Below are positions 1 through 39,518 of a stretch of 39,518 nucleotides of DNA, piece by piece. Source of the DNA: a virus. Position 1 is the stretch's first letter. Each line of letters opens with the position of its first letter. The notes beneath the pieces are model-generated. The model saw only the letters and a program-made list of their open reading frames with translations. It was not told where the DNA came from and did not search any database. A program made the position numbers and the translations under genes. The stretch is from IMG/VR virus record IMGVR_UViG_3300037421_000015, positions 1-39,518 of that record. The stretch is one strand, 5' to 3'.

Positions 1-127
1 CGGGCGCTCGGGGACATCTCCGAGGGATACCAGACCTCGGGCGCGCTCCAGTCGAATATTTACTCCTGGCTGTTCGACCGGCCCACTTGGGAGTACAACA
101 AGCTGTCCGACACCGACAAGCAGTTCG
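1..127. repeat. Contig-end overlap, copy 1 (identical to 39392-39518)
   Basis: The first 127 bases are identical, base for base, to the last 127 bases of the window. The copy lies inside an open reading frame that continues without a break when the two ends are joined. An exact 127-base overlap is the size expected from a k=127 de Bruijn assembly of a circular or circularly permuted molecule. It is therefore most likely an assembly overlap and not a biological terminal repeat. Confidence 0.95.
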
Positions 128-3100
128 TCGCCAAGGTGTTCGACACCACCAACCTGACCGAGGGGGATTCTGTCCGTAAGGCGCTCGCGGATCCCGTCGT
201 GTCGCCGGCGGTCAAACAGGTCATCAAGAGTTGGATGAACGGCCCGCTCCGCTTCGCCAAGGAGGAGGAGCTGTTCCAGGGCAACATCCGACCCGTCCAC
301 AGTCTCAGTGGCGACGTCGGGATGTGGGCACCGGCCGGCAGGAACGCCAAGAAGGTGCTCCAGTTGGCCCAACGGCGCCGTAATGCCGAGCGGGCGGCGG
401 CAACGTCTCTCGACGGGCTCGAGCACCACGGCGCCCGTCTGGAGGCCCTCGATGGGATGCTCGCCCAGGCGTCGACCGATTTCAAGGACAGGACACTCGC
501 GGCTCGCCAGCAGGTTTTCAACGATCCGGCCCTCCAACGTCCGCTGACCCGGGATCTCGCCCAGCCCGGCCGTCTGGTGAAGAAGGGCGTCATCAGCCGC
601 CAGGAGCAGCTTCACAGCGTCGTGGGCGAGGGTGGGCTGGCCGATCAGTTCATGGCCCAGGTGGCCAACCGGGATCCCGACCAGATCGGGGAGCTCGCCA
701 AGGCCATGCGCGAACGGCTCTCGGCGTGGGGTGCCAAGTCGGTCGACGCCGCCGAGCACCCAGCTCTCGTTGCTCTCCGTGAGGCCGCGGTGGCGTTCGA
801 GGGGTGGGCCAAGGCGTACAAGGCTGAGGCCAAGGCGATTGACGAGGCGATCCACGGGACCGAGAAGGCCCAGCGCCATTTCCTCCAAGAGGACTTGGCG
901 CACCGTGCTCAAGGGCGAACGATCCTGAAAGACCGCCATACCCGCGAGCGTGACGAACTCCTCGGCAGATACCAGCAAGGCAAGCGGATCCGTGCCGTCA
1001 ATCTCGCCCGCACAACCAGGACCGCCACCGAGACGGTGGCGATTCAGGAACGCTTCTTGATCGACCAGGCCGAGAACGCGGCCCAGCGTGTCACCAACAA
1101 GGTGCTCGATACACAGATCATGCCGAAGCTCAACCGGGACATCCGTGATTTCAAGCGGCGGGCGGCGGCCGAGATCAAGGAGGCCACCAAGGCCAAGGCG
1201 GCGGCCGACACGCTGGCCTACCGGACCTTCGAGCGCGACCGGGCGCGTCTGGCCAAGAAGCACGGTGCCGAGGTCAAGCTCCACGACAAGCAGACTCGGA
1301 TCCGCAAGGAGGGGATGGGCCAGGCCCTCGCCGACGTGACTCGTCTCGGCCAAGCCGTGCGTGACTTCCATGAGGCCGTAGCCGACAACCCGGCCGACCA
1401 GTACCGCGACGCGTTCAACTCACTGGTACAGAAGCACATCTTGGAGATGGAGGACACCGCCGCGCTGACTATCGCCACGGACAAGTACCTGACGGACAAG
1501 CCGGGCATGACGGACAAGCGGCTCGCTCAGATTCGCAGTGACCCCCAGGTGATCGCCGAGCTCATCCAGACCCATTTCCACGAGATAATGAAACAACCCG
1601 ACCTCGACCCCGAACTCGCGGCCGAGGCCCAGGCGCAGTACGAGTCGTTCGTCTACGACGCCAAGGAGCAACTCAAGATCCTCATTGGCCAAGGGTTCCG
1701 GGTCGAGTACATTCCCCACGCCACGACCTTTGACGAGCGGCTCGGCCGGGACTCACTGGCTCCGCTCATCGGACGGGGCATCCCCAAGCCCGACATGGCC
1801 AAGGAGAAGGAGTGGAATCTCACTCCGCACAAGAACGACTTTGCGTTGGGCATCAACAAGGCCGTCGTCCAGGCCCTCCAGCGCGATGCGACGATCCACA
1901 TGGTCGAGCACTACATCCGGCCGATGGCGGTCACGCAGAAGGAGCTCAACGATTTCTTGTGGGTGTTCCAGCACCCCGAGCTACGGCTGGCCGGCGAGAA
2001 CATTCCCCAGCGTCTCGTTAACCTGACCCATGAGGATCTCGGCCTGGTGGCGTGGAACCCGGGCCGCATGTTCGAGTTCAGCCTGCCTCGGTGGAACAAG
2101 GAAGGTCAGCTCTACCTACCCAAGCCGATCGTCAACGCGCTCGAGCAGATGGAACGGGGCCGGCGCAGGAGCCTGTTGGCCAAGTCCAACCGACTGTTCC
2201 GCTACTCCATTCTCGGACTCTCACCGCGCTACACCGCGCACGTCGTCTTTGGCGGGACCATGATGCTCGCGCTGCGGTCGAACCCTCTGGTGTTCACGAT
2301 GATCCCTGCCGCGGCCCGGGCGTTGCGCGACGGCACGCTTCCCCAGGGTGTCGGCGGGCATCTGTCCGAACTCGGGTTCGAGGACCCGATCGGGATGGTG
2401 AACCACCAAGCCGGTAAGGACATGCACAGCCTGGCCGTGGCCGAGCACGTCGAGCAGGTCCAGAAGGTCAAGATGGCCGCGGCCAAGCCGGTCCACATCC
2501 TGCGCGCCCTGGCCGACATCAACTTCCGGTTCACGCACTACGTCCGCGACCTCCAGGCGTCCCTCGCCTACCTTGACGGCGCGGCCAAGGTCGACCGACG
2601 TGCGGGCAAGGTGACCATCGAGGATCCCGAGACGGGCCGCGAGATCAGCGTCTCGTCCGAGCGGGCGGTCAAAGAAGGCATCCACCATGTTCAAGAAGTG
2701 TTCGGCAACCTGAACCGGATGTCACCGCTCGAGCGGTCCATCGCCCAGTCGATCATGCCGTTCTACGGATGGCAGAAGCACATCTTGGGCTATGTCCTGT
2801 CGTTCCCCTTCGACCACCCGTACCGGGCGCTGGTGCTTTCCCAGTTGGCGTTCAACGCTTCCCAGCAGGTCCCGCTGGGCTGGCCCATCAGGATCCAGTT
2901 TCTCTACTTCCTCGGCTCGCCCGACGCCCAGGGCAATGTGAACGCCATCGACCTGCGTTCGCTCGACCCGTTCCGTGACGTGGCCAACTACGGGACGCTC
3001 ACGGGGTTCTTCGAGGCGCTCAACCCGGCGCTCACCGCCATTCCGTCGATGCGTTACCCGCAGTTCTCCTACGGGGATTCGCAGCTCTACCCGGGCGTCA

Positions 3101-3558
3101 CCTACAACGCCTTCTACGGCATCCAAACGACGACGGGGGGCGGGTCGTGGATCAATGCCCTCGAGCAGTTCGTCCCCCAGGTGGCCGCGGTGCGCTCGGC
3201 CGCCCAGGCGGCAGGCGGCTACCGGACCGAATGGCAGACCAACCGGGCGTCGGCCATCAAGTCGCTCCTCTCCTCGCTCAACATCCCGTTCGTCAACCCT
3301 CCCGTCAATCTCAAGCAGGTCGCGGCCAAGGACCAGAACGCCCGGTTCGAGACGGCCAAGGCGGCGGCGCAGACCGCGTTCCAGAGCGGGGACTTCTCGG
3401 GCCTGTCTGGATACAAGAGCGTCCCCAACCCGCTGAACACTGCATACGAGATCACGCCGGCCCAACTCCAAGCCCTCTACAACCAGGCCCTACAGGCCAA
3501 TCCGGGGGTCGCTCCGATCGAGTCCCTGCTGCCGCCACCGACGCCCTACGGCTACTGA
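1..3558 (+). CDS. Giant virion/ejection-type protein, C-terminal 1,185 residues (gene begins at 38594)
   Basis: This is the 3' part of a gene that starts with GTG at 38594. Joined through the 127-base overlap it encodes 1,451 residues with no stop. The first part visible here is long, charged and Lys/Ala/Glu-rich, and probably helical or coiled coil up to about position 1700. A hydrophobic segment follows near 2200-2300 (YTAHVVFGG... and MMLALRSNPLVFTMIP). Near 2720-2800 there is an aromatic stretch, PLERSIAQSIMPFYGWQKH, of a type I associate with large phage proteins that are injected or line the virion. It follows two Gln/Ala-rich genes that come after the adaptor gene, the place where podoviruses encode internal virion (ejection) proteins. 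No enzymatic motif was recognised. A tape-measure-like or polyvalent injected protein is the alternative. The role is inferred; the frame is certain. Confidence 0.8.
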   Translation, partial: RALGDISEGYQTSGALQSNIYSWLFDRPTWEYNKLSDTDKQFVAKVFDTTNLTEGDSVRKALADPVVSPAVKQVIKSWMNGPLRFAKEEELFQGNIRPVHSLSGDVGMWAPAGRNAKKVLQLAQRRRNAERAAATSLDGLEHHGARLEALDGMLAQASTDFKDRTLAARQQVFNDPALQRPLTRDLAQPGRLVKKGVISRQEQLHSVVGEGGLADQFMAQVANRDPDQIGELAKAMRERLSAWGAKSVDAAEHPALVALREAAVAFEGWAKAYKAEAKAIDEAIHGTEKAQRHFLQEDLAHRAQGRTILKDRHTRERDELLGRYQQGKRIRAVNLARTTRTATETVAIQERFLIDQAENAAQRVTNKVLDTQIMPKLNRDIRDFKRRAAAEIKEATKAKAAADTLAYRTFERDRARLAKKHGAEVKLHDKQTRIRKEGMGQALADVTRLGQAVRDFHEAVADNPADQYRDAFNSLVQKHILEMEDTAALTIATDKYLTDKPGMTDKRLAQIRSDPQVIAELIQTHFHEIMKQPDLDPELAAEAQAQYESFVYDAKEQLKILIGQGFRVEYIPHATTFDERLGRDSLAPLIGRGIPKPDMAKEKEWNLTPHKNDFALGINKAVVQALQRDATIHMVEHYIRPMAVTQKELNDFLWVFQHPELRLAGENIPQRLVNLTHEDLGLVAWNPGRMFEFSLPRWNKEGQLYLPKPIVNALEQMERGRRRSLLAKSNRLFRYSILGLSPRYTAHVVFGGTMMLALRSNPLVFTMIPAAARALRDGTLPQGVGGHLSELGFEDPIGMVNHQAGKDMHSLAVAEHVEQVQKVKMAAAKPVHILRALADINFRFTHYVRDLQASLAYLDGAAKVDRRAGKVTIEDPETGREISVSSERAVKEGIHHVQEVFGNLNRMSPLERSIAQSIMPFYGWQKHILGYVLSFPFDHPYRALVLSQLAFNASQQVPLGWPIRIQFLYFLGSPDAQGNVNAIDLRSLDPFRDVANYGTLTGFFEALNPALTAIPSMRYPQFSYGDSQLYPGVTYNAFYGIQTTTGGGSWINALEQFVPQVAAVRSAAQAAGGYRTEWQTNRASAIKSLLSSLNIPFVNPPVNLKQVAAKDQNARFETAKAAAQTAFQSGDFSGLSGYKSVPNPLNTAYEITPAQLQALYNQALQANPGVAPIESLLPPPTPYGY

Positions 3559-3561
3559 CCC

Positions 3562-3590
3562 TTGCCGCGTATGCGGCGCAGGTGTAAACA
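3562..3590 (+). promoter_or_regulatory. Leaderless promoter for the RHH gene
   Basis: A -35 hexamer TTGCCG (3562-3567) is followed by 17 bp and a -10-like TAAACA (3585-3590). Six bases later comes the ATG of the next gene, so the expected transcription start falls at or next to the start codon. There is no Shine-Dalgarno sequence at the usual distance. The same geometry recurs before 4336, 16471 and 27769. The last base of the -10 is A instead of T, which makes this the weakest -10 of the four. Confidence 0.5.
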
Positions 3591-3596
3591 GAGCGT

Positions 3597-3839
3597 ATGG
3601 GAACAGAAGCAAGACGACGGTATACGTTCAAGGACGTCCCGGGTCCATCGGTCCCACTCAGCTTTAGAGTCTCCGAGTCGGCGGCCATGTTGTTGAATGA
3701 TCGGGTGGCCAAGCTCAAGGCGGCCGGCGAGCTCGAGAGCCGCAGCGATGCCCTGTCGGACGCCCTGGTGACCTGGCTGATGATCGAGGAATGGAAGGAG
3801 TCTCAGAACGGTGCCGCGGTGGCCCGACGAGCCGATTGA
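3597..3839 (+). CDS. Ribbon-helix-helix (CopG/Arc-like) DNA-binding protein, 80 aa
   Basis: The protein has a short beta-like segment VPLSFRVSES at about residues 19-28. Two predicted helices separated by SRSDALSDAL follow, the usual pattern of ribbon-helix-helix repressors, which bind operators as dimers through the strand. The length is typical of the family. It opens a transcription unit at a leaderless promoter directly after the giant virion gene and overlaps the next gene by 29 bases. It could be a regulator of the fibre/lysis operon that follows or of its own promoter; that is inference. RHH proteins are short and diverge quickly, so a non-regulatory role is possible. Confidence 0.5.
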   Translation: MGTEARRRYTFKDVPGPSVPLSFRVSESAAMLLNDRVAKLKAAGELESRSDALSDALVTWLMIEEWKESQNGAAVARRAD

Positions 3840-4326
3840 GACGGGACGCCTGGACGAGCCCAAGTTCGTCCATTTCGACCCGATGAAACGCCATTGGCGG
3901 CCACCTCCACGGCCTTCGCCCTGGAAACGCCATTTCGAGCTCGGCCGTATACACCCCGGCCAGTGGATGCTGGTGTCGGAGATCAAGAAGGGTGGACCCC
4001 GAGCCCGGCAGGCCAGGATGCAGAGCGACCGGAACTCGATCGAGAGTTACGTCGAGCGGTATTGGCCCCTAGAGCGCTGGCAGCTCCGCACGGTCACCAT
4101 TGCCGGGACGTGGTGCGACAAGGAGCTCTACATGCGGTTCCTGGGCGAACTGACCCCCGAGGAGGACGCCCTCGACCGCAAGCAACGCCGGGAGGACTAC
4201 CAGGCCCGTCTGGCCAAGGCCGCTGAAAACAAGCGCAGGCGTGCTCAGGAGGCCCGGGACAAGGCCGCCCTGGAAGAAGCCGAGGCCCAGGTCAGAATCC
4301 GTGGCAGGAGGAGGCCAGGGGGATAG
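3811..4326 (+). CDS. Hypothetical basic protein, 171 aa
   Basis: I do not recognise this protein. The GTG start at 3811 overlaps the RHH gene; the first in-frame ATG is at 3883, so the N-terminus is uncertain. The middle has aromatic and proline-rich stretches (RHWRPPPRPSPWKRHF). The C-terminal third (from about residue 115) is highly charged, Lys/Arg/Glu/Ala-rich and probably one long helix ending in an Arg/Gly tail. That composition suits a nucleic-acid or virion-associated protein but does not identify it. It is the last gene before a second leaderless promoter, which lies inside its 3' end. Confidence 0.5.
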   Translation: MPRWPDEPIETGRLDEPKFVHFDPMKRHWRPPPRPSPWKRHFELGRIHPGQWMLVSEIKKGGPRARQARMQSDRNSIESYVERYWPLERWQLRTVTIAGTWCDKELYMRFLGELTPEEDALDRKQRREDYQARLAKAAENKRRRAQEARDKAALEEAEAQVRIRGRRRPGG

Positions 4327-4329
4327 CAT
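4301..4329 (+). promoter_or_regulatory. Leaderless promoter for the small beta-protein gene at 4336
   Basis: GTGGCA (4301-4306) is followed by 17 bp and TAGCAT (4324-4329), a TAnnnT -10. Six bases later comes the ATG at 4336. The purine-rich AGGAGGAGG at 4306-4314 is too far upstream to act as a ribosome binding site for that ATG. The promoter overlaps the end of the preceding coding region. It is one of four promoters with identical spacing in this genome. Confidence 0.55.
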
Positions 4330-4335
4330 CCCCGC

Positions 4336-4692
4336 ATGGCTCAGACCACCACGACGGTTGCCGTTGGGACCGTCTCCCCGGCCCTGCTCTGGCAGACCTC
4401 CACGGGCGTATCCCCTGATCCGAAAACCACCGCAGCGGGCAACGCCACGGCGCAGATCTTCCGAGCCGGCACGTTCAACGACCCGGTTCAGGTCACGATT
4501 CAGAACACCGATGCGACCAATCCGGTCTACCTCGGCGGGTCGACTGTGGCGGCGTCGGGGGCGACACTCGGCGAGAAGTTGCTCGCCGGCATCACCAAGC
4601 AGCTCCCGGCCGTCATCGGCAACGATTCCATGTACGCCATCTCGACGGGTGGCACCGTCAACGTGGTCGTCCGCATCAGCCCGGGAAACTAG
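4336..4692 (+). CDS. Small beta-rich virion-like protein, 118 aa
   Basis: This is a Thr/Ala/Val-rich protein with few charges and a pattern of short strands, typical of phage fibre-base or decoration proteins. Residues about 50-115 (VTIQNTDATNPVYLGGSTV..., then LAGIT and MYAISTGGTVNVVVR) line up with the protein encoded at 5085-5375 (VKNEDASVVVWIGGPNV..., then YAFAVGTPIVSVL). The two therefore look like paralogs of one small beta-sandwich fold. It is the first gene after a leaderless promoter and abuts the membrane-protein gene at 4693. The exact role is unknown; its place in front of the tail fibres suggests a surface structural protein. Confidence 0.55.
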   Translation: MAQTTTTVAVGTVSPALLWQTSTGVSPDPKTTAAGNATAQIFRAGTFNDPVQVTIQNTDATNPVYLGGSTVAASGATLGEKLLAGITKQLPAVIGNDSMYAISTGGTVNVVVRISPGN

Positions 4693-5085
4693 ATGTACTA
4701 CCGCCTCGGTGCTCTGGTCGCCGCAGTGCTCGGCCTTGTCCCGCTCGAGCCCACGGCCGTCCGGGTCGGCCTTGTCGCGGGCGCCGCTCTTGTCATCGCT
4801 GCTGACCGACTGGCCGAGCGTCGTCCTGACGAGGTCCATGTCGACGTTGAAGCCCCTGTTCCGGCAGTGTCTATCAACGTCGAGGCTCCGGCCACCCCCA
4901 AACCCGTCGTTGTCCTACGCGAACCTGAGCCCGAACCCGAGCCCGTTGCCATTGAACCCGAGCCCGAACCTGAACCCGTGCCTCTTGTCGTCAACGAGGC
5001 TGTGATGACCAAGATTGCGCCGGTCGGCCTGGTCCAGCCTCGGCTCGGCGTCGGGGCGTTCACACCACCGAGGATGCGGGTCTAG
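4693..5085 (+). CDS. Membrane-anchored protein with Glu-Pro repeats, 130 aa
   Basis: The N-terminus carries two short hydrophobic stretches (about residues 5-18 and 24-38) that could form one or two membrane helices. A charged region follows, then a Glu-Pro repeat block at about residues 76-98 (EPEPEPEP, twice), and a short hydrophobic tail. Extended EP/KP repeats act as rigid spacers in envelope proteins such as TonB; no TonB C-terminal domain is visible here. The gene starts directly after the stop at 4690-4692 and its TAG overlaps the next GTG. It could be a virion, lysis or superinfection protein. I do not assign a function. Confidence 0.5.
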   Translation: MYYRLGALVAAVLGLVPLEPTAVRVGLVAGAALVIAADRLAERRPDEVHVDVEAPVPAVSINVEAPATPKPVVVLREPEPEPEPVAIEPEPEPEPVPLVVNEAVMTKIAPVGLVQPRLGVGAFTPPRMRV

Positions 5086-5375
5086 TGGCACTCAAGGCGG
5101 TTCAGATCACCCTCGTCACCTCGACAGCCACTCCGCTGCTTACCAAGGCCCTGTTCCCCAACGTCGTCGGCGCGGCGGCCGACCCCATCCCGCTCATCGT
5201 CAAGAACGAGGACGCGTCGGTCGTTGTGTGGATCGGCGGGCCCAATGTCGACGCCACGCACGGCCAATCCCTCGTCGCGGGCGCCTCGATCCCGATGGCG
5301 CTCTATTCCAACGACGTTCCCTACGCCTTCGCGGTGGGCACCCCGATCGTCTCGGTACTCGCTGGGAGGCAGTAG
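5085..5375 (+). CDS. Small beta-rich virion-like protein, 96 aa, paralog of 4336
   Basis: The start is GTG overlapping the previous TAG by one base. The sequence is almost all strands and turns (PLIVKNEDASVVVWIGG, AGASIPMALYSNDVPYAFAV) and aligns by eye with the second half of the protein at 4336-4692. Similar short proteins are often encoded just before phage fibre genes. It overlaps the next GTG start by one base, so it is translated as part of the fibre operon. The relationship is seen in the sequence; the virion role is inferred. Confidence 0.55.
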   Translation: MALKAVQITLVTSTATPLLTKALFPNVVGAAADPIPLIVKNEDASVVVWIGGPNVDATHGQSLVAGASIPMALYSNDVPYAFAVGTPIVSVLAGRQ

Positions 5376-6310
5376 TGCCACTTGGAACCACCTGGGGCGA
5401 GCTGGGCACACCTTCGCAGCCCAGCAGTGGCGGCGGTGGAGGATCAGGGACGGTCACCAGCGTTTCGGTTGTCACGGCCAATGGACTCGCGGGCACGGTC
5501 GCCAACCCAACGACGACCCCGGCCATCACGTTGTCGACCACCGTTACGGGCGTCCTCAAAGGCAACGGCACGACCATCTCGGCGGCGGTGCCCGGAACCG
5601 ATTATCTCACCGTCCTCACCGGCGATGGTACGACATCAGGCAACGTCTTTACATTGGCGAACACCGCGGTTACGCCGGGTTCGTACACGAACGCCAATAT
5701 CACAGTTGATTCCAAGGGACGGATCACGGCTGCTTCTAACGGCACTGGTGGGACCGTCACGACGGTGTCGGTGGTGTCGGCGAACGGTTTTGCCGGCACC
5801 GTGGCGAACCCGACGACAACGCCCGCGATAACCATTAGCACCACGGTCAACGCTCCTGTTCTGGCGGGCAATGGCACGGCCATCTCAGCAGCAACCACGA
5901 CGGGCACAGGTTCAACGGTTGTCCTCAGTGCCTCACCGGCTCTCACCGGCACGCCGACAGCACCGACAGCGGCGGCTGGGGACGACAGCACGACCATTGC
6001 CACCACCGCGTTCGTGGAAGCGGCCATCGACGCGTCCTCTCCCTCCAATGTCACCGCGCAGTCGGCCAACTACTCGGCCAACCCCGGGGACATCGTGCTC
6101 TGTACGGCGGGCGCAGGAGGCTTTACGGTCACTCTGCCGGCGTCCACAATCAACAACCAAGTCACGGTCAAGAAGGTGGACAGCGGCTTGGGGACTATCA
6201 CCATCTCCCCGACGTCGGGCACTATCGACGGCCAGGCCACTAAAGCCATCAATACTCAGTACGCCTCATTCACTATGGTTGCTGACGGGACCAACTGGAA
6301 CGTGATATGA
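5375..6310 (+). CDS. Tail fibre protein, 311 aa
   Basis: After a short head (GTTWGELG) and a poly-Gly linker, the protein has two copies of a fibre repeat with the pattern TVTSVSVVTANGLAGTVAN, then PTTTPAIT, LSTTV and a GNGTTIS turn, at about residues 27-75 and 123-165. This Thr/Gly/Val-rich design is common in phage tail fibres and forms intertwined trimers. The last 85 residues (from about QSANYSANPGD) form a beta domain that recurs at the N-terminus of the next protein. The GTG start overlaps the previous TAG. It overlaps the next gene by four bases (ATGA). A receptor-binding or fibre-shaft role is likely. Confidence 0.75.
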   Translation: MPLGTTWGELGTPSQPSSGGGGGSGTVTSVSVVTANGLAGTVANPTTTPAITLSTTVTGVLKGNGTTISAAVPGTDYLTVLTGDGTTSGNVFTLANTAVTPGSYTNANITVDSKGRITAASNGTGGTVTTVSVVSANGFAGTVANPTTTPAITISTTVNAPVLAGNGTAISAATTTGTGSTVVLSASPALTGTPTAPTAAAGDDSTTIATTAFVEAAIDASSPSNVTAQSANYSANPGDIVLCTAGAGGFTVTLPASTINNQVTVKKVDSGLGTITISPTSGTIDGQATKAINTQYASFTMVADGTNWNVI

Positions 6311-7878
6311 GTGCCACTCCTGCCGCGTTCAACGTGGTTGCCAAGTCGGCCAACTACACGGCCGCTCCGAGTGACATCGTCTTGGGGACGGCGGGAGCGG
6401 GTGGGTTTACACTCACTCTCCCGGCAGTAGCGATCGGTCGCCAGGTTCTCGTCACCAAGGTAGACAGCGCGGCGGGCACCATCACCGTGACGCCCGCGTC
6501 AGGGACGATCAATGGTGCGGCTACCTACGCGATGGTGGTCCAGTACGACCAACTGTGGCTCATCTCAGACGGGACCAACTGGGCCAACTTCACCGCTGTT
6601 GTCGGCACTGTCAACCTCGAAGGGATCATCCGGGCCAATGCGTTGAACCAGCTCACGACGGCCACGGGCAACTACTCGATGGGCACGAACCGCCTGACGT
6701 CTCTGCAATCTGGCATTTTGTCCACCGACGCCGCCAACCTCGGCCAGCTCGGTTCTGACTCCCAACGTGCGTTCGTCGTCTCGGGTTGCGTGTGGACCGC
6801 CGATGCGGTCGGGTCGACCCGTAACGCGTCGATGACTGCGGGCACGGTGATGATCCTCGGGATCAAGCTCACTGTCGCCGCGGTCACTGCTCGGGCCTTC
6901 ACCGCCTCGACGGACACCTACATTGACGCGACCGACAACGGGGACGGCACGGCGCTGCTCACCTACACCACGGTCACCAACAACTCACTGTCGCCGGCAC
7001 TCGCTCTGAGCGGCACGATGCTCAACACCATCAGAATCGGCATCATCGCGACAGGAGCGTCAAACATCCAGTTGACGACCAACATCTACCAGGGCAGCCC
7101 GAACGCGGGCACCAACGGAGTCGCACTCGGGTCATCGACTGTGGCGGCCGGATCGAACGGTCAGGCGATCAACGCCCTCACTTCGAGCCAACTGGCCGTC
7201 GCGTCGGGGGCATCGTTCTCCACGGGCGGTGGATGGATCCAGGTCGCGCACTCGGGCGGTCAGACCTATACGTTGCAGTACACGGGTGTCTCGGGCAACA
7301 ACCTGACAGGGATCACGGCGGGCAACGTGATATCTGGATTGCCCACTAACACCGTCTCGACGGGTGACACGGTGACCCAGGTGTTCCAGGTCGGGACTGG
7401 ATCGGGTGGGCCGGTAGGTGTCACGGATTTCCTCGGCAACCTCATCTATCCGACGCGTCCCTATCCGTCCATGATCGGGTATGCCTCGTTCCAAAACGCT
7501 TTTACCACGACCGCGACGTCGAACACTCCTCTGCCTGGTGCTATCGCACCCTTCGTCATTCCTGCCGGCCCGGCGCGGCCCATTCTGGTTACTTTCACCG
7601 GCACCTACTTTGCCTCGTCCGCTGTTGCCGGCACGGCATTGCAAGCGGGCGCCTATGTCGGTAACGGACTCGGGAGTGGTAACTCGATCAGCCCCATCGT
7701 CCAGGACAAGGTGGCCGTCTCGAGCGATGGCGTCAACCTGAGTCTCATTGCGGCCGGCATTGCTCCGCAGACGCCGGGGAGTTACAACTCTCAGATGCTG
7801 GTATCACAAGGCGCTGCGGGCACTCTGACCGTAGGTGTCGTGTACGGACTCACCACGATCGTTGTCGAACTCATATGA
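6307..7878 (+). CDS. Tail fibre / receptor-binding protein, 523 aa
   Basis: Residues about 12-98 repeat the end domain of the preceding fibre (NVVAKSANYTAAPSDIV..., SDGTNWANF). A short helical linker with LGSDSQRAF follows, and then a long beta-rich distal part. Around residues 275-355 there is a fibre module beginning STVAAGSNGQAI and containing FSTGGGWIQVAHSGGQ and LQYTGVSGNNLTGI. A related copy sits inside the alpha/beta hydrolase encoded at 8352. The C-terminal region (PYPSMIGYASFQNAF onward) resembles a globular tip. Composition and neighbours support a fibre; the receptor is unknown. Its stop overlaps the methyltransferase start by four bases. Confidence 0.7.
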   Translation: MSATPAAFNVVAKSANYTAAPSDIVLGTAGAGGFTLTLPAVAIGRQVLVTKVDSAAGTITVTPASGTINGAATYAMVVQYDQLWLISDGTNWANFTAVVGTVNLEGIIRANALNQLTTATGNYSMGTNRLTSLQSGILSTDAANLGQLGSDSQRAFVVSGCVWTADAVGSTRNASMTAGTVMILGIKLTVAAVTARAFTASTDTYIDATDNGDGTALLTYTTVTNNSLSPALALSGTMLNTIRIGIIATGASNIQLTTNIYQGSPNAGTNGVALGSSTVAAGSNGQAINALTSSQLAVASGASFSTGGGWIQVAHSGGQTYTLQYTGVSGNNLTGITAGNVISGLPTNTVSTGDTVTQVFQVGTGSGGPVGVTDFLGNLIYPTRPYPSMIGYASFQNAFTTTATSNTPLPGAIAPFVIPAGPARPILVTFTGTYFASSAVAGTALQAGAYVGNGLGSGNSISPIVQDKVAVSSDGVNLSLIAAGIAPQTPGSYNSQMLVSQGAAGTLTVGVVYGLTTIVVELI

Positions 7879-8351
7879 TCTTCGGTCACAGTCCCGAGAA
7901 CGCCGCCGTCATCGAGGCAGAGCCCGAGGTCGTCGGCCTGATCCGTACCCTGGTCCGCGCCATGCGACCCCGCTACGTCATCGAGACGGGCTGCTACCAC
8001 GGCACCACGTCACGGGCCATCGGCGAAGCACTGACCATCGGCAACCTCGACACAATGGACGTCGACTCCTACAGCGTCGAACGAGCTCACCAGGCCACCC
8101 GTGGCCTACCTGTCAAGGTTCACCACTGCTCGTCCCTCGACTTCATTCCCGACCGCCCTATCGACTTCATGTTCTTGGACTCGGGCATCGGTGACCTACG
8201 AGCTCGGGAGCTGGCGCACTTCTACCTGTGGACGCACCGCGACACCGTCGTCGCCATGCACGACTCTCGCGACCTGCCCTGGCCGCTCGGGTGGCGCCAC
8301 GTCAACCTCCCGACGTCACGGGGTCTACTCCTTCTCCAACGGGACGAATAA
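7875..8351 (+). CDS. SAM-dependent methyltransferase (class I, Methyltransf_24-like), 158 aa
   Basis: Motif I is YVIETGCYHGTTS at about residues 35-47 (the ExGxxxG SAM-binding loop). An acidic end of strand 2 (TMDVDSY) follows, then a motif-IV-like FMFLDSG and a late TVVAMHDS. These match class I methyltransferases related to small-molecule and sugar-modifying enzymes, not DNA methylases. At 158 residues it is a minimal Rossmann fold without an obvious target-recognition domain. The gene is coupled to the fibre gene upstream (ATGA overlap) and abuts the hydrolase gene. This context suggests modification of a surface glycan or of the virion. The substrate is unknown. Confidence 0.65.
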   Translation: MIFGHSPENAAVIEAEPEVVGLIRTLVRAMRPRYVIETGCYHGTTSRAIGEALTIGNLDTMDVDSYSVERAHQATRGLPVKVHHCSSLDFIPDRPIDFMFLDSGIGDLRARELAHFYLWTHRDTVVAMHDSRDLPWPLGWRHVNLPTSRGLLLLQRDE

Positions 8352-9389
8352 GTGCCGACGCATTGCTCAGGCCCGTTCGGCACGGGCCAACTCGTCGTAC
8401 CTGCGGTTCCCGGCAGCTTCGGCATCCTCGACCCCGGAGCGGGCAATCGGCGTGGCATCATCGTCGTCCTTCACGGCGGGATCGGCACAAGTCCGGGCAC
8501 TGTCCCCCAACCGACACCATCGGACACGCTCTCGCTCGACCTCCAAGGAGACGGCTGGATCGTCTTTCAACCAGCAGCCCCCGAGGACTATGTGTTTACT
8601 CCCGGCCCGAGCTATATGGGCGCTCTTTACAACGATGTCTCCAACGACGCCGGGCACGGGTCGCGCTACCAGGCCACTTACCTCGAGCAGTGGGATCATC
8701 TCATCGACTATTTCCGTCGCACTTACGGCGGTACGCGCCCTGTCGGTGTGTGGGGTGGTTCTGACGGGGGGTGGAAGGCACTGGTCACCGCAGTCAACCG
8801 CTCGGTCATCGGCTATCTTTCAGCCATCCCCGCGTGTCTGTGGGAGAACATCGGGCCGATATGGACCGGCAACGGCGTGTTCTCGAACCTGTCATGGACC
8901 GGCATGGACCTCAACGCGACGTACATGAACGCGGTGACCGTGCCGGGCATCATCCAGTACGGCACCTCTGACAACGCGGTCGGCTGGGCCGCGACGACAG
9001 TTGCCGCAGGATCCAACGGAGTCGCCGTCTCGACCTTCGCTGGCGCGGGAACCCTCAATGTGGCCGCATCGACCAACATGGTCGTCGGCCCGCGGGTACA
9101 GGTGACCGGGCTGACTGGTGGCACGGGGTCCGCAATCATCGCCTTCACCGGGACGGGCTCGGGCACGCTGACAGGTTGTACGACCGTCGCCGGCTCGGGC
9201 ACGTTGAACACCAACAACCCCGTCACGCAGAACTGGACCGACCAGATCATCACCAACGCCGTCAATGCCGGCCAGCCCGTCACTCGACGGGGCGTGGCCC
9301 AAGGTCATGTGTTCACGTCGACTGATGCCGCAGCGTTCTTCTCCTGGGTCCAGGCCAACCTCGACCCGTCCTACCCGGTAAGTTTCTGA
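8352..9389 (+). CDS. Alpha/beta hydrolase (esterase/PHB-depolymerase-like) with inserted fibre module, 345 aa
   Basis: The oxyanion-type HGG motif is at residues 41-43 (IIVVLHGG). The nucleophile elbow GGSDG is at 135-139 (Ser137). Asp207 lies in IQYGTSD and His319 in VAQGHVF; these are the expected catalytic triad. Between Asp and His, residues about 214-292 form a beta module (TVAAGSNGVAVS, VQVTGLTGG, FTGTGSGTLTGC) like one in the upstream tail fibre. The enzyme part resembles polysaccharide or polyester esterases, so de-esterification of host surface glycan is a reasonable guess. The GTG start follows the methyltransferase stop directly. A stand-alone lysis esterase is the alternative role. 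Confidence 0.65.
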   Translation: MPTHCSGPFGTGQLVVPAVPGSFGILDPGAGNRRGIIVVLHGGIGTSPGTVPQPTPSDTLSLDLQGDGWIVFQPAAPEDYVFTPGPSYMGALYNDVSNDAGHGSRYQATYLEQWDHLIDYFRRTYGGTRPVGVWGGSDGGWKALVTAVNRSVIGYLSAIPACLWENIGPIWTGNGVFSNLSWTGMDLNATYMNAVTVPGIIQYGTSDNAVGWAATTVAAGSNGVAVSTFAGAGTLNVAASTNMVVGPRVQVTGLTGGTGSAIIAFTGTGSGTLTGCTTVAGSGTLNTNNPVTQNWTDQIITNAVNAGQPVTRRGVAQGHVFTSTDAAAFFSWVQANLDPSYPVSF

Positions 9390-9390
9390 C

Positions 9391-10170
9391 ATGGCCATCG
9401 GCCGTATTGTCGACGTCTCCTCGAACGACCACAACAATCTTCCCCCCGGTGTCGGGCCGCCGATCGACTGGGTGGCGGCTAAGAACAACGGAGTCACAAC
9501 AGCCATCGTCAAGGCCACACAGGGGACGAGCTACCTGAACCCCTGGTACGCCACCGACGCTCTCCAAGCTCGAGCGGCAGGCATCGACGTGCTCGCCTAC
9601 CACTTCTGTGACTTCACCAATGCCGGCGCCGAGGCGCAATGGTTCATGTCCAACGCGGGCTCGCTGGCCGCGGTGGGCGACTTCGAGACCTCGACCAACG
9701 TGGCATGGATGCGAACGTTCCTCCAGGCCCTCGGGCGGCCCTGGGATCAGTGCGTGGGCTACGGCTCGGCGTCATCCTTCCGTAGCGTCTACCAGCAGAT
9801 CCCGGCCCTGCCGTGGGTGGCCGCCTACGGCCAGGGCTACCCCGGCTGGGGGGTCATGTGGCAGTTCACCGACAACGCTCAGATACCGGGCATCCCGACC
9901 GCGGTGGACGAGTCGAGCTGGCACGGCTCTCAGATCCAATACGACACGCTTTTCGGGGTCTACGCTCCACCAGGACCGATCGAGGAGGATGACATGGCAT
10001 CGCTCTACGTCACCAACAGCGCCGGCACCGGGTTCGTCGTCGCCCAGGATCTCTCGTCCAAGACGGGCATCGTGGACGGGGCCGACGCCGCCGCCCTGAT
10101 CGCCACCGGGCTCTACACGGCGGTCAAGATGACTGACGCGCAGATCAACGCCATCCCGAACGCCCACTAG
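9391..10170 (+). CDS. Endolysin, GH25 muramidase, 259 aa
   Basis: Family GH25 hallmarks are clear: DVS at residues 8-10 on strand 1, AIVKATQGTSYLNP, YHFCDF near 70-75, and the catalytic DFE at 97-99. VMWQFTDN and the active-site-end GIPTAVDESSWHGS follow near 160-190. GH25 enzymes cleave the MurNAc-GlcNAc bond of peptidoglycan. After a linker (GPIEEDD) the last 58 residues form a separate small domain, perhaps for wall binding. That domain has its own strong ribosome binding site and ATG in frame (9994). No signal peptide is seen, so release by the membrane proteins downstream is expected. The gene directly precedes the holin-like genes. Confidence 0.88.
   Translation: MAIGRIVDVSSNDHNNLPPGVGPPIDWVAAKNNGVTTAIVKATQGTSYLNPWYATDALQARAAGIDVLAYHFCDFTNAGAEAQWFMSNAGSLAAVGDFETSTNVAWMRTFLQALGRPWDQCVGYGSASSFRSVYQQIPALPWVAAYGQGYPGWGVMWQFTDNAQIPGIPTAVDESSWHGSQIQYDTLFGVYAPPGPIEEDDMASLYVTNSAGTGFVVAQDLSSKTGIVDGADAAALIATGLYTAVKMTDAQINAIPNAH
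9982..9996 (+). promoter_or_regulatory. Internal ribosome binding site and start codon within the endolysin gene
   Basis: GAGGAGG (9982-9988) lies five bases before an ATG at 9994 that is in the endolysin reading frame. Initiation here would give the 58-residue C-terminal domain alone. Several endolysins are known to make their wall-binding domain separately from an internal start and to assemble with the full-length enzyme. Whether this one does is inference. Confidence 0.55.
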
Positions 10171-10178
10171 GAGGATCC

Positions 10179-10418
10179 ATGAGCTTCAACTTCGACACTC
10201 AGCGTGTCTCGTCCATCGTCCGCCAGGTGCTCGCCGTTTGTGTCTCGATCATCGGCGTTCTCAGCGCCAACGGCACCATCCTCGGCTCGTTGCCGGCGTC
10301 GGTCAAGGCAATCCTGACCGCCTTTGCTCCCGTTCTCCTGGTCATCGAGCACGTCGTCAGCGACCCCTCGACAGGGACTCCCCCGCCACCGCCACCCACC
10401 ATCCCTCCCCGCCCATAA
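10179..10418 (+). CDS. Holin-like membrane protein, 79 aa
   Basis: A strong AGGAGG lies just before the ATG. Two hydrophobic segments are visible (about residues 14-32, VRQVLAVCVSIIGVLSANG, and 40-58, VKAILTAFAPVLLVIEHV). They are followed by an Asp-containing, proline-rich tail (PPPPPPTIPP). A small protein with two membrane helices placed nine bases after the endolysin gene is the classic position of a holin, which would form membrane holes and release the muramidase. No family-specific motif was identified. Confidence 0.65.
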   Translation: MSFNFDTQRVSSIVRQVLAVCVSIIGVLSANGTILGSLPASVKAILTAFAPVLLVIEHVVSDPSTGTPPPPPPTIPPRP

Positions 10419-10428
10419 CCTCACTGTC

Positions 10429-10698
10429 ATGGTCTTGGGGGTGACCACAACCGATCCGATCGCAGATGTCATCTTGGGGGCGGGGTTTGCCCTGACGCTC
10501 TACCTGGCGCTTCGCAACGGCCACAAGACTGACAAAGCGGCCGACAAGGTATCGGACAAGGTGGTGGAGGCAACCGCCAAGGTCGATGTCGTTCACGCCC
10601 TGGTCAACAGTCAGCTCGACCGGGCCATCGACCGCAAGGACGTGGCTGAAAAGCGGACGGCCGTGCTCGAAAAGGAACGCGACCAGCCCAACGGCTAA
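10429..10698 (+). CDS. Small membrane protein, second holin or lysis accessory, 89 aa
   Basis: I placed the start at ATG 10429, ten bases after the holin-like gene. This gives one membrane helix (about residues 9-27, ADVILGAGFALTLYLALRN) followed by a highly charged helical tail (KTDKAADKVSDKVVEATAKV) with coiled-coil character. Single-helix proteins with long charged tails are often the second membrane protein of actinophage lysis cassettes. It could be a holin partner, antiholin or spanin-like element; the sequence alone does not decide. Confidence 0.6.
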   Translation: MVLGVTTTDPIADVILGAGFALTLYLALRNGHKTDKAADKVSDKVVEATAKVDVVHALVNSQLDRAIDRKDVAEKRTAVLEKERDQPNG

Positions 10699-10750
10699 CC
10701 TCGGCTCGGAGATCCTGCTCTGTTCCCAACACCAAGCTGGATCCAGCAAT

Positions 10751-10779
10751 CGACCCCGGGGCCGGATACCTCGGGGTCG
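10751..10779 (+). terminator. Hairpin terminator after the lysis genes
   Basis: A perfect 8-bp stem (CGACCCCG / CGGGGTCG) encloses a 13-nt loop, 52 bases after the last lysis gene and before the recombination operon. There is no T-run, which is common for terminators in high-GC hosts. Its position between two functional modules supports the call. Confidence 0.5.
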
Positions 10780-10820
10780 GTTCGCGTCTGATTTGTCTGC
10801 GCCTTGTGACACCCCCCGCG

Positions 10821-10826
10821 TACACT
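10821..10826 (+). promoter_or_regulatory. Possible -10 element of the recombination operon
   Basis: TACACT (a TAnnnT -10) lies 28 bases before the YqaJ start and just after the terminator. No convincing -35 is found at 16-19 bp; TTGTCT is 22 bp upstream. If used, it would give a short leader carrying the AAGGAGG ribosome binding site at 10844-10850. Confidence 0.3.
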
Positions 10827-10854
10827 GAACGCGGGAACAGGGCAAGGAGGCCGT

Positions 10855-11781
10855 GTGAGTATCGAGATATTGGCGGATCTGGACGAGATCCAGCCGTCAT
10901 CGGCCGAATGGCTCAAGCTCCGCAAGCTGGGCATTGGCGGCTCCGACGCCGGGGCCATCTGCGGACTGAACCCACGGCGCACGCCCTACCAGGTATGGGC
11001 CGAGAAGGTCAACCCGTCCGAGCCCGAGGACTACGAATCCGAGCCCCAGCGGTGGGGCAAGCTGCTCGAGGCGCCCGTCCGCACTGAGTTCACCGAGCGC
11101 ACGGGCATCGAGGTCCACCCGTTCCCCCGCATGGTCCGTGACTCCAACCTCCCGTTCATGTTGGGCAACGTGGATGGCCTGACGGGCCCAGCCACCAAGA
11201 TCGACGGCATCTATGAGGGCAAGACCACCCGGTTCGCCGACCAGTGGGCCAAGAACGACGACGGATCGGTCAATGTCCCGTTCCCCGCCCTGATCCAGGG
11301 GATGCACTACCTGGCCGTGTTCGGGCTCGAGCGGGTCCACTTCGCCTGCCTGATCGGCGGCCAGGAGCTCCGCATCGCCGAGGTCGAGCGTAACGATGCC
11401 CTGATTGCCGATCTCATCGAGATCGAGGAGGCGTTCTGGCAACGGGTGATCGACCGCGAGCCGCCCGAGGTGTCGGCCGACGACGTCGGCACCCTCAAGG
11501 CCCGGTGGCAGCCCGAGGTGGGCAAGACGGTCGAGCTCGTCCCGACCTTCGGGGCCGCTCTCAAGGCCCGGGCCAAGCACAAGGCTGGGATCAAGCAGCT
11601 CGAGGAGCGGGTGAACCAGATCGACGCCGAAGTCATGGCCGCGATGGGGGACGCCGAGGAGGCCACGGTCAACGGCCGGGTCGTCGCCACCTGGAAGAAC
11701 CAGACCCGCAAGGGCTACACGGTCGAGGCCAAGACGTTCCGCAAGTTCAGCCCGAAGGAGACGACTGATGACAACGACTGA
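10855..11781 (+). CDS. YqaJ-type phage recombination exonuclease, 308 aa
   Basis: The N-terminus has the family signature IGGSDAGAICGLNPRRTPY (residues about 27-45), then GKLLEAPV with Glu72. Asp107 in LGNVDG and the EGK pair (Glu121, Lys123) complete a PD-(D/E)XK active site, and ALIQGMHYLAVFG is the usual following helix. These enzymes degrade one strand of double-stranded DNA 5' to 3', and the annealing protein loads on the exposed strand. The C-terminal third is a coiled coil followed by a small basic region. AAGGAGG sits four bases before the GTG start. It overlaps the RecT-like gene by 14 bases, the usual exonuclease-annealase pairing. Confidence 0.88.
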   Translation: MSIEILADLDEIQPSSAEWLKLRKLGIGGSDAGAICGLNPRRTPYQVWAEKVNPSEPEDYESEPQRWGKLLEAPVRTEFTERTGIEVHPFPRMVRDSNLPFMLGNVDGLTGPATKIDGIYEGKTTRFADQWAKNDDGSVNVPFPALIQGMHYLAVFGLERVHFACLIGGQELRIAEVERNDALIADLIEIEEAFWQRVIDREPPEVSADDVGTLKARWQPEVGKTVELVPTFGAALKARAKHKAGIKQLEERVNQIDAEVMAAMGDAEEATVNGRVVATWKNQTRKGYTVEAKTFRKFSPKETTDDND

Positions 11782-13087
11782 CACCACCAGCCTCGCCGAC
11801 ATCCTGGCGGCCAAGAAGGCCGACCTCGTCGTCATGCCCGAGGTCATCGAGATTGAGGCCAACGAGCATGGCGAAATCGTGTCGGTGGCGGCCACGGAGG
11901 TTTCGCCAACCGAAGGAGGGGATTCGTCAGCCCTCCCCGTGGTCGCCCCGGCACCTGTCGAGGTCCGCTACCCCGAGGTCCCGCCCAGGGTGGTCGGCGG
12001 GCTGCCGTACATCCGTGACTACGCCAAGCTGGCCAAGACCATCTGCCAAACCGAAATGGTGCCTGACAGCCTCAAAGGCCGCTACGACGCCATCACGGCC
12101 GTATTCATGGCGGGCTATGAGCTGGGCATGGGCCCGATGCAATCGCTCAACAGCTTCGACATGATCCAAGGACGACCGTCCCTTAAGCCCGAGGCCATGC
12201 GGGCCCTCATCATGGACAAGGGCCATTTGTTCGTTCTCGGCGAGGGTGAGGGATACGCCGAGGTCACGGCACGGCGCAAGGATTGGGGAGCCGATTTCCC
12301 CACCCAGGTCTATCGCTACGACCTCGGCGACGCCGCCCAAGCGGGCCTAGCTGAGAAACCGAACTGGAGAAAAATGCCCCGTGACATGCTGGCCGCTCGA
12401 GCAACGGGTGGCGCTGGCCGGCGCTGGTTTGCCGATGTCATCGCCGGCATGTCCTACACAACCGAGGAAGTCCGAGACTTTTCCGGGCCTGAACAGGAGG
12501 TAACGCCATCACCGCCCACGCCATCCCCGACACCTCCGTCCGATGCAACGCCAAAGGCTGCGGACGAGTCCCGTGGTCGGGAGCCCCAGGACTCTACGCC
12601 TGCTATTACGACCGACCCGCCCAAGAGGCCCCGAGGACGCCCCAGGAAGGCGACGACGCCCCCCAAGGATGCACCTGGCCCTGCTGCGTCGGCGACCTCG
12701 ACTACTGCCCCCAAGAGGCCCCGAGGACGCCCCAGGAAGGCGACGACGCCCCCCAAGGATGCACCTGGCCCTGCTGCGTCGGCGACCTCGACTACTGCCC
12801 CCGAGAGCGAGCCGACGACTGCCCCAAGCACGCCGCCCGAGCTGAATAGCGAAGGTGACGCCAGTGTCACCCGCTCGATGCTCACGGCGCTCACGCAGAT
12901 AATCGCTGGGCTCCCGCAGGTCCAGCAACCGCTCTGTCGGGCGTTTATCCGTGAGCACTACCCCGAGGGATCCGCCGACCTCGGCCAGGCCGACATCCAA
13001 AAGTGCATCGACATCGCCGCGGGCTGGCCCGACTCGGCCGCCCAGCACCCGATCCCCGAGGCCGACCAGACCATCCCGATGTTCTGA
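11768..13087 (+). CDS. RecT-like single-strand annealing protein with C-terminal AT-hooks, 439 aa
   Basis: The core (about residues 75-240) contains YAKLAKTICQTEMVP, AVFMAGYELGMGPMQSLN and FDMIQGRPSLKPEAM, a pattern typical of actinophage RecT-family annealing proteins. It is followed by RATGGAGRRWFADVIAGMSY. These proteins coat single strands and promote annealing. Beyond the core lies a disordered Pro/Thr/Ala region with two identical 30-residue repeats (residues 285-344), each carrying KRPRGRPRK, an AT-hook-like minor-groove binder. A final conserved-looking helical domain (TRSMLTALTQIIAG...) ends the protein. The partner is the YqaJ nuclease upstream. The appended AT-hooks are unusual for a RecT protein. 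Confidence 0.8.
   Translation: MTTTDTTSLADILAAKKADLVVMPEVIEIEANEHGEIVSVAATEVSPTEGGDSSALPVVAPAPVEVRYPEVPPRVVGGLPYIRDYAKLAKTICQTEMVPDSLKGRYDAITAVFMAGYELGMGPMQSLNSFDMIQGRPSLKPEAMRALIMDKGHLFVLGEGEGYAEVTARRKDWGADFPTQVYRYDLGDAAQAGLAEKPNWRKMPRDMLAARATGGAGRRWFADVIAGMSYTTEEVRDFSGPEQEVTPSPPTPSPTPPSDATPKAADESRGREPQDSTPAITTDPPKRPRGRPRKATTPPKDAPGPAASATSTTAPKRPRGRPRKATTPPKDAPGPAASATSTTAPESEPTTAPSTPPELNSEGDASVTRSMLTALTQIIAGLPQVQQPLCRAFIREHYPEGSADLGQADIQKCIDIAAGWPDSAAQHPIPEADQTIPMF
12621..12800 (+). repeat. Tandem 90-bp duplication encoding AT-hook repeats
   Basis: Bases 12621-12710 and 12711-12800 are identical, including all third codon positions. Each copy encodes 30 residues containing RPRGRPRK followed by a Thr/Pro/Ala linker. 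Perfect identity suggests either a recent duplication or continuing recombination between the copies. Confidence 0.95.
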
Positions 13088-13185
13088 TGGAAGCACGTCG
13101 ATTGGCCAATATCGCAATGGGGTTGGGCATCTTCTCGTTCTGCCTGGCCATCGTCGGCCTGGTCCTGGCGATTATGGGACTCTGA
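13087..13185 (+). CDS. Membrane microprotein, 32 aa
   Basis: The ATG at 13087 overlaps the stop of the RecT-like gene by one base. After a short basic head (MEARRLA) the whole remainder is one hydrophobic helix (LGIFSFCLAIVGLVLAIMG). Its stop overlaps the next ATG by one base, so it is translationally coupled on both sides. Coupling and GC-rich codons support a real gene. The function is unknown; a membrane protein in a recombination operon is unexpected. Confidence 0.6.
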   Translation: MEARRLANIAMGLGIFSFCLAIVGLVLAIMGL

Positions 13186-13316
13186 TGACCATTATCGACC
13201 TGCCGGGTTGGGCGCTCGGGCTCCTGATCGGCGTCTATGCCCTCTTGACCTATCTGCTGGGGTTCGTGGTCGGCCGCCGCTACCGTTCTCGGCGTTACGT
13301 TCGGCGCCCCCGGTGA
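13185..13316 (+). CDS. Membrane microprotein with basic tail, 43 aa
   Basis: One membrane helix (ALGLLIGVYALLTYLLGFVVG, about residues 10-30) is followed by a strongly basic tail (GRRYRSRRYVRRPR). The positive tail would remain in the cytoplasm. It starts one base into the stop of the preceding microprotein, and its end overlaps the next GTG by four bases. The pair 13087-13316 may work together. No family was recognised. Confidence 0.6.
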   Translation: MTIIDLPGWALGLLIGVYALLTYLLGFVVGRRYRSRRYVRRPR

Positions 13317-13468
13317 CCAAGCTCTCAAAAGCCGCAGACGCCATCGAGGCCGAATGGGCGAGACATCCCCGTCCCAGCCCCTACCAGTCCCGAGAGGCTC
13401 GTATACAGGCGTATACGGAGCGTCTGCTGCGTCAACTGGTGGACCTGCTGCGGGACAACGTGAAATGA
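13313..13468 (+). CDS. Small helical protein, 51 aa
   Basis: The GTG at 13313 overlaps the previous stop (GTGA). The sequence is charged and probably helical (KAADAIEAEWARHPRPSPYQ, then QAYTERLLRQLVDLLRDNV). The stop overlaps the ATG of the nuclease gene by three bases. It is coupled to the PD-(D/E)XK nuclease and could be an accessory to it. I do not recognise it. Confidence 0.55.
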   Translation: MTKLSKAADAIEAEWARHPRPSPYQSREARIQAYTERLLRQLVDLLRDNVK

Positions 13469-13800
13469 CCAGCCCCCAACGTAGGAAAGGATCCCATTTC
13501 GAGCGGGACGTCGTGGCCTATTTCCAAAATCACGGATTCCCCTTCGTAGAGCGTGCCTACGGTGCCGGGCGACCCGACGACCGGGGGGACATCGACGGGC
13601 TCGAGCACTGGACGCTCGAGTGCAAGAATCACGCCCGGCTCGCCCTGGCCGAATGGTGCGACGAGGCCGAGGCCGAGCGTCTGAACGGCCGACGCCGGCA
13701 CTGGGCTGTCATCTTCAAGCGGCGCCGTAAGCCCATCGCGAACACCTACGTCCTAATGGACCTCGAAACCTTCGCCCACCTGGTCAGCGGACCCGATTGA
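13465..13800 (+). CDS. PD-(D/E)XK nuclease, Holliday-junction-resolvase-like, 111 aa
   Basis: The ATG at 13465 gives a compact domain: KGSHFERDVVAYF with Glu13, then GAGRPDDRGDIDG with Asp42, then LECKN with Glu52 and Lys54. These are the catalytic positions of archaeal-type resolvases (Hjc) and related phage nucleases. The length matches that family. In phages such enzymes cut branched DNA before packaging or during recombination. It sits at the end of the YqaJ-RecT operon, which supports a recombination role. A different structure-specific or nicking specificity cannot be excluded. Confidence 0.75.
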   Translation: MTSPQRRKGSHFERDVVAYFQNHGFPFVERAYGAGRPDDRGDIDGLEHWTLECKNHARLALAEWCDEAEAERLNGRRRHWAVIFKRRRKPIANTYVLMDLETFAHLVSGPD

Positions 13801-14012
13801 AACGAGCTATCGCCCTCTGCTACGGGCCGCACCCTGGGCACAAGTTCGGCGAGTTTCGGTACTGGTCCCTGGATCTCCCTGACAGCGCCACTCATTCGGA
13901 TTCCCCCGCCGTTCTTGATCGGTTCATCCGGCCCATGCTCGGACCCTGTCCCGAATGTGGCCGGGAGGCATCGTCCATCGAAATCATCCCTGGGCCGCCA
14001 GACTTCGACTGA
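13797..14012 (+). CDS. Hypothetical protein with CPEC motif, 71 aa
   Basis: The start is TTG overlapping the nuclease stop (TTGA). One CPEC pair near residue 51 suggests half a zinc site; two such chains could form one zinc-binding unit, or a Cys7/His12 pair may complete it. The last gene of the recombination operon, it ends ten bases before the hairpin at 14022. The function is unknown. Confidence 0.5.
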   Translation: MKRAIALCYGPHPGHKFGEFRYWSLDLPDSATHSDSPAVLDRFIRPMLGPCPECGREASSIEIIPGPPDFD

Positions 14013-14021
14013 CGCGACGAA

Positions 14022-14039
14022 CCCCCGCCGAAGCGGGGG
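14022..14039. terminator. Bidirectional hairpin terminator between convergent operons
   Basis: CCCCCGC, a CGAA tetraloop and GCGGGGG form a perfect 7-bp GC stem just after the last + strand gene and downstream of the leftward cluster ending at 14075. It could stop transcription from both sides. No T-run follows. Confidence 0.65.
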
Positions 14040-14074
14040 CCGTCACCGTTAACCGTTGTGTATCACCGTTGCGC

Positions 14075-14233
14075 CTAGAACGCTACAGCGTTCCCCCAGC
14101 CGTCGTGCGGAGGGTTCTCCGGGTCGGGTGGATCGTCCCAGCATCCACCAGGCTCGCCGCATAGACCATCGCAGCTCGACCAGTGGACCTCGGTCGGCCA
14201 GACCTCGCCGGATTCCACGTCGTCCTTGGTCAT
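14075..14233 (-). CDS. Acidic Trp/Cys-rich microprotein, 52 aa
   Basis: The ATG at 14233 overlaps the stop of the upstream minus-strand gene (ATGA). The sequence begins MTKDDVESGEVWPTEVHW and has three cysteines (SSCDGLCGEPGGCW), four Trp and many Asp/Glu/Pro, ending NAVAF. The Cys pattern could bind a metal. It is the last gene of the leftward cluster before the terminator. There is no recognisable homology. Coupled start and compact length argue that it is real. Confidence 0.5.
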   Translation of the reverse strand: MTKDDVESGEVWPTEVHWSSCDGLCGEPGGCWDDPPDPENPPHDGWGNAVAF

Positions 14234-14523
14234 GTCAGCGCCTCGACATTCTCAAGCCATGAGTATGCCAACGCCCGCCAATCAGTTTCCGCCAAGGCGT
14301 GCGTGAACAGGTCGAGCACGAACGTGCCGTGGTCGAATAGCTCAGGCACCTCACGTTGAGCGGTTGTGTTGACCATCTCCTCAAGCCAATCTGCCAAACG
14401 GATCGCGCAATCCTGCTCGGTCCCTCCCTCGGCGATTGCCATGCGGGCATATTCCATTGCCTCGCAGTAAAGCCCCTGGTCATTACTCAGCCAAAGGTCG
14501 ATGGTGTGCGTGGTGTCAGTCAT
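14230..14523 (-). CDS. Hypothetical acidic helical protein, 97 aa
   Basis: I chose ATG 14523 because it overlaps the stop of the preceding gene (ATGA). The protein is acidic and probably all-helical (LWLSNDQGLYCEAMEYARMA, EQDCAIRLADWLEEMV, FTHALAETDWRALAYSWLENV). The pattern resembles small phage proteins of unknown function often found in early clusters. It is translationally coupled on both sides. No function is assigned. Confidence 0.6.
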   Translation of the reverse strand: MTDTTHTIDLWLSNDQGLYCEAMEYARMAIAEGGTEQDCAIRLADWLEEMVNTTAQREVPELFDHGTFVLDLFTHALAETDWRALAYSWLENVEALT

Positions 14524-14675
14524 CGCGCTCGACCTCCCCGGCAAATGCGGGCCTTGACTTCACGGGCGATTGCCTGCGTAGCGTCGTGGTCACCTACCGT
14601 CAACGCCATTGCATACATGGACCGTAGGCGATCCACGCTCAAGGCGCCCAAGTTGAGTTGTTCAGTTGTTGTCAT
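14520..14675 (-). CDS. Hypothetical protein, 51 aa
   Basis: ATG 14675 is preceded by AAAGGG nine bases upstream; an in-frame TTG 12 codons earlier lacks a binding site, so I prefer the ATG. The protein is helical (LSVDRLRSMYAMALTVGD, ATQAIAREVKARI) with a basic end. Its stop overlaps the next gene by four bases. The function is unknown. Confidence 0.55.
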   Translation of the reverse strand: MTTTEQLNLGALSVDRLRSMYAMALTVGDHDATQAIAREVKARICRGGRAR

Positions 14676-14711
14676 TGCTCTGTTCCCTTTCTGTTGTGTG
14701 TCCGTTGTCAA

Positions 14712-14921
14712 TCAGATCAAGGTCGGCTGGTCGCAGCCCTCGATGTCGATGTCAGCCCAGCACGCCGGGCACAGGTCGCCGTCATCCCAGGCGGTCAGAC
14801 CAGGGAGGCCGCATATCTCGCAAGAGTGAGACTCAAGAGGCGGCAGGTCGACACCCTGGTCAAAGAGCGTCGGCTCCTGCCAGATGTCCCCGTGCTCATT
14901 CATTCGGAAAAGTTCGTTCAC
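14712..14921 (-). CDS. Zinc-ribbon-like acidic protein, 69 aa
   Basis: I chose the GTG at 14921 because it overlaps the preceding stop (GTGA) and has GGAGG six bases upstream. CEIC and CPAC pairs about 20 residues apart (SCEICGLPG... LCPACW) form a probable four-Cys zinc site. The rest is acidic. Small zinc-ribbon proteins like this are frequent in actinophage early regions and are thought to bind host proteins or nucleic acid. No specific role can be given. Confidence 0.6.
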   Translation of the reverse strand: MNELFRMNEHGDIWQEPTLFDQGVDLPPLESHSCEICGLPGLTAWDDGDLCPACWADIDIEGCDQPTLI

Positions 14922-15433
14922 CTGTTTTCCTCCCATACTCGGATCGTCTCTCCCGTCCATATCGGGACCTTCGATATGACCATGTCGGGCTCTGGTGTGT
15001 ACCCACGATGCCGGCGTTGGTGAAGCGCCGGGACCGTGCATCCCCATCTATCGGCCAGCTCCTGGGGACCGTAGAGCTCGCAGTCCGCCTCGAGCTGGGC
15101 GTCGGCGTCCATCCATTCGGACCAGGCTTGATCGTCCCAGCCCTGCCCCCGTGCGAGATTGCACGCCCGGGCCCACGCGCTCAATGCATCGTCCAGAGAT
15201 TCCGCGCCGATGACCTGGGCCATGTCGTCCAGGGCGATCCCCTGGCCGCTCGGTGCCATGAAACGGATCAGACGCCGACGCTGGGTCAGGTCCAGAGCGA
15301 ACCAGGGATCCCAGGTTGGCGACGGATCACGGCGCCCAGCCGTACCGTCAGCCGCCAATGGATAGGCAGGACGGGCCAGCCGATCGGCACCTAGGAGACG
15401 CTCGAGCTCGGATGAGTGGGCCAGCGTGGTCAC
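14918..15433 (-). CDS. Helix-turn-helix protein, excisionase/MerR-like C-terminal domain, 171 aa
   Basis: The C-terminal 50 residues read as a winged helix-turn-helix: GPQELADRWGCTVPALHQRR, then a wing with MVISKVPIWTGETIRVWEEN. This is the pattern of excisionase-like (AlpA/Xis) and MerR-type DNA-binding domains. The N-terminal 110 residues are helical with LTQRRRLIRFMAPSGQGIAL and an Asp/Trp-rich segment, and I do not recognise them. Because no integrase was found, a transcriptional regulator of the divergent control region is more likely than an excisionase. It is coupled at both ends in the leftward cluster. Confidence 0.6.
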   Translation of the reverse strand: MTTLAHSSELERLLGADRLARPAYPLAADGTAGRRDPSPTWDPWFALDLTQRRRLIRFMAPSGQGIALDDMAQVIGAESLDDALSAWARACNLARGQGWDDQAWSEWMDADAQLEADCELYGPQELADRWGCTVPALHQRRHRGYTPEPDMVISKVPIWTGETIRVWEENR

Positions 15434-15636
15434 GATGAGTAGATGATCCGTGCGTCAGTCGCGAGCAAGCCGGCCACGCGGTTGACTTCGTCGCCCATCG
15501 GGCGCCCCTGACCTGAACGGAGCTGGATGCCGGCCGGGTGACGCTCCCAGAGGCGGACGAGTCCGCTGTTGCAGTCGATCCGAACCAGGCCATTCGGCAG
15601 AAGTTCGGCGCTCTGGTAGCTCTGCTCGGTTCCCAT
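15430..15636 (-). CDS. Hypothetical protein, first gene of the leftward cluster, 68 aa
   Basis: The ATG at 15636 has no good ribosome binding site, and a possible promoter lies immediately upstream, so it may be leaderless. The sequence (LLPNGLVRIDCNSGLVRLWERH, then GDEVNRVAGLLATDARIIYS) looks like a small alpha/beta protein. Its stop overlaps the helix-turn-helix gene by four bases. The function is unknown. Confidence 0.5.
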   Translation of the reverse strand: MGTEQSYQSAELLPNGLVRIDCNSGLVRLWERHPAGIQLRSGQGRPMGDEVNRVAGLLATDARIIYSS

Positions 15637-15643
15637 GTCAGTA

Positions 15644-15671
15644 AGTCTGACCGGATGGACGCCCGATGCAA
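15644..15671 (-). promoter_or_regulatory. Possible leftward promoter for the minus-strand cluster
   Basis: On the minus strand TTGCAT (15671-15666) is followed by 16 bp and CAGACT (15649-15644). Seven bases later comes the ATG at 15636. The geometry is close to the leaderless promoters on the plus strand, but both hexamers are weak matches. Confidence 0.3.
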
Positions 15672-15977
15672 GAGCGAACGGCCAGAGTTGTCAGTGCGTC
15701 GTCCAGAAACCCGCCGGCACGGATCTGGACCCGCTCGAGGAATGGCCACGGCCGACGCCGGCGCCGACTCGGTCAGAGACTCTGACGCTCGGTGACCGGT
15801 CGCTGTAGGCCAGGGATGGGCAAGCAAGCTTCGACAGGCTCCCTCCCTCCCTCTGAATAATCCCAGGTGGGGGGGGGTGTCCGTGCCTGGTGTCATCGAC
15901 ACTGACACCACAACAGACGCACAACCTCTCGGCCTTCGGGGGGGGTTTGGCCCAGCCCCCGCAGCCAGAGTGGGGAA

Positions 15978-16063
15978 GAATCCACACGCACGCTGGCTCA
16001 TTTACAGCACGATTTTACCTGGTCAGAATATTTCAGCCGATTTTCTCGGAGTAAATATCCACA
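15978..16063. other. Candidate replication origin: DnaA-box-like sites around an AT-rich dyad
   Basis: ATATCCACA (16055-16063) matches the DnaA box TTATCCACA at eight of nine bases, and GAATCCACA (15978-15986) at seven. Between them is an AT-rich stretch, rare in this genome, with an interrupted dyad: ATATTT (16028-16033) pairs with AAATAT (16053-16058) and CCGA with TCGG inside it. The absence of a phage replication initiator would fit use of host DnaA. Two imperfect boxes are weak evidence alone. Confidence 0.35.
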
Positions 16064-16270
16064 AGGTTTTTAGACCCGCAGCGCCGAAGGTGCGAAGACG
16101 CTTTTACCGGGGTGCTCGGGACGCCGATGATTTATTCAGGGGGCGTCCGGGGAGATAAACGCTCCCATGCCTCCGCTTGAACATTTGCAAGCGTGCATCG
16201 ACTACCGCAGTTGCCGTCGCTCAAACGGCGCGAGAGGATTTTGGCGTCTCCGCCGTTCGTGTAGGTCAAT

Positions 16271-16340
16271 GGGCTAGGAGCCGATGGCCGAAGCTCGGGG
16301 AATGTCGATCTCCGAGGTGGGTTTGCTTCCTAGTCCTTTT
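16271..16340 (+). ncRNA. Foldable 66-nt element followed by four T's; possible small RNA or attenuator
   Basis: The outer stem GGGCTAG (16271-16277) pairs with CTAGTCC (16330-16336). Inside it, GAAGC (16290-16294) pairs with GCTTC (16325-16329), stacked by TCGGGGA (16295-16301) pairing with TCTCCGA (16309-16315) around a 7-nt loop. TTTT follows at 16337-16340. It has 19 base pairs with few wobbles. It looks like a tRNA at the ends but lacks anticodon and T arms. Expression is not shown. Confidence 0.35.
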
Positions 16341-16377
16341 CGGGTATCGTGTCAAGCGCCGAAGCGAAGTATGTCGA

Positions 16378-16423
16378 GCGACTAGGGGCCTCGGGGCCGG
16401 CAAGCACCCCGGGGCCTCGTCGC
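16378..16423. other. Very strong GC hairpin upstream of the rightward promoter
   Basis: GCGAC pairs with GTCGC. Inside, after a two-base bulge (TA), GGGGCCTCGGGG pairs with CCCCGGGGCCTC over 12 bp with two G-T wobbles and a 10-nt loop. It ends 12 bases before the -35 of the promoter for 16471. No T-run follows, so it may be a terminator insulating the promoter, an operator-like structure or part of the origin. Confidence 0.45.
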
Positions 16424-16435
16424 GTCTAGGGGTCC

Positions 16436-16464
16436 TTGCCGAGCGGGAGCGGGGGGCGTACCGT
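16436..16464 (+). promoter_or_regulatory. Leaderless promoter for the rightward accessory operon
   Basis: TTGCCG (16436-16441), 17 bp, TACCGT (16459-16464), six bases, then ATG 16471. The -10 fits TAnnnT and the -35 is identical to that at 3562. No ribosome binding site is present at a useful distance, so transcription probably starts at the ATG. Confidence 0.6.
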
Positions 16465-16470
16465 GGCCCG

Positions 16471-16671
16471 ATGGGCTACAACCCTTTCGGCAATGCCAAC
16501 AATGCTCTGACCCAGGCCCGCCAGGGAACCAAGATGAACACGGGCCGGGGCGACACGACGCTCTCCAAGCCGACCGGCGGGCTCTACGGGGTGAGCGACT
16601 ACGTCGCACCCAAGCGTGCCAGCGGCCGGGGCCGGCGCAAGATGCAGCGCGGCGGGCGCAAGAGCAGGTAG
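16471..16671 (+). CDS. Small very basic protein, 66 aa
   Basis: The ATG at 16471 lies where the promoter predicts the transcript start. The N-terminus is Asn/Gly-rich (GYNPFGNANNALTQARQG); the C-terminus is strongly basic (KRASGRGRRKMQRGGRKSR). Such tails bind nucleic acid or mark small head-associated phage proteins. It is the first rightward gene of the accessory block. The function is unknown. The upstream in-frame extension toward 16177 runs through the hairpin region and is unlikely to be translated. Confidence 0.6.
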   Translation: MGYNPFGNANNALTQARQGTKMNTGRGDTTLSKPTGGLYGVSDYVAPKRASGRGRRKMQRGGRKSR

Positions 16672-16681
16672 CGTTCGGCGC

Positions 16682-17197
16682 GTGACCCGGCGCCAAGAGC
16701 ATGAGGAGATCGAGATCCTCGAGAACCTCGAAGCCATCGCGGTCGGCCAGTCGATCCTGCTCGAGAGCATCAATGCGAACCTGGCCGCCCTTGTGGCACT
16801 CTTGACGCCACCTGTCGAACAAGCCGTCACAGCCAATCTCTATGTCAATCAAGGAGTTCCAATGCCTGACCTGACCCTCACCTTCGTAGACGCCACCGGC
16901 ACCGCGGCCGCACCGCCCAAGGGGGACGGCACCGGGCTCAACGTCGCCTTCTCGTCTGACGGCACCACGACCGTTGGCGCGGGCGTTGCCTCCGGTGACA
17001 CCGTTGTCGCACCGCTGACTGTTGTCGATGACTCCTCGGTGTCGAACCTGACGGCCGTCGTGTCGAACGTTTCGGGCGCTGTGCTCTTGGACGACGATGG
17101 TGTGACACCGTTCGTCCAGCCGCCTGCCTTCGCCTTCACCGCTCCCGCGCCACCGCCGCCCGCTCAGGCGACCACGGCGACCCTGTCTGTCGCCTAA
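16682..17197 (+). CDS. Coiled coil plus Ig-like beta domain, 171 aa, with internal start
   Basis: From GTG 16682, residues 1-45 are helical with a heptad pattern (EEIEILENLEAIAVGQSILL). From about residue 61 the protein becomes a beta-rich, Asp/Thr/Val domain (DLTLTFVDATGTAAAPP, GLNVAFSSDGTTTVGAG) like phage Ig-like or surface domains, with a Pro-rich end. AAGGAG at 16851-16856 stands five bases before an in-frame ATG at 16862, so the beta domain alone (112 aa) may also be made or may be the true gene. The GTG start has only a weak site. A virion surface role is inferred. Confidence 0.55.
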   Translation: MTRRQEHEEIEILENLEAIAVGQSILLESINANLAALVALLTPPVEQAVTANLYVNQGVPMPDLTLTFVDATGTAAAPPKGDGTGLNVAFSSDGTTTVGAGVASGDTVVAPLTVVDDSSVSNLTAVVSNVSGAVLLDDDGVTPFVQPPAFAFTAPAPPPPAQATTATLSVA

Positions 17198-17320
17198 GTG
17201 AAACGCCGTAAGCATCGGGCCGTTTATCAGGAGCCGGTGCAGCAGGTGTTCGGTATGGCCGTGGGATACGAGGTCACTGGGCCAATCGTTATCACCACCG
17301 GACAGAAACTGTACGAGTGA
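17198..17320 (+). CDS. Hypothetical microprotein, 40 aa
   Basis: The GTG directly follows the preceding TAA. It begins with a basic head (VKRRKHRAVYQEP) and then a mixed segment ending TTGQKLYE. The TGA overlaps the next GTG by four bases. Coupling on both sides supports translation. I do not recognise the product. Confidence 0.45.
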   Translation: MKRRKHRAVYQEPVQQVFGMAVGYEVTGPIVITTGQKLYE

Positions 17321-17682
17321 GCAACGGGTATTTCAGCCTTCAGGGTTACCAGGTCGGCACCGCGACGGCGTCTCGGACCAACCTCGGCCCGTTCACCATC
17401 CCCTTCGGCGGCGTCACCTTCGAGGTCGAGTACGCACTGACGGCCGGGACCACGACCGTCTCGATGAACTCGTTTAGCAACGGGGTGATCGTGGTCCCAC
17501 CGATCGGCTCGCCGCCGGTCGGTGTGACGCTCAAGTGGAAAACGGTCCTCACGGACTCGGGTGACTTCATCTCGACCCAGCAGCCGTCGATGATGCAGTG
17601 GGACACCGTGAACTCGCACGTCCCGGCCAACCTCTATCTCGTCGCGTCGGGGAACATCACCGTCACCGTGATGTATTTGTGA
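17317..17682 (+). CDS. Beta-rich hypothetical (virion-like) protein, 121 aa
   Basis: The GTG overlaps the previous stop (GTGA). The protein is nearly all strand-forming, with aromatic, Thr and Val alternation (GGVTFEVEYALTAGTTTVSM, VTLKWKTVLTDSGD, LYLVASGNITVTVMYL). It resembles small jelly-roll or beta-sandwich phage surface proteins. The neighbours are an Ig-like protein and, further on, a GH16 enzyme, so a surface complex is possible. No family was identified. Confidence 0.55.
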   Translation: MSNGYFSLQGYQVGTATASRTNLGPFTIPFGGVTFEVEYALTAGTTTVSMNSFSNGVIVVPPIGSPPVGVTLKWKTVLTDSGDFISTQQPSMMQWDTVNSHVPANLYLVASGNITVTVMYL

Positions 17683-17738
17683 CTCCGTGGTGAAAGATTC
17701 CCTTGCAGGTCACGGTGGGCGTCGTCAGACTGAGTCGC

Positions 17739-17936
17739 ATGGAACAGATCAGGGTGAACTTCGATCAGAACCCGAACGACACTCGCCAGTACAAAACCCA
17801 CGCCCAGTGGTGTCGCTTTCTAGCTTCGCGTGGATCACTGTCTCCGCTTCACCGGAACTGTTGTCACGCCTCTCGTTGCACGAACTCTGAGCACAGACTC
17901 CTCGCCCTGCGCCTAGAGGCGGGCATCCGTGTCTGA
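17739..17936 (+). CDS. Hypothetical Cys/His-rich protein, 65 aa
   Basis: I chose ATG 17739 within a longer open frame. The sequence contains WCRFL and then HRNCCHASRC, which could be a metal site, and a basic, Leu-rich end. It overlaps the next GTG by eight bases. The start is not supported by a strong binding site, and codon use is less typical than in neighbours, so confidence is low. The frame at 17687-17890 is an alternative. Confidence 0.35.
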   Translation: MEQIRVNFDQNPNDTRQYKTHAQWCRFLASRGSLSPLHRNCCHASRCTNSEHRLLALRLEAGIRV

Positions 17937-18267
17937 GCCGTGGCGACTGTTGCGTGATGCCAACGAGGTGCGGGTGGGCGCCCTCGAGGAGAAGGCGGGT
18001 GGCCAGGCAAGCCTGGAAAACGCGTTCGACGCGTTGCGGATCCTGACCTTTATCGAGCGCATCGCGGTGACCGTGCAGTGCTACGACGAGGCGGCCCAGG
18101 ACTTCGAGGAGCGACGGTCCGAGATGTTGACCGACATGGAGCAGCGGTACGCCGAGATGGTCGCGGCGCGTGACCTGGCCCAGCGCGAGGCGCAGTGGAA
18201 CAAGGTGGTCGGGCCGAACCGCCAGCAGCGCCGCCACCCGGGGCCGCAGGGGATCGTGCGACCGTGA
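17929..18267 (+). CDS. Helical hypothetical protein, 112 aa
   Basis: The GTG start overlaps the previous frame. The protein is charged and mainly helical. It has a coiled-coil-like segment at residues about 60-93 (EERRSEMLTDMEQRYAEMVA) and a basic tail (NRQQRRHPGPQG). It overlaps the next gene by four bases (GTGA). Similar proteins are common in phage accessory blocks and are not characterised. No function can be assigned. Confidence 0.55.
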   Translation: MSEPWRLLRDANEVRVGALEEKAGGQASLENAFDALRILTFIERIAVTVQCYDEAAQDFEERRSEMLTDMEQRYAEMVAARDLAQREAQWNKVVGPNRQQRRHPGPQGIVRP

Positions 18268-18572
18268 CGCGGTTTGAGAGCGAGAACGAACGTCGAGTGC
18301 GTCAGCTTGTGGAGAAGGGGATTCTCAACAAGGTCGATCTACGAGCGCTTGGGATTGCCACCGAGAAGGAGGAGCCATTCGTTGCCTACTTCGTGGTTGA
18401 TGATCGACCTCAGCATGTGTGCGACTGGCGGTTCTATGGTCGTCGGCCCGATGGATTGGCCGACGTTGTGTGTGTGGCGTTGGGGCACGATGTCAACACG
18501 CGGATGCGTGTCGCTCCGAAGATCGTGGACAACGATCATCTGCCCAAGTACGAGGGACAGTACGACGTATGA
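18264..18572 (+). CDS. Hypothetical protein, 102 aa
   Basis: The GTG overlaps the previous stop. A helical N-terminus (ENERRVRQLVEKGILNKVDL) is followed by an alpha/beta part with aromatic residues (FVAYFVVDDRPQHVCDWRFY, ADVVCVALGHDVNTRMRVAP). Codon use is less GC-biased at third positions than in neighbours. The stop overlaps the next ATG by four bases. I do not recognise a family. Confidence 0.5.
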   Translation: MTRFESENERRVRQLVEKGILNKVDLRALGIATEKEEPFVAYFVVDDRPQHVCDWRFYGRRPDGLADVVCVALGHDVNTRMRVAPKIVDNDHLPKYEGQYDV

Positions 18573-18655
18573 GACTCGGACGATGCGGCTATCTCTTTGG
18601 TGTGTTCGTCGGCGGTTGCATCGGTCACGTTCTCTACCAAGCGTGGCACCCGTGA
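18569..18655 (+). CDS. Membrane microprotein, 28 aa
   Basis: The ATG overlaps the previous stop (ATGA). Almost the whole peptide is one Gly-rich hydrophobic helix (CGYLFGVFVGGCIGHVLYQA) after a basic head (MRLGR). The stop overlaps the next GTG by four bases. Translational coupling on both sides is the main evidence. The function is unknown. Confidence 0.45.
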   Translation: MRLGRCGYLFGVFVGGCIGHVLYQAWHP

Positions 18656-18885
18656 GAAACTTCGGCCTGCTCTACTGGGAACGCGAGTCCCAAGAGCACG
18701 AGGCTTTGATCCGTGCGGCCAACGACAAGGTGCTCGCCGCCAAGGCGCTCCTAGAGGTCCGCGTGATCGCGGCCCGCAAGGCGGGGGTGAACTGGACCAC
18801 GATCGCCCGGGCCTGTCGTATCAGGCCCCACAGCGCGACCGAGAAGTTCAAGAAGCTGCCCGAACTGGAGGACCAACTGCAATGA
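18652..18885 (+). CDS. Helix-turn-helix-like small protein, 77 aa
   Basis: The GTG overlaps the previous stop. Residues about 20-75 form helices with a central KAGVNWTTIARACRIRPHSA, which reads as a helix-turn-helix (helix, turn, recognition helix) like those of small phage DNA-binding proteins. A final helix FKKLPELEDQL follows. It is directly coupled to the GH16 gene (ATGA overlap). It could regulate the accessory block. The assignment is from pattern alone. Confidence 0.45.
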   Translation: MRNFGLLYWERESQEHEALIRAANDKVLAAKALLEVRVIAARKAGVNWTTIARACRIRPHSATEKFKKLPELEDQLQ

Positions 18886-19808
18886 CGACCATCGCGCAGG
18901 TGCAAGCCGACCTCGCCAAGGCCCAGGCCGATCTGACCGTGCTCAGTGCCGATGTCAACGCGGCGTCGGCCCAGGCGCAGAAACTGGTGACCGACCTCAA
19001 CACCATCGCGACCGACCTGGCGTTGCTGGTCCCGACTCCACCGACCCCACCGAGCGGAGGGATGACCGCGCCACCCGGGTTCACTCATCTGGTGCTGGAC
19101 GACACCTTCGCCAACCTCAACAACTGGAACACCTTCTACGGCCCGGGCGTGCGCTGGGACAACCACGGTGCGTTGCCCGCGCCGTACTCGGGCGGCAACA
19201 TGCCGGGCGCCAACGACGCCGCGCTCTACAGCCCCGCGTTCATCGTCGTCGGCGGCCCTGGGGGCGGCGTCACCTTGAAGGCGACTCCGGGCGGTGGACC
19301 ATTCGCGTCCCAGGGCTACACCTGGCAGAGCGGGTGTCTGACGTCCAAGGCCCCGATGCCGGGCGGCGAGTGGTATGTCCAGATCAAGGCCAAGCGGCCC
19401 GACACCAGTGCGGGGATGTGGCCCGCCGACTGGTTCCTACCGGCGAACGACGCGCAGGAGCTCGACGGCTACGAGGGCGGGTTCACCCCGGGCAACGCCA
19501 ACCAACAGGGGCACTCCACCGTGTTCGCCGCGACGGGGACGTCGGGGAACATCTGGCAGACGGGAGTGGACTTGTCTGCGGCCTTCCACGTCTACGGCTA
19601 CCACTTCAAGTCCGGACCAGCGGGAGGGTTCACCATTTACTTCGACGGGCGAACGATGTGGCAGTACCTCGGCAATCTGACCCAACAGGCGTACTACCTG
19701 TTCCTCCAGCTCCAGGTGGCCGCGCCACAGACGTCGAGCTGGCACACGACGGGTGGGACGACGCCGCAGTCGAGTGAGTACGCGGAGGTCCAGATATGGA
19801 CGCCATGA
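18882..19808 (+). CDS. GH16-family glycoside hydrolase with N-terminal coiled coil, 308 aa
   Basis: Residues 1-50 are a heptad-rich coiled coil (QADLAKAQADLTVLSADV), followed by a Pro/Thr linker. The remaining 245 residues read as a GH16 beta-jelly-roll: DDTFANLNNWNTFYG, then EWYVQIKAKRPDTSAGMWPA, the active-site ELDGYE (Glu193, Asp195, Glu198), and FHVYGYHFKSGP followed by IYFDG. GH16 enzymes cut beta-1,3/1,4-glucans, galactans and related polymers by a retaining mechanism with these acids. The coiled coil suggests an oligomer, perhaps virion-bound, or an anchored depolymerase. No signal peptide is present. It lies far from the fibre genes, among small unknown genes. Confidence 0.75.
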   Translation: MTTIAQVQADLAKAQADLTVLSADVNAASAQAQKLVTDLNTIATDLALLVPTPPTPPSGGMTAPPGFTHLVLDDTFANLNNWNTFYGPGVRWDNHGALPAPYSGGNMPGANDAALYSPAFIVVGGPGGGVTLKATPGGGPFASQGYTWQSGCLTSKAPMPGGEWYVQIKAKRPDTSAGMWPADWFLPANDAQELDGYEGGFTPGNANQQGHSTVFAATGTSGNIWQTGVDLSAAFHVYGYHFKSGPAGGFTIYFDGRTMWQYLGNLTQQAYYLFLQLQVAAPQTSSWHTTGGTTPQSSEYAEVQIWTP

Positions 19809-19942
19809 GGCCCCGCTATCGCTGGTATCACTTGGTCCGGGCCTTCTTCGACGCATGGCGCGACCAGTGCCGTTGTGGCACCCCGTTCGATCTCCATTGT
19901 CCCGTCCATCCTGGTGGCTCTCTGGTGGAGGAAGTGACGTGA
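19805..19942 (+). CDS. Small putative zinc-binding protein, 45 aa
   Basis: The ATG overlaps the GH16 stop (ATGA). After a basic aromatic head (MRPRYRWYHLVRAFFDAW) there is CRCGTPFDLHCPVH, with three Cys and two His spaced for one metal site. The stop overlaps the next GTG by four bases. The combination of coupling and a Cys/His cluster supports a real gene. The function is unknown. Confidence 0.55.
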   Translation: MRPRYRWYHLVRAFFDAWRDQCRCGTPFDLHCPVHPGGSLVEEVT

Positions 19943-20232
19943 GCCCAGGGTTCGACATAGACAAGGGGGCCGTTCGGGTCATTTCTTTGGCGAACGATAA
20001 CGCCGAACTACGGGCCAGGGTGGCACAGCTAGAGGCCCACGGTAAGGCTGCTGATGCGATGGTGGACGATCTGACTAACGACGCTGGACGATTGGTCGCC
20101 AGGGTGGCACAGCTAGAGGGGGCCGCACGGGCAGCGAGAGAAATGCTGGATACCTGGACCGACCACGACAACATGCCGCATTGGACTGATCTTGAAGCCG
20201 CCCTCGCCACCCCTAAGACGGAGGAACCGTGA
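19939..20232 (+). CDS. Coiled-coil protein with internal repeat, 97 aa
   Basis: The GTG overlaps the previous stop. The protein is a coiled coil in which RARVAQLEAHGKAADAMVDD is repeated as VARVAQLEGAARAAREML about 31 residues later; the DNA is also partly repeated (agggtggcacagctagag at both places). It ends with an acidic segment. The stop overlaps the next GTG. It may be an oligomerisation or scaffold partner. No family is recognised. Confidence 0.6.
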   Translation: MSPGFDIDKGAVRVISLANDNAELRARVAQLEAHGKAADAMVDDLTNDAGRLVARVAQLEGAARAAREMLDTWTDHDNMPHWTDLEAALATPKTEEP

Positions 20233-20471
20233 GCGACGAGCACATCGTCTCGGCCATGACTGAGAAATGGGCGGACAACACGCGCTATCGCGGCCGATGC
20301 TCTTGTGGCACACAAACCCATGTCACCTATACCAAGGCCGCGATGGCCAAGGCCGCGTTGCGGCGCACGCATTTGATGGCACTAGAGAGCCACCAGCGCC
20401 AAGCGAATCGTGAGCAATGGGGTCAACAGATCAAAGAGACAACACACACAAAGAGAGAAGGAGACAGATGA
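20229..20471 (+). CDS. Hypothetical protein with CxC...H motif, 80 aa
   Basis: The GTG overlaps the previous stop. It contains RGRCSCGTQTHVTYTKAAMA with one CxC and two or three His, possibly a small metal-binding finger (CxC-x5-H-x17-H). A basic helical end rich in Gln/Lys/Thr follows. The 3' end is less GC-rich than the surroundings. It overlaps the next ATG by four bases. No function is assigned. Confidence 0.5.
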   Translation: MSDEHIVSAMTEKWADNTRYRGRCSCGTQTHVTYTKAAMAKAALRRTHLMALESHQRQANREQWGQQIKETTHTKREGDR

Positions 20472-20572
20472 GAACCCTATTGAGAAAGAGGCAAGTGCAG
20501 TTGTTCGGTGGCCTGCTCGGCCTGGCGCTCATATCGAGCACCTGCACGCTGCCCGTCCCGCATTCAATCTGA
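20468..20572 (+). CDS. Short peptide with signal-like helix and single Cys pair, 34 aa
   Basis: The ATG overlaps the previous stop (ATGA) and is preceded by a purine-rich stretch. The sequence has a basic head (MRTLLRKRQ), a hydrophobic helix (LFGGLLGLALISS) and then TCTLPVP. It looks like a secretion signal with a possible but non-standard lipobox (SSTC). It could be a tiny membrane or lipoprotein such as an Rz1-type product. Evidence is limited to coupling and composition. Confidence 0.4.
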   Translation: MRTLLRKRQVQLFGGLLGLALISSTCTLPVPHSI

Positions 20573-20583
20573 AAGGAGACACT

Positions 20584-20697
20584 GTGATAAATCCATCCGA
20601 CTTCTACAAATGGGCGGCGGCCTGGTTCGCTCGAGTGGTCGAGCGGTTCCGCCCAGCCGCTGATGCTCCGGTTGTAGCGCAAACGAAAGGAACATGA
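20584..20697 (+). CDS. Hypothetical microprotein, 37 aa
   Basis: AAAGGAG lies about six bases before GTG 20584, a clear ribosome binding site that decides the start. The peptide is an amphipathic, Trp/Phe-rich helix (YKWAAAWFARVVERFRPA), which would sit at a membrane surface. The stop overlaps the next ATG by four bases. The function is unknown. Confidence 0.5.
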   Translation: MINPSDFYKWAAAWFARVVERFRPAADAPVVAQTKGT

Positions 20698-21101
20698 TGG
20701 TATGCCTTGAAATCAAAAAGTCGATGGTCATACAGGCCATATTGGAGAACCCGCACTCGGATATGCGTGAACTGGCGCACCGGGCCATCACGGAAAACCC
20801 CACATTGCGTGGGCTGCTCGAGGCGGTTGGGTTCGTCAAGGGACTCGGCCCGATCGAGCTCTACGAACTGGACCAGACCGTGATGGCACACATGGATCCC
20901 GAGGTCGAGGGGATGATCCTCACCACGCTCAAGTTCGCGTTCGCGTGCGAACTGCCGGTGATTTTTGACTGGTATCAGCGCGAGGCGAGCTGCGAGGTCA
21001 AGACCACGGTTGTCGGGGGCAAGGTGTTCCTGACACTGGGCACGCCGGCTCTCGACGTGACCAAGCTCCAGCCGGGCACCTTCGCGGGGGCGATGGCCTA
21101 G
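20694..21101 (+). CDS. Hypothetical protein, 135 aa
   Basis: Two Met codons (ATGATG) follow AAAGGAA. The N-terminal 65 residues are helical (SMVIQAILENPHSDMRELAH, ITENPTLRGLLEAVGFV). The C-terminal part has strands (CEVKTTVVGGKVFLTLGTP). No known domain was recognised. It is followed after two bases by a polytopic membrane protein. Confidence 0.55.
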   Translation: MMVCLEIKKSMVIQAILENPHSDMRELAHRAITENPTLRGLLEAVGFVKGLGPIELYELDQTVMAHMDPEVEGMILTTLKFAFACELPVIFDWYQREASCEVKTTVVGGKVFLTLGTPALDVTKLQPGTFAGAMA

Positions 21102-21103
21102 CC

Positions 21104-21547
21104 ATGAAGAAGGTGGTATTGATCGGGGCGGGTTTGTGGATCGCGCTGGCCTCTGTGGTCGGCTTGATCTGGAGCCCGTCGCCGGTCATCCACCACGTCT
21201 CGGTGATCTACCTGATCTGGTTCTGGACCTTCGTGGTGTCCTGGCTGATGTTGGGGATCATGGCCGTGTTGTGTGGCGTGAGCGTCAAGCAGCTCGCCGG
21301 ACGGGACAACAAGATCCGTCACGCCGTCTGGCTGGGCATGGCGAACCCGTGGTTCTGGCCGCTCTACTGGGGGTCGCTCCTCGCCACGGTCATCAACAAC
21401 ATCGCGCCGTTGTTCTTGTTTCTCTATGTACCGTTGTGGACCGCCATCGGAGTCAATGCGATCAACCTGGCGTCCAGTGTCGGCGCGCCGTTCGTGCGAG
21501 TCTGGATCTGGCGCATCCACTCCCAAAATGAGGTGCCCGTTGGATGA
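21104..21547 (+). CDS. Polytopic membrane protein, 147 aa
   Basis: Four to five hydrophobic helices are evident: residues about 4-23 (VVLIGAGLWIALASVVGLIW), 34-62 (LIWFWTFVVSWLMLGIMAVL), 80-100 (FWPLYWGSLLATVINNIAPL) and 100-128 (FLFLYVPLWTAIGVNAINLA). Loops are short and a basic loop (RDNKIRH) lies between the second and third helices. It could be a superinfection-exclusion or envelope protein. I found no holin or transporter motif. It overlaps the next gene by four bases (ATGA). Confidence 0.6.
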   Translation: MKKVVLIGAGLWIALASVVGLIWSPSPVIHHVSVIYLIWFWTFVVSWLMLGIMAVLCGVSVKQLAGRDNKIRHAVWLGMANPWFWPLYWGSLLATVINNIAPLFLFLYVPLWTAIGVNAINLASSVGAPFVRVWIWRIHSQNEVPVG

Positions 21548-22056
21548 CGCTACGGAGCAGTCTGGCGAGGTACGTCAAGGGCTTGTTGGAGGAGCCACAG
21601 ACCCCAACAACCTTCGACCCCCCGACGTCGAACCCCTTGTCGACGCCACCGACTACGACGCCGAGTACGACGACGTCGCCCGCGACCTCGGAGGCGGGGG
21701 TTATGCAGGTCGTCTTGGAGACGATGGAGAGGATGCAGAGGGAGAATCTGAGGGAGATCCGCGGGATGGTGACGGATATTCTCCAAGGGAGGGAGACGGA
21801 ACCCTCGGCTTCTCTGACGGTCCCGCTACCTTCTCCCTCGATGACGCCCTTCGACCCACCGGACTACGACTCGCCGAGCCTGGAGGATCTGCCGGGGGGG
21901 ATACAGGCGGTGTTCGAGAGACAGGACCAGGAGCAGCACGACGTTCGGCTATTGAGGACGGAGCAAGAAGTGTTGGCGCAACAGTTGGACGAGGCGAGAG
22001 CGGCGCTGATGGACCCGCAGGGGCCAGGTTTCGTGCCCTCCTGGTCGACGGACTGA
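21544..22056 (+). CDS. Pro/Thr-rich and coiled-coil protein, 170 aa
   Basis: The ATG overlaps the previous stop. A short helix (SSLARYVKGLLEEP) is followed by a Pro/Thr/Ser-rich spacer, a helix MQVVLETMERMQRENLREIR, a second Pro-rich spacer and a C-terminal coiled coil (VRLLRTEQEVLAQQLDEARA). GC-rich third codon positions favour this frame over the alternative long frame that overlaps it (21540-22238). A scaffold or adaptor for packaging proteins is possible because the small terminase follows, but this is inference. Confidence 0.6.
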   Translation: MTLRSSLARYVKGLLEEPQTPTTFDPPTSNPLSTPPTTTPSTTTSPATSEAGVMQVVLETMERMQRENLREIRGMVTDILQGRETEPSASLTVPLPSPSMTPFDPPDYDSPSLEDLPGGIQAVFERQDQEQHDVRLLRTEQEVLAQQLDEARAALMDPQGPGFVPSWSTD

Positions 22057-22103
22057 ACCGCCCGCGCGGTCCCGATCTGGTTCAGGAGTCGGTCAAGGGC
22101 CGC

Positions 22104-22238
22104 GTGTTCAAGGTGTCGTCGCTCGCCAGCGGTGAGGTGAGCCTGGTGTTCCACGTCAACCCCGAATACGCGGACACCGCCCTCGGGTACTTGCATCTGC
22201 GCGGCACGACTGTCGAGCTCTCACTGACTATCCCGTGA
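22104..22238 (+). CDS. Short protein before the small terminase, at least 44 aa; start uncertain
   Basis: This frame ends at 22238 in a GTGA overlap with the terminase gene, the coupling seen all over this genome, so its 3' end is probably real. The only ordinary start near the end is GTG 22104, four bases after AAGGG. The frame has coding-like codons back to about 22040 and is open to a TTG at 21540, overlapping the preceding gene in another frame. It may instead be reached by a -1 frameshift from the 21544 gene. The product (VSSLASGEVSLVFHVNPEY, LHLRGTTVELSLTIP) is beta-rich. Confidence 0.4.
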   Translation: MFKVSSLASGEVSLVFHVNPEYADTALGYLHLRGTTVELSLTIP

Positions 22239-22684
22239 CTGACCAGCTTGAAATCTACGAGGCCCTCCTGCGCCGTTCCCTTGAGCGCGGCGTTCCGTCT
22301 GGTGTCGTGGCCGAGGTGTTCGATATGCCGGTCGACGTGGTCAAGGAGATGGCCAAGGAGGTCAAGGTCACCCGGTTCAACACGGCTGACCAGGGCGAGT
22401 ATCTGGAGAACCTCCAGTGGGAAACGCTGGAGCGCGTCGAGCAGATGATCCGCACGGGATCTCCCGAGCAGGCGGCCCGCATCGCGACGGCCGTGTTCGG
22501 CAAGCAGATTCAGGCGGCCGGGCGCCAGCCGTCCTCGGCGCTGGTCGAGCAGCAGGCCGACATCATGGAGGCGTTCGCCGAGATCCGAGAAGGCAATACC
22601 CGTGGCACGCGCCCAGGTAGATTCGTGGTCGGGAACGTGGCGGTCGATCGACGGGCGCACCGAGTAGAAGAAGATGAAGAATGA
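22235..22684 (+). CDS. Probable terminase small subunit, 149 aa
   Basis: The GTG overlaps the previous stop. The N-terminus is a helix-turn-helix-like segment (YEALLRRSLERGVPSGVVAE, VFDMPVDVVKEMAKEV), followed by long helices (ENLQWETLERVEQMIRTGSP, EQAARIATAVFGKQIQAAG) and an acidic/basic tail. Small terminases bind the packaging site through such a domain and oligomerise through the central helices. The size and the position just before the large subunit (one small gene between) support the call. No direct signature exists for this family. Confidence 0.65.
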   Translation: MTDQLEIYEALLRRSLERGVPSGVVAEVFDMPVDVVKEMAKEVKVTRFNTADQGEYLENLQWETLERVEQMIRTGSPEQAARIATAVFGKQIQAAGRQPSSALVEQQADIMEAFAEIREGNTRGTRPGRFVVGNVAVDRRAHRVEEDEE

Positions 22685-22941
22685 GTGAGTGTCCGATTTG
22701 CGGATGCGAGGAGGAGGTTGGGTTAGATCCAGAGAGCGTGCCGATTGAAATACAACCCGCTCTGATCTCAGCAGTTGACGCAGCGATTAGTGAAGCGATG
22801 GGTAGACGAGTGCCAATCATCCCGGGTGGTGGGTTCCGGGGGGGCGGTACATTCACCGAGCATGTTCCTTGTGATGTATTGACAAAAGCTCGTCGGATCG
22901 TCGCGCCTCGATTTGGTGCGCGGATGGTGGACGATGCCTAA
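22681..22941 (+). CDS. Zinc-motif protein between the terminase genes, 86 aa
   Basis: The ATG overlaps the previous stop (ATGA). It begins SECPICGCEEEVG, a CxxCxC cluster, followed by a helical segment and a Gly-rich loop (PGGGFRGGGTFTEHVPC) with one more Cys/His pair that could complete a zinc site. Third codon positions are less GC-rich than in the flanking terminase genes, which hints at a different history. Its stop lies eight bases inside the large terminase gene. Confidence 0.55.
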   Translation: MSECPICGCEEEVGLDPESVPIEIQPALISAVDAAISEAMGRRVPIIPGGGFRGGGTFTEHVPCDVLTKARRIVAPRFGARMVDDA

Positions 22942-24676
22942 CCTCTCGCTCTGGCCCCTGCTCGAACAGTTGGAGATCCGTACCAAGGGTGGCAAGCGGA
23001 TCAAGCTGAACCGCGACGATCCCTTCGCGTGGGCGCAGCGCGAGTTCGTGGCCGAGGTCGAACGTCAGTACAACGCCAACCTCCCGGTGCGGATAATCGT
23101 GCTCAAGGGGCGTCAGCTCGGGATCTCGACGGTGACCGAGGCGATCCTGTTCCTGTGGGCGTTCATCCACCCCGGTTCGTACAACCTGGTGCTCTCCAAG
23201 GAGAAGGACGACTCCAAGTATCTGTTCACGATGACCAAGCGGTATTGGACTCACGGCCCGTTCGCCAACCGATTCAAGCTCAAGTACGACACGAAAGAGG
23301 AGATGGTGTGGGAAGCGCCGGTCGACTCCACCGTCCGCGTCGCCACCGCGACCAAGGACGAGGTCGGGCGTGGCATGACCATCCAGAGTTGTCACTGTTC
23401 GGAGGTCGCGTTTTGGGGCGACCAGGCCGACACGATTATCCCAGGATTGGAGAACGCGATCCCCTATGAGCACGGAACGATATGGATCCACGAATCAACC
23501 GCGCAGGGCGTCGGTGGATATTTTCACGACGAGTGGATGGACGGCACCGACCCCGAGGGAGGTAAGTCTGACTTTGTACCGATGTTCTTCCCCTGGTTCT
23601 GGCACGACGAGTACGAAGTGGCCGACCATTCACTTGCGTACGAGGACCTTGAGCACGATGGGGAGTTCGGTGACGAGCACGGAGTATTGGGTTTCCTACT
23701 CAATGAGGGGGTAGACACTGATCGGGTGCTCGCCAAGCTGGCGTGGCGCCGTCGCAAGATCCGCAACGCGCCGAAGGGCCTAGACGGGTTCCATGAGGAG
23801 TACCCCTGCACGCCCGAGGAGGCGTTCCTCTCGACCGGCTCCAACGTGTTCCCGCTGCCCGAGCTGATGCAGTGCTACAAGCCTCACGTCGGGAGCTCGC
23901 GGGGCTACCTCTACAACAACCACGGTCAGATTGGGTTCCACGAAACCGAGCACGGGCACTGGATCATCTACAAGTCTCCCGGACGCCGGCAGAAGTACGT
24001 CGTCGCGTGCGACCCGACCAAGACCATCGAAGGCGACCCCGCCTGTATCCAGGTCATCAACCGGGCCACGATGGAGCAGTGCGCGGTGTGGCACGGCTCG
24101 GCCGTCGCCTCCCAGGTCGGCGAGATCGCCCTGGCCGCGGCGTACTGGTACAACAACGCCCTCATCAACACCGAGGTCCAGGGCGGGGGCCGTGACGTCA
24201 TGCAGGTGTGGCGGGACGCCGGGTACTCGAACATCTGGTTGGACCGGCGCCCGGACAAGTCCAAGCGGTCGTCGGCCATCCTCGGGTGGAACACCACCTA
24301 CGACACGAAGCAGTGGCTCATCACAACGGTTCAGGGATTCCTCAAGCGCAAGGAGGTCATCATCCACCACGGGGCCACCTACTACGAGATGACCCAGTAC
24401 ACGGCCTTAGAGGACGGGACGTTCGGCCCAGCCCGGCGATCCGGACACGACGACTGTGTCATGGCCTACGGCATCGCCATCTTGACCGCCTCGACCGAAT
24501 GGTCCAGCCTCAACATGAACGAGATCCTGGGCCAGGGCGGGGGGGAACCCGACATCGGGGTCCACCGGATCATTCTGGAGAACGCTGGTCGGGCGGCCGA
24601 GATCCCCGGGATGATGCCTCAGCGGGACGGATTGCCCATCTATGCGCTGGCATCCGAGATAGATGACTGGCTATGA
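22934..24676 (+). CDS. terL: Terminase large subunit, 580 aa
   Basis: From ATG 22934, the ATPase has a Walker A of the terminase type (KGRQLGIST, residues 58-66) and a Walker B region ending SE (TIQSCHCSEVAFW, residues 149-161). The C-terminal nuclease has an RNase H-like triad: Asp360 in VVACDPTKT, Glu414 in INTEVQGGG, and Asp506/507 in SGHDDCVMAYG. The enzyme cuts the replicated DNA and drives it into the procapsid through the portal. Its length is usual. An in-frame ATG/GTG upstream at 22913 is possible but would extend the overlap. The gene ends four bases inside the methyltransferase gene. Confidence 0.92.
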   Translation: MPNLSLWPLLEQLEIRTKGGKRIKLNRDDPFAWAQREFVAEVERQYNANLPVRIIVLKGRQLGISTVTEAILFLWAFIHPGSYNLVLSKEKDDSKYLFTMTKRYWTHGPFANRFKLKYDTKEEMVWEAPVDSTVRVATATKDEVGRGMTIQSCHCSEVAFWGDQADTIIPGLENAIPYEHGTIWIHESTAQGVGGYFHDEWMDGTDPEGGKSDFVPMFFPWFWHDEYEVADHSLAYEDLEHDGEFGDEHGVLGFLLNEGVDTDRVLAKLAWRRRKIRNAPKGLDGFHEEYPCTPEEAFLSTGSNVFPLPELMQCYKPHVGSSRGYLYNNHGQIGFHETEHGHWIIYKSPGRRQKYVVACDPTKTIEGDPACIQVINRATMEQCAVWHGSAVASQVGEIALAAAYWYNNALINTEVQGGGRDVMQVWRDAGYSNIWLDRRPDKSKRSSAILGWNTTYDTKQWLITTVQGFLKRKEVIIHHGATYYEMTQYTALEDGTFGPARRSGHDDCVMAYGIAILTASTEWSSLNMNEILGQGGGEPDIGVHRIILENAGRAAEIPGMMPQRDGLPIYALASEIDDWL

Positions 24677-25248
24677 CCTGGGAAGGGCTGAACCCGCCCT
24701 ACGCGACCATCGTGGCCGACCCGCCCTGGATGTATCAGAAGGACCCTGGCGCTAAGAACGAAGGGCAGGGACCAGTCAGTCAAGCGGAATCCTGCTATTC
24801 GACGCTGACGAATGAACAGATTTCGGCGCTGCCGGTGAAGGATCTCGTAGCCGACGCCGGGCACTTATATCTCTGGTTCACGAACCCTGGAATGTTTGGC
24901 GGACGGTTCTCGGACGTGACTCCGAAGGACATTGCAGAGACGTGGGGATTTGAGTTCAAAACCATTCTGACTTGGGTGAAACCGGGTGGCGGTGGCATGG
25001 GGTGGTTCTTTCGGGGCCAGACCGAGCACGTCCTGTTTGCGACCCGCGGCGGTAAGGATGCGGCCATTCCGGCCAATATCCGCGAGCCGAACGTGATTGA
25101 CAGTCGCAAGGCTGGTCACTCACAGAAACCCGGGGCCTTCTTCGATCTTGTGGAACGGGTGAGTCCAGGCCCATACGTAGAACTGTTCGCCCGCCAGCCG
25201 CGCCTCGGTTGGGATCATTGGGGTTTGGGGATCGAAGGGGTAGCCTGA
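24673..25248 (+). CDS. MT-A70-family adenine-N6 DNA methyltransferase, 191 aa
   Basis: DPPW at residues 16-19 (ATIVADPPWMY) is the catalytic motif of MT-A70 and related adenine methyltransferases. LYLWFTNP, the strand ILTWVKPGGGGMGWFFRG and EHVLFATRG follow in the order of that family, with HSQKPGAFFDLVE near the end as the SAM-binding element. Phage members usually methylate adenine in phage DNA to protect it from restriction. It is coupled to the terminase gene (ATGA overlap), so it may act on DNA at packaging time; that is inference. No matching restriction gene is present. Confidence 0.85.
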   Translation: MTWEGLNPPYATIVADPPWMYQKDPGAKNEGQGPVSQAESCYSTLTNEQISALPVKDLVADAGHLYLWFTNPGMFGGRFSDVTPKDIAETWGFEFKTILTWVKPGGGGMGWFFRGQTEHVLFATRGGKDAAIPANIREPNVIDSRKAGHSQKPGAFFDLVERVSPGPYVELFARQPRLGWDHWGLGIEGVA

Positions 25249-25254
25249 CCAGCC

Positions 25255-25629
25255 GTGAAGTACGACTACTCCTGTCCGGCCTGCGGGGTCATTCGTGACG
25301 GCGTGCCCCTGGACAAGATCCAGTGCCGGTGTGGGCTGACCGCCAAGCGGGTGCGTGAGTTTGCCGTGAACACGACCAGCCTGAAATCCCGCGACCGATG
25401 GGACCCCGTCGTCGGCGCCTACGTCCGCAACGATCGTGAGTTCAACGAGTTGCTCAAGGCTGGCCAGGCCGCCCAGGAGGCCGAGCTCGGGATGCCGGTC
25501 CCGTTGGAGAAGGTCGACGCCCGCGATACCGAGGGCCTGGCCGAGCTCCACGGCCATAGCGTCGACCACCGCCTTGAGGTCAAGGAGAACGTGCAGAAGC
25601 TCGAGCATGACTCGGCGGTGAAAGTCTGA
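25255..25629 (+). CDS. FmdB-like zinc-ribbon protein, 124 aa
   Basis: The GTG at 25255 begins MKYDYSCPACG, and a second pair CRCG follows about 17 residues later; this is the FmdB-type zinc ribbon. The rest is charged and helical (NDREFNELLKAGQAAQEAEL, ELHGHSVDHRLEVKENVQKL). Such proteins occur regularly just before portal genes in actinophages, and their role is not known. Its stop overlaps the next ATG by one base. Confidence 0.65.
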   Translation: MKYDYSCPACGVIRDGVPLDKIQCRCGLTAKRVREFAVNTTSLKSRDRWDPVVGAYVRNDREFNELLKAGQAAQEAELGMPVPLEKVDARDTEGLAELHGHSVDHRLEVKENVQKLEHDSAVKV

Positions 25630-25727
25630 TGGCGTGGGTCATATTCACGCTTGCCTGTTTGGTAGTTGGGATCGTTGGGCTTGTTGACGCCACGGGCCGG
25701 TTCGTCTACTGGTGGAAGCGGCACTGA
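25629..25727 (+). CDS. Membrane microprotein, 32 aa
   Basis: The ATG overlaps the previous stop (TGATG), and the stop in turn overlaps the portal ATG (TGATG). The peptide is one membrane helix (MAWVIFTLACLVVGIVGLVD) with an aromatic/basic tail (RFVYWWKRH). Coupling on both sides supports it. Its function next to the portal gene is unknown. Confidence 0.5.
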   Translation: MAWVIFTLACLVVGIVGLVDATGRFVYWWKRH

Positions 25728-27544
25728 TGGTCGTAGGCGCATCCACTCTCGTCCAAGTTTCTCGGCCGCCCACCTATGACCAGGTCGATTTCGTCCGCCG
25801 TCTCCAGGTCATCTACGAGCAGGCCAAGAAGTCCAAGGGCAACCTGCTCAACGAGTGGAAGCGCAACTACCGACTGACGATGAACCGCTCGTCGTCCGCG
25901 CTCCCCGCGGCGGCGGGCATCCGGGCCAACGAGGTCTACCCGACCATCGACAGCCGAGTCGGCTGGATGACGGACCAGGAGATCATCTGCTCCATCACGC
26001 CCGCGGCCGACCCGTTCAGCCCGTACTTCGCGGTCATGGACATGCAGGCCGAGCAGCTCGAGTGCGTCATCAACAGCGTCTACACCACCGACCAGTGGTA
26101 CGCCGAGATTTCCAAGATGCTGTGGAACGCGGCCATGTACGGGGCCGGATTCCTGAAAGTCGGATGGGACCAGGGGCTCGAGGACGGCATCGGACAGGTG
26201 GTGCTCAAGTCAACGTCGCCCTGGTGTCTCTACATCGACCCGTTCGCGGAATCCCTGGACGAGGCCCAGTTCATCATCGAGGTCCACTCGATGGCCGAGG
26301 GCGAGATCGAGCGCCGGTTCCCGAACGCCTCGCTCACCAAGATCCGTGAAGCCCTGACCGCGGGCGACGTCTCCAAGGAGCACATCCCGCCGTCCCAGGA
26401 GATGAACGTCCCGAAGGAGGGCTACCTCATCCCGGTCGACGCCGGCCAGGGACCGACGACCTGGGGGCCGCCCGGGGGCACGCAACAGCCGTGGTCCGAG
26501 CAGCCCTACCGGGCCATCAACGTCTACGAGTGCTGGATGCAAGAGAACTGCATGGAGTGGGTTCAGCCGGGCGATCCGTCGATGCCCGAGGAGCCGGTCA
26601 TGGTTACCGTCTGGCGGGTCATCGTCCACGCCGGGGGCAAGATTCTCCTTGACGAGTACGCCGACAACCTGTTCCACATGAACCGCCACCCCTACGTTCG
26701 TTATGTCGATGTCGAGACGGGCGAGTTGTGGGGGTCGTCCATCGTCCGTGACATCGGCCCGTGCCAGATCGCGCTCAACCGCCTCGCCAGTCTCATGCAG
26801 AACAACATCGAGTACACGGGCAACCCGATCTTCGTCGGCGTCAAGAACTCGGGCATGGACCGCTCCACGTTCATCAACCGCCCCGGGCGGATCTATGACG
26901 TCGACGGCGGGCCGAACTCACAGAACGCCAAGCCCCAATGGCTCTCGCCGCCGACGCTGCCGAACCTGCTCATGGAATTCATGAACTGGTGGCGTGACGA
27001 GATCGAGCGTATCGCCGGACTCCAGGGCGGTCAGAAAGGGGAGATCCCCAGTGGACGAGCCACCGACAAACAAGTCAGTGCCACCCAGGAGGCCGGATTC
27101 ATACGAATCCGAAGTGCTCAACGCAATCTCGAACTCACCCTCCGCAAGGCATTTGAGTTGGTGGCGAACCTCATCATCATCAACTATGACGTGCCACGCA
27201 CCGTGGCCATCGTCGGCGCCGAAGGAGAAATGAGCTCGGTCAAGCTGGCCGCCCGCCACTTCTACACGCCCGGTCCCGATGGTCCCGACCCGATGCGGTT
27301 CAGCCTCTTAGTCAACGCCGGATCGTCCAAGCCGACCAGCCGTGGCGCCCGCATGGCCGAGGCCAAGGATCTGTTCGAGATGCACGCGGTCGACGCCCAG
27401 TACCTCCTCCAGGCGTACCGGGTCAGCCACTGGCAGGGGGTCCTCGAACGGGTCAAGCAGGAGAACGAGCAGGCCGCCATGCAGGCCGCCCTCAGCGGAG
27501 CGAAGGGCCAGGCGAAGGGTCCTGGCACCGGGCACCCGCACTAA
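25727..27544 (+). CDS. Portal protein, 605 aa
   Basis: The start is ATG 25727, coupled to the microprotein. The protein has the layout of podovirus-type portals: a helical clip/wing start (VRRLQVIYEQAKKSKGNLLN, EWKRNYRLTMNRS), then TIDSRVGWMTDQEI and a hub with LKVGWDQG and STSPWCLYIDPFAESLDEAQ. RDIGPCQIALNRLASLMQNN and PIFVGVKNSG follow, with a final helical crown. Its length and its position between terminase and capsid genes fit. It would form the dodecameric DNA gate. The extra N-terminal motif of other portal families was not checked. Confidence 0.8.
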   Translation: MVVGASTLVQVSRPPTYDQVDFVRRLQVIYEQAKKSKGNLLNEWKRNYRLTMNRSSSALPAAAGIRANEVYPTIDSRVGWMTDQEIICSITPAADPFSPYFAVMDMQAEQLECVINSVYTTDQWYAEISKMLWNAAMYGAGFLKVGWDQGLEDGIGQVVLKSTSPWCLYIDPFAESLDEAQFIIEVHSMAEGEIERRFPNASLTKIREALTAGDVSKEHIPPSQEMNVPKEGYLIPVDAGQGPTTWGPPGGTQQPWSEQPYRAINVYECWMQENCMEWVQPGDPSMPEEPVMVTVWRVIVHAGGKILLDEYADNLFHMNRHPYVRYVDVETGELWGSSIVRDIGPCQIALNRLASLMQNNIEYTGNPIFVGVKNSGMDRSTFINRPGRIYDVDGGPNSQNAKPQWLSPPTLPNLLMEFMNWWRDEIERIAGLQGGQKGEIPSGRATDKQVSATQEAGFIRIRSAQRNLELTLRKAFELVANLIIINYDVPRTVAIVGAEGEMSSVKLAARHFYTPGPDGPDPMRFSLLVNAGSSKPTSRGARMAEAKDLFEMHAVDAQYLLQAYRVSHWQGVLERVKQENEQAAMQAALSGAKGQAKGPGTGHPH

Positions 27545-27555
27545 CAGGAGAGATC

Positions 27556-27759
27556 ATGCTGGACGATGAAAGAACCATCATCAATGAGTTTGTGGAGTAC
27601 GACGAGCGTGGGCGAGTGAAGCGTCGGGGACACCCGGATCGGGGAGACAATGTGCCTGTGGCCTGGTGCTCTCCGCACAAATGCCACCTAGAGGATTGTT
27701 TTGAACTGCATTATCCCGATGCTCACAGAAAGCGTGACACCTCGGCGTTCATTGAGTAG
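27556..27759 (+). CDS. Hypothetical protein, 67 aa
   Basis: AGGAGAG lies a few bases before ATG 27556. The protein is charged (DERTIINEFVEYDERGRVKR) and has HKCHLEDCFELHYPDAH, whose Cys/His spacing could bind a metal. The leaderless promoter for the next gene lies within its last codons. I do not recognise a family. Confidence 0.55.
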   Translation: MLDDERTIINEFVEYDERGRVKRRGHPDRGDNVPVAWCSPHKCHLEDCFELHYPDAHRKRDTSAFIE

Positions 27760-27762
27760 GCT
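27734..27762 (+). promoter_or_regulatory. Leaderless promoter for the gene at 27769
   Basis: GTGACA (27734-27739; five of six bases of TTGACA), 17 bp, TAGGCT (27757-27762; TAnnnT), six bases, ATG. This is the best match of the four similar promoters, and it lies between the portal and capsid genes. Confidence 0.6.
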
Positions 27763-27768
27763 GCGCGT

Positions 27769-28014
27769 ATGCCACGAATGGAAGATTTCCGCAGCGACAG
27801 GTGCGTCATTGACTACGAGATGTGCACCGAGTCCCGCGGTTCCATCCTGCCTGTCGAGCGCGGCTCGATGATCGGCAAGCACCCAGCCGAGGGAGTGCCG
27901 GGCCAGCCGACAGGCATGGAATCCCGCAACGCCTTTCCGTTGCCCGATTCGATGTTCGACAACAACGGGACCGATTCCGAGCTCCACAGCACCTACCCGC
28001 CCGAGGGGCTCTAG
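27769..28014 (+). CDS. Hypothetical protein, 81 aa
   Basis: The ATG lies where the promoter upstream predicts the transcript start. The sequence is mixed, acidic and Pro/Gly/Ser-rich (CVIDYEMCTESRGSILPVER, PEGL at the end), and probably little structured. Small proteins here in other phages may be head-associated. No function is assigned. Confidence 0.5.
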   Translation: MPRMEDFRSDRCVIDYEMCTESRGSILPVERGSMIGKHPAEGVPGQPTGMESRNAFPLPDSMFDNNGTDSELHSTYPPEGL

Positions 28015-28025
28015 GCGGCCGGTGG

Positions 28026-28208
28026 ATGCCGTTCAAGTCGGAGAAGCAGCGACGGTATCTTTGGTCGCAGCATCCCGACATCGCCGAAGCCTGGGCACAC
28101 GGCAAGTCGTCGGTTACCGGCAAACGCGAGTCATCCGCTCAACAGGGCAAGCGACAGCGCAGGTCACAGTCCAGATCGCATCGCAAGTCTCGAGGTGGAG
28201 GGAGGTGA
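28026..28208 (+). CDS. Small basic protein with MPFKSEKQRRYLW start, 60 aa
   Basis: The opening MPFKSEKQRRYLWSQHPDIA is a pattern I recall from many small phage proteins near head genes. The second half is Ser/Arg/Lys/Gln-rich (QQGKRQRRSQSRSHRKSRGG), a nucleic-acid-binding composition. It ends four bases before the tiny gene at 28213. It may bind packaged DNA or capsid; this is not established. Confidence 0.6.
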   Translation: MPFKSEKQRRYLWSQHPDIAEAWAHGKSSVTGKRESSAQQGKRQRRSQSRSHRKSRGGGR

Positions 28209-28212
28209 GTGT

Positions 28213-28272
28213 ATGAACGACCGCTACCGCGGCAAGCGTGGCCACAAGCGCCACGGCCGCAAGGGACGCTAG
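28213..28272 (+). CDS. Tiny highly basic peptide, 19 aa
   Basis: GGAGGTGAG stands right before ATG 28213, as strong a ribosome binding site as any in the genome. The peptide is MNDRYRGKRGHKRHGRKGR: 12 of 19 residues are Arg, Lys or His. The two hairpins follow it. The strong site and the position at the end of an operon suggest real translation. It could bind nucleic acid; nothing more is visible. Confidence 0.5.
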   Translation: MNDRYRGKRGHKRHGRKGR

Positions 28273-28289
28273 AACCGTCTCCCATCGAC

Positions 28290-28310
28290 TGATCGGCTTT
28301 TGCCCGATCA
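28290..28310 (+). terminator. Hairpin (7-bp stem) after the small-protein operon
   Basis: TGATCGG pairs with CCGATCA around a CTTTTGC loop, 18 bases after the tiny gene. It may be half of a double terminator with the stronger hairpin at 28324-28354. No T-run follows. Confidence 0.45.
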
Positions 28311-28323
28311 TGGCAATGTGTGG

Positions 28324-28354
28324 ACCACCCTCGGACGCGTGTTCCGGGGGTGGT
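28324..28354 (+). terminator. Strong GC hairpin (12 bp) before the capsid operon
   Basis: ACCACCCTCGGA pairs with TCCGGGGGTGGT (one G-T pair) around a 7-nt loop. It lies 15 bases before the -35 of the capsid promoter, so it likely ends upstream transcription and insulates the next unit. Confidence 0.6.
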
Positions 28355-28368
28355 TCGCGTCAGCATCA

Positions 28369-28398
28369 ATGACAGAGCGGCTCTGTATGCACTAGCCT
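28369..28398 (+). promoter_or_regulatory. Promoter of the scaffold/capsid operon
   Basis: ATGACA (28369-28374), 18 bp, TAGCCT (28393-28398; TAnnnT). The transcript would have a leader of about 25 bases with AGGAGG (28416-28421) in front of the ATG at 28430. In contrast to the leaderless promoters it drives a gene with a full ribosome binding site. Confidence 0.5.
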
Positions 28399-28429
28399 CC
28401 GCCACCGAAGCTCCTAGGAGGTTGCGAGA

Positions 28430-28588
28430 ATGGCCGACTCAGAGAACCAGGTGAAGCCGCAGTACGGTCCCCAGCCCAAGGGCAAGGCGAACATCATGCG
28501 CCAGGGCCAGACCGAAGTGGCCGCCTGGGGCGAGGACCCGATGGCGACCGGCCGGATCCCCGAGGTTCGCGACAACCCCGACCTGTAG
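28430..28588 (+). CDS. Hypothetical protein, first gene of the capsid operon, 52 aa
   Basis: TAGGAGG precedes the ATG by nine bases. The sequence is polar with Gln, Lys and Pro (ENQVKPQYGPQPKGKANIMR) and probably disordered. The gene ends immediately before the ATG of the next. It may be a small structural protein. The function is unknown. Confidence 0.6.
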   Translation: MADSENQVKPQYGPQPKGKANIMRQGQTEVAAWGEDPMATGRIPEVRDNPDL

Positions 28589-28972
28589 ATGGCCGGAAGC
28601 AAATCGACCGCCCCGCAGAGTGCGGCCGAGGGCATGGGGAACATCCTCCGTGCCATCACCGACACCATGCAGGCGCCCGACGCCGTCCAGTTCGCCGGCC
28701 CACTGATGCACCTCCAGACCACCGTGCTCGATCTGATCCACGGGCACGGGGCCAACAAGGGCCAGCAGGCACCGGGAGGACAAGCGCCGCCAGGCCAGCC
28801 TCCCGGGCCGCCTTCGGGTGGCGGCGGTCTAGCCGGTGGCCTGAGCGGAATGATGGGCGCTCCGCAAGGCCCGTCCAATGCCACGTCAGGTGGAGGCCCG
28901 TCCCTCTCGGGGATGGACCCTGAGCAGATGCGCCAGATGGCTCTCACGGGCGCGGGCGGTGACCAAGGATGA
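28589..28972 (+). CDS. Gly/Pro/Gln-rich head-region protein, 127 aa
   Basis: The first 55 residues are helical (GNILRAITDTMQAPDAVQFA, LMHLQTTVLDLIHGHG); the rest is low-complexity Gly/Pro/Gln/Ser (APPGQPPGPPSGGGG). Its stop overlaps the next ATG by four bases. Directly before the scaffold gene, it may take part in procapsid assembly. No family was recognised. Confidence 0.55.
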   Translation: MAGSKSTAPQSAAEGMGNILRAITDTMQAPDAVQFAGPLMHLQTTVLDLIHGHGANKGQQAPGGQAPPGQPPGPPSGGGGLAGGLSGMMGAPQGPSNATSGGGPSLSGMDPEQMRQMALTGAGGDQG

Positions 28973-29985
28973 GTTCGATCTTCGAGTTGTTCGGCGACGA
29001 GTCCCTCAAAGACGAGGATGGTGGCGGTGTATTCGACCCGTCGAGTCTCGACAAGGTGCTCGACCAGGTGATCGCCAACCGCCCGGTCGCGGGACGTCCC
29101 GCTGGCTTTACGCCCGAACCAGGATCTGCGGTGCCGCAGCCGGATGGGGAAACTGGCACCGAAGGTGGGGAACCTGGGCCAGAGGCGTCGGTTCCACCTG
29201 AGACGCCCCCGGCTCCCCCACCGCCAACCACCGCTCCACCCGCTGACCCGTTGGGCGACCTCAACGACATGGAGCGGCTCGAGCTCTCCCAGCTTCGTCA
29301 AGCACTCTCCGATCCAGAGCGTGCGCTCGCTGTCCGTCGAGCCATGCTGGGGGTAGAAGCTCCACCGGCAGCCGCGGTGCCGACACCCGCGGCTCCGGTG
29401 GCAGCTCCGCTCCCGACGCTCCCCGAGGAGATCGACCCCGGTTCCTTCGAAGCCCAGCTTTGGCAGCAGAACCAGGAGATGCAGCGCCAACTGGCCGAGA
29501 TCAAGGCAGGCCAGCAGGCCACGACCGAGCAGACCGAGCAACAGATCATCGGCCAGGCCGCCCGCATGGCGACCTCGAACTTCGCCACCCGCTACGCCGG
29601 CAAGCTCTCCAAGGAGGAGATCGAGGCCGTCTGCCAGCATGCCGGGCTCCAGAAGCTCCCCGAGGCGTTCCGCCCGGTGTCGGCTTCCTGGGAGGAGGCG
29701 ATGGACAAGGCGCTCGAGTTCACCGTCCGGTCCAATGACGGACTCCTCGCCAAGGTGCTCGGGATGCAGCCCGTGATCGCCCCGGCCCCGGGCACCGAAT
29801 CAGAACCGCGCAAGCGTGTACTGACTGCGCTATCGTCCGCAGCATCCCCATCTGGTGAAGCTGCACAGAGGACTCCGATCGAGCATCGTGGCGACGGAAG
29901 GCTCTCAGAGAAGTCGAGACTCGCCCTCGTTCAAGAAATGATGAGCGGGGGATCAATCACAGGTTCACCAGGAGAAGGGATTTAG
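28969..29985 (+). CDS. Capsid scaffolding protein, 338 aa
   Basis: The protein is acidic and Ala/Pro/Gln-rich, with long disordered stretches and central coiled coil (LWQQNQEMQRQLAEIKAGQQ). A C-terminal helical part follows (AGKLSKEEIEAVCQHAGLQK, DKALEFTVRSNDGLLAKVLG) with a basic tail. This composition and the position immediately before the major capsid gene are typical of scaffolding proteins, which are removed as the shell matures. A protease is not evident. The assignment rests on composition and order. Confidence 0.7.
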   Translation: MSSIFELFGDESLKDEDGGGVFDPSSLDKVLDQVIANRPVAGRPAGFTPEPGSAVPQPDGETGTEGGEPGPEASVPPETPPAPPPPTTAPPADPLGDLNDMERLELSQLRQALSDPERALAVRRAMLGVEAPPAAAVPTPAAPVAAPLPTLPEEIDPGSFEAQLWQQNQEMQRQLAEIKAGQQATTEQTEQQIIGQAARMATSNFATRYAGKLSKEEIEAVCQHAGLQKLPEAFRPVSASWEEAMDKALEFTVRSNDGLLAKVLGMQPVIAPAPGTESEPRKRVLTALSSAASPSGEAAQRTPIEHRGDGRLSEKSRLALVQEMMSGGSITGSPGEGI

Positions 29986-29988
29986 CCA

Positions 29989-30957
29989 ATGGCCGTCACC
30001 CCCACTGGCGTCGACATGATTACCTCCATTTCGCGGAGGATCCTGCGAGAGGAGGCGACGGACGTTTTCTACCTCGGCTCGCCCTGGACCTGGCGCTTGT
30101 GGGCCAAGAACAAGGTGGTCCGTCGAGGCGGCCTGCACATCGAGTCACGGTTCATCTATACGCCGTGGTCGACGGGCGGGTTCTTCTACGGCCCCGAGGT
30201 GCTCAACGTCGAGCCGTCCGACCCCGAGATCTCAGGCGCCTGGGAGTGGAAAGAGGTCGAGACGAACGTCACCATCGACCAGCGTTCCCTCATCCGGGCC
30301 GACTCGGAGTACGCGGTGGCCAACTACGTCATCGAGCAATGCGAGATCGCCAAGATGGACCTGCGGGACAAGATCGCCTACGGCGTGTGGTCGGACGGGA
30401 CCAACTTCAAGGTGTTCGACGGCATGTTCGAGATCGTGGACAACGGCACCATCTCGACCACCTACGGTGGCCTGACCCGTGCCAGCTACCCGTTCTTGAA
30501 TGCCCAGGTCGATTCGACTACCACGGTGCTCGGACTCGGGGCGATGAACTCGCTGTGGGACCTTTGCACCAAGGGCGCCCGGGCGCCGAAGCTGACCGTC
30601 TCCATCCGGGCCAACCTGACCCGGTTCGAGAACCTCCTCCAGGCCCAGGTGCAGTACACCCAGCCGACCGCCGTGGTCGACCAGACGTTCGCCTCGGGCG
30701 GATTCAGCGGCGGGTGGTATCGCAACCAGCCCTGGATGGTGGACGAGCACATCCCATCGGCGACGACCGAGGGCAACCTGTTCTTCTTGAACGACGACTA
30801 CTTCGAGCTCGTCATCAACGAGAACGGTGACTTCGTGGTTCACCCGTTCCAGATGCCGACCAACCAGTTCGTCATCACGTCGCTGACGTATGTGGCGGGC
30901 AACATCATCTGCACGAACCCGCAGGTGCAAGGCAAGTTCACCGCCCTCACGGCATAG
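29989..30957 (+). CDS. Major capsid protein, 322 aa
   Basis: The length and the mix of helices and strands suit an HK97-fold capsid subunit: a long helical segment (SEYAVANYVIEQCEIAKMDL), a central ITSISRRILREE start, and beta strands with aromatic residues to the end (FVVHPFQMPTNQFVITSLTY). It follows the scaffold gene and precedes a decoration-like gene. The ATG is preceded by GGAGAAGGG. No residue-level signature proves it, but no other gene in the head region is as good a candidate. Confidence 0.75.
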   Translation: MAVTPTGVDMITSISRRILREEATDVFYLGSPWTWRLWAKNKVVRRGGLHIESRFIYTPWSTGGFFYGPEVLNVEPSDPEISGAWEWKEVETNVTIDQRSLIRADSEYAVANYVIEQCEIAKMDLRDKIAYGVWSDGTNFKVFDGMFEIVDNGTISTTYGGLTRASYPFLNAQVDSTTTVLGLGAMNSLWDLCTKGARAPKLTVSIRANLTRFENLLQAQVQYTQPTAVVDQTFASGGFSGGWYRNQPWMVDEHIPSATTEGNLFFLNDDYFELVINENGDFVVHPFQMPTNQFVITSLTYVAGNIICTNPQVQGKFTALTA

Positions 30958-30966
30958 GAGGAAACC

Positions 30967-31557
30967 GTGCCTCTCGCAGATTCATATAACGCACTCGCGT
31001 TCAACAACCAGCAGCCTGAGTATCAGTGCTTGTGGGCGCCGCTCGGGGTGTCCCAGGCCAGTGCGACGACGGCGATTGTCGATCCTCCGCTCCTGGCCGC
31101 CGCATGGGTTCCGGGGATCTTGGTGTCGATCATCGCGGCGGGCGTGGGGACTAACCCCGGGCCTGGCGGTGACGACGATGGCTCGTCCAACTGGACTGTG
31201 GCGCAGGTGGACATCGCGGCAACCTCAGCGACGACGTTCCTTGCTGGCGTCATCCTTGGGTTCGGCGCGTTGGGTAGCTACCTCAACGCCGCGCCGAACA
31301 CCTACGCGCCGACCCAGGCTGGTCCGAACCTTGTCGCGATGATCGGGACGCACGGTATCGCCCAGGTGCTTTGCGACAACACCACGACCGTTGGCCACAC
31401 GCTCATTCCGAGTACCACGCACGCCGGTTTTGCGTCCGATTCAGGTGGTACGACCACGACCGCAGGGTCGACCATCGGTGTCGCTCTCCAGGCCGTGACC
31501 GTGTCGACGCAGGCCAAGCGGGTGTGGGCCAAGATCAACGTAAACCAGGGCATTTGA
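30967..31557 (+). CDS. Probable head decoration protein, 196 aa
   Basis: AGGAGG lies seven bases before GTG 30967. The protein is neutral, Ala/Thr/Gly-rich and beta-forming. Its second half (THGIAQVLCDNTTTVGHTLI, FASDSGGTTTTAGSTIGVAL) reads like the beta-barrel of decoration proteins found next to capsid genes (the DUF2190 type). Such trimers stabilise the shell. The position one gene after the major capsid protein supports this. It could alternatively be a minor capsid or head-fibre protein. Confidence 0.55.
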   Translation: MPLADSYNALAFNNQQPEYQCLWAPLGVSQASATTAIVDPPLLAAAWVPGILVSIIAAGVGTNPGPGGDDDGSSNWTVAQVDIAATSATTFLAGVILGFGALGSYLNAAPNTYAPTQAGPNLVAMIGTHGIAQVLCDNTTTVGHTLIPSTTHAGFASDSGGTTTTAGSTIGVALQAVTVSTQAKRVWAKINVNQGI

Positions 31558-31571
31558 TCGAGAGGTAGTTC

Positions 31572-32615
31572 ATGCCAGTCGAGATCACCCCGAATCCCCA
31601 GGCCATCACGACGGGGGAGATTTACCGCAACATCCTCGCGGACAACGGCACGCCGCCGGCGATGCTCGACATCACCTCGATGGACCAGTTGCTCCACGTC
31701 CTTGAGCACGGCCTGTTCCGCTCGACCGCCGGTTGGTACGGCTACGGGAACGACGGCAAGGTCACGTTCGACGGCACGACCACGATCCTCGGTCTGGCGC
31801 CGTCTACGGGCGTCTACACCTTGACCCGTGACATCTACCTTTCCGGTGGGTCCGTCATTACGTCGGCGGCGACCATCACCACGGCCGGGTTCAGGATCTT
31901 TTGCCAGGGCAACCTTCTGGTCAACGGCACCATCCGCTCCAACGGCAACGCGGCGTCGGCCAACACGGCCGGCGCGGCGCTCTCCTACTCGGGCACGATC
32001 TCCAACACCACGGTCGGTGCGGCCGGTGCGGCCGGTTCGACTACGACCGGAGCGGCCGGGGGATCCTCGGCCACCAACGGCCTCGGGGGGGCCGGGGGGG
32101 CCGGGGGCAACAACGCATCGGGTCCGAACCTCGGCGCGGCCGGTGGCACGGTCACCGCGCCCGCGGCCACGGTCGAAGGACCGTACTCGGTCGACCTCGC
32201 CATCAAGGCCCGCGTCATCGGGACCACGGCCTACGCCCTCCTTCTCGGCGGCGCTGGCGGTGGCGGTGGCGGTGGAGACGGAACGAACCTCTCGGGTGGA
32301 GGTGGAGGCGGCGGCGGGATCGTCGTCGTGGCCGCCAAGAGCCTGTCCGGCACCGGGACGATCTCGGCTCAGGGCGGCGCGGGGGGCGCGGCCAACGCCA
32401 CGGGGACGCCTTCGGGCGGCGGCGGCGGCGGTGGGGGATGCGTCATCGTGATCTCGACCAGTGTGAACCCGCTCGTCATCGGCGGAGCCACGACTGCCAT
32501 CGTCGGCGGTGTTGTGGCGACCGCGGCCGGGGGGGCCGCGGGCGCAGCGGGCGCAGGTGGCGGTGTGCCGGGCAATGCCGGTGCCGCGGGCACTTTGATC
32601 CTTCTCCCAGGCTAG
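31572..32615 (+). CDS. Glycine-rich beta protein, possible head fibre or adhesin, 347 aa
   Basis: Residues 1-120 are a beta-rich base with TFDGTTTILGLAPSTGVYTL and a parallel-strand pattern (LLVNGTIRSNGNAAS). From about residue 150 the chain is extremely Gly/Ala-rich, with tracts such as GGAGGAGGNN, LGGAGGGGGGGDG, GGGGGGGGI and GGGGGGGGC alternating with short strands. This resembles adhesins built from beta helix and polyglycine loops. It lies between capsid and tail genes, so it may be a capsid or head-tail surface fibre. Confidence 0.6.
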   Translation: MPVEITPNPQAITTGEIYRNILADNGTPPAMLDITSMDQLLHVLEHGLFRSTAGWYGYGNDGKVTFDGTTTILGLAPSTGVYTLTRDIYLSGGSVITSAATITTAGFRIFCQGNLLVNGTIRSNGNAASANTAGAALSYSGTISNTTVGAAGAAGSTTTGAAGGSSATNGLGGAGGAGGNNASGPNLGAAGGTVTAPAATVEGPYSVDLAIKARVIGTTAYALLLGGAGGGGGGGDGTNLSGGGGGGGGIVVVAAKSLSGTGTISAQGGAGGAANATGTPSGGGGGGGGCVIVISTSVNPLVIGGATTAIVGGVVATAAGGAAGAAGAGGGVPGNAGAAGTLILLPG

Positions 32616-32622
32616 GAGCGAC

Positions 32623-33399
32623 ATGGCAATCCCTGATCCAGCGATAGTCGAGGGCGACCTGCCGGCGTCCAAGAGCCGGGGTATTCCTCAGCCCAAGGTC
32701 AACGTGACGTCGATGAAGGCCCGCGGGGTGGTGACCCAGCCCGAGGACCGCCACCGCGTCCGACCGGCCGACCAGCCGTTCCTGATGGAGCACACGATCC
32801 TCAAAGTCACCAACGTCGACAGCGTCGACTGGGAGTTCAAGTGGGACCGGACCAAGTACCTGATCCGTAAGGGTCAGACCGGGTTCGTCCCCTTCCCTGC
32901 CGTCGTGCTCAAGATGGGCGACCCGCGTTCGATGCCCGACATCGTCACCCGGTTCAACTCAGAGGACGGCCAGCGCGGCATCATCCCGACGCGCTACGAC
33001 TCCCTCTGCACCCTGTTCGCCCACTACGGGATCGCGAATGAGGACGTCGCCGAGCTGGTGGATTTCGCCCCGAAGCTCGAGGTCCGCACGATGGCCGAGG
33101 ACATTGTCATCCAGTTTCCCGTTCAGAACCCCGACATGGTCGCCTGGCCGGTCCCGCAGGTCCCCGAGCCGGGCCGGGAGAACTCCGACGCCCGCCGTCT
33201 CATGGACAAGCTGGGCGAGGAGAACCGCTCCATGCGTGAGGAGCTCGCCGAGATGCGGTCCCTCATCGCCGGGCGCTTGAACCCGCCTGTGGGCCAACCC
33301 GACCCGAGGCTCGAGGAGCAGGGGGACGACCCCGACGCCCTGGCTGCGGCTCTCGCCGGCGCCACCGTGGACCAGGGGCCGAGCTCGCAGCTCGGTTAG
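32623..33399 (+). CDS. Structural-region protein with C-terminal coiled coil, 258 aa
   Basis: TAGGAG precedes the ATG. The first 180 residues are alpha/beta (LKVTNVDSVDWEFKWDRTKY, GQTGFVPFPAVVLKMGDPRS), followed by a coiled coil (MDKLGEENRSMREELAEMRS) and an acidic tail. The order of genes suggests a head completion or head-tail protein. No known domain was recognised. Confidence 0.55.
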   Translation: MAIPDPAIVEGDLPASKSRGIPQPKVNVTSMKARGVVTQPEDRHRVRPADQPFLMEHTILKVTNVDSVDWEFKWDRTKYLIRKGQTGFVPFPAVVLKMGDPRSMPDIVTRFNSEDGQRGIIPTRYDSLCTLFAHYGIANEDVAELVDFAPKLEVRTMAEDIVIQFPVQNPDMVAWPVPQVPEPGRENSDARRLMDKLGEENRSMREELAEMRSLIAGRLNPPVGQPDPRLEEQGDDPDALAAALAGATVDQGPSSQLG

Positions 33400-33400
33400 G

Positions 33401-33709
33401 GTGCCCGAAGCCCCGGAGTCCTGGGGCACGATCCCCATTGACGACCTGATGGACCTGCTCGAGGTCACGACGCATCGCCTGGCCAAACAGTACGAGGAGG
33501 TGGCGCTGGACGAGGGCGCCTACCACCGTCAGTTTTGGACCACCTGGCAGCACCTCCCCGAGGGCCTGTCCATCGCGGCCATGAACCGTGAGTGTGAGAT
33601 GGACTGCCGGGCGCTCAACGAGGCCGTACTCCTGGCCCGATCCCTTCTGGAGGGCTACCGGGCCAAGCGTGACGCCCTGGTGGCCATCCTCTCGGCGAGG
33701 GCCAAATGA
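33401..33709 (+). CDS. Helical structural-region protein, 102 aa
   Basis: A GTG start, one base after the preceding stop. The protein is helical (DDLMDLLEVTTHRLAKQYEE, ECEMDCRALNEAVLLARSLL). It resembles the small helical proteins that accompany head-tail connectors. It overlaps the next gene by four bases (ATGA). No specific function is visible. Confidence 0.55.
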   Translation: MPEAPESWGTIPIDDLMDLLEVTTHRLAKQYEEVALDEGAYHRQFWTTWQHLPEGLSIAAMNRECEMDCRALNEAVLLARSLLEGYRAKRDALVAILSARAK

Positions 33710-35403
33710 GCCCGTCCGCGGCCCGCAGCCGCGACGACGAGCGGGATCTCGAATGGATCCACATTGACGACTTCACCCCCGGCGTCTACGACAACTCGTA
33801 TATCTCGTTGGCCGAACCGAAACTCTCTGCACCGCTCGGGGCGGCCGATGCGGTCAACACCTTCTGTTGCGCCTCGCTGGCGCCGCAACTCGGGCTGGCC
33901 CCGCTCCCCGCCTTGACCACCACCTACACCTACACTCCGGCGTTTCCCGGGACGCTGACCAAGTATTTCGTCGTCGGGTTCATCATCAACCCCGGGCTCG
34001 GTTCGGTCAACGACGAGGCCGTCATCATCATCGAGGGCGACGACGGGACCAACCACTACGTCAAGGCGTATTCCACCATCCCCCAAACCGGAATCACGAA
34101 CGCCATCACCGGCCCGACTATCACAAGCTCGACGGTGGCCGGTATCTTCGGCGCGCCCTACCCCTCTTTCACCCGCCTCAATGCGACCGGCGCCGGTGGA
34201 CCACCGCCACCACCGCCCAAGATCACGTTCCCGACCGCAGTGAGCACGGACGTCCGAGGTGTCGACGGGCACCTGTGGGTGTATCCGTCCGTGGCGGCAC
34301 CGACGACCTTCGTGGCCGACGATCTCATCACTGGCGTCGCCGCGACCCCGCCGTCGTCGGTCACCGGCCAGGTCATCACCTACGCCAGCCGGATCATCTG
34401 CCTCGTCGGCGTCAACTACTCATGGCCTGTTCCCGGTGGGATCGGGACGAACGAGAACATCAACTTCACCGACCCACCGCAGAGCGCGATCTACCTCAAC
34501 CAGGAGAACGTGCTGGCCGCCGAGGAGCCCTGGGGTTACGGCGCCTGGGGGACCGTCTCGGTCGGCGAGTTGTTCCTCATCAAGAAGAACGGGGGCGGCC
34601 TGGTCATTTACGGCGACATCAACTCCATCTCGTCGGCCATCTCGATGCCCGGTGTCCAGAGTGTCGGCGACATCGTCGGCAAGGCCGCCGCGGGTCCGAT
34701 GGGGCTGGTCTACTGCTCTGAGCAACGGGGCGCATGGACCTGGAACGGCTCCAACACGGCGACCAAGATCAGTCAGCAGCTGCGGGACAACTTCTACGAC
34801 GCCACCACGGGCTCGGGGATGGCTGGCAACAACTACGGCTTCGACGTCTACCACTGGCAGGACTGGATCCTGTTCTCCAACAACTTCATGTTCAATATGG
34901 ACACCGGGGGCTGGTGGCCGCTCTATCCCAGCACCGGCAACGGCAACGCGAATGTCACGGGTCATACGCTTTGGTGGTGGTACGAGGGACGGTTCGGCAA
35001 CCAGATGTACGCCGCGCCGTTGTTCTTCACGTCGTCGGCCCGGGCCTGGTACTACCTCTTCGACTCCGAGGTCCCCGCTCCGCATTGGCAGTGGCAATCC
35101 CTCCCCATCCACGTCATCGAGCACGGGGACCGGGTGCTTGACATTCGTCAGGTGGTGCTTCGTCTCTCCGATCCCTCGGCCAGTGGGAACGCCACCGCGA
35201 CCGTGACGATCGGATCGTTCACCGGCACGGCGACCGCAATCCCCGGCACTCCTTTCGGCTACCGTTTCAACGTCGGGGTTCAGGGCGTTCAGGACTTCAC
35301 CATCAAGATCACGGGCGACAACGCCGTCAGCGGCTCGTCGCCGATTCTCCATTCGATTGATCTCGGTTACCAGGTACGCGAGGGCGTGGGGGTGAGCGAC
35401 TGA
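33706..35403 (+). CDS. Tail nozzle/hub-like protein, 565 aa
   Basis: The protein begins with a charged leader and WIHIDDFTPGVYDNSYISLA, reminiscent of the N-terminus of podovirus tail-nozzle (tubular B-like) proteins. Beta-rich repeats follow, including a six-proline loop (GGPPPPPPKITF), ICLVGVNYSWPV, LFLIKKNGGGLVIYGDI and late aromatic strands (YYLFDSEVPAPHWQWQ). Its size fits a nozzle of the short tail, which attaches under the adaptor. Propeller-like repeats are suggested by the pattern but not proven. The adaptor gene follows two genes later. Confidence 0.6.
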   Translation: MSPSAARSRDDERDLEWIHIDDFTPGVYDNSYISLAEPKLSAPLGAADAVNTFCCASLAPQLGLAPLPALTTTYTYTPAFPGTLTKYFVVGFIINPGLGSVNDEAVIIIEGDDGTNHYVKAYSTIPQTGITNAITGPTITSSTVAGIFGAPYPSFTRLNATGAGGPPPPPPKITFPTAVSTDVRGVDGHLWVYPSVAAPTTFVADDLITGVAATPPSSVTGQVITYASRIICLVGVNYSWPVPGGIGTNENINFTDPPQSAIYLNQENVLAAEEPWGYGAWGTVSVGELFLIKKNGGGLVIYGDINSISSAISMPGVQSVGDIVGKAAAGPMGLVYCSEQRGAWTWNGSNTATKISQQLRDNFYDATTGSGMAGNNYGFDVYHWQDWILFSNNFMFNMDTGGWWPLYPSTGNGNANVTGHTLWWWYEGRFGNQMYAAPLFFTSSARAWYYLFDSEVPAPHWQWQSLPIHVIEHGDRVLDIRQVVLRLSDPSASGNATATVTIGSFTGTATAIPGTPFGYRFNVGVQGVQDFTIKITGDNAVSGSSPILHSIDLGYQVREGVGVSD

Positions 35404-36101
35404 TGGCACCGATCAAGCCGAATCAGAACCGGCTCATCATTACGGGCAAGAACAAGAAGGCGTCTGACTACGGGACCGACATGCGGACCATCGAGCAGTG
35501 GGCCAATGCCCGCCATCTCCAGGCCGGTTCGGGAATCACCATCACCAATCCGGACGCCCCGAACCCGACGATCAGCGCAACGGGTGGCGGTGGGAGCGTG
35601 ATGGGTCATGCGACACTCAGCTCAGGACCCGACTTCGCCGAGATCAACTCTCAGGCGGTGTTCTTAGGCCCGACCGATCAGACCAATACATATTTCTCCT
35701 ATCAGTATTTGCAATCCAATAGTTCCGGCTCGGCCGTGTTCAACACGATGGCGAGTTCGTGGATCGTTGCTGTCATAGCCGGTGAGGCGGTCATCATCTT
35801 CCCGAGTTTCACCGCGCCGACGTTCACTGGTGGCCCGCTGAGTGTCCAGTTCCAACTACAGACATGGTCGATTGCGGAAACCAACATCGCCATCTATACC
35901 GCGACCCACAGCTTTACCAGTGGAGCGACGTACCAGTTGTTGAACACCGACCTCACCCTCGTCGTCAATGGCGGGGGCGATCTCCATATCGTCGCGGGCG
36001 GTGGCGACACCGGGACCGGCGTTGTCTCGACGGCCGGTGGGTTCTATATCGCCGGGGTGACGGTCACCATCAGCACCCCCAGCCCAACCACGTTCACATG
36101 A
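35403..36101 (+). CDS. Short fibre-like tail protein, 232 aa
   Basis: The ATG overlaps the previous stop by one base. After a basic head (KPNQNRLIITGKNKKASDYG) there is AGSGITITNPDAPNPTISAT and GGGGS, a fibre-like motif seen in many tail proteins. The rest is Thr/Ser/Ala-rich beta structure to FYIAGVTVTISTPSPTTFT. It may be a side fibre or plug on the nozzle. A purine-rich stretch and a TAGATT sequence lie between it and the adaptor gene. Confidence 0.6.
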   Translation: MAPIKPNQNRLIITGKNKKASDYGTDMRTIEQWANARHLQAGSGITITNPDAPNPTISATGGGGSVMGHATLSSGPDFAEINSQAVFLGPTDQTNTYFSYQYLQSNSSGSAVFNTMASSWIVAVIAGEAVIIFPSFTAPTFTGGPLSVQFQLQTWSIAETNIAIYTATHSFTSGATYQLLNTDLTLVVNGGGDLHIVAGGGDTGTGVVSTAGGFYIAGVTVTISTPSPTTFT

Positions 36102-36125
36102 GCCGAGGGGAGTAGATTTCCGACC

Positions 36126-36824
36126 ATGACCGTCTCGCTCCTCACCGCCCGCACCGAGGTCCGGTCCCTCTTGGACGAGCCGAATCCCCAGTTCTGGTCC
36201 AACGCTGAGATCAACAGTTGGATCAACCAGGGCACCCAGGACATCGCCCGCCAGGCCCAGGCCCTGTGGATGCAGCTCTCGATCCCCGCCGTCCCGCTCC
36301 AGCAGTTCTACGCCCTGCCGGCCGACTTCCTCGGCGTCCACCGGATCGAGTACCAGCTCTCGAACTCCGACCAGACCTACACCCTGGACTTCCGGGGTAT
36401 CAAGACGATGGACGAGGTATGGGGCATCCTGCACCAACTCCCAGCCGCCTTTCCTCAGGCGTTCTACCTGTGGAACGACAACGGGACCCCGGGCGGAGGG
36501 ATGTACTTCGGGACCTATCCGGTCGTCGGCGACAACGGGCGGTTCAACATCTACTACTACCGCAACGCCATCCCGGCCACGGCCGACGCCCAACTGATCG
36601 ACGTCACCCCGGCCTACGAGGACATCGCGTACGACTACGCGGTGTACAAGGCCAAGCGCAAGGACCGTGACCCGACGTGGCAGGAGGCCAAGGCCCTCTA
36701 CGACGGGAACCTCATGTTCATGTTCAACAAGACGAGCCGGTTCACCGACCAGGGCGACCAGTTCACCTCGGGCGTGCCCAACTGGCCGTTGTATCTCTAC
36801 GCCGACACGAACTCCTGGTACTGA
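36126..36824 (+). CDS. Head-tail adaptor/connector protein, 232 aa
   Basis: The N-terminus VSLLTARTEVRSLLDEPNPQ, followed by FWSNAEINSWINQGTQDIAR, is the usual opening of phage adaptor proteins (SU10/gp6-like, tail-tubular-A type). LPADFLGVHRIEY and the late DIAYDYAVYKAKRKDRDPTW also fit. Such proteins form a ring between portal and nozzle. The gene has only weak start signals: GGGGAG about 13 bases upstream, and a TAGATT seven bases before the ATG without a matching -35. I consider the family assignment good. Confidence 0.75.
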   Translation: MTVSLLTARTEVRSLLDEPNPQFWSNAEINSWINQGTQDIARQAQALWMQLSIPAVPLQQFYALPADFLGVHRIEYQLSNSDQTYTLDFRGIKTMDEVWGILHQLPAAFPQAFYLWNDNGTPGGGMYFGTYPVVGDNGRFNIYYYRNAIPATADAQLIDVTPAYEDIAYDYAVYKAKRKDRDPTWQEAKALYDGNLMFMFNKTSRFTDQGDQFTSGVPNWPLYLYADTNSWY

Positions 36825-36825
36825 C

Positions 36826-37746
36826 ATGGCGAACTACGGCGCAGCAGGAACACCGGACCAGCGGGCGGGTCAGACAACCGCGGCACCGGCCGCGGGTGTC
36901 AACGCGGCGTACAACCAGGGGGTTGCCAATCAGGGCAACCCGAACGCCCTCTCGCCCTACGCCACTGCCACTGCTGGGAACATCGCCAATCCGAACTGGC
37001 AGAACCAGATCGCCGGTTACCTCCAGGGCCAGGCGGGCCAGGGCATCGCCGGGGCCGGGCTTCAGGGCGCGCTCGCATCGCAAGAACTTGGAATGGTCGG
37101 CCCGCAGACCCAGCTCTCGGCGGCCGAAGCGCAGAACCAGGGCGGCTACTCGCTGGCTAACGCGCTCTTGGGTTACCAGGGCACGCAGCTCCAGTCCCAA
37201 GGACTCGCCCAGCAGGCGTCGACCGCCGCGGGTCAGCAGGGGATCGAGGAGTCCCAGTTCGGTGTGCAGCAGACCCAGTATCCCGAACAACTCCAGCAGG
37301 CCGCCCTGGCCAACGCCAACGCGGTCACCGCCCAGCAGAGCGCAGGAGCCATCGGCGGGACGCTCAACACCACCGGCTACCAGCGCGAGAAGGCGACCCA
37401 GGCGGCGCAGTACGGGTGGCAGCAGGCCGACATCTTCCGCAACCAGCAGCTCTCCCAGCTCGGCCAGCAGTCCGAGCAGCTCGGGTTCGCCGGCCAGGAG
37501 GCCGGGATCGCCAACCAGCAGCAGCAACTCGCGCTCGCGGCCAAGGGGCAGGGGCTCTCGGCCCAGCAGGCTCAGGACCAACTCGCGTTCGGGCTCCAGC
37601 AACTCGGCATCAGCGCCCAGGGCGACGTCCTCGGGTTCATGCAGCAGGCCGCCCAGGCGCAGGGGTCCGAGGCCCAGCAGTACGCCGCCGCGTTGTCGCA
37701 GGCAGGCATGATTGGCGGGCTCGGCCCCAACTTCGGAGGAGGCTGA
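36826..37746 (+). CDS. Gln/Ala-rich internal virion protein, 306 aa
   Basis: The start is ATG 36826, two bases after the adaptor stop. Gln and Ala dominate (AGQQGIEESQFGVQQTQYPE, NQQLSQLGQQSEQLGFAGQE), and the protein is probably one extended helical bundle. Gln/Ala-rich proteins between the adaptor and very large genes are typical podovirus ejection proteins, which leave the head with the DNA and help form a channel. The next two genes would be the partners. The role is inferred. Confidence 0.6.
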   Translation: MANYGAAGTPDQRAGQTTAAPAAGVNAAYNQGVANQGNPNALSPYATATAGNIANPNWQNQIAGYLQGQAGQGIAGAGLQGALASQELGMVGPQTQLSAAEAQNQGGYSLANALLGYQGTQLQSQGLAQQASTAAGQQGIEESQFGVQQTQYPEQLQQAALANANAVTAQQSAGAIGGTLNTTGYQREKATQAAQYGWQQADIFRNQQLSQLGQQSEQLGFAGQEAGIANQQQQLALAAKGQGLSAQQAQDQLAFGLQQLGISAQGDVLGFMQQAAQAQGSEAQQYAAALSQAGMIGGLGPNFGGG

Positions 37747-37747
37747 T

Positions 37748-38593
37748 ATGCCTGGAGTAACACCCAGCGGATACGAGGGCGGCCCGTGGGCCACGGCCCT
37801 TCAATCGGGGGGCGGGCCGGCGCCGAACGCCGAACCTATGAACGTCGACACCCGTGGCATCAACGAGGCGCTCTTGACCAATCCTCAGGCCGAGATCGCC
37901 GCGTTCGACAAGCAGAAGGCTCAGAAGCAGGCTGCCGCGGCCAAGAAGGCTGAAACGTCCGCGCTCGAGCAGCAGATCCAGGCGACGGCCAACAACCCCT
38001 GGACCAAGCTCGGCAACGCGTTGACGTCCCAGTTCCAAGCCGAGATGACGCCGATCGCTCCATTGATCTCAGGTCAGGCCGGTTCGCAGGCCGAGGTCGG
38101 TGCAGCCGATCAGGCTCTTGCGTCCCTCGGGCTCTCCTCGGGCTCGGCGCCCGGCCAATGGCTCTCCTCTCAGACGGCCGCGGCCCAGCAGACCGCAGCG
38201 CCCGTGGCTCAGGCCATGAACCAGGAGGCGGCACAGTTCCAACAGTCCCTGAATCCGATCTCGGACGCCCTCGCTGCCTACGGCCAGGCGAACGCGCAAC
38301 TGGTCGAGACGGCACCCGAGTCGGGGTGGCTCAACGCCCTCGCCTCACACATCACCTCGAACCTGTCGTACCAGGGAGTGATTCCGACCGCGGCCGAGGG
38401 GTCGCTCACGCCCTCGCTGCTCGAGGCCCTCCAGCGTTCGGGTGGTTACGGCGGCAGCGGGGCGGGCACCATCCCGCTCCAGAGTCTCTCGGCCAAGCAG
38501 GGCAAGGTCGTCTCCGCGCCGCAGGGCACTTCGTCCATCACGCCGTACGGGACGCCCGGCCTGCCGACCGGCAGCACTGCACCGGGCGGCTAG
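37748..38593 (+). CDS. Ala/Gln-rich internal virion protein, 281 aa
   Basis: GGAGGAGG lies just before ATG 37748. The protein has a Lys/Ala/Gln helix (DKQKAQKQAAAAKKAETSAL), then FQAEMTPIAPLISGQAGSQA and further Ala/Gln helices, and a Gly/Pro/Thr tail. Composition and position match a second ejection protein. Its stop is immediately followed by the GTG of the giant gene at 38594. Confidence 0.6.
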   Translation: MPGVTPSGYEGGPWATALQSGGGPAPNAEPMNVDTRGINEALLTNPQAEIAAFDKQKAQKQAAAAKKAETSALEQQIQATANNPWTKLGNALTSQFQAEMTPIAPLISGQAGSQAEVGAADQALASLGLSSGSAPGQWLSSQTAAAQQTAAPVAQAMNQEAAQFQQSLNPISDALAAYGQANAQLVETAPESGWLNALASHITSNLSYQGVIPTAAEGSLTPSLLEALQRSGGYGGSGAGTIPLQSLSAKQGKVVSAPQGTSSITPYGTPGLPTGSTAPGG

Positions 38594-39518
38594 GTGGCCT
38601 ACCACCCAAAGACCGGGGAGCAGTCGTTCAACAGCGACTGGCAGACCGCGGTGGCCTGGGCGCAGGGCCAGGGGATCGGCCCGAACGCCTACCTGCCGGT
38701 GTACCAACTCGACCTCAACCGGGTCCAGAACGGCGAGTACCCGATGGGCAAAGCCGAGCGGGCATTGGCCATCCAGGCCGCGCACAACCCGAACATGGTC
38801 AGTTCGGCGCCCTCGGACAACCCGCAACCCAGTCACGTCTGGAACAACGCGGTGTCCGACGTCGGCAAGATCGCCACGGGCATCGCCGGGATCTTTACCG
38901 GATCATTCGAGAAGTCACTGTTCAACTCGGCCAAGACGACACTCAAGGCCATTGTCGATCCACGGTCGCTGGAGGCATCCACCTTCGGAGGCACGATCGG
39001 CAACTGGCTGAACGACACGCTGCTGTCCTTCGTGCCGGGGGCGGCCGACATTGGCACCGTCCTCCAGCACGACCCGACGCTTTCGGGGAGCTCGGGATTC
39101 AAGGCCCTCGCGGAACATCCGGTTTTGTCCCTCCTCGACCTCGTCCCCGGCGCTGGCGGGGCGGCCGAGCGCATCGCCCGGGGAGTCGGGGCCACCGCCG
39201 TCGCGGGCAAGCTGGCGGCTCGAGGCGGGGACGTCTCGTTTGCCAAGGCCCTGTCGGAGCGGGCGGCCGGCGCCACCCTCGGGGCCAAGCCCGGGGTCAC
39301 CATGCGCGGTCAACTCGCCCGGCAGCTTTCGGTCGGGGACCGCCTCGAGAACCTCGCCGGCAAGCTGGGGCCGCACGGAGCGGGCGTTGGCCGGGCGCTC
39401 GGGGACATCTCCGAGGGATACCAGACCTCGGGCGCGCTCCAGTCGAATATTTACTCCTGGCTGTTCGACCGGCCCACTTGGGAGTACAACAAGCTGTCCG
39501 ACACCGACAAGCAGTTCG
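38594..39518 (+). CDS. Giant virion/ejection-type protein, N-terminal part (continues at position 1)
   Basis: The GTG at 38594 directly follows the previous TAG. It begins with AYHPKTGEQSFNSDWQTAVA, which has a mixed alpha pattern, and includes small hydrophobic segments (KIATGIAGIFTGSF, LLSFVPGAADIGTVL, HPVLSLLDLVPGAGGAAERI) that could insert in a membrane. The window ends inside the gene; bases 39392-39518 equal 1-127 and the same frame continues to 3558, for 1,451 residues in all. No peptidase or lysozyme motif was seen. Hydrophobic segments together with helical regions suit a channel-forming ejection protein. Confidence 0.8.
   Translation, partial: MAYHPKTGEQSFNSDWQTAVAWAQGQGIGPNAYLPVYQLDLNRVQNGEYPMGKAERALAIQAAHNPNMVSSAPSDNPQPSHVWNNAVSDVGKIATGIAGIFTGSFEKSLFNSAKTTLKAIVDPRSLEASTFGGTIGNWLNDTLLSFVPGAADIGTVLQHDPTLSGSSGFKALAEHPVLSLLDLVPGAGGAAERIARGVGATAVAGKLAARGGDVSFAKALSERAAGATLGAKPGVTMRGQLARQLSVGDRLENLAGKLGPHGAGVGRALGDISEGYQTSGALQSNIYSWLFDRPTWEYNKLSDTDKQF
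39392..39518. repeat. Contig-end overlap, copy 2 (identical to 1-127)
   Basis: Identical to bases 1-127. Removing one copy closes a 39,391-bp circle, and the giant gene reads through the joint in frame (798 bases, an exact number of codons, lie between 38594 and the joint). Confidence 0.95.

Follow-up and report, generated by a model that had tools for sequence, protein, structure and literature searches.

Initiation without a leader is well documented for the chromosomes of actinobacteria. In S. coelicolor, whose promoters carry a TANNNT -10 and an NTGACC -35, leaderless messages make up about 21% of the transcripts, AUG accounting for 76.4% (PMC4895711). Leaderless genes are marked by a TA-like signal about 10 bp upstream and exceed 20% in Actinobacteria (PMC3160421), and in mycobacteria a 5'-terminal ATG or GTG is both required and enough (PMC4633059). 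This last work cites leaderless genes of phages lambda and P2 as known cases, and the literature that we searched yielded only single-gene examples of phage leaderless initiation. Here we analysed an IMG/VR virus record of 39,518 bp from an uncultivated bacterial virus (the window, meaning that whole stretch of DNA) and a phage-group set of 29 contigs gathered from the relatives present in IMG/VR (capsid identity 71-97%). The mechanism proposed below is already known from actinobacteria, and those features of the phage sites that can be read from the sequence match the published leaderless promoters of Streptomyces and Mycobacterium: a TANNNT -10, no Shine-Dalgarno site and a predicted start point at the start codon, with a weak NTGAC-like -35 recognisable at a minority of the phage sites. 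The phage group differs from actinobacterial chromosomes in that 63 of 587 called starts (about 11%, or about one gene in ten) are of this type, against 21-25% of transcripts there, in that about a third of the -10 boxes share bases with the stop codon of the gene before, and in that the sites belong to an uncultivated phage. Lambda and P2 likewise have mRNA beginning at the start codon, but as single genes in an enterobacterial host, whereas the phage group, where such mRNA is predicted from sequence, has a recurrent set in several modules and many relatives. A small comparison was made with six known phages, five of them with actinobacterial hosts. Phages phiC31, R4, D29, TripleJ and PA6 are also tailed phages of high-GC Gram-positive hosts, and they lacked a comparable TANNNT-N6-8 peak (0, 0, 0, 3 and 2 starts, respectively); Mx8 had no TANNNT starts at N6-8. 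What is new is the conserved, gene-specific use of such starts in the phage group, little or absent in the six known phages, and the frequent overlap of stop codon and -10 (20/63).

An earlier note on this DNA had drawn attention to four starts (3597, 4336, 16471 and 27769) at which a -35, 17 bp, a TA-starting -10 and six bases lead up to the ATG. All four read exactly as it gave them (Table 1), and a close Shine-Dalgarno site is missing at each; the GGAGGAGG ahead of 4336 ends about 20 nt upstream, inside the coding part of the upstream gene. Their -35 elements are above average, which is no surprise given the way the sites were chosen. On the gene strand of the window, TANNNT-N6-ATG occurs four times against 1.1 in dinucleotide shuffles (P 0.015), the four being three of the cited sites plus that of gene 9391, and a loosened form of the note's motif, drawn up after the sites had been seen, occurs four times against 0.025. 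When distances were profiled over 0-24 bases before the called starts (plus 3597 and 27769), TANNNT appeared only at 6, 7 and 8 bases, which is the signature of a -10 box with its start point at the start codon. Beyond the cited four, the window holds five further such sites, before genes 9391 (N6), 10429, 16682 and 36126 (N7) and 25255 (N8). A scan for the sigma-70 consensus (TTGACA/TATAAT) found none of the sites and gave no excess over shuffles, and the E. coli consensus was rejected as a model for them.

Table 1. Predicted leaderless-type sites of the window and three of the genes behind them
Feature	Position	Strand	Description
Promoter of gene 3597 (leaderless-type, weak)	3562..3599	+	TTGCCG (3562-3567), N17, TAAACA (3585-3590), N6, ATG (3597)
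Gene 3597	3597..3839	+	80-aa protein; helix-helix prediction compatible with ribbon-helix-helix regulator
Promoter of gene 4336 (leaderless-type)	4301..4338	+	GTGGCA (4301-4306), N17, TAGCAT (4324-4329), N6, ATG
Gene 4336	4336..4692	+	118-aa conserved phage protein, no assigned function
Site before GH25 endolysin gene 9391	9379..9393	+	TAAGTT-N6-ATG; also in 1/3 relatives (N7)
Site before gene 10429	10416..10431	+	TAACCT-N7-ATG; TAA = stop codon of gene 10179-10418
Promoter of gene 16471 (leaderless-type)	16436..16473	+	TTGCCG, N17, TACCGT (16459-16464), N6, ATG
Site before gene 16682	16669..16684	+	TAGCGT-N7-GTG; TAG = stop codon of gene 16471
Site before gene 25255	25241..25257	+	TAGCCT-N8-GTG; such a box in 3/22 family members
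Promoter of gene 27769 (leaderless-type)	27734..27771	+	GTGACA (27734-27739), N17, TAGGCT (27757-27762), N6, ATG
Gene 27769	27769..28014	+	small conserved protein family, 61-96 aa, motif EMSTxxRGSILPAERG
Site before SU10-type adaptor gene 36126	36113..36128	+	TAGATT-N7-ATG; leaderless-type in 9/13 homologs

The -10/ATG part of this geometry is far beyond chance across the phage group. Gene starts were called with a home-made caller that relied on codon usage only and ignored upstream sequence, so that it could not favour upstream motifs; several leaderless-type starts were misplaced by it. Among the 587 unique starts of the 29 contigs, TANNNT stood at N5, N6, N7, N8 and N9 in 2, 40, 15, 6 and 2 cases, the counts at N6 to N8 comparing with a mean of about 1.9 at any other distance. 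Its occurrence at N6 was the most extreme of 640 tests (XYnnnZ patterns by distances of 0-9), ahead of all Shine-Dalgarno patterns, and, given TA, a T at position 6 was enriched with an odds ratio of 7 (P 8e-18, a value that ignores the relatedness of the contigs, which are a non-independent sample). Without gene calls, TANNNT-Nd-ATG with d = 6, 7 and 8 was found 47, 28 and 14 times on the gene strand versus 5, 9 and 6 times on the other, and the full motif proposed earlier, TTGnC-N17-TAnnnT-N6-ATG, occurred six times on the gene strand of related contigs versus 0.12 at wrong spacers. The idea that spacings of exactly 17 and exactly six are a rule did not hold for the group: in the relatives the ATG follows after 6, 7 or 8 bases and a -35 can seldom be made out, and both values are modal spacings, not strict ones. 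The N7 and N8 spacings (21/63) would let transcription begin 1-2 nt away from the start codon, and the promoters might accordingly have a minimal leader of 1-5 nt, or several start points, and not be strictly leaderless; we think this unlikely in view of the dominance of N6 (40/63), the gap that puts a typical start point on the start codon's first base.

A -35 is enriched but weak, and confined to a minority of the sites. An NTG exactly 17 bp before the -10 was present at 13 of the 63 sites, compared with 0-4 for the other spacers tested (14-21), and it is clear in examples such as TTGACA-N17-TAACCT-N7-ATG (L029:375) and TTGATC-N17-TAGCTT-N7-ATG (L027:1793); at most of the 63 sites no -35 can be recognised. 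Shine-Dalgarno motifs precede 8/63 leaderless-type starts versus 207/524 other starts, and several of the eight are the AGGA within a TAGGAT box itself. As to start codons, 48 of the 63 are ATG (76%, close to the S. coelicolor figure), 15 are GTG and none is TTG, a codon that the caller disfavours (14/524 among the other starts).

In the 20 boxes that overlap a stop codon, the TAG or TAA is that of the called upstream gene; for 14 leaderless-type starts the gap from stop to start is exactly 9 nt, as the geometry demands. TGA cannot supply TA by definition, so its absence is uninformative and it is the pile-up at 9 nt that informs. Four boxes of the window (4336, 10429, 16682 and 27769) take their TA in this way; thus, the TAG at 4324-4326 doubles as the stop codon of ORF 3811-4326, and that of the 27769 box as the stop codon of ORF 27556-27759. 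These four, like the other overlaps, would fit termination-reinitiation, in which the TA boxes are merely the preceding gene's stop codons at a preferred 9-nt spacing and there is no promoter. We regard this as very improbable, since the peak remains without the stop-overlapping boxes (26/11/5 at N6/N7/N8), no stop codon imposes the T at position 6, which is nevertheless strongly enriched at these distances only, and a trace of the -35 is seen at N17. A stop-codon artefact as the full explanation was rejected on the persistence of that peak, but any single one of the four window sites, with its TA supplied by a stop codon, could be a coincidence. Our literature search found no earlier description of a stop-codon/-10 overlap, which is not proof of novelty, and the overlap provides a testable rule for compact genomes.

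To judge from the upstream sequences, the leaderless-type mode is gene-specific and conserved across the phage group. Counted as distinct upstream sequences, leaderless-type sites were present in 11/12 members of the 27769 family, 9/12 of the 36126, 6/7 of the 4336 and 5/9 of the 17317 families, and in 0/20 capsid, 0/21 of the 28430 and 0/18 of the 30967 families, a clustering reached by 0 of 20,000 shuffles. Shine-Dalgarno-like sites precede 23/23 genes of the 28430 family, 19/22 capsid genes and 17/20 of the 30967 family. With all 27769 homologs counted, 12/13 have TANNNT-N6/7, and 6/7 orthologs of 4336 have TANNNT-N6-8; the ortholog count preferred a TANNNT-bearing start within 10 codons where present and leans slightly towards leaderless. 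Several relatives have TANNNT-N6 at the 17317-family gene. Apart from T1, A2 and T6, identity over the upstream columns is only 30-34% for the 27769 (34%), 36126 and 17317 families and 44% for the 4336 family (six members); the aligned members were chosen for TANNNT, so that the invariance of T1, A2 and T6 is by construction and the informative figure is the share of members carrying the box. The orthologs of 3597 were mixed, with TTGCGC-N17-TACACT-N6-ATG in G008, TACGGT-N8-ATG in G018 and an AAGGA Shine-Dalgarno site instead in G001.

These results bear unequally on the individual sites. The leaderless-type assignment is strongly supported for 4336 and 27769 by conservation upstream of their relatives. 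The 16471 site fits the geometry and has no relatives (no homologs were found); together with 10429, for which there is no diverged ortholog, and 16682, it is a candidate with one genome behind it. Sites 9391, 10429, 16682 and 25255 are treated as candidates only, because conservation or relatives are lacking, and the 25255 box is probably weak or incidental. A GGAG stands directly upstream of the 36126 site in the window. The 3597 promoter is weak, its -10 being without the T of TANNNT. Positional enrichment, the scarcity of Shine-Dalgarno sites and conservation in diverged relatives together lend strong support to the predicted leaderless promoters; of the claim that they form a dedicated set, the gene-specific grouping was supported and the membership of 3597 in this genome was not.

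In the window, leaderless-type sites head the stretch to lysis (4336-10418, opened by gene 4336 and ending in lysis genes), the rightward structural arm (16471, the first rightward gene past the leftward control region), the scaffold/capsid stretch (27769, between the portal gene and the scaffold/capsid genes) and the adaptor/tail stretch (36126). The 27769 protein family had no Pfam or PHROG match, and the 3597 protein had no Pfam or PDB sequence match. The model of the latter (pLDDT 64) shows two helices, with ParD antitoxins among the best folds (E 5.7-8.1, not significant), and the RHH regulator proposed earlier is plausible.

We consider it highly probable that the sites act as internal promoters, of the actinobacterial kind served by a housekeeping sigma factor, and give leaderless mRNA from the start codon. 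Points against this reading are the scarcity of recognisable -35 elements, the four window boxes whose TA is that of a stop codon, the missing N6 peak in the one MAG with a close terminase (see below) and the little or no signal in the six known phages. Transcription would start on the first base (A or G) of the start codon, directed by a TANNNT -10 with a weak NTG(AC)-like -35 some 17 bp upstream; the mRNA, beginning with AUG or GUG, would need no Shine-Dalgarno site for its translation in a host tolerating leaderless messages. Since such a gene has no Shine-Dalgarno site and its promoter abuts the start codon, its translation would depend mainly on its own transcripts, with little contribution from read-through mRNA, so that the sites would act as internal promoters setting small gene groups independently; stretches of the structural region could be expressed in this manner. 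Because they stand within the same rightward arrays as Shine-Dalgarno genes, the sites look like ordinary actinobacterial-type internal promoters rather than a phage-specific timing class. A gene-specific, conserved set is also what a dedicated phage-encoded sigma factor or activator would read as a late (or early) class, but we give this little credence: the -10 and -35 conform to an actinobacterial housekeeping consensus of host type, the sites are spread over several modules beside Shine-Dalgarno genes, and no sigma factor was found among the proteins searched, in a search that was not exhaustive. We tentatively suggest that in this lineage leaderless starts, each gated by a promoter, may have become fixed at particular genes that lead modules, in many cases with the upstream stop fused to the -10, which would limit translation to own-promoter transcripts and let modules be set independently in a compact genome. 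A conserved set of this kind would reveal promoter positions in an uncultivated phage from sequence alone, improve start-codon annotation and restrict the possible hosts to lineages proficient at translating leaderless mRNA.

We infer an actinobacterial host, or one from some other lineage with many leaderless genes. In the genome collection, the terminase query gave a single close match (75%), on a 3.4-kb contig in an Acidobacteriaceae MAG, and only distant terminase relatives elsewhere in that phylum; the capsid query had no match among the contigs of the collection. The MAG was rejected as host, as it offers only the 3.4-kb terminase contig, without the capsid and without the N6 peak (125 starts, 163 kb of MAG). 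Megablast of bases 1-25000 against a phage collection gave no DNA match among known phages.

The record carries an exact terminal direct repeat of 127 bp (1-127 and 39392-39518), so that we probably have here the complete genome of a tailed phage, assembled as a circle. ORFs 1-3558 and 38594-39517 are two pieces of a single protein of about 1480 aa (1477 aa in the G001 homolog). The sole leftward gene cluster, at 14200-16000, is the probable control region and includes a possible helix-turn-helix protein (14918-15433). An Rfam search gave no match, and the tRNA-Pro called by ARAGORN at 36894-36971 (minus strand), inside the strongly coding gene 36826-37746 and absent from G001, is probably a false positive. 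A RecT-like annealing protein (11768-13087), beside a RecE/YqaJ exonuclease, contains an AT-hook-like stretch (KRPRGRPRKATTPPKDAPGP...) twice in tandem, against once in the relative G018. Finally, an MT-A70-like methyltransferase gene (24673-25248, identified by its DPPW motif) lies between the terminase and gene 25255; it was present, in a first comparison, only in the window and the near-identical L003, and looks like a recent insertion at that place.
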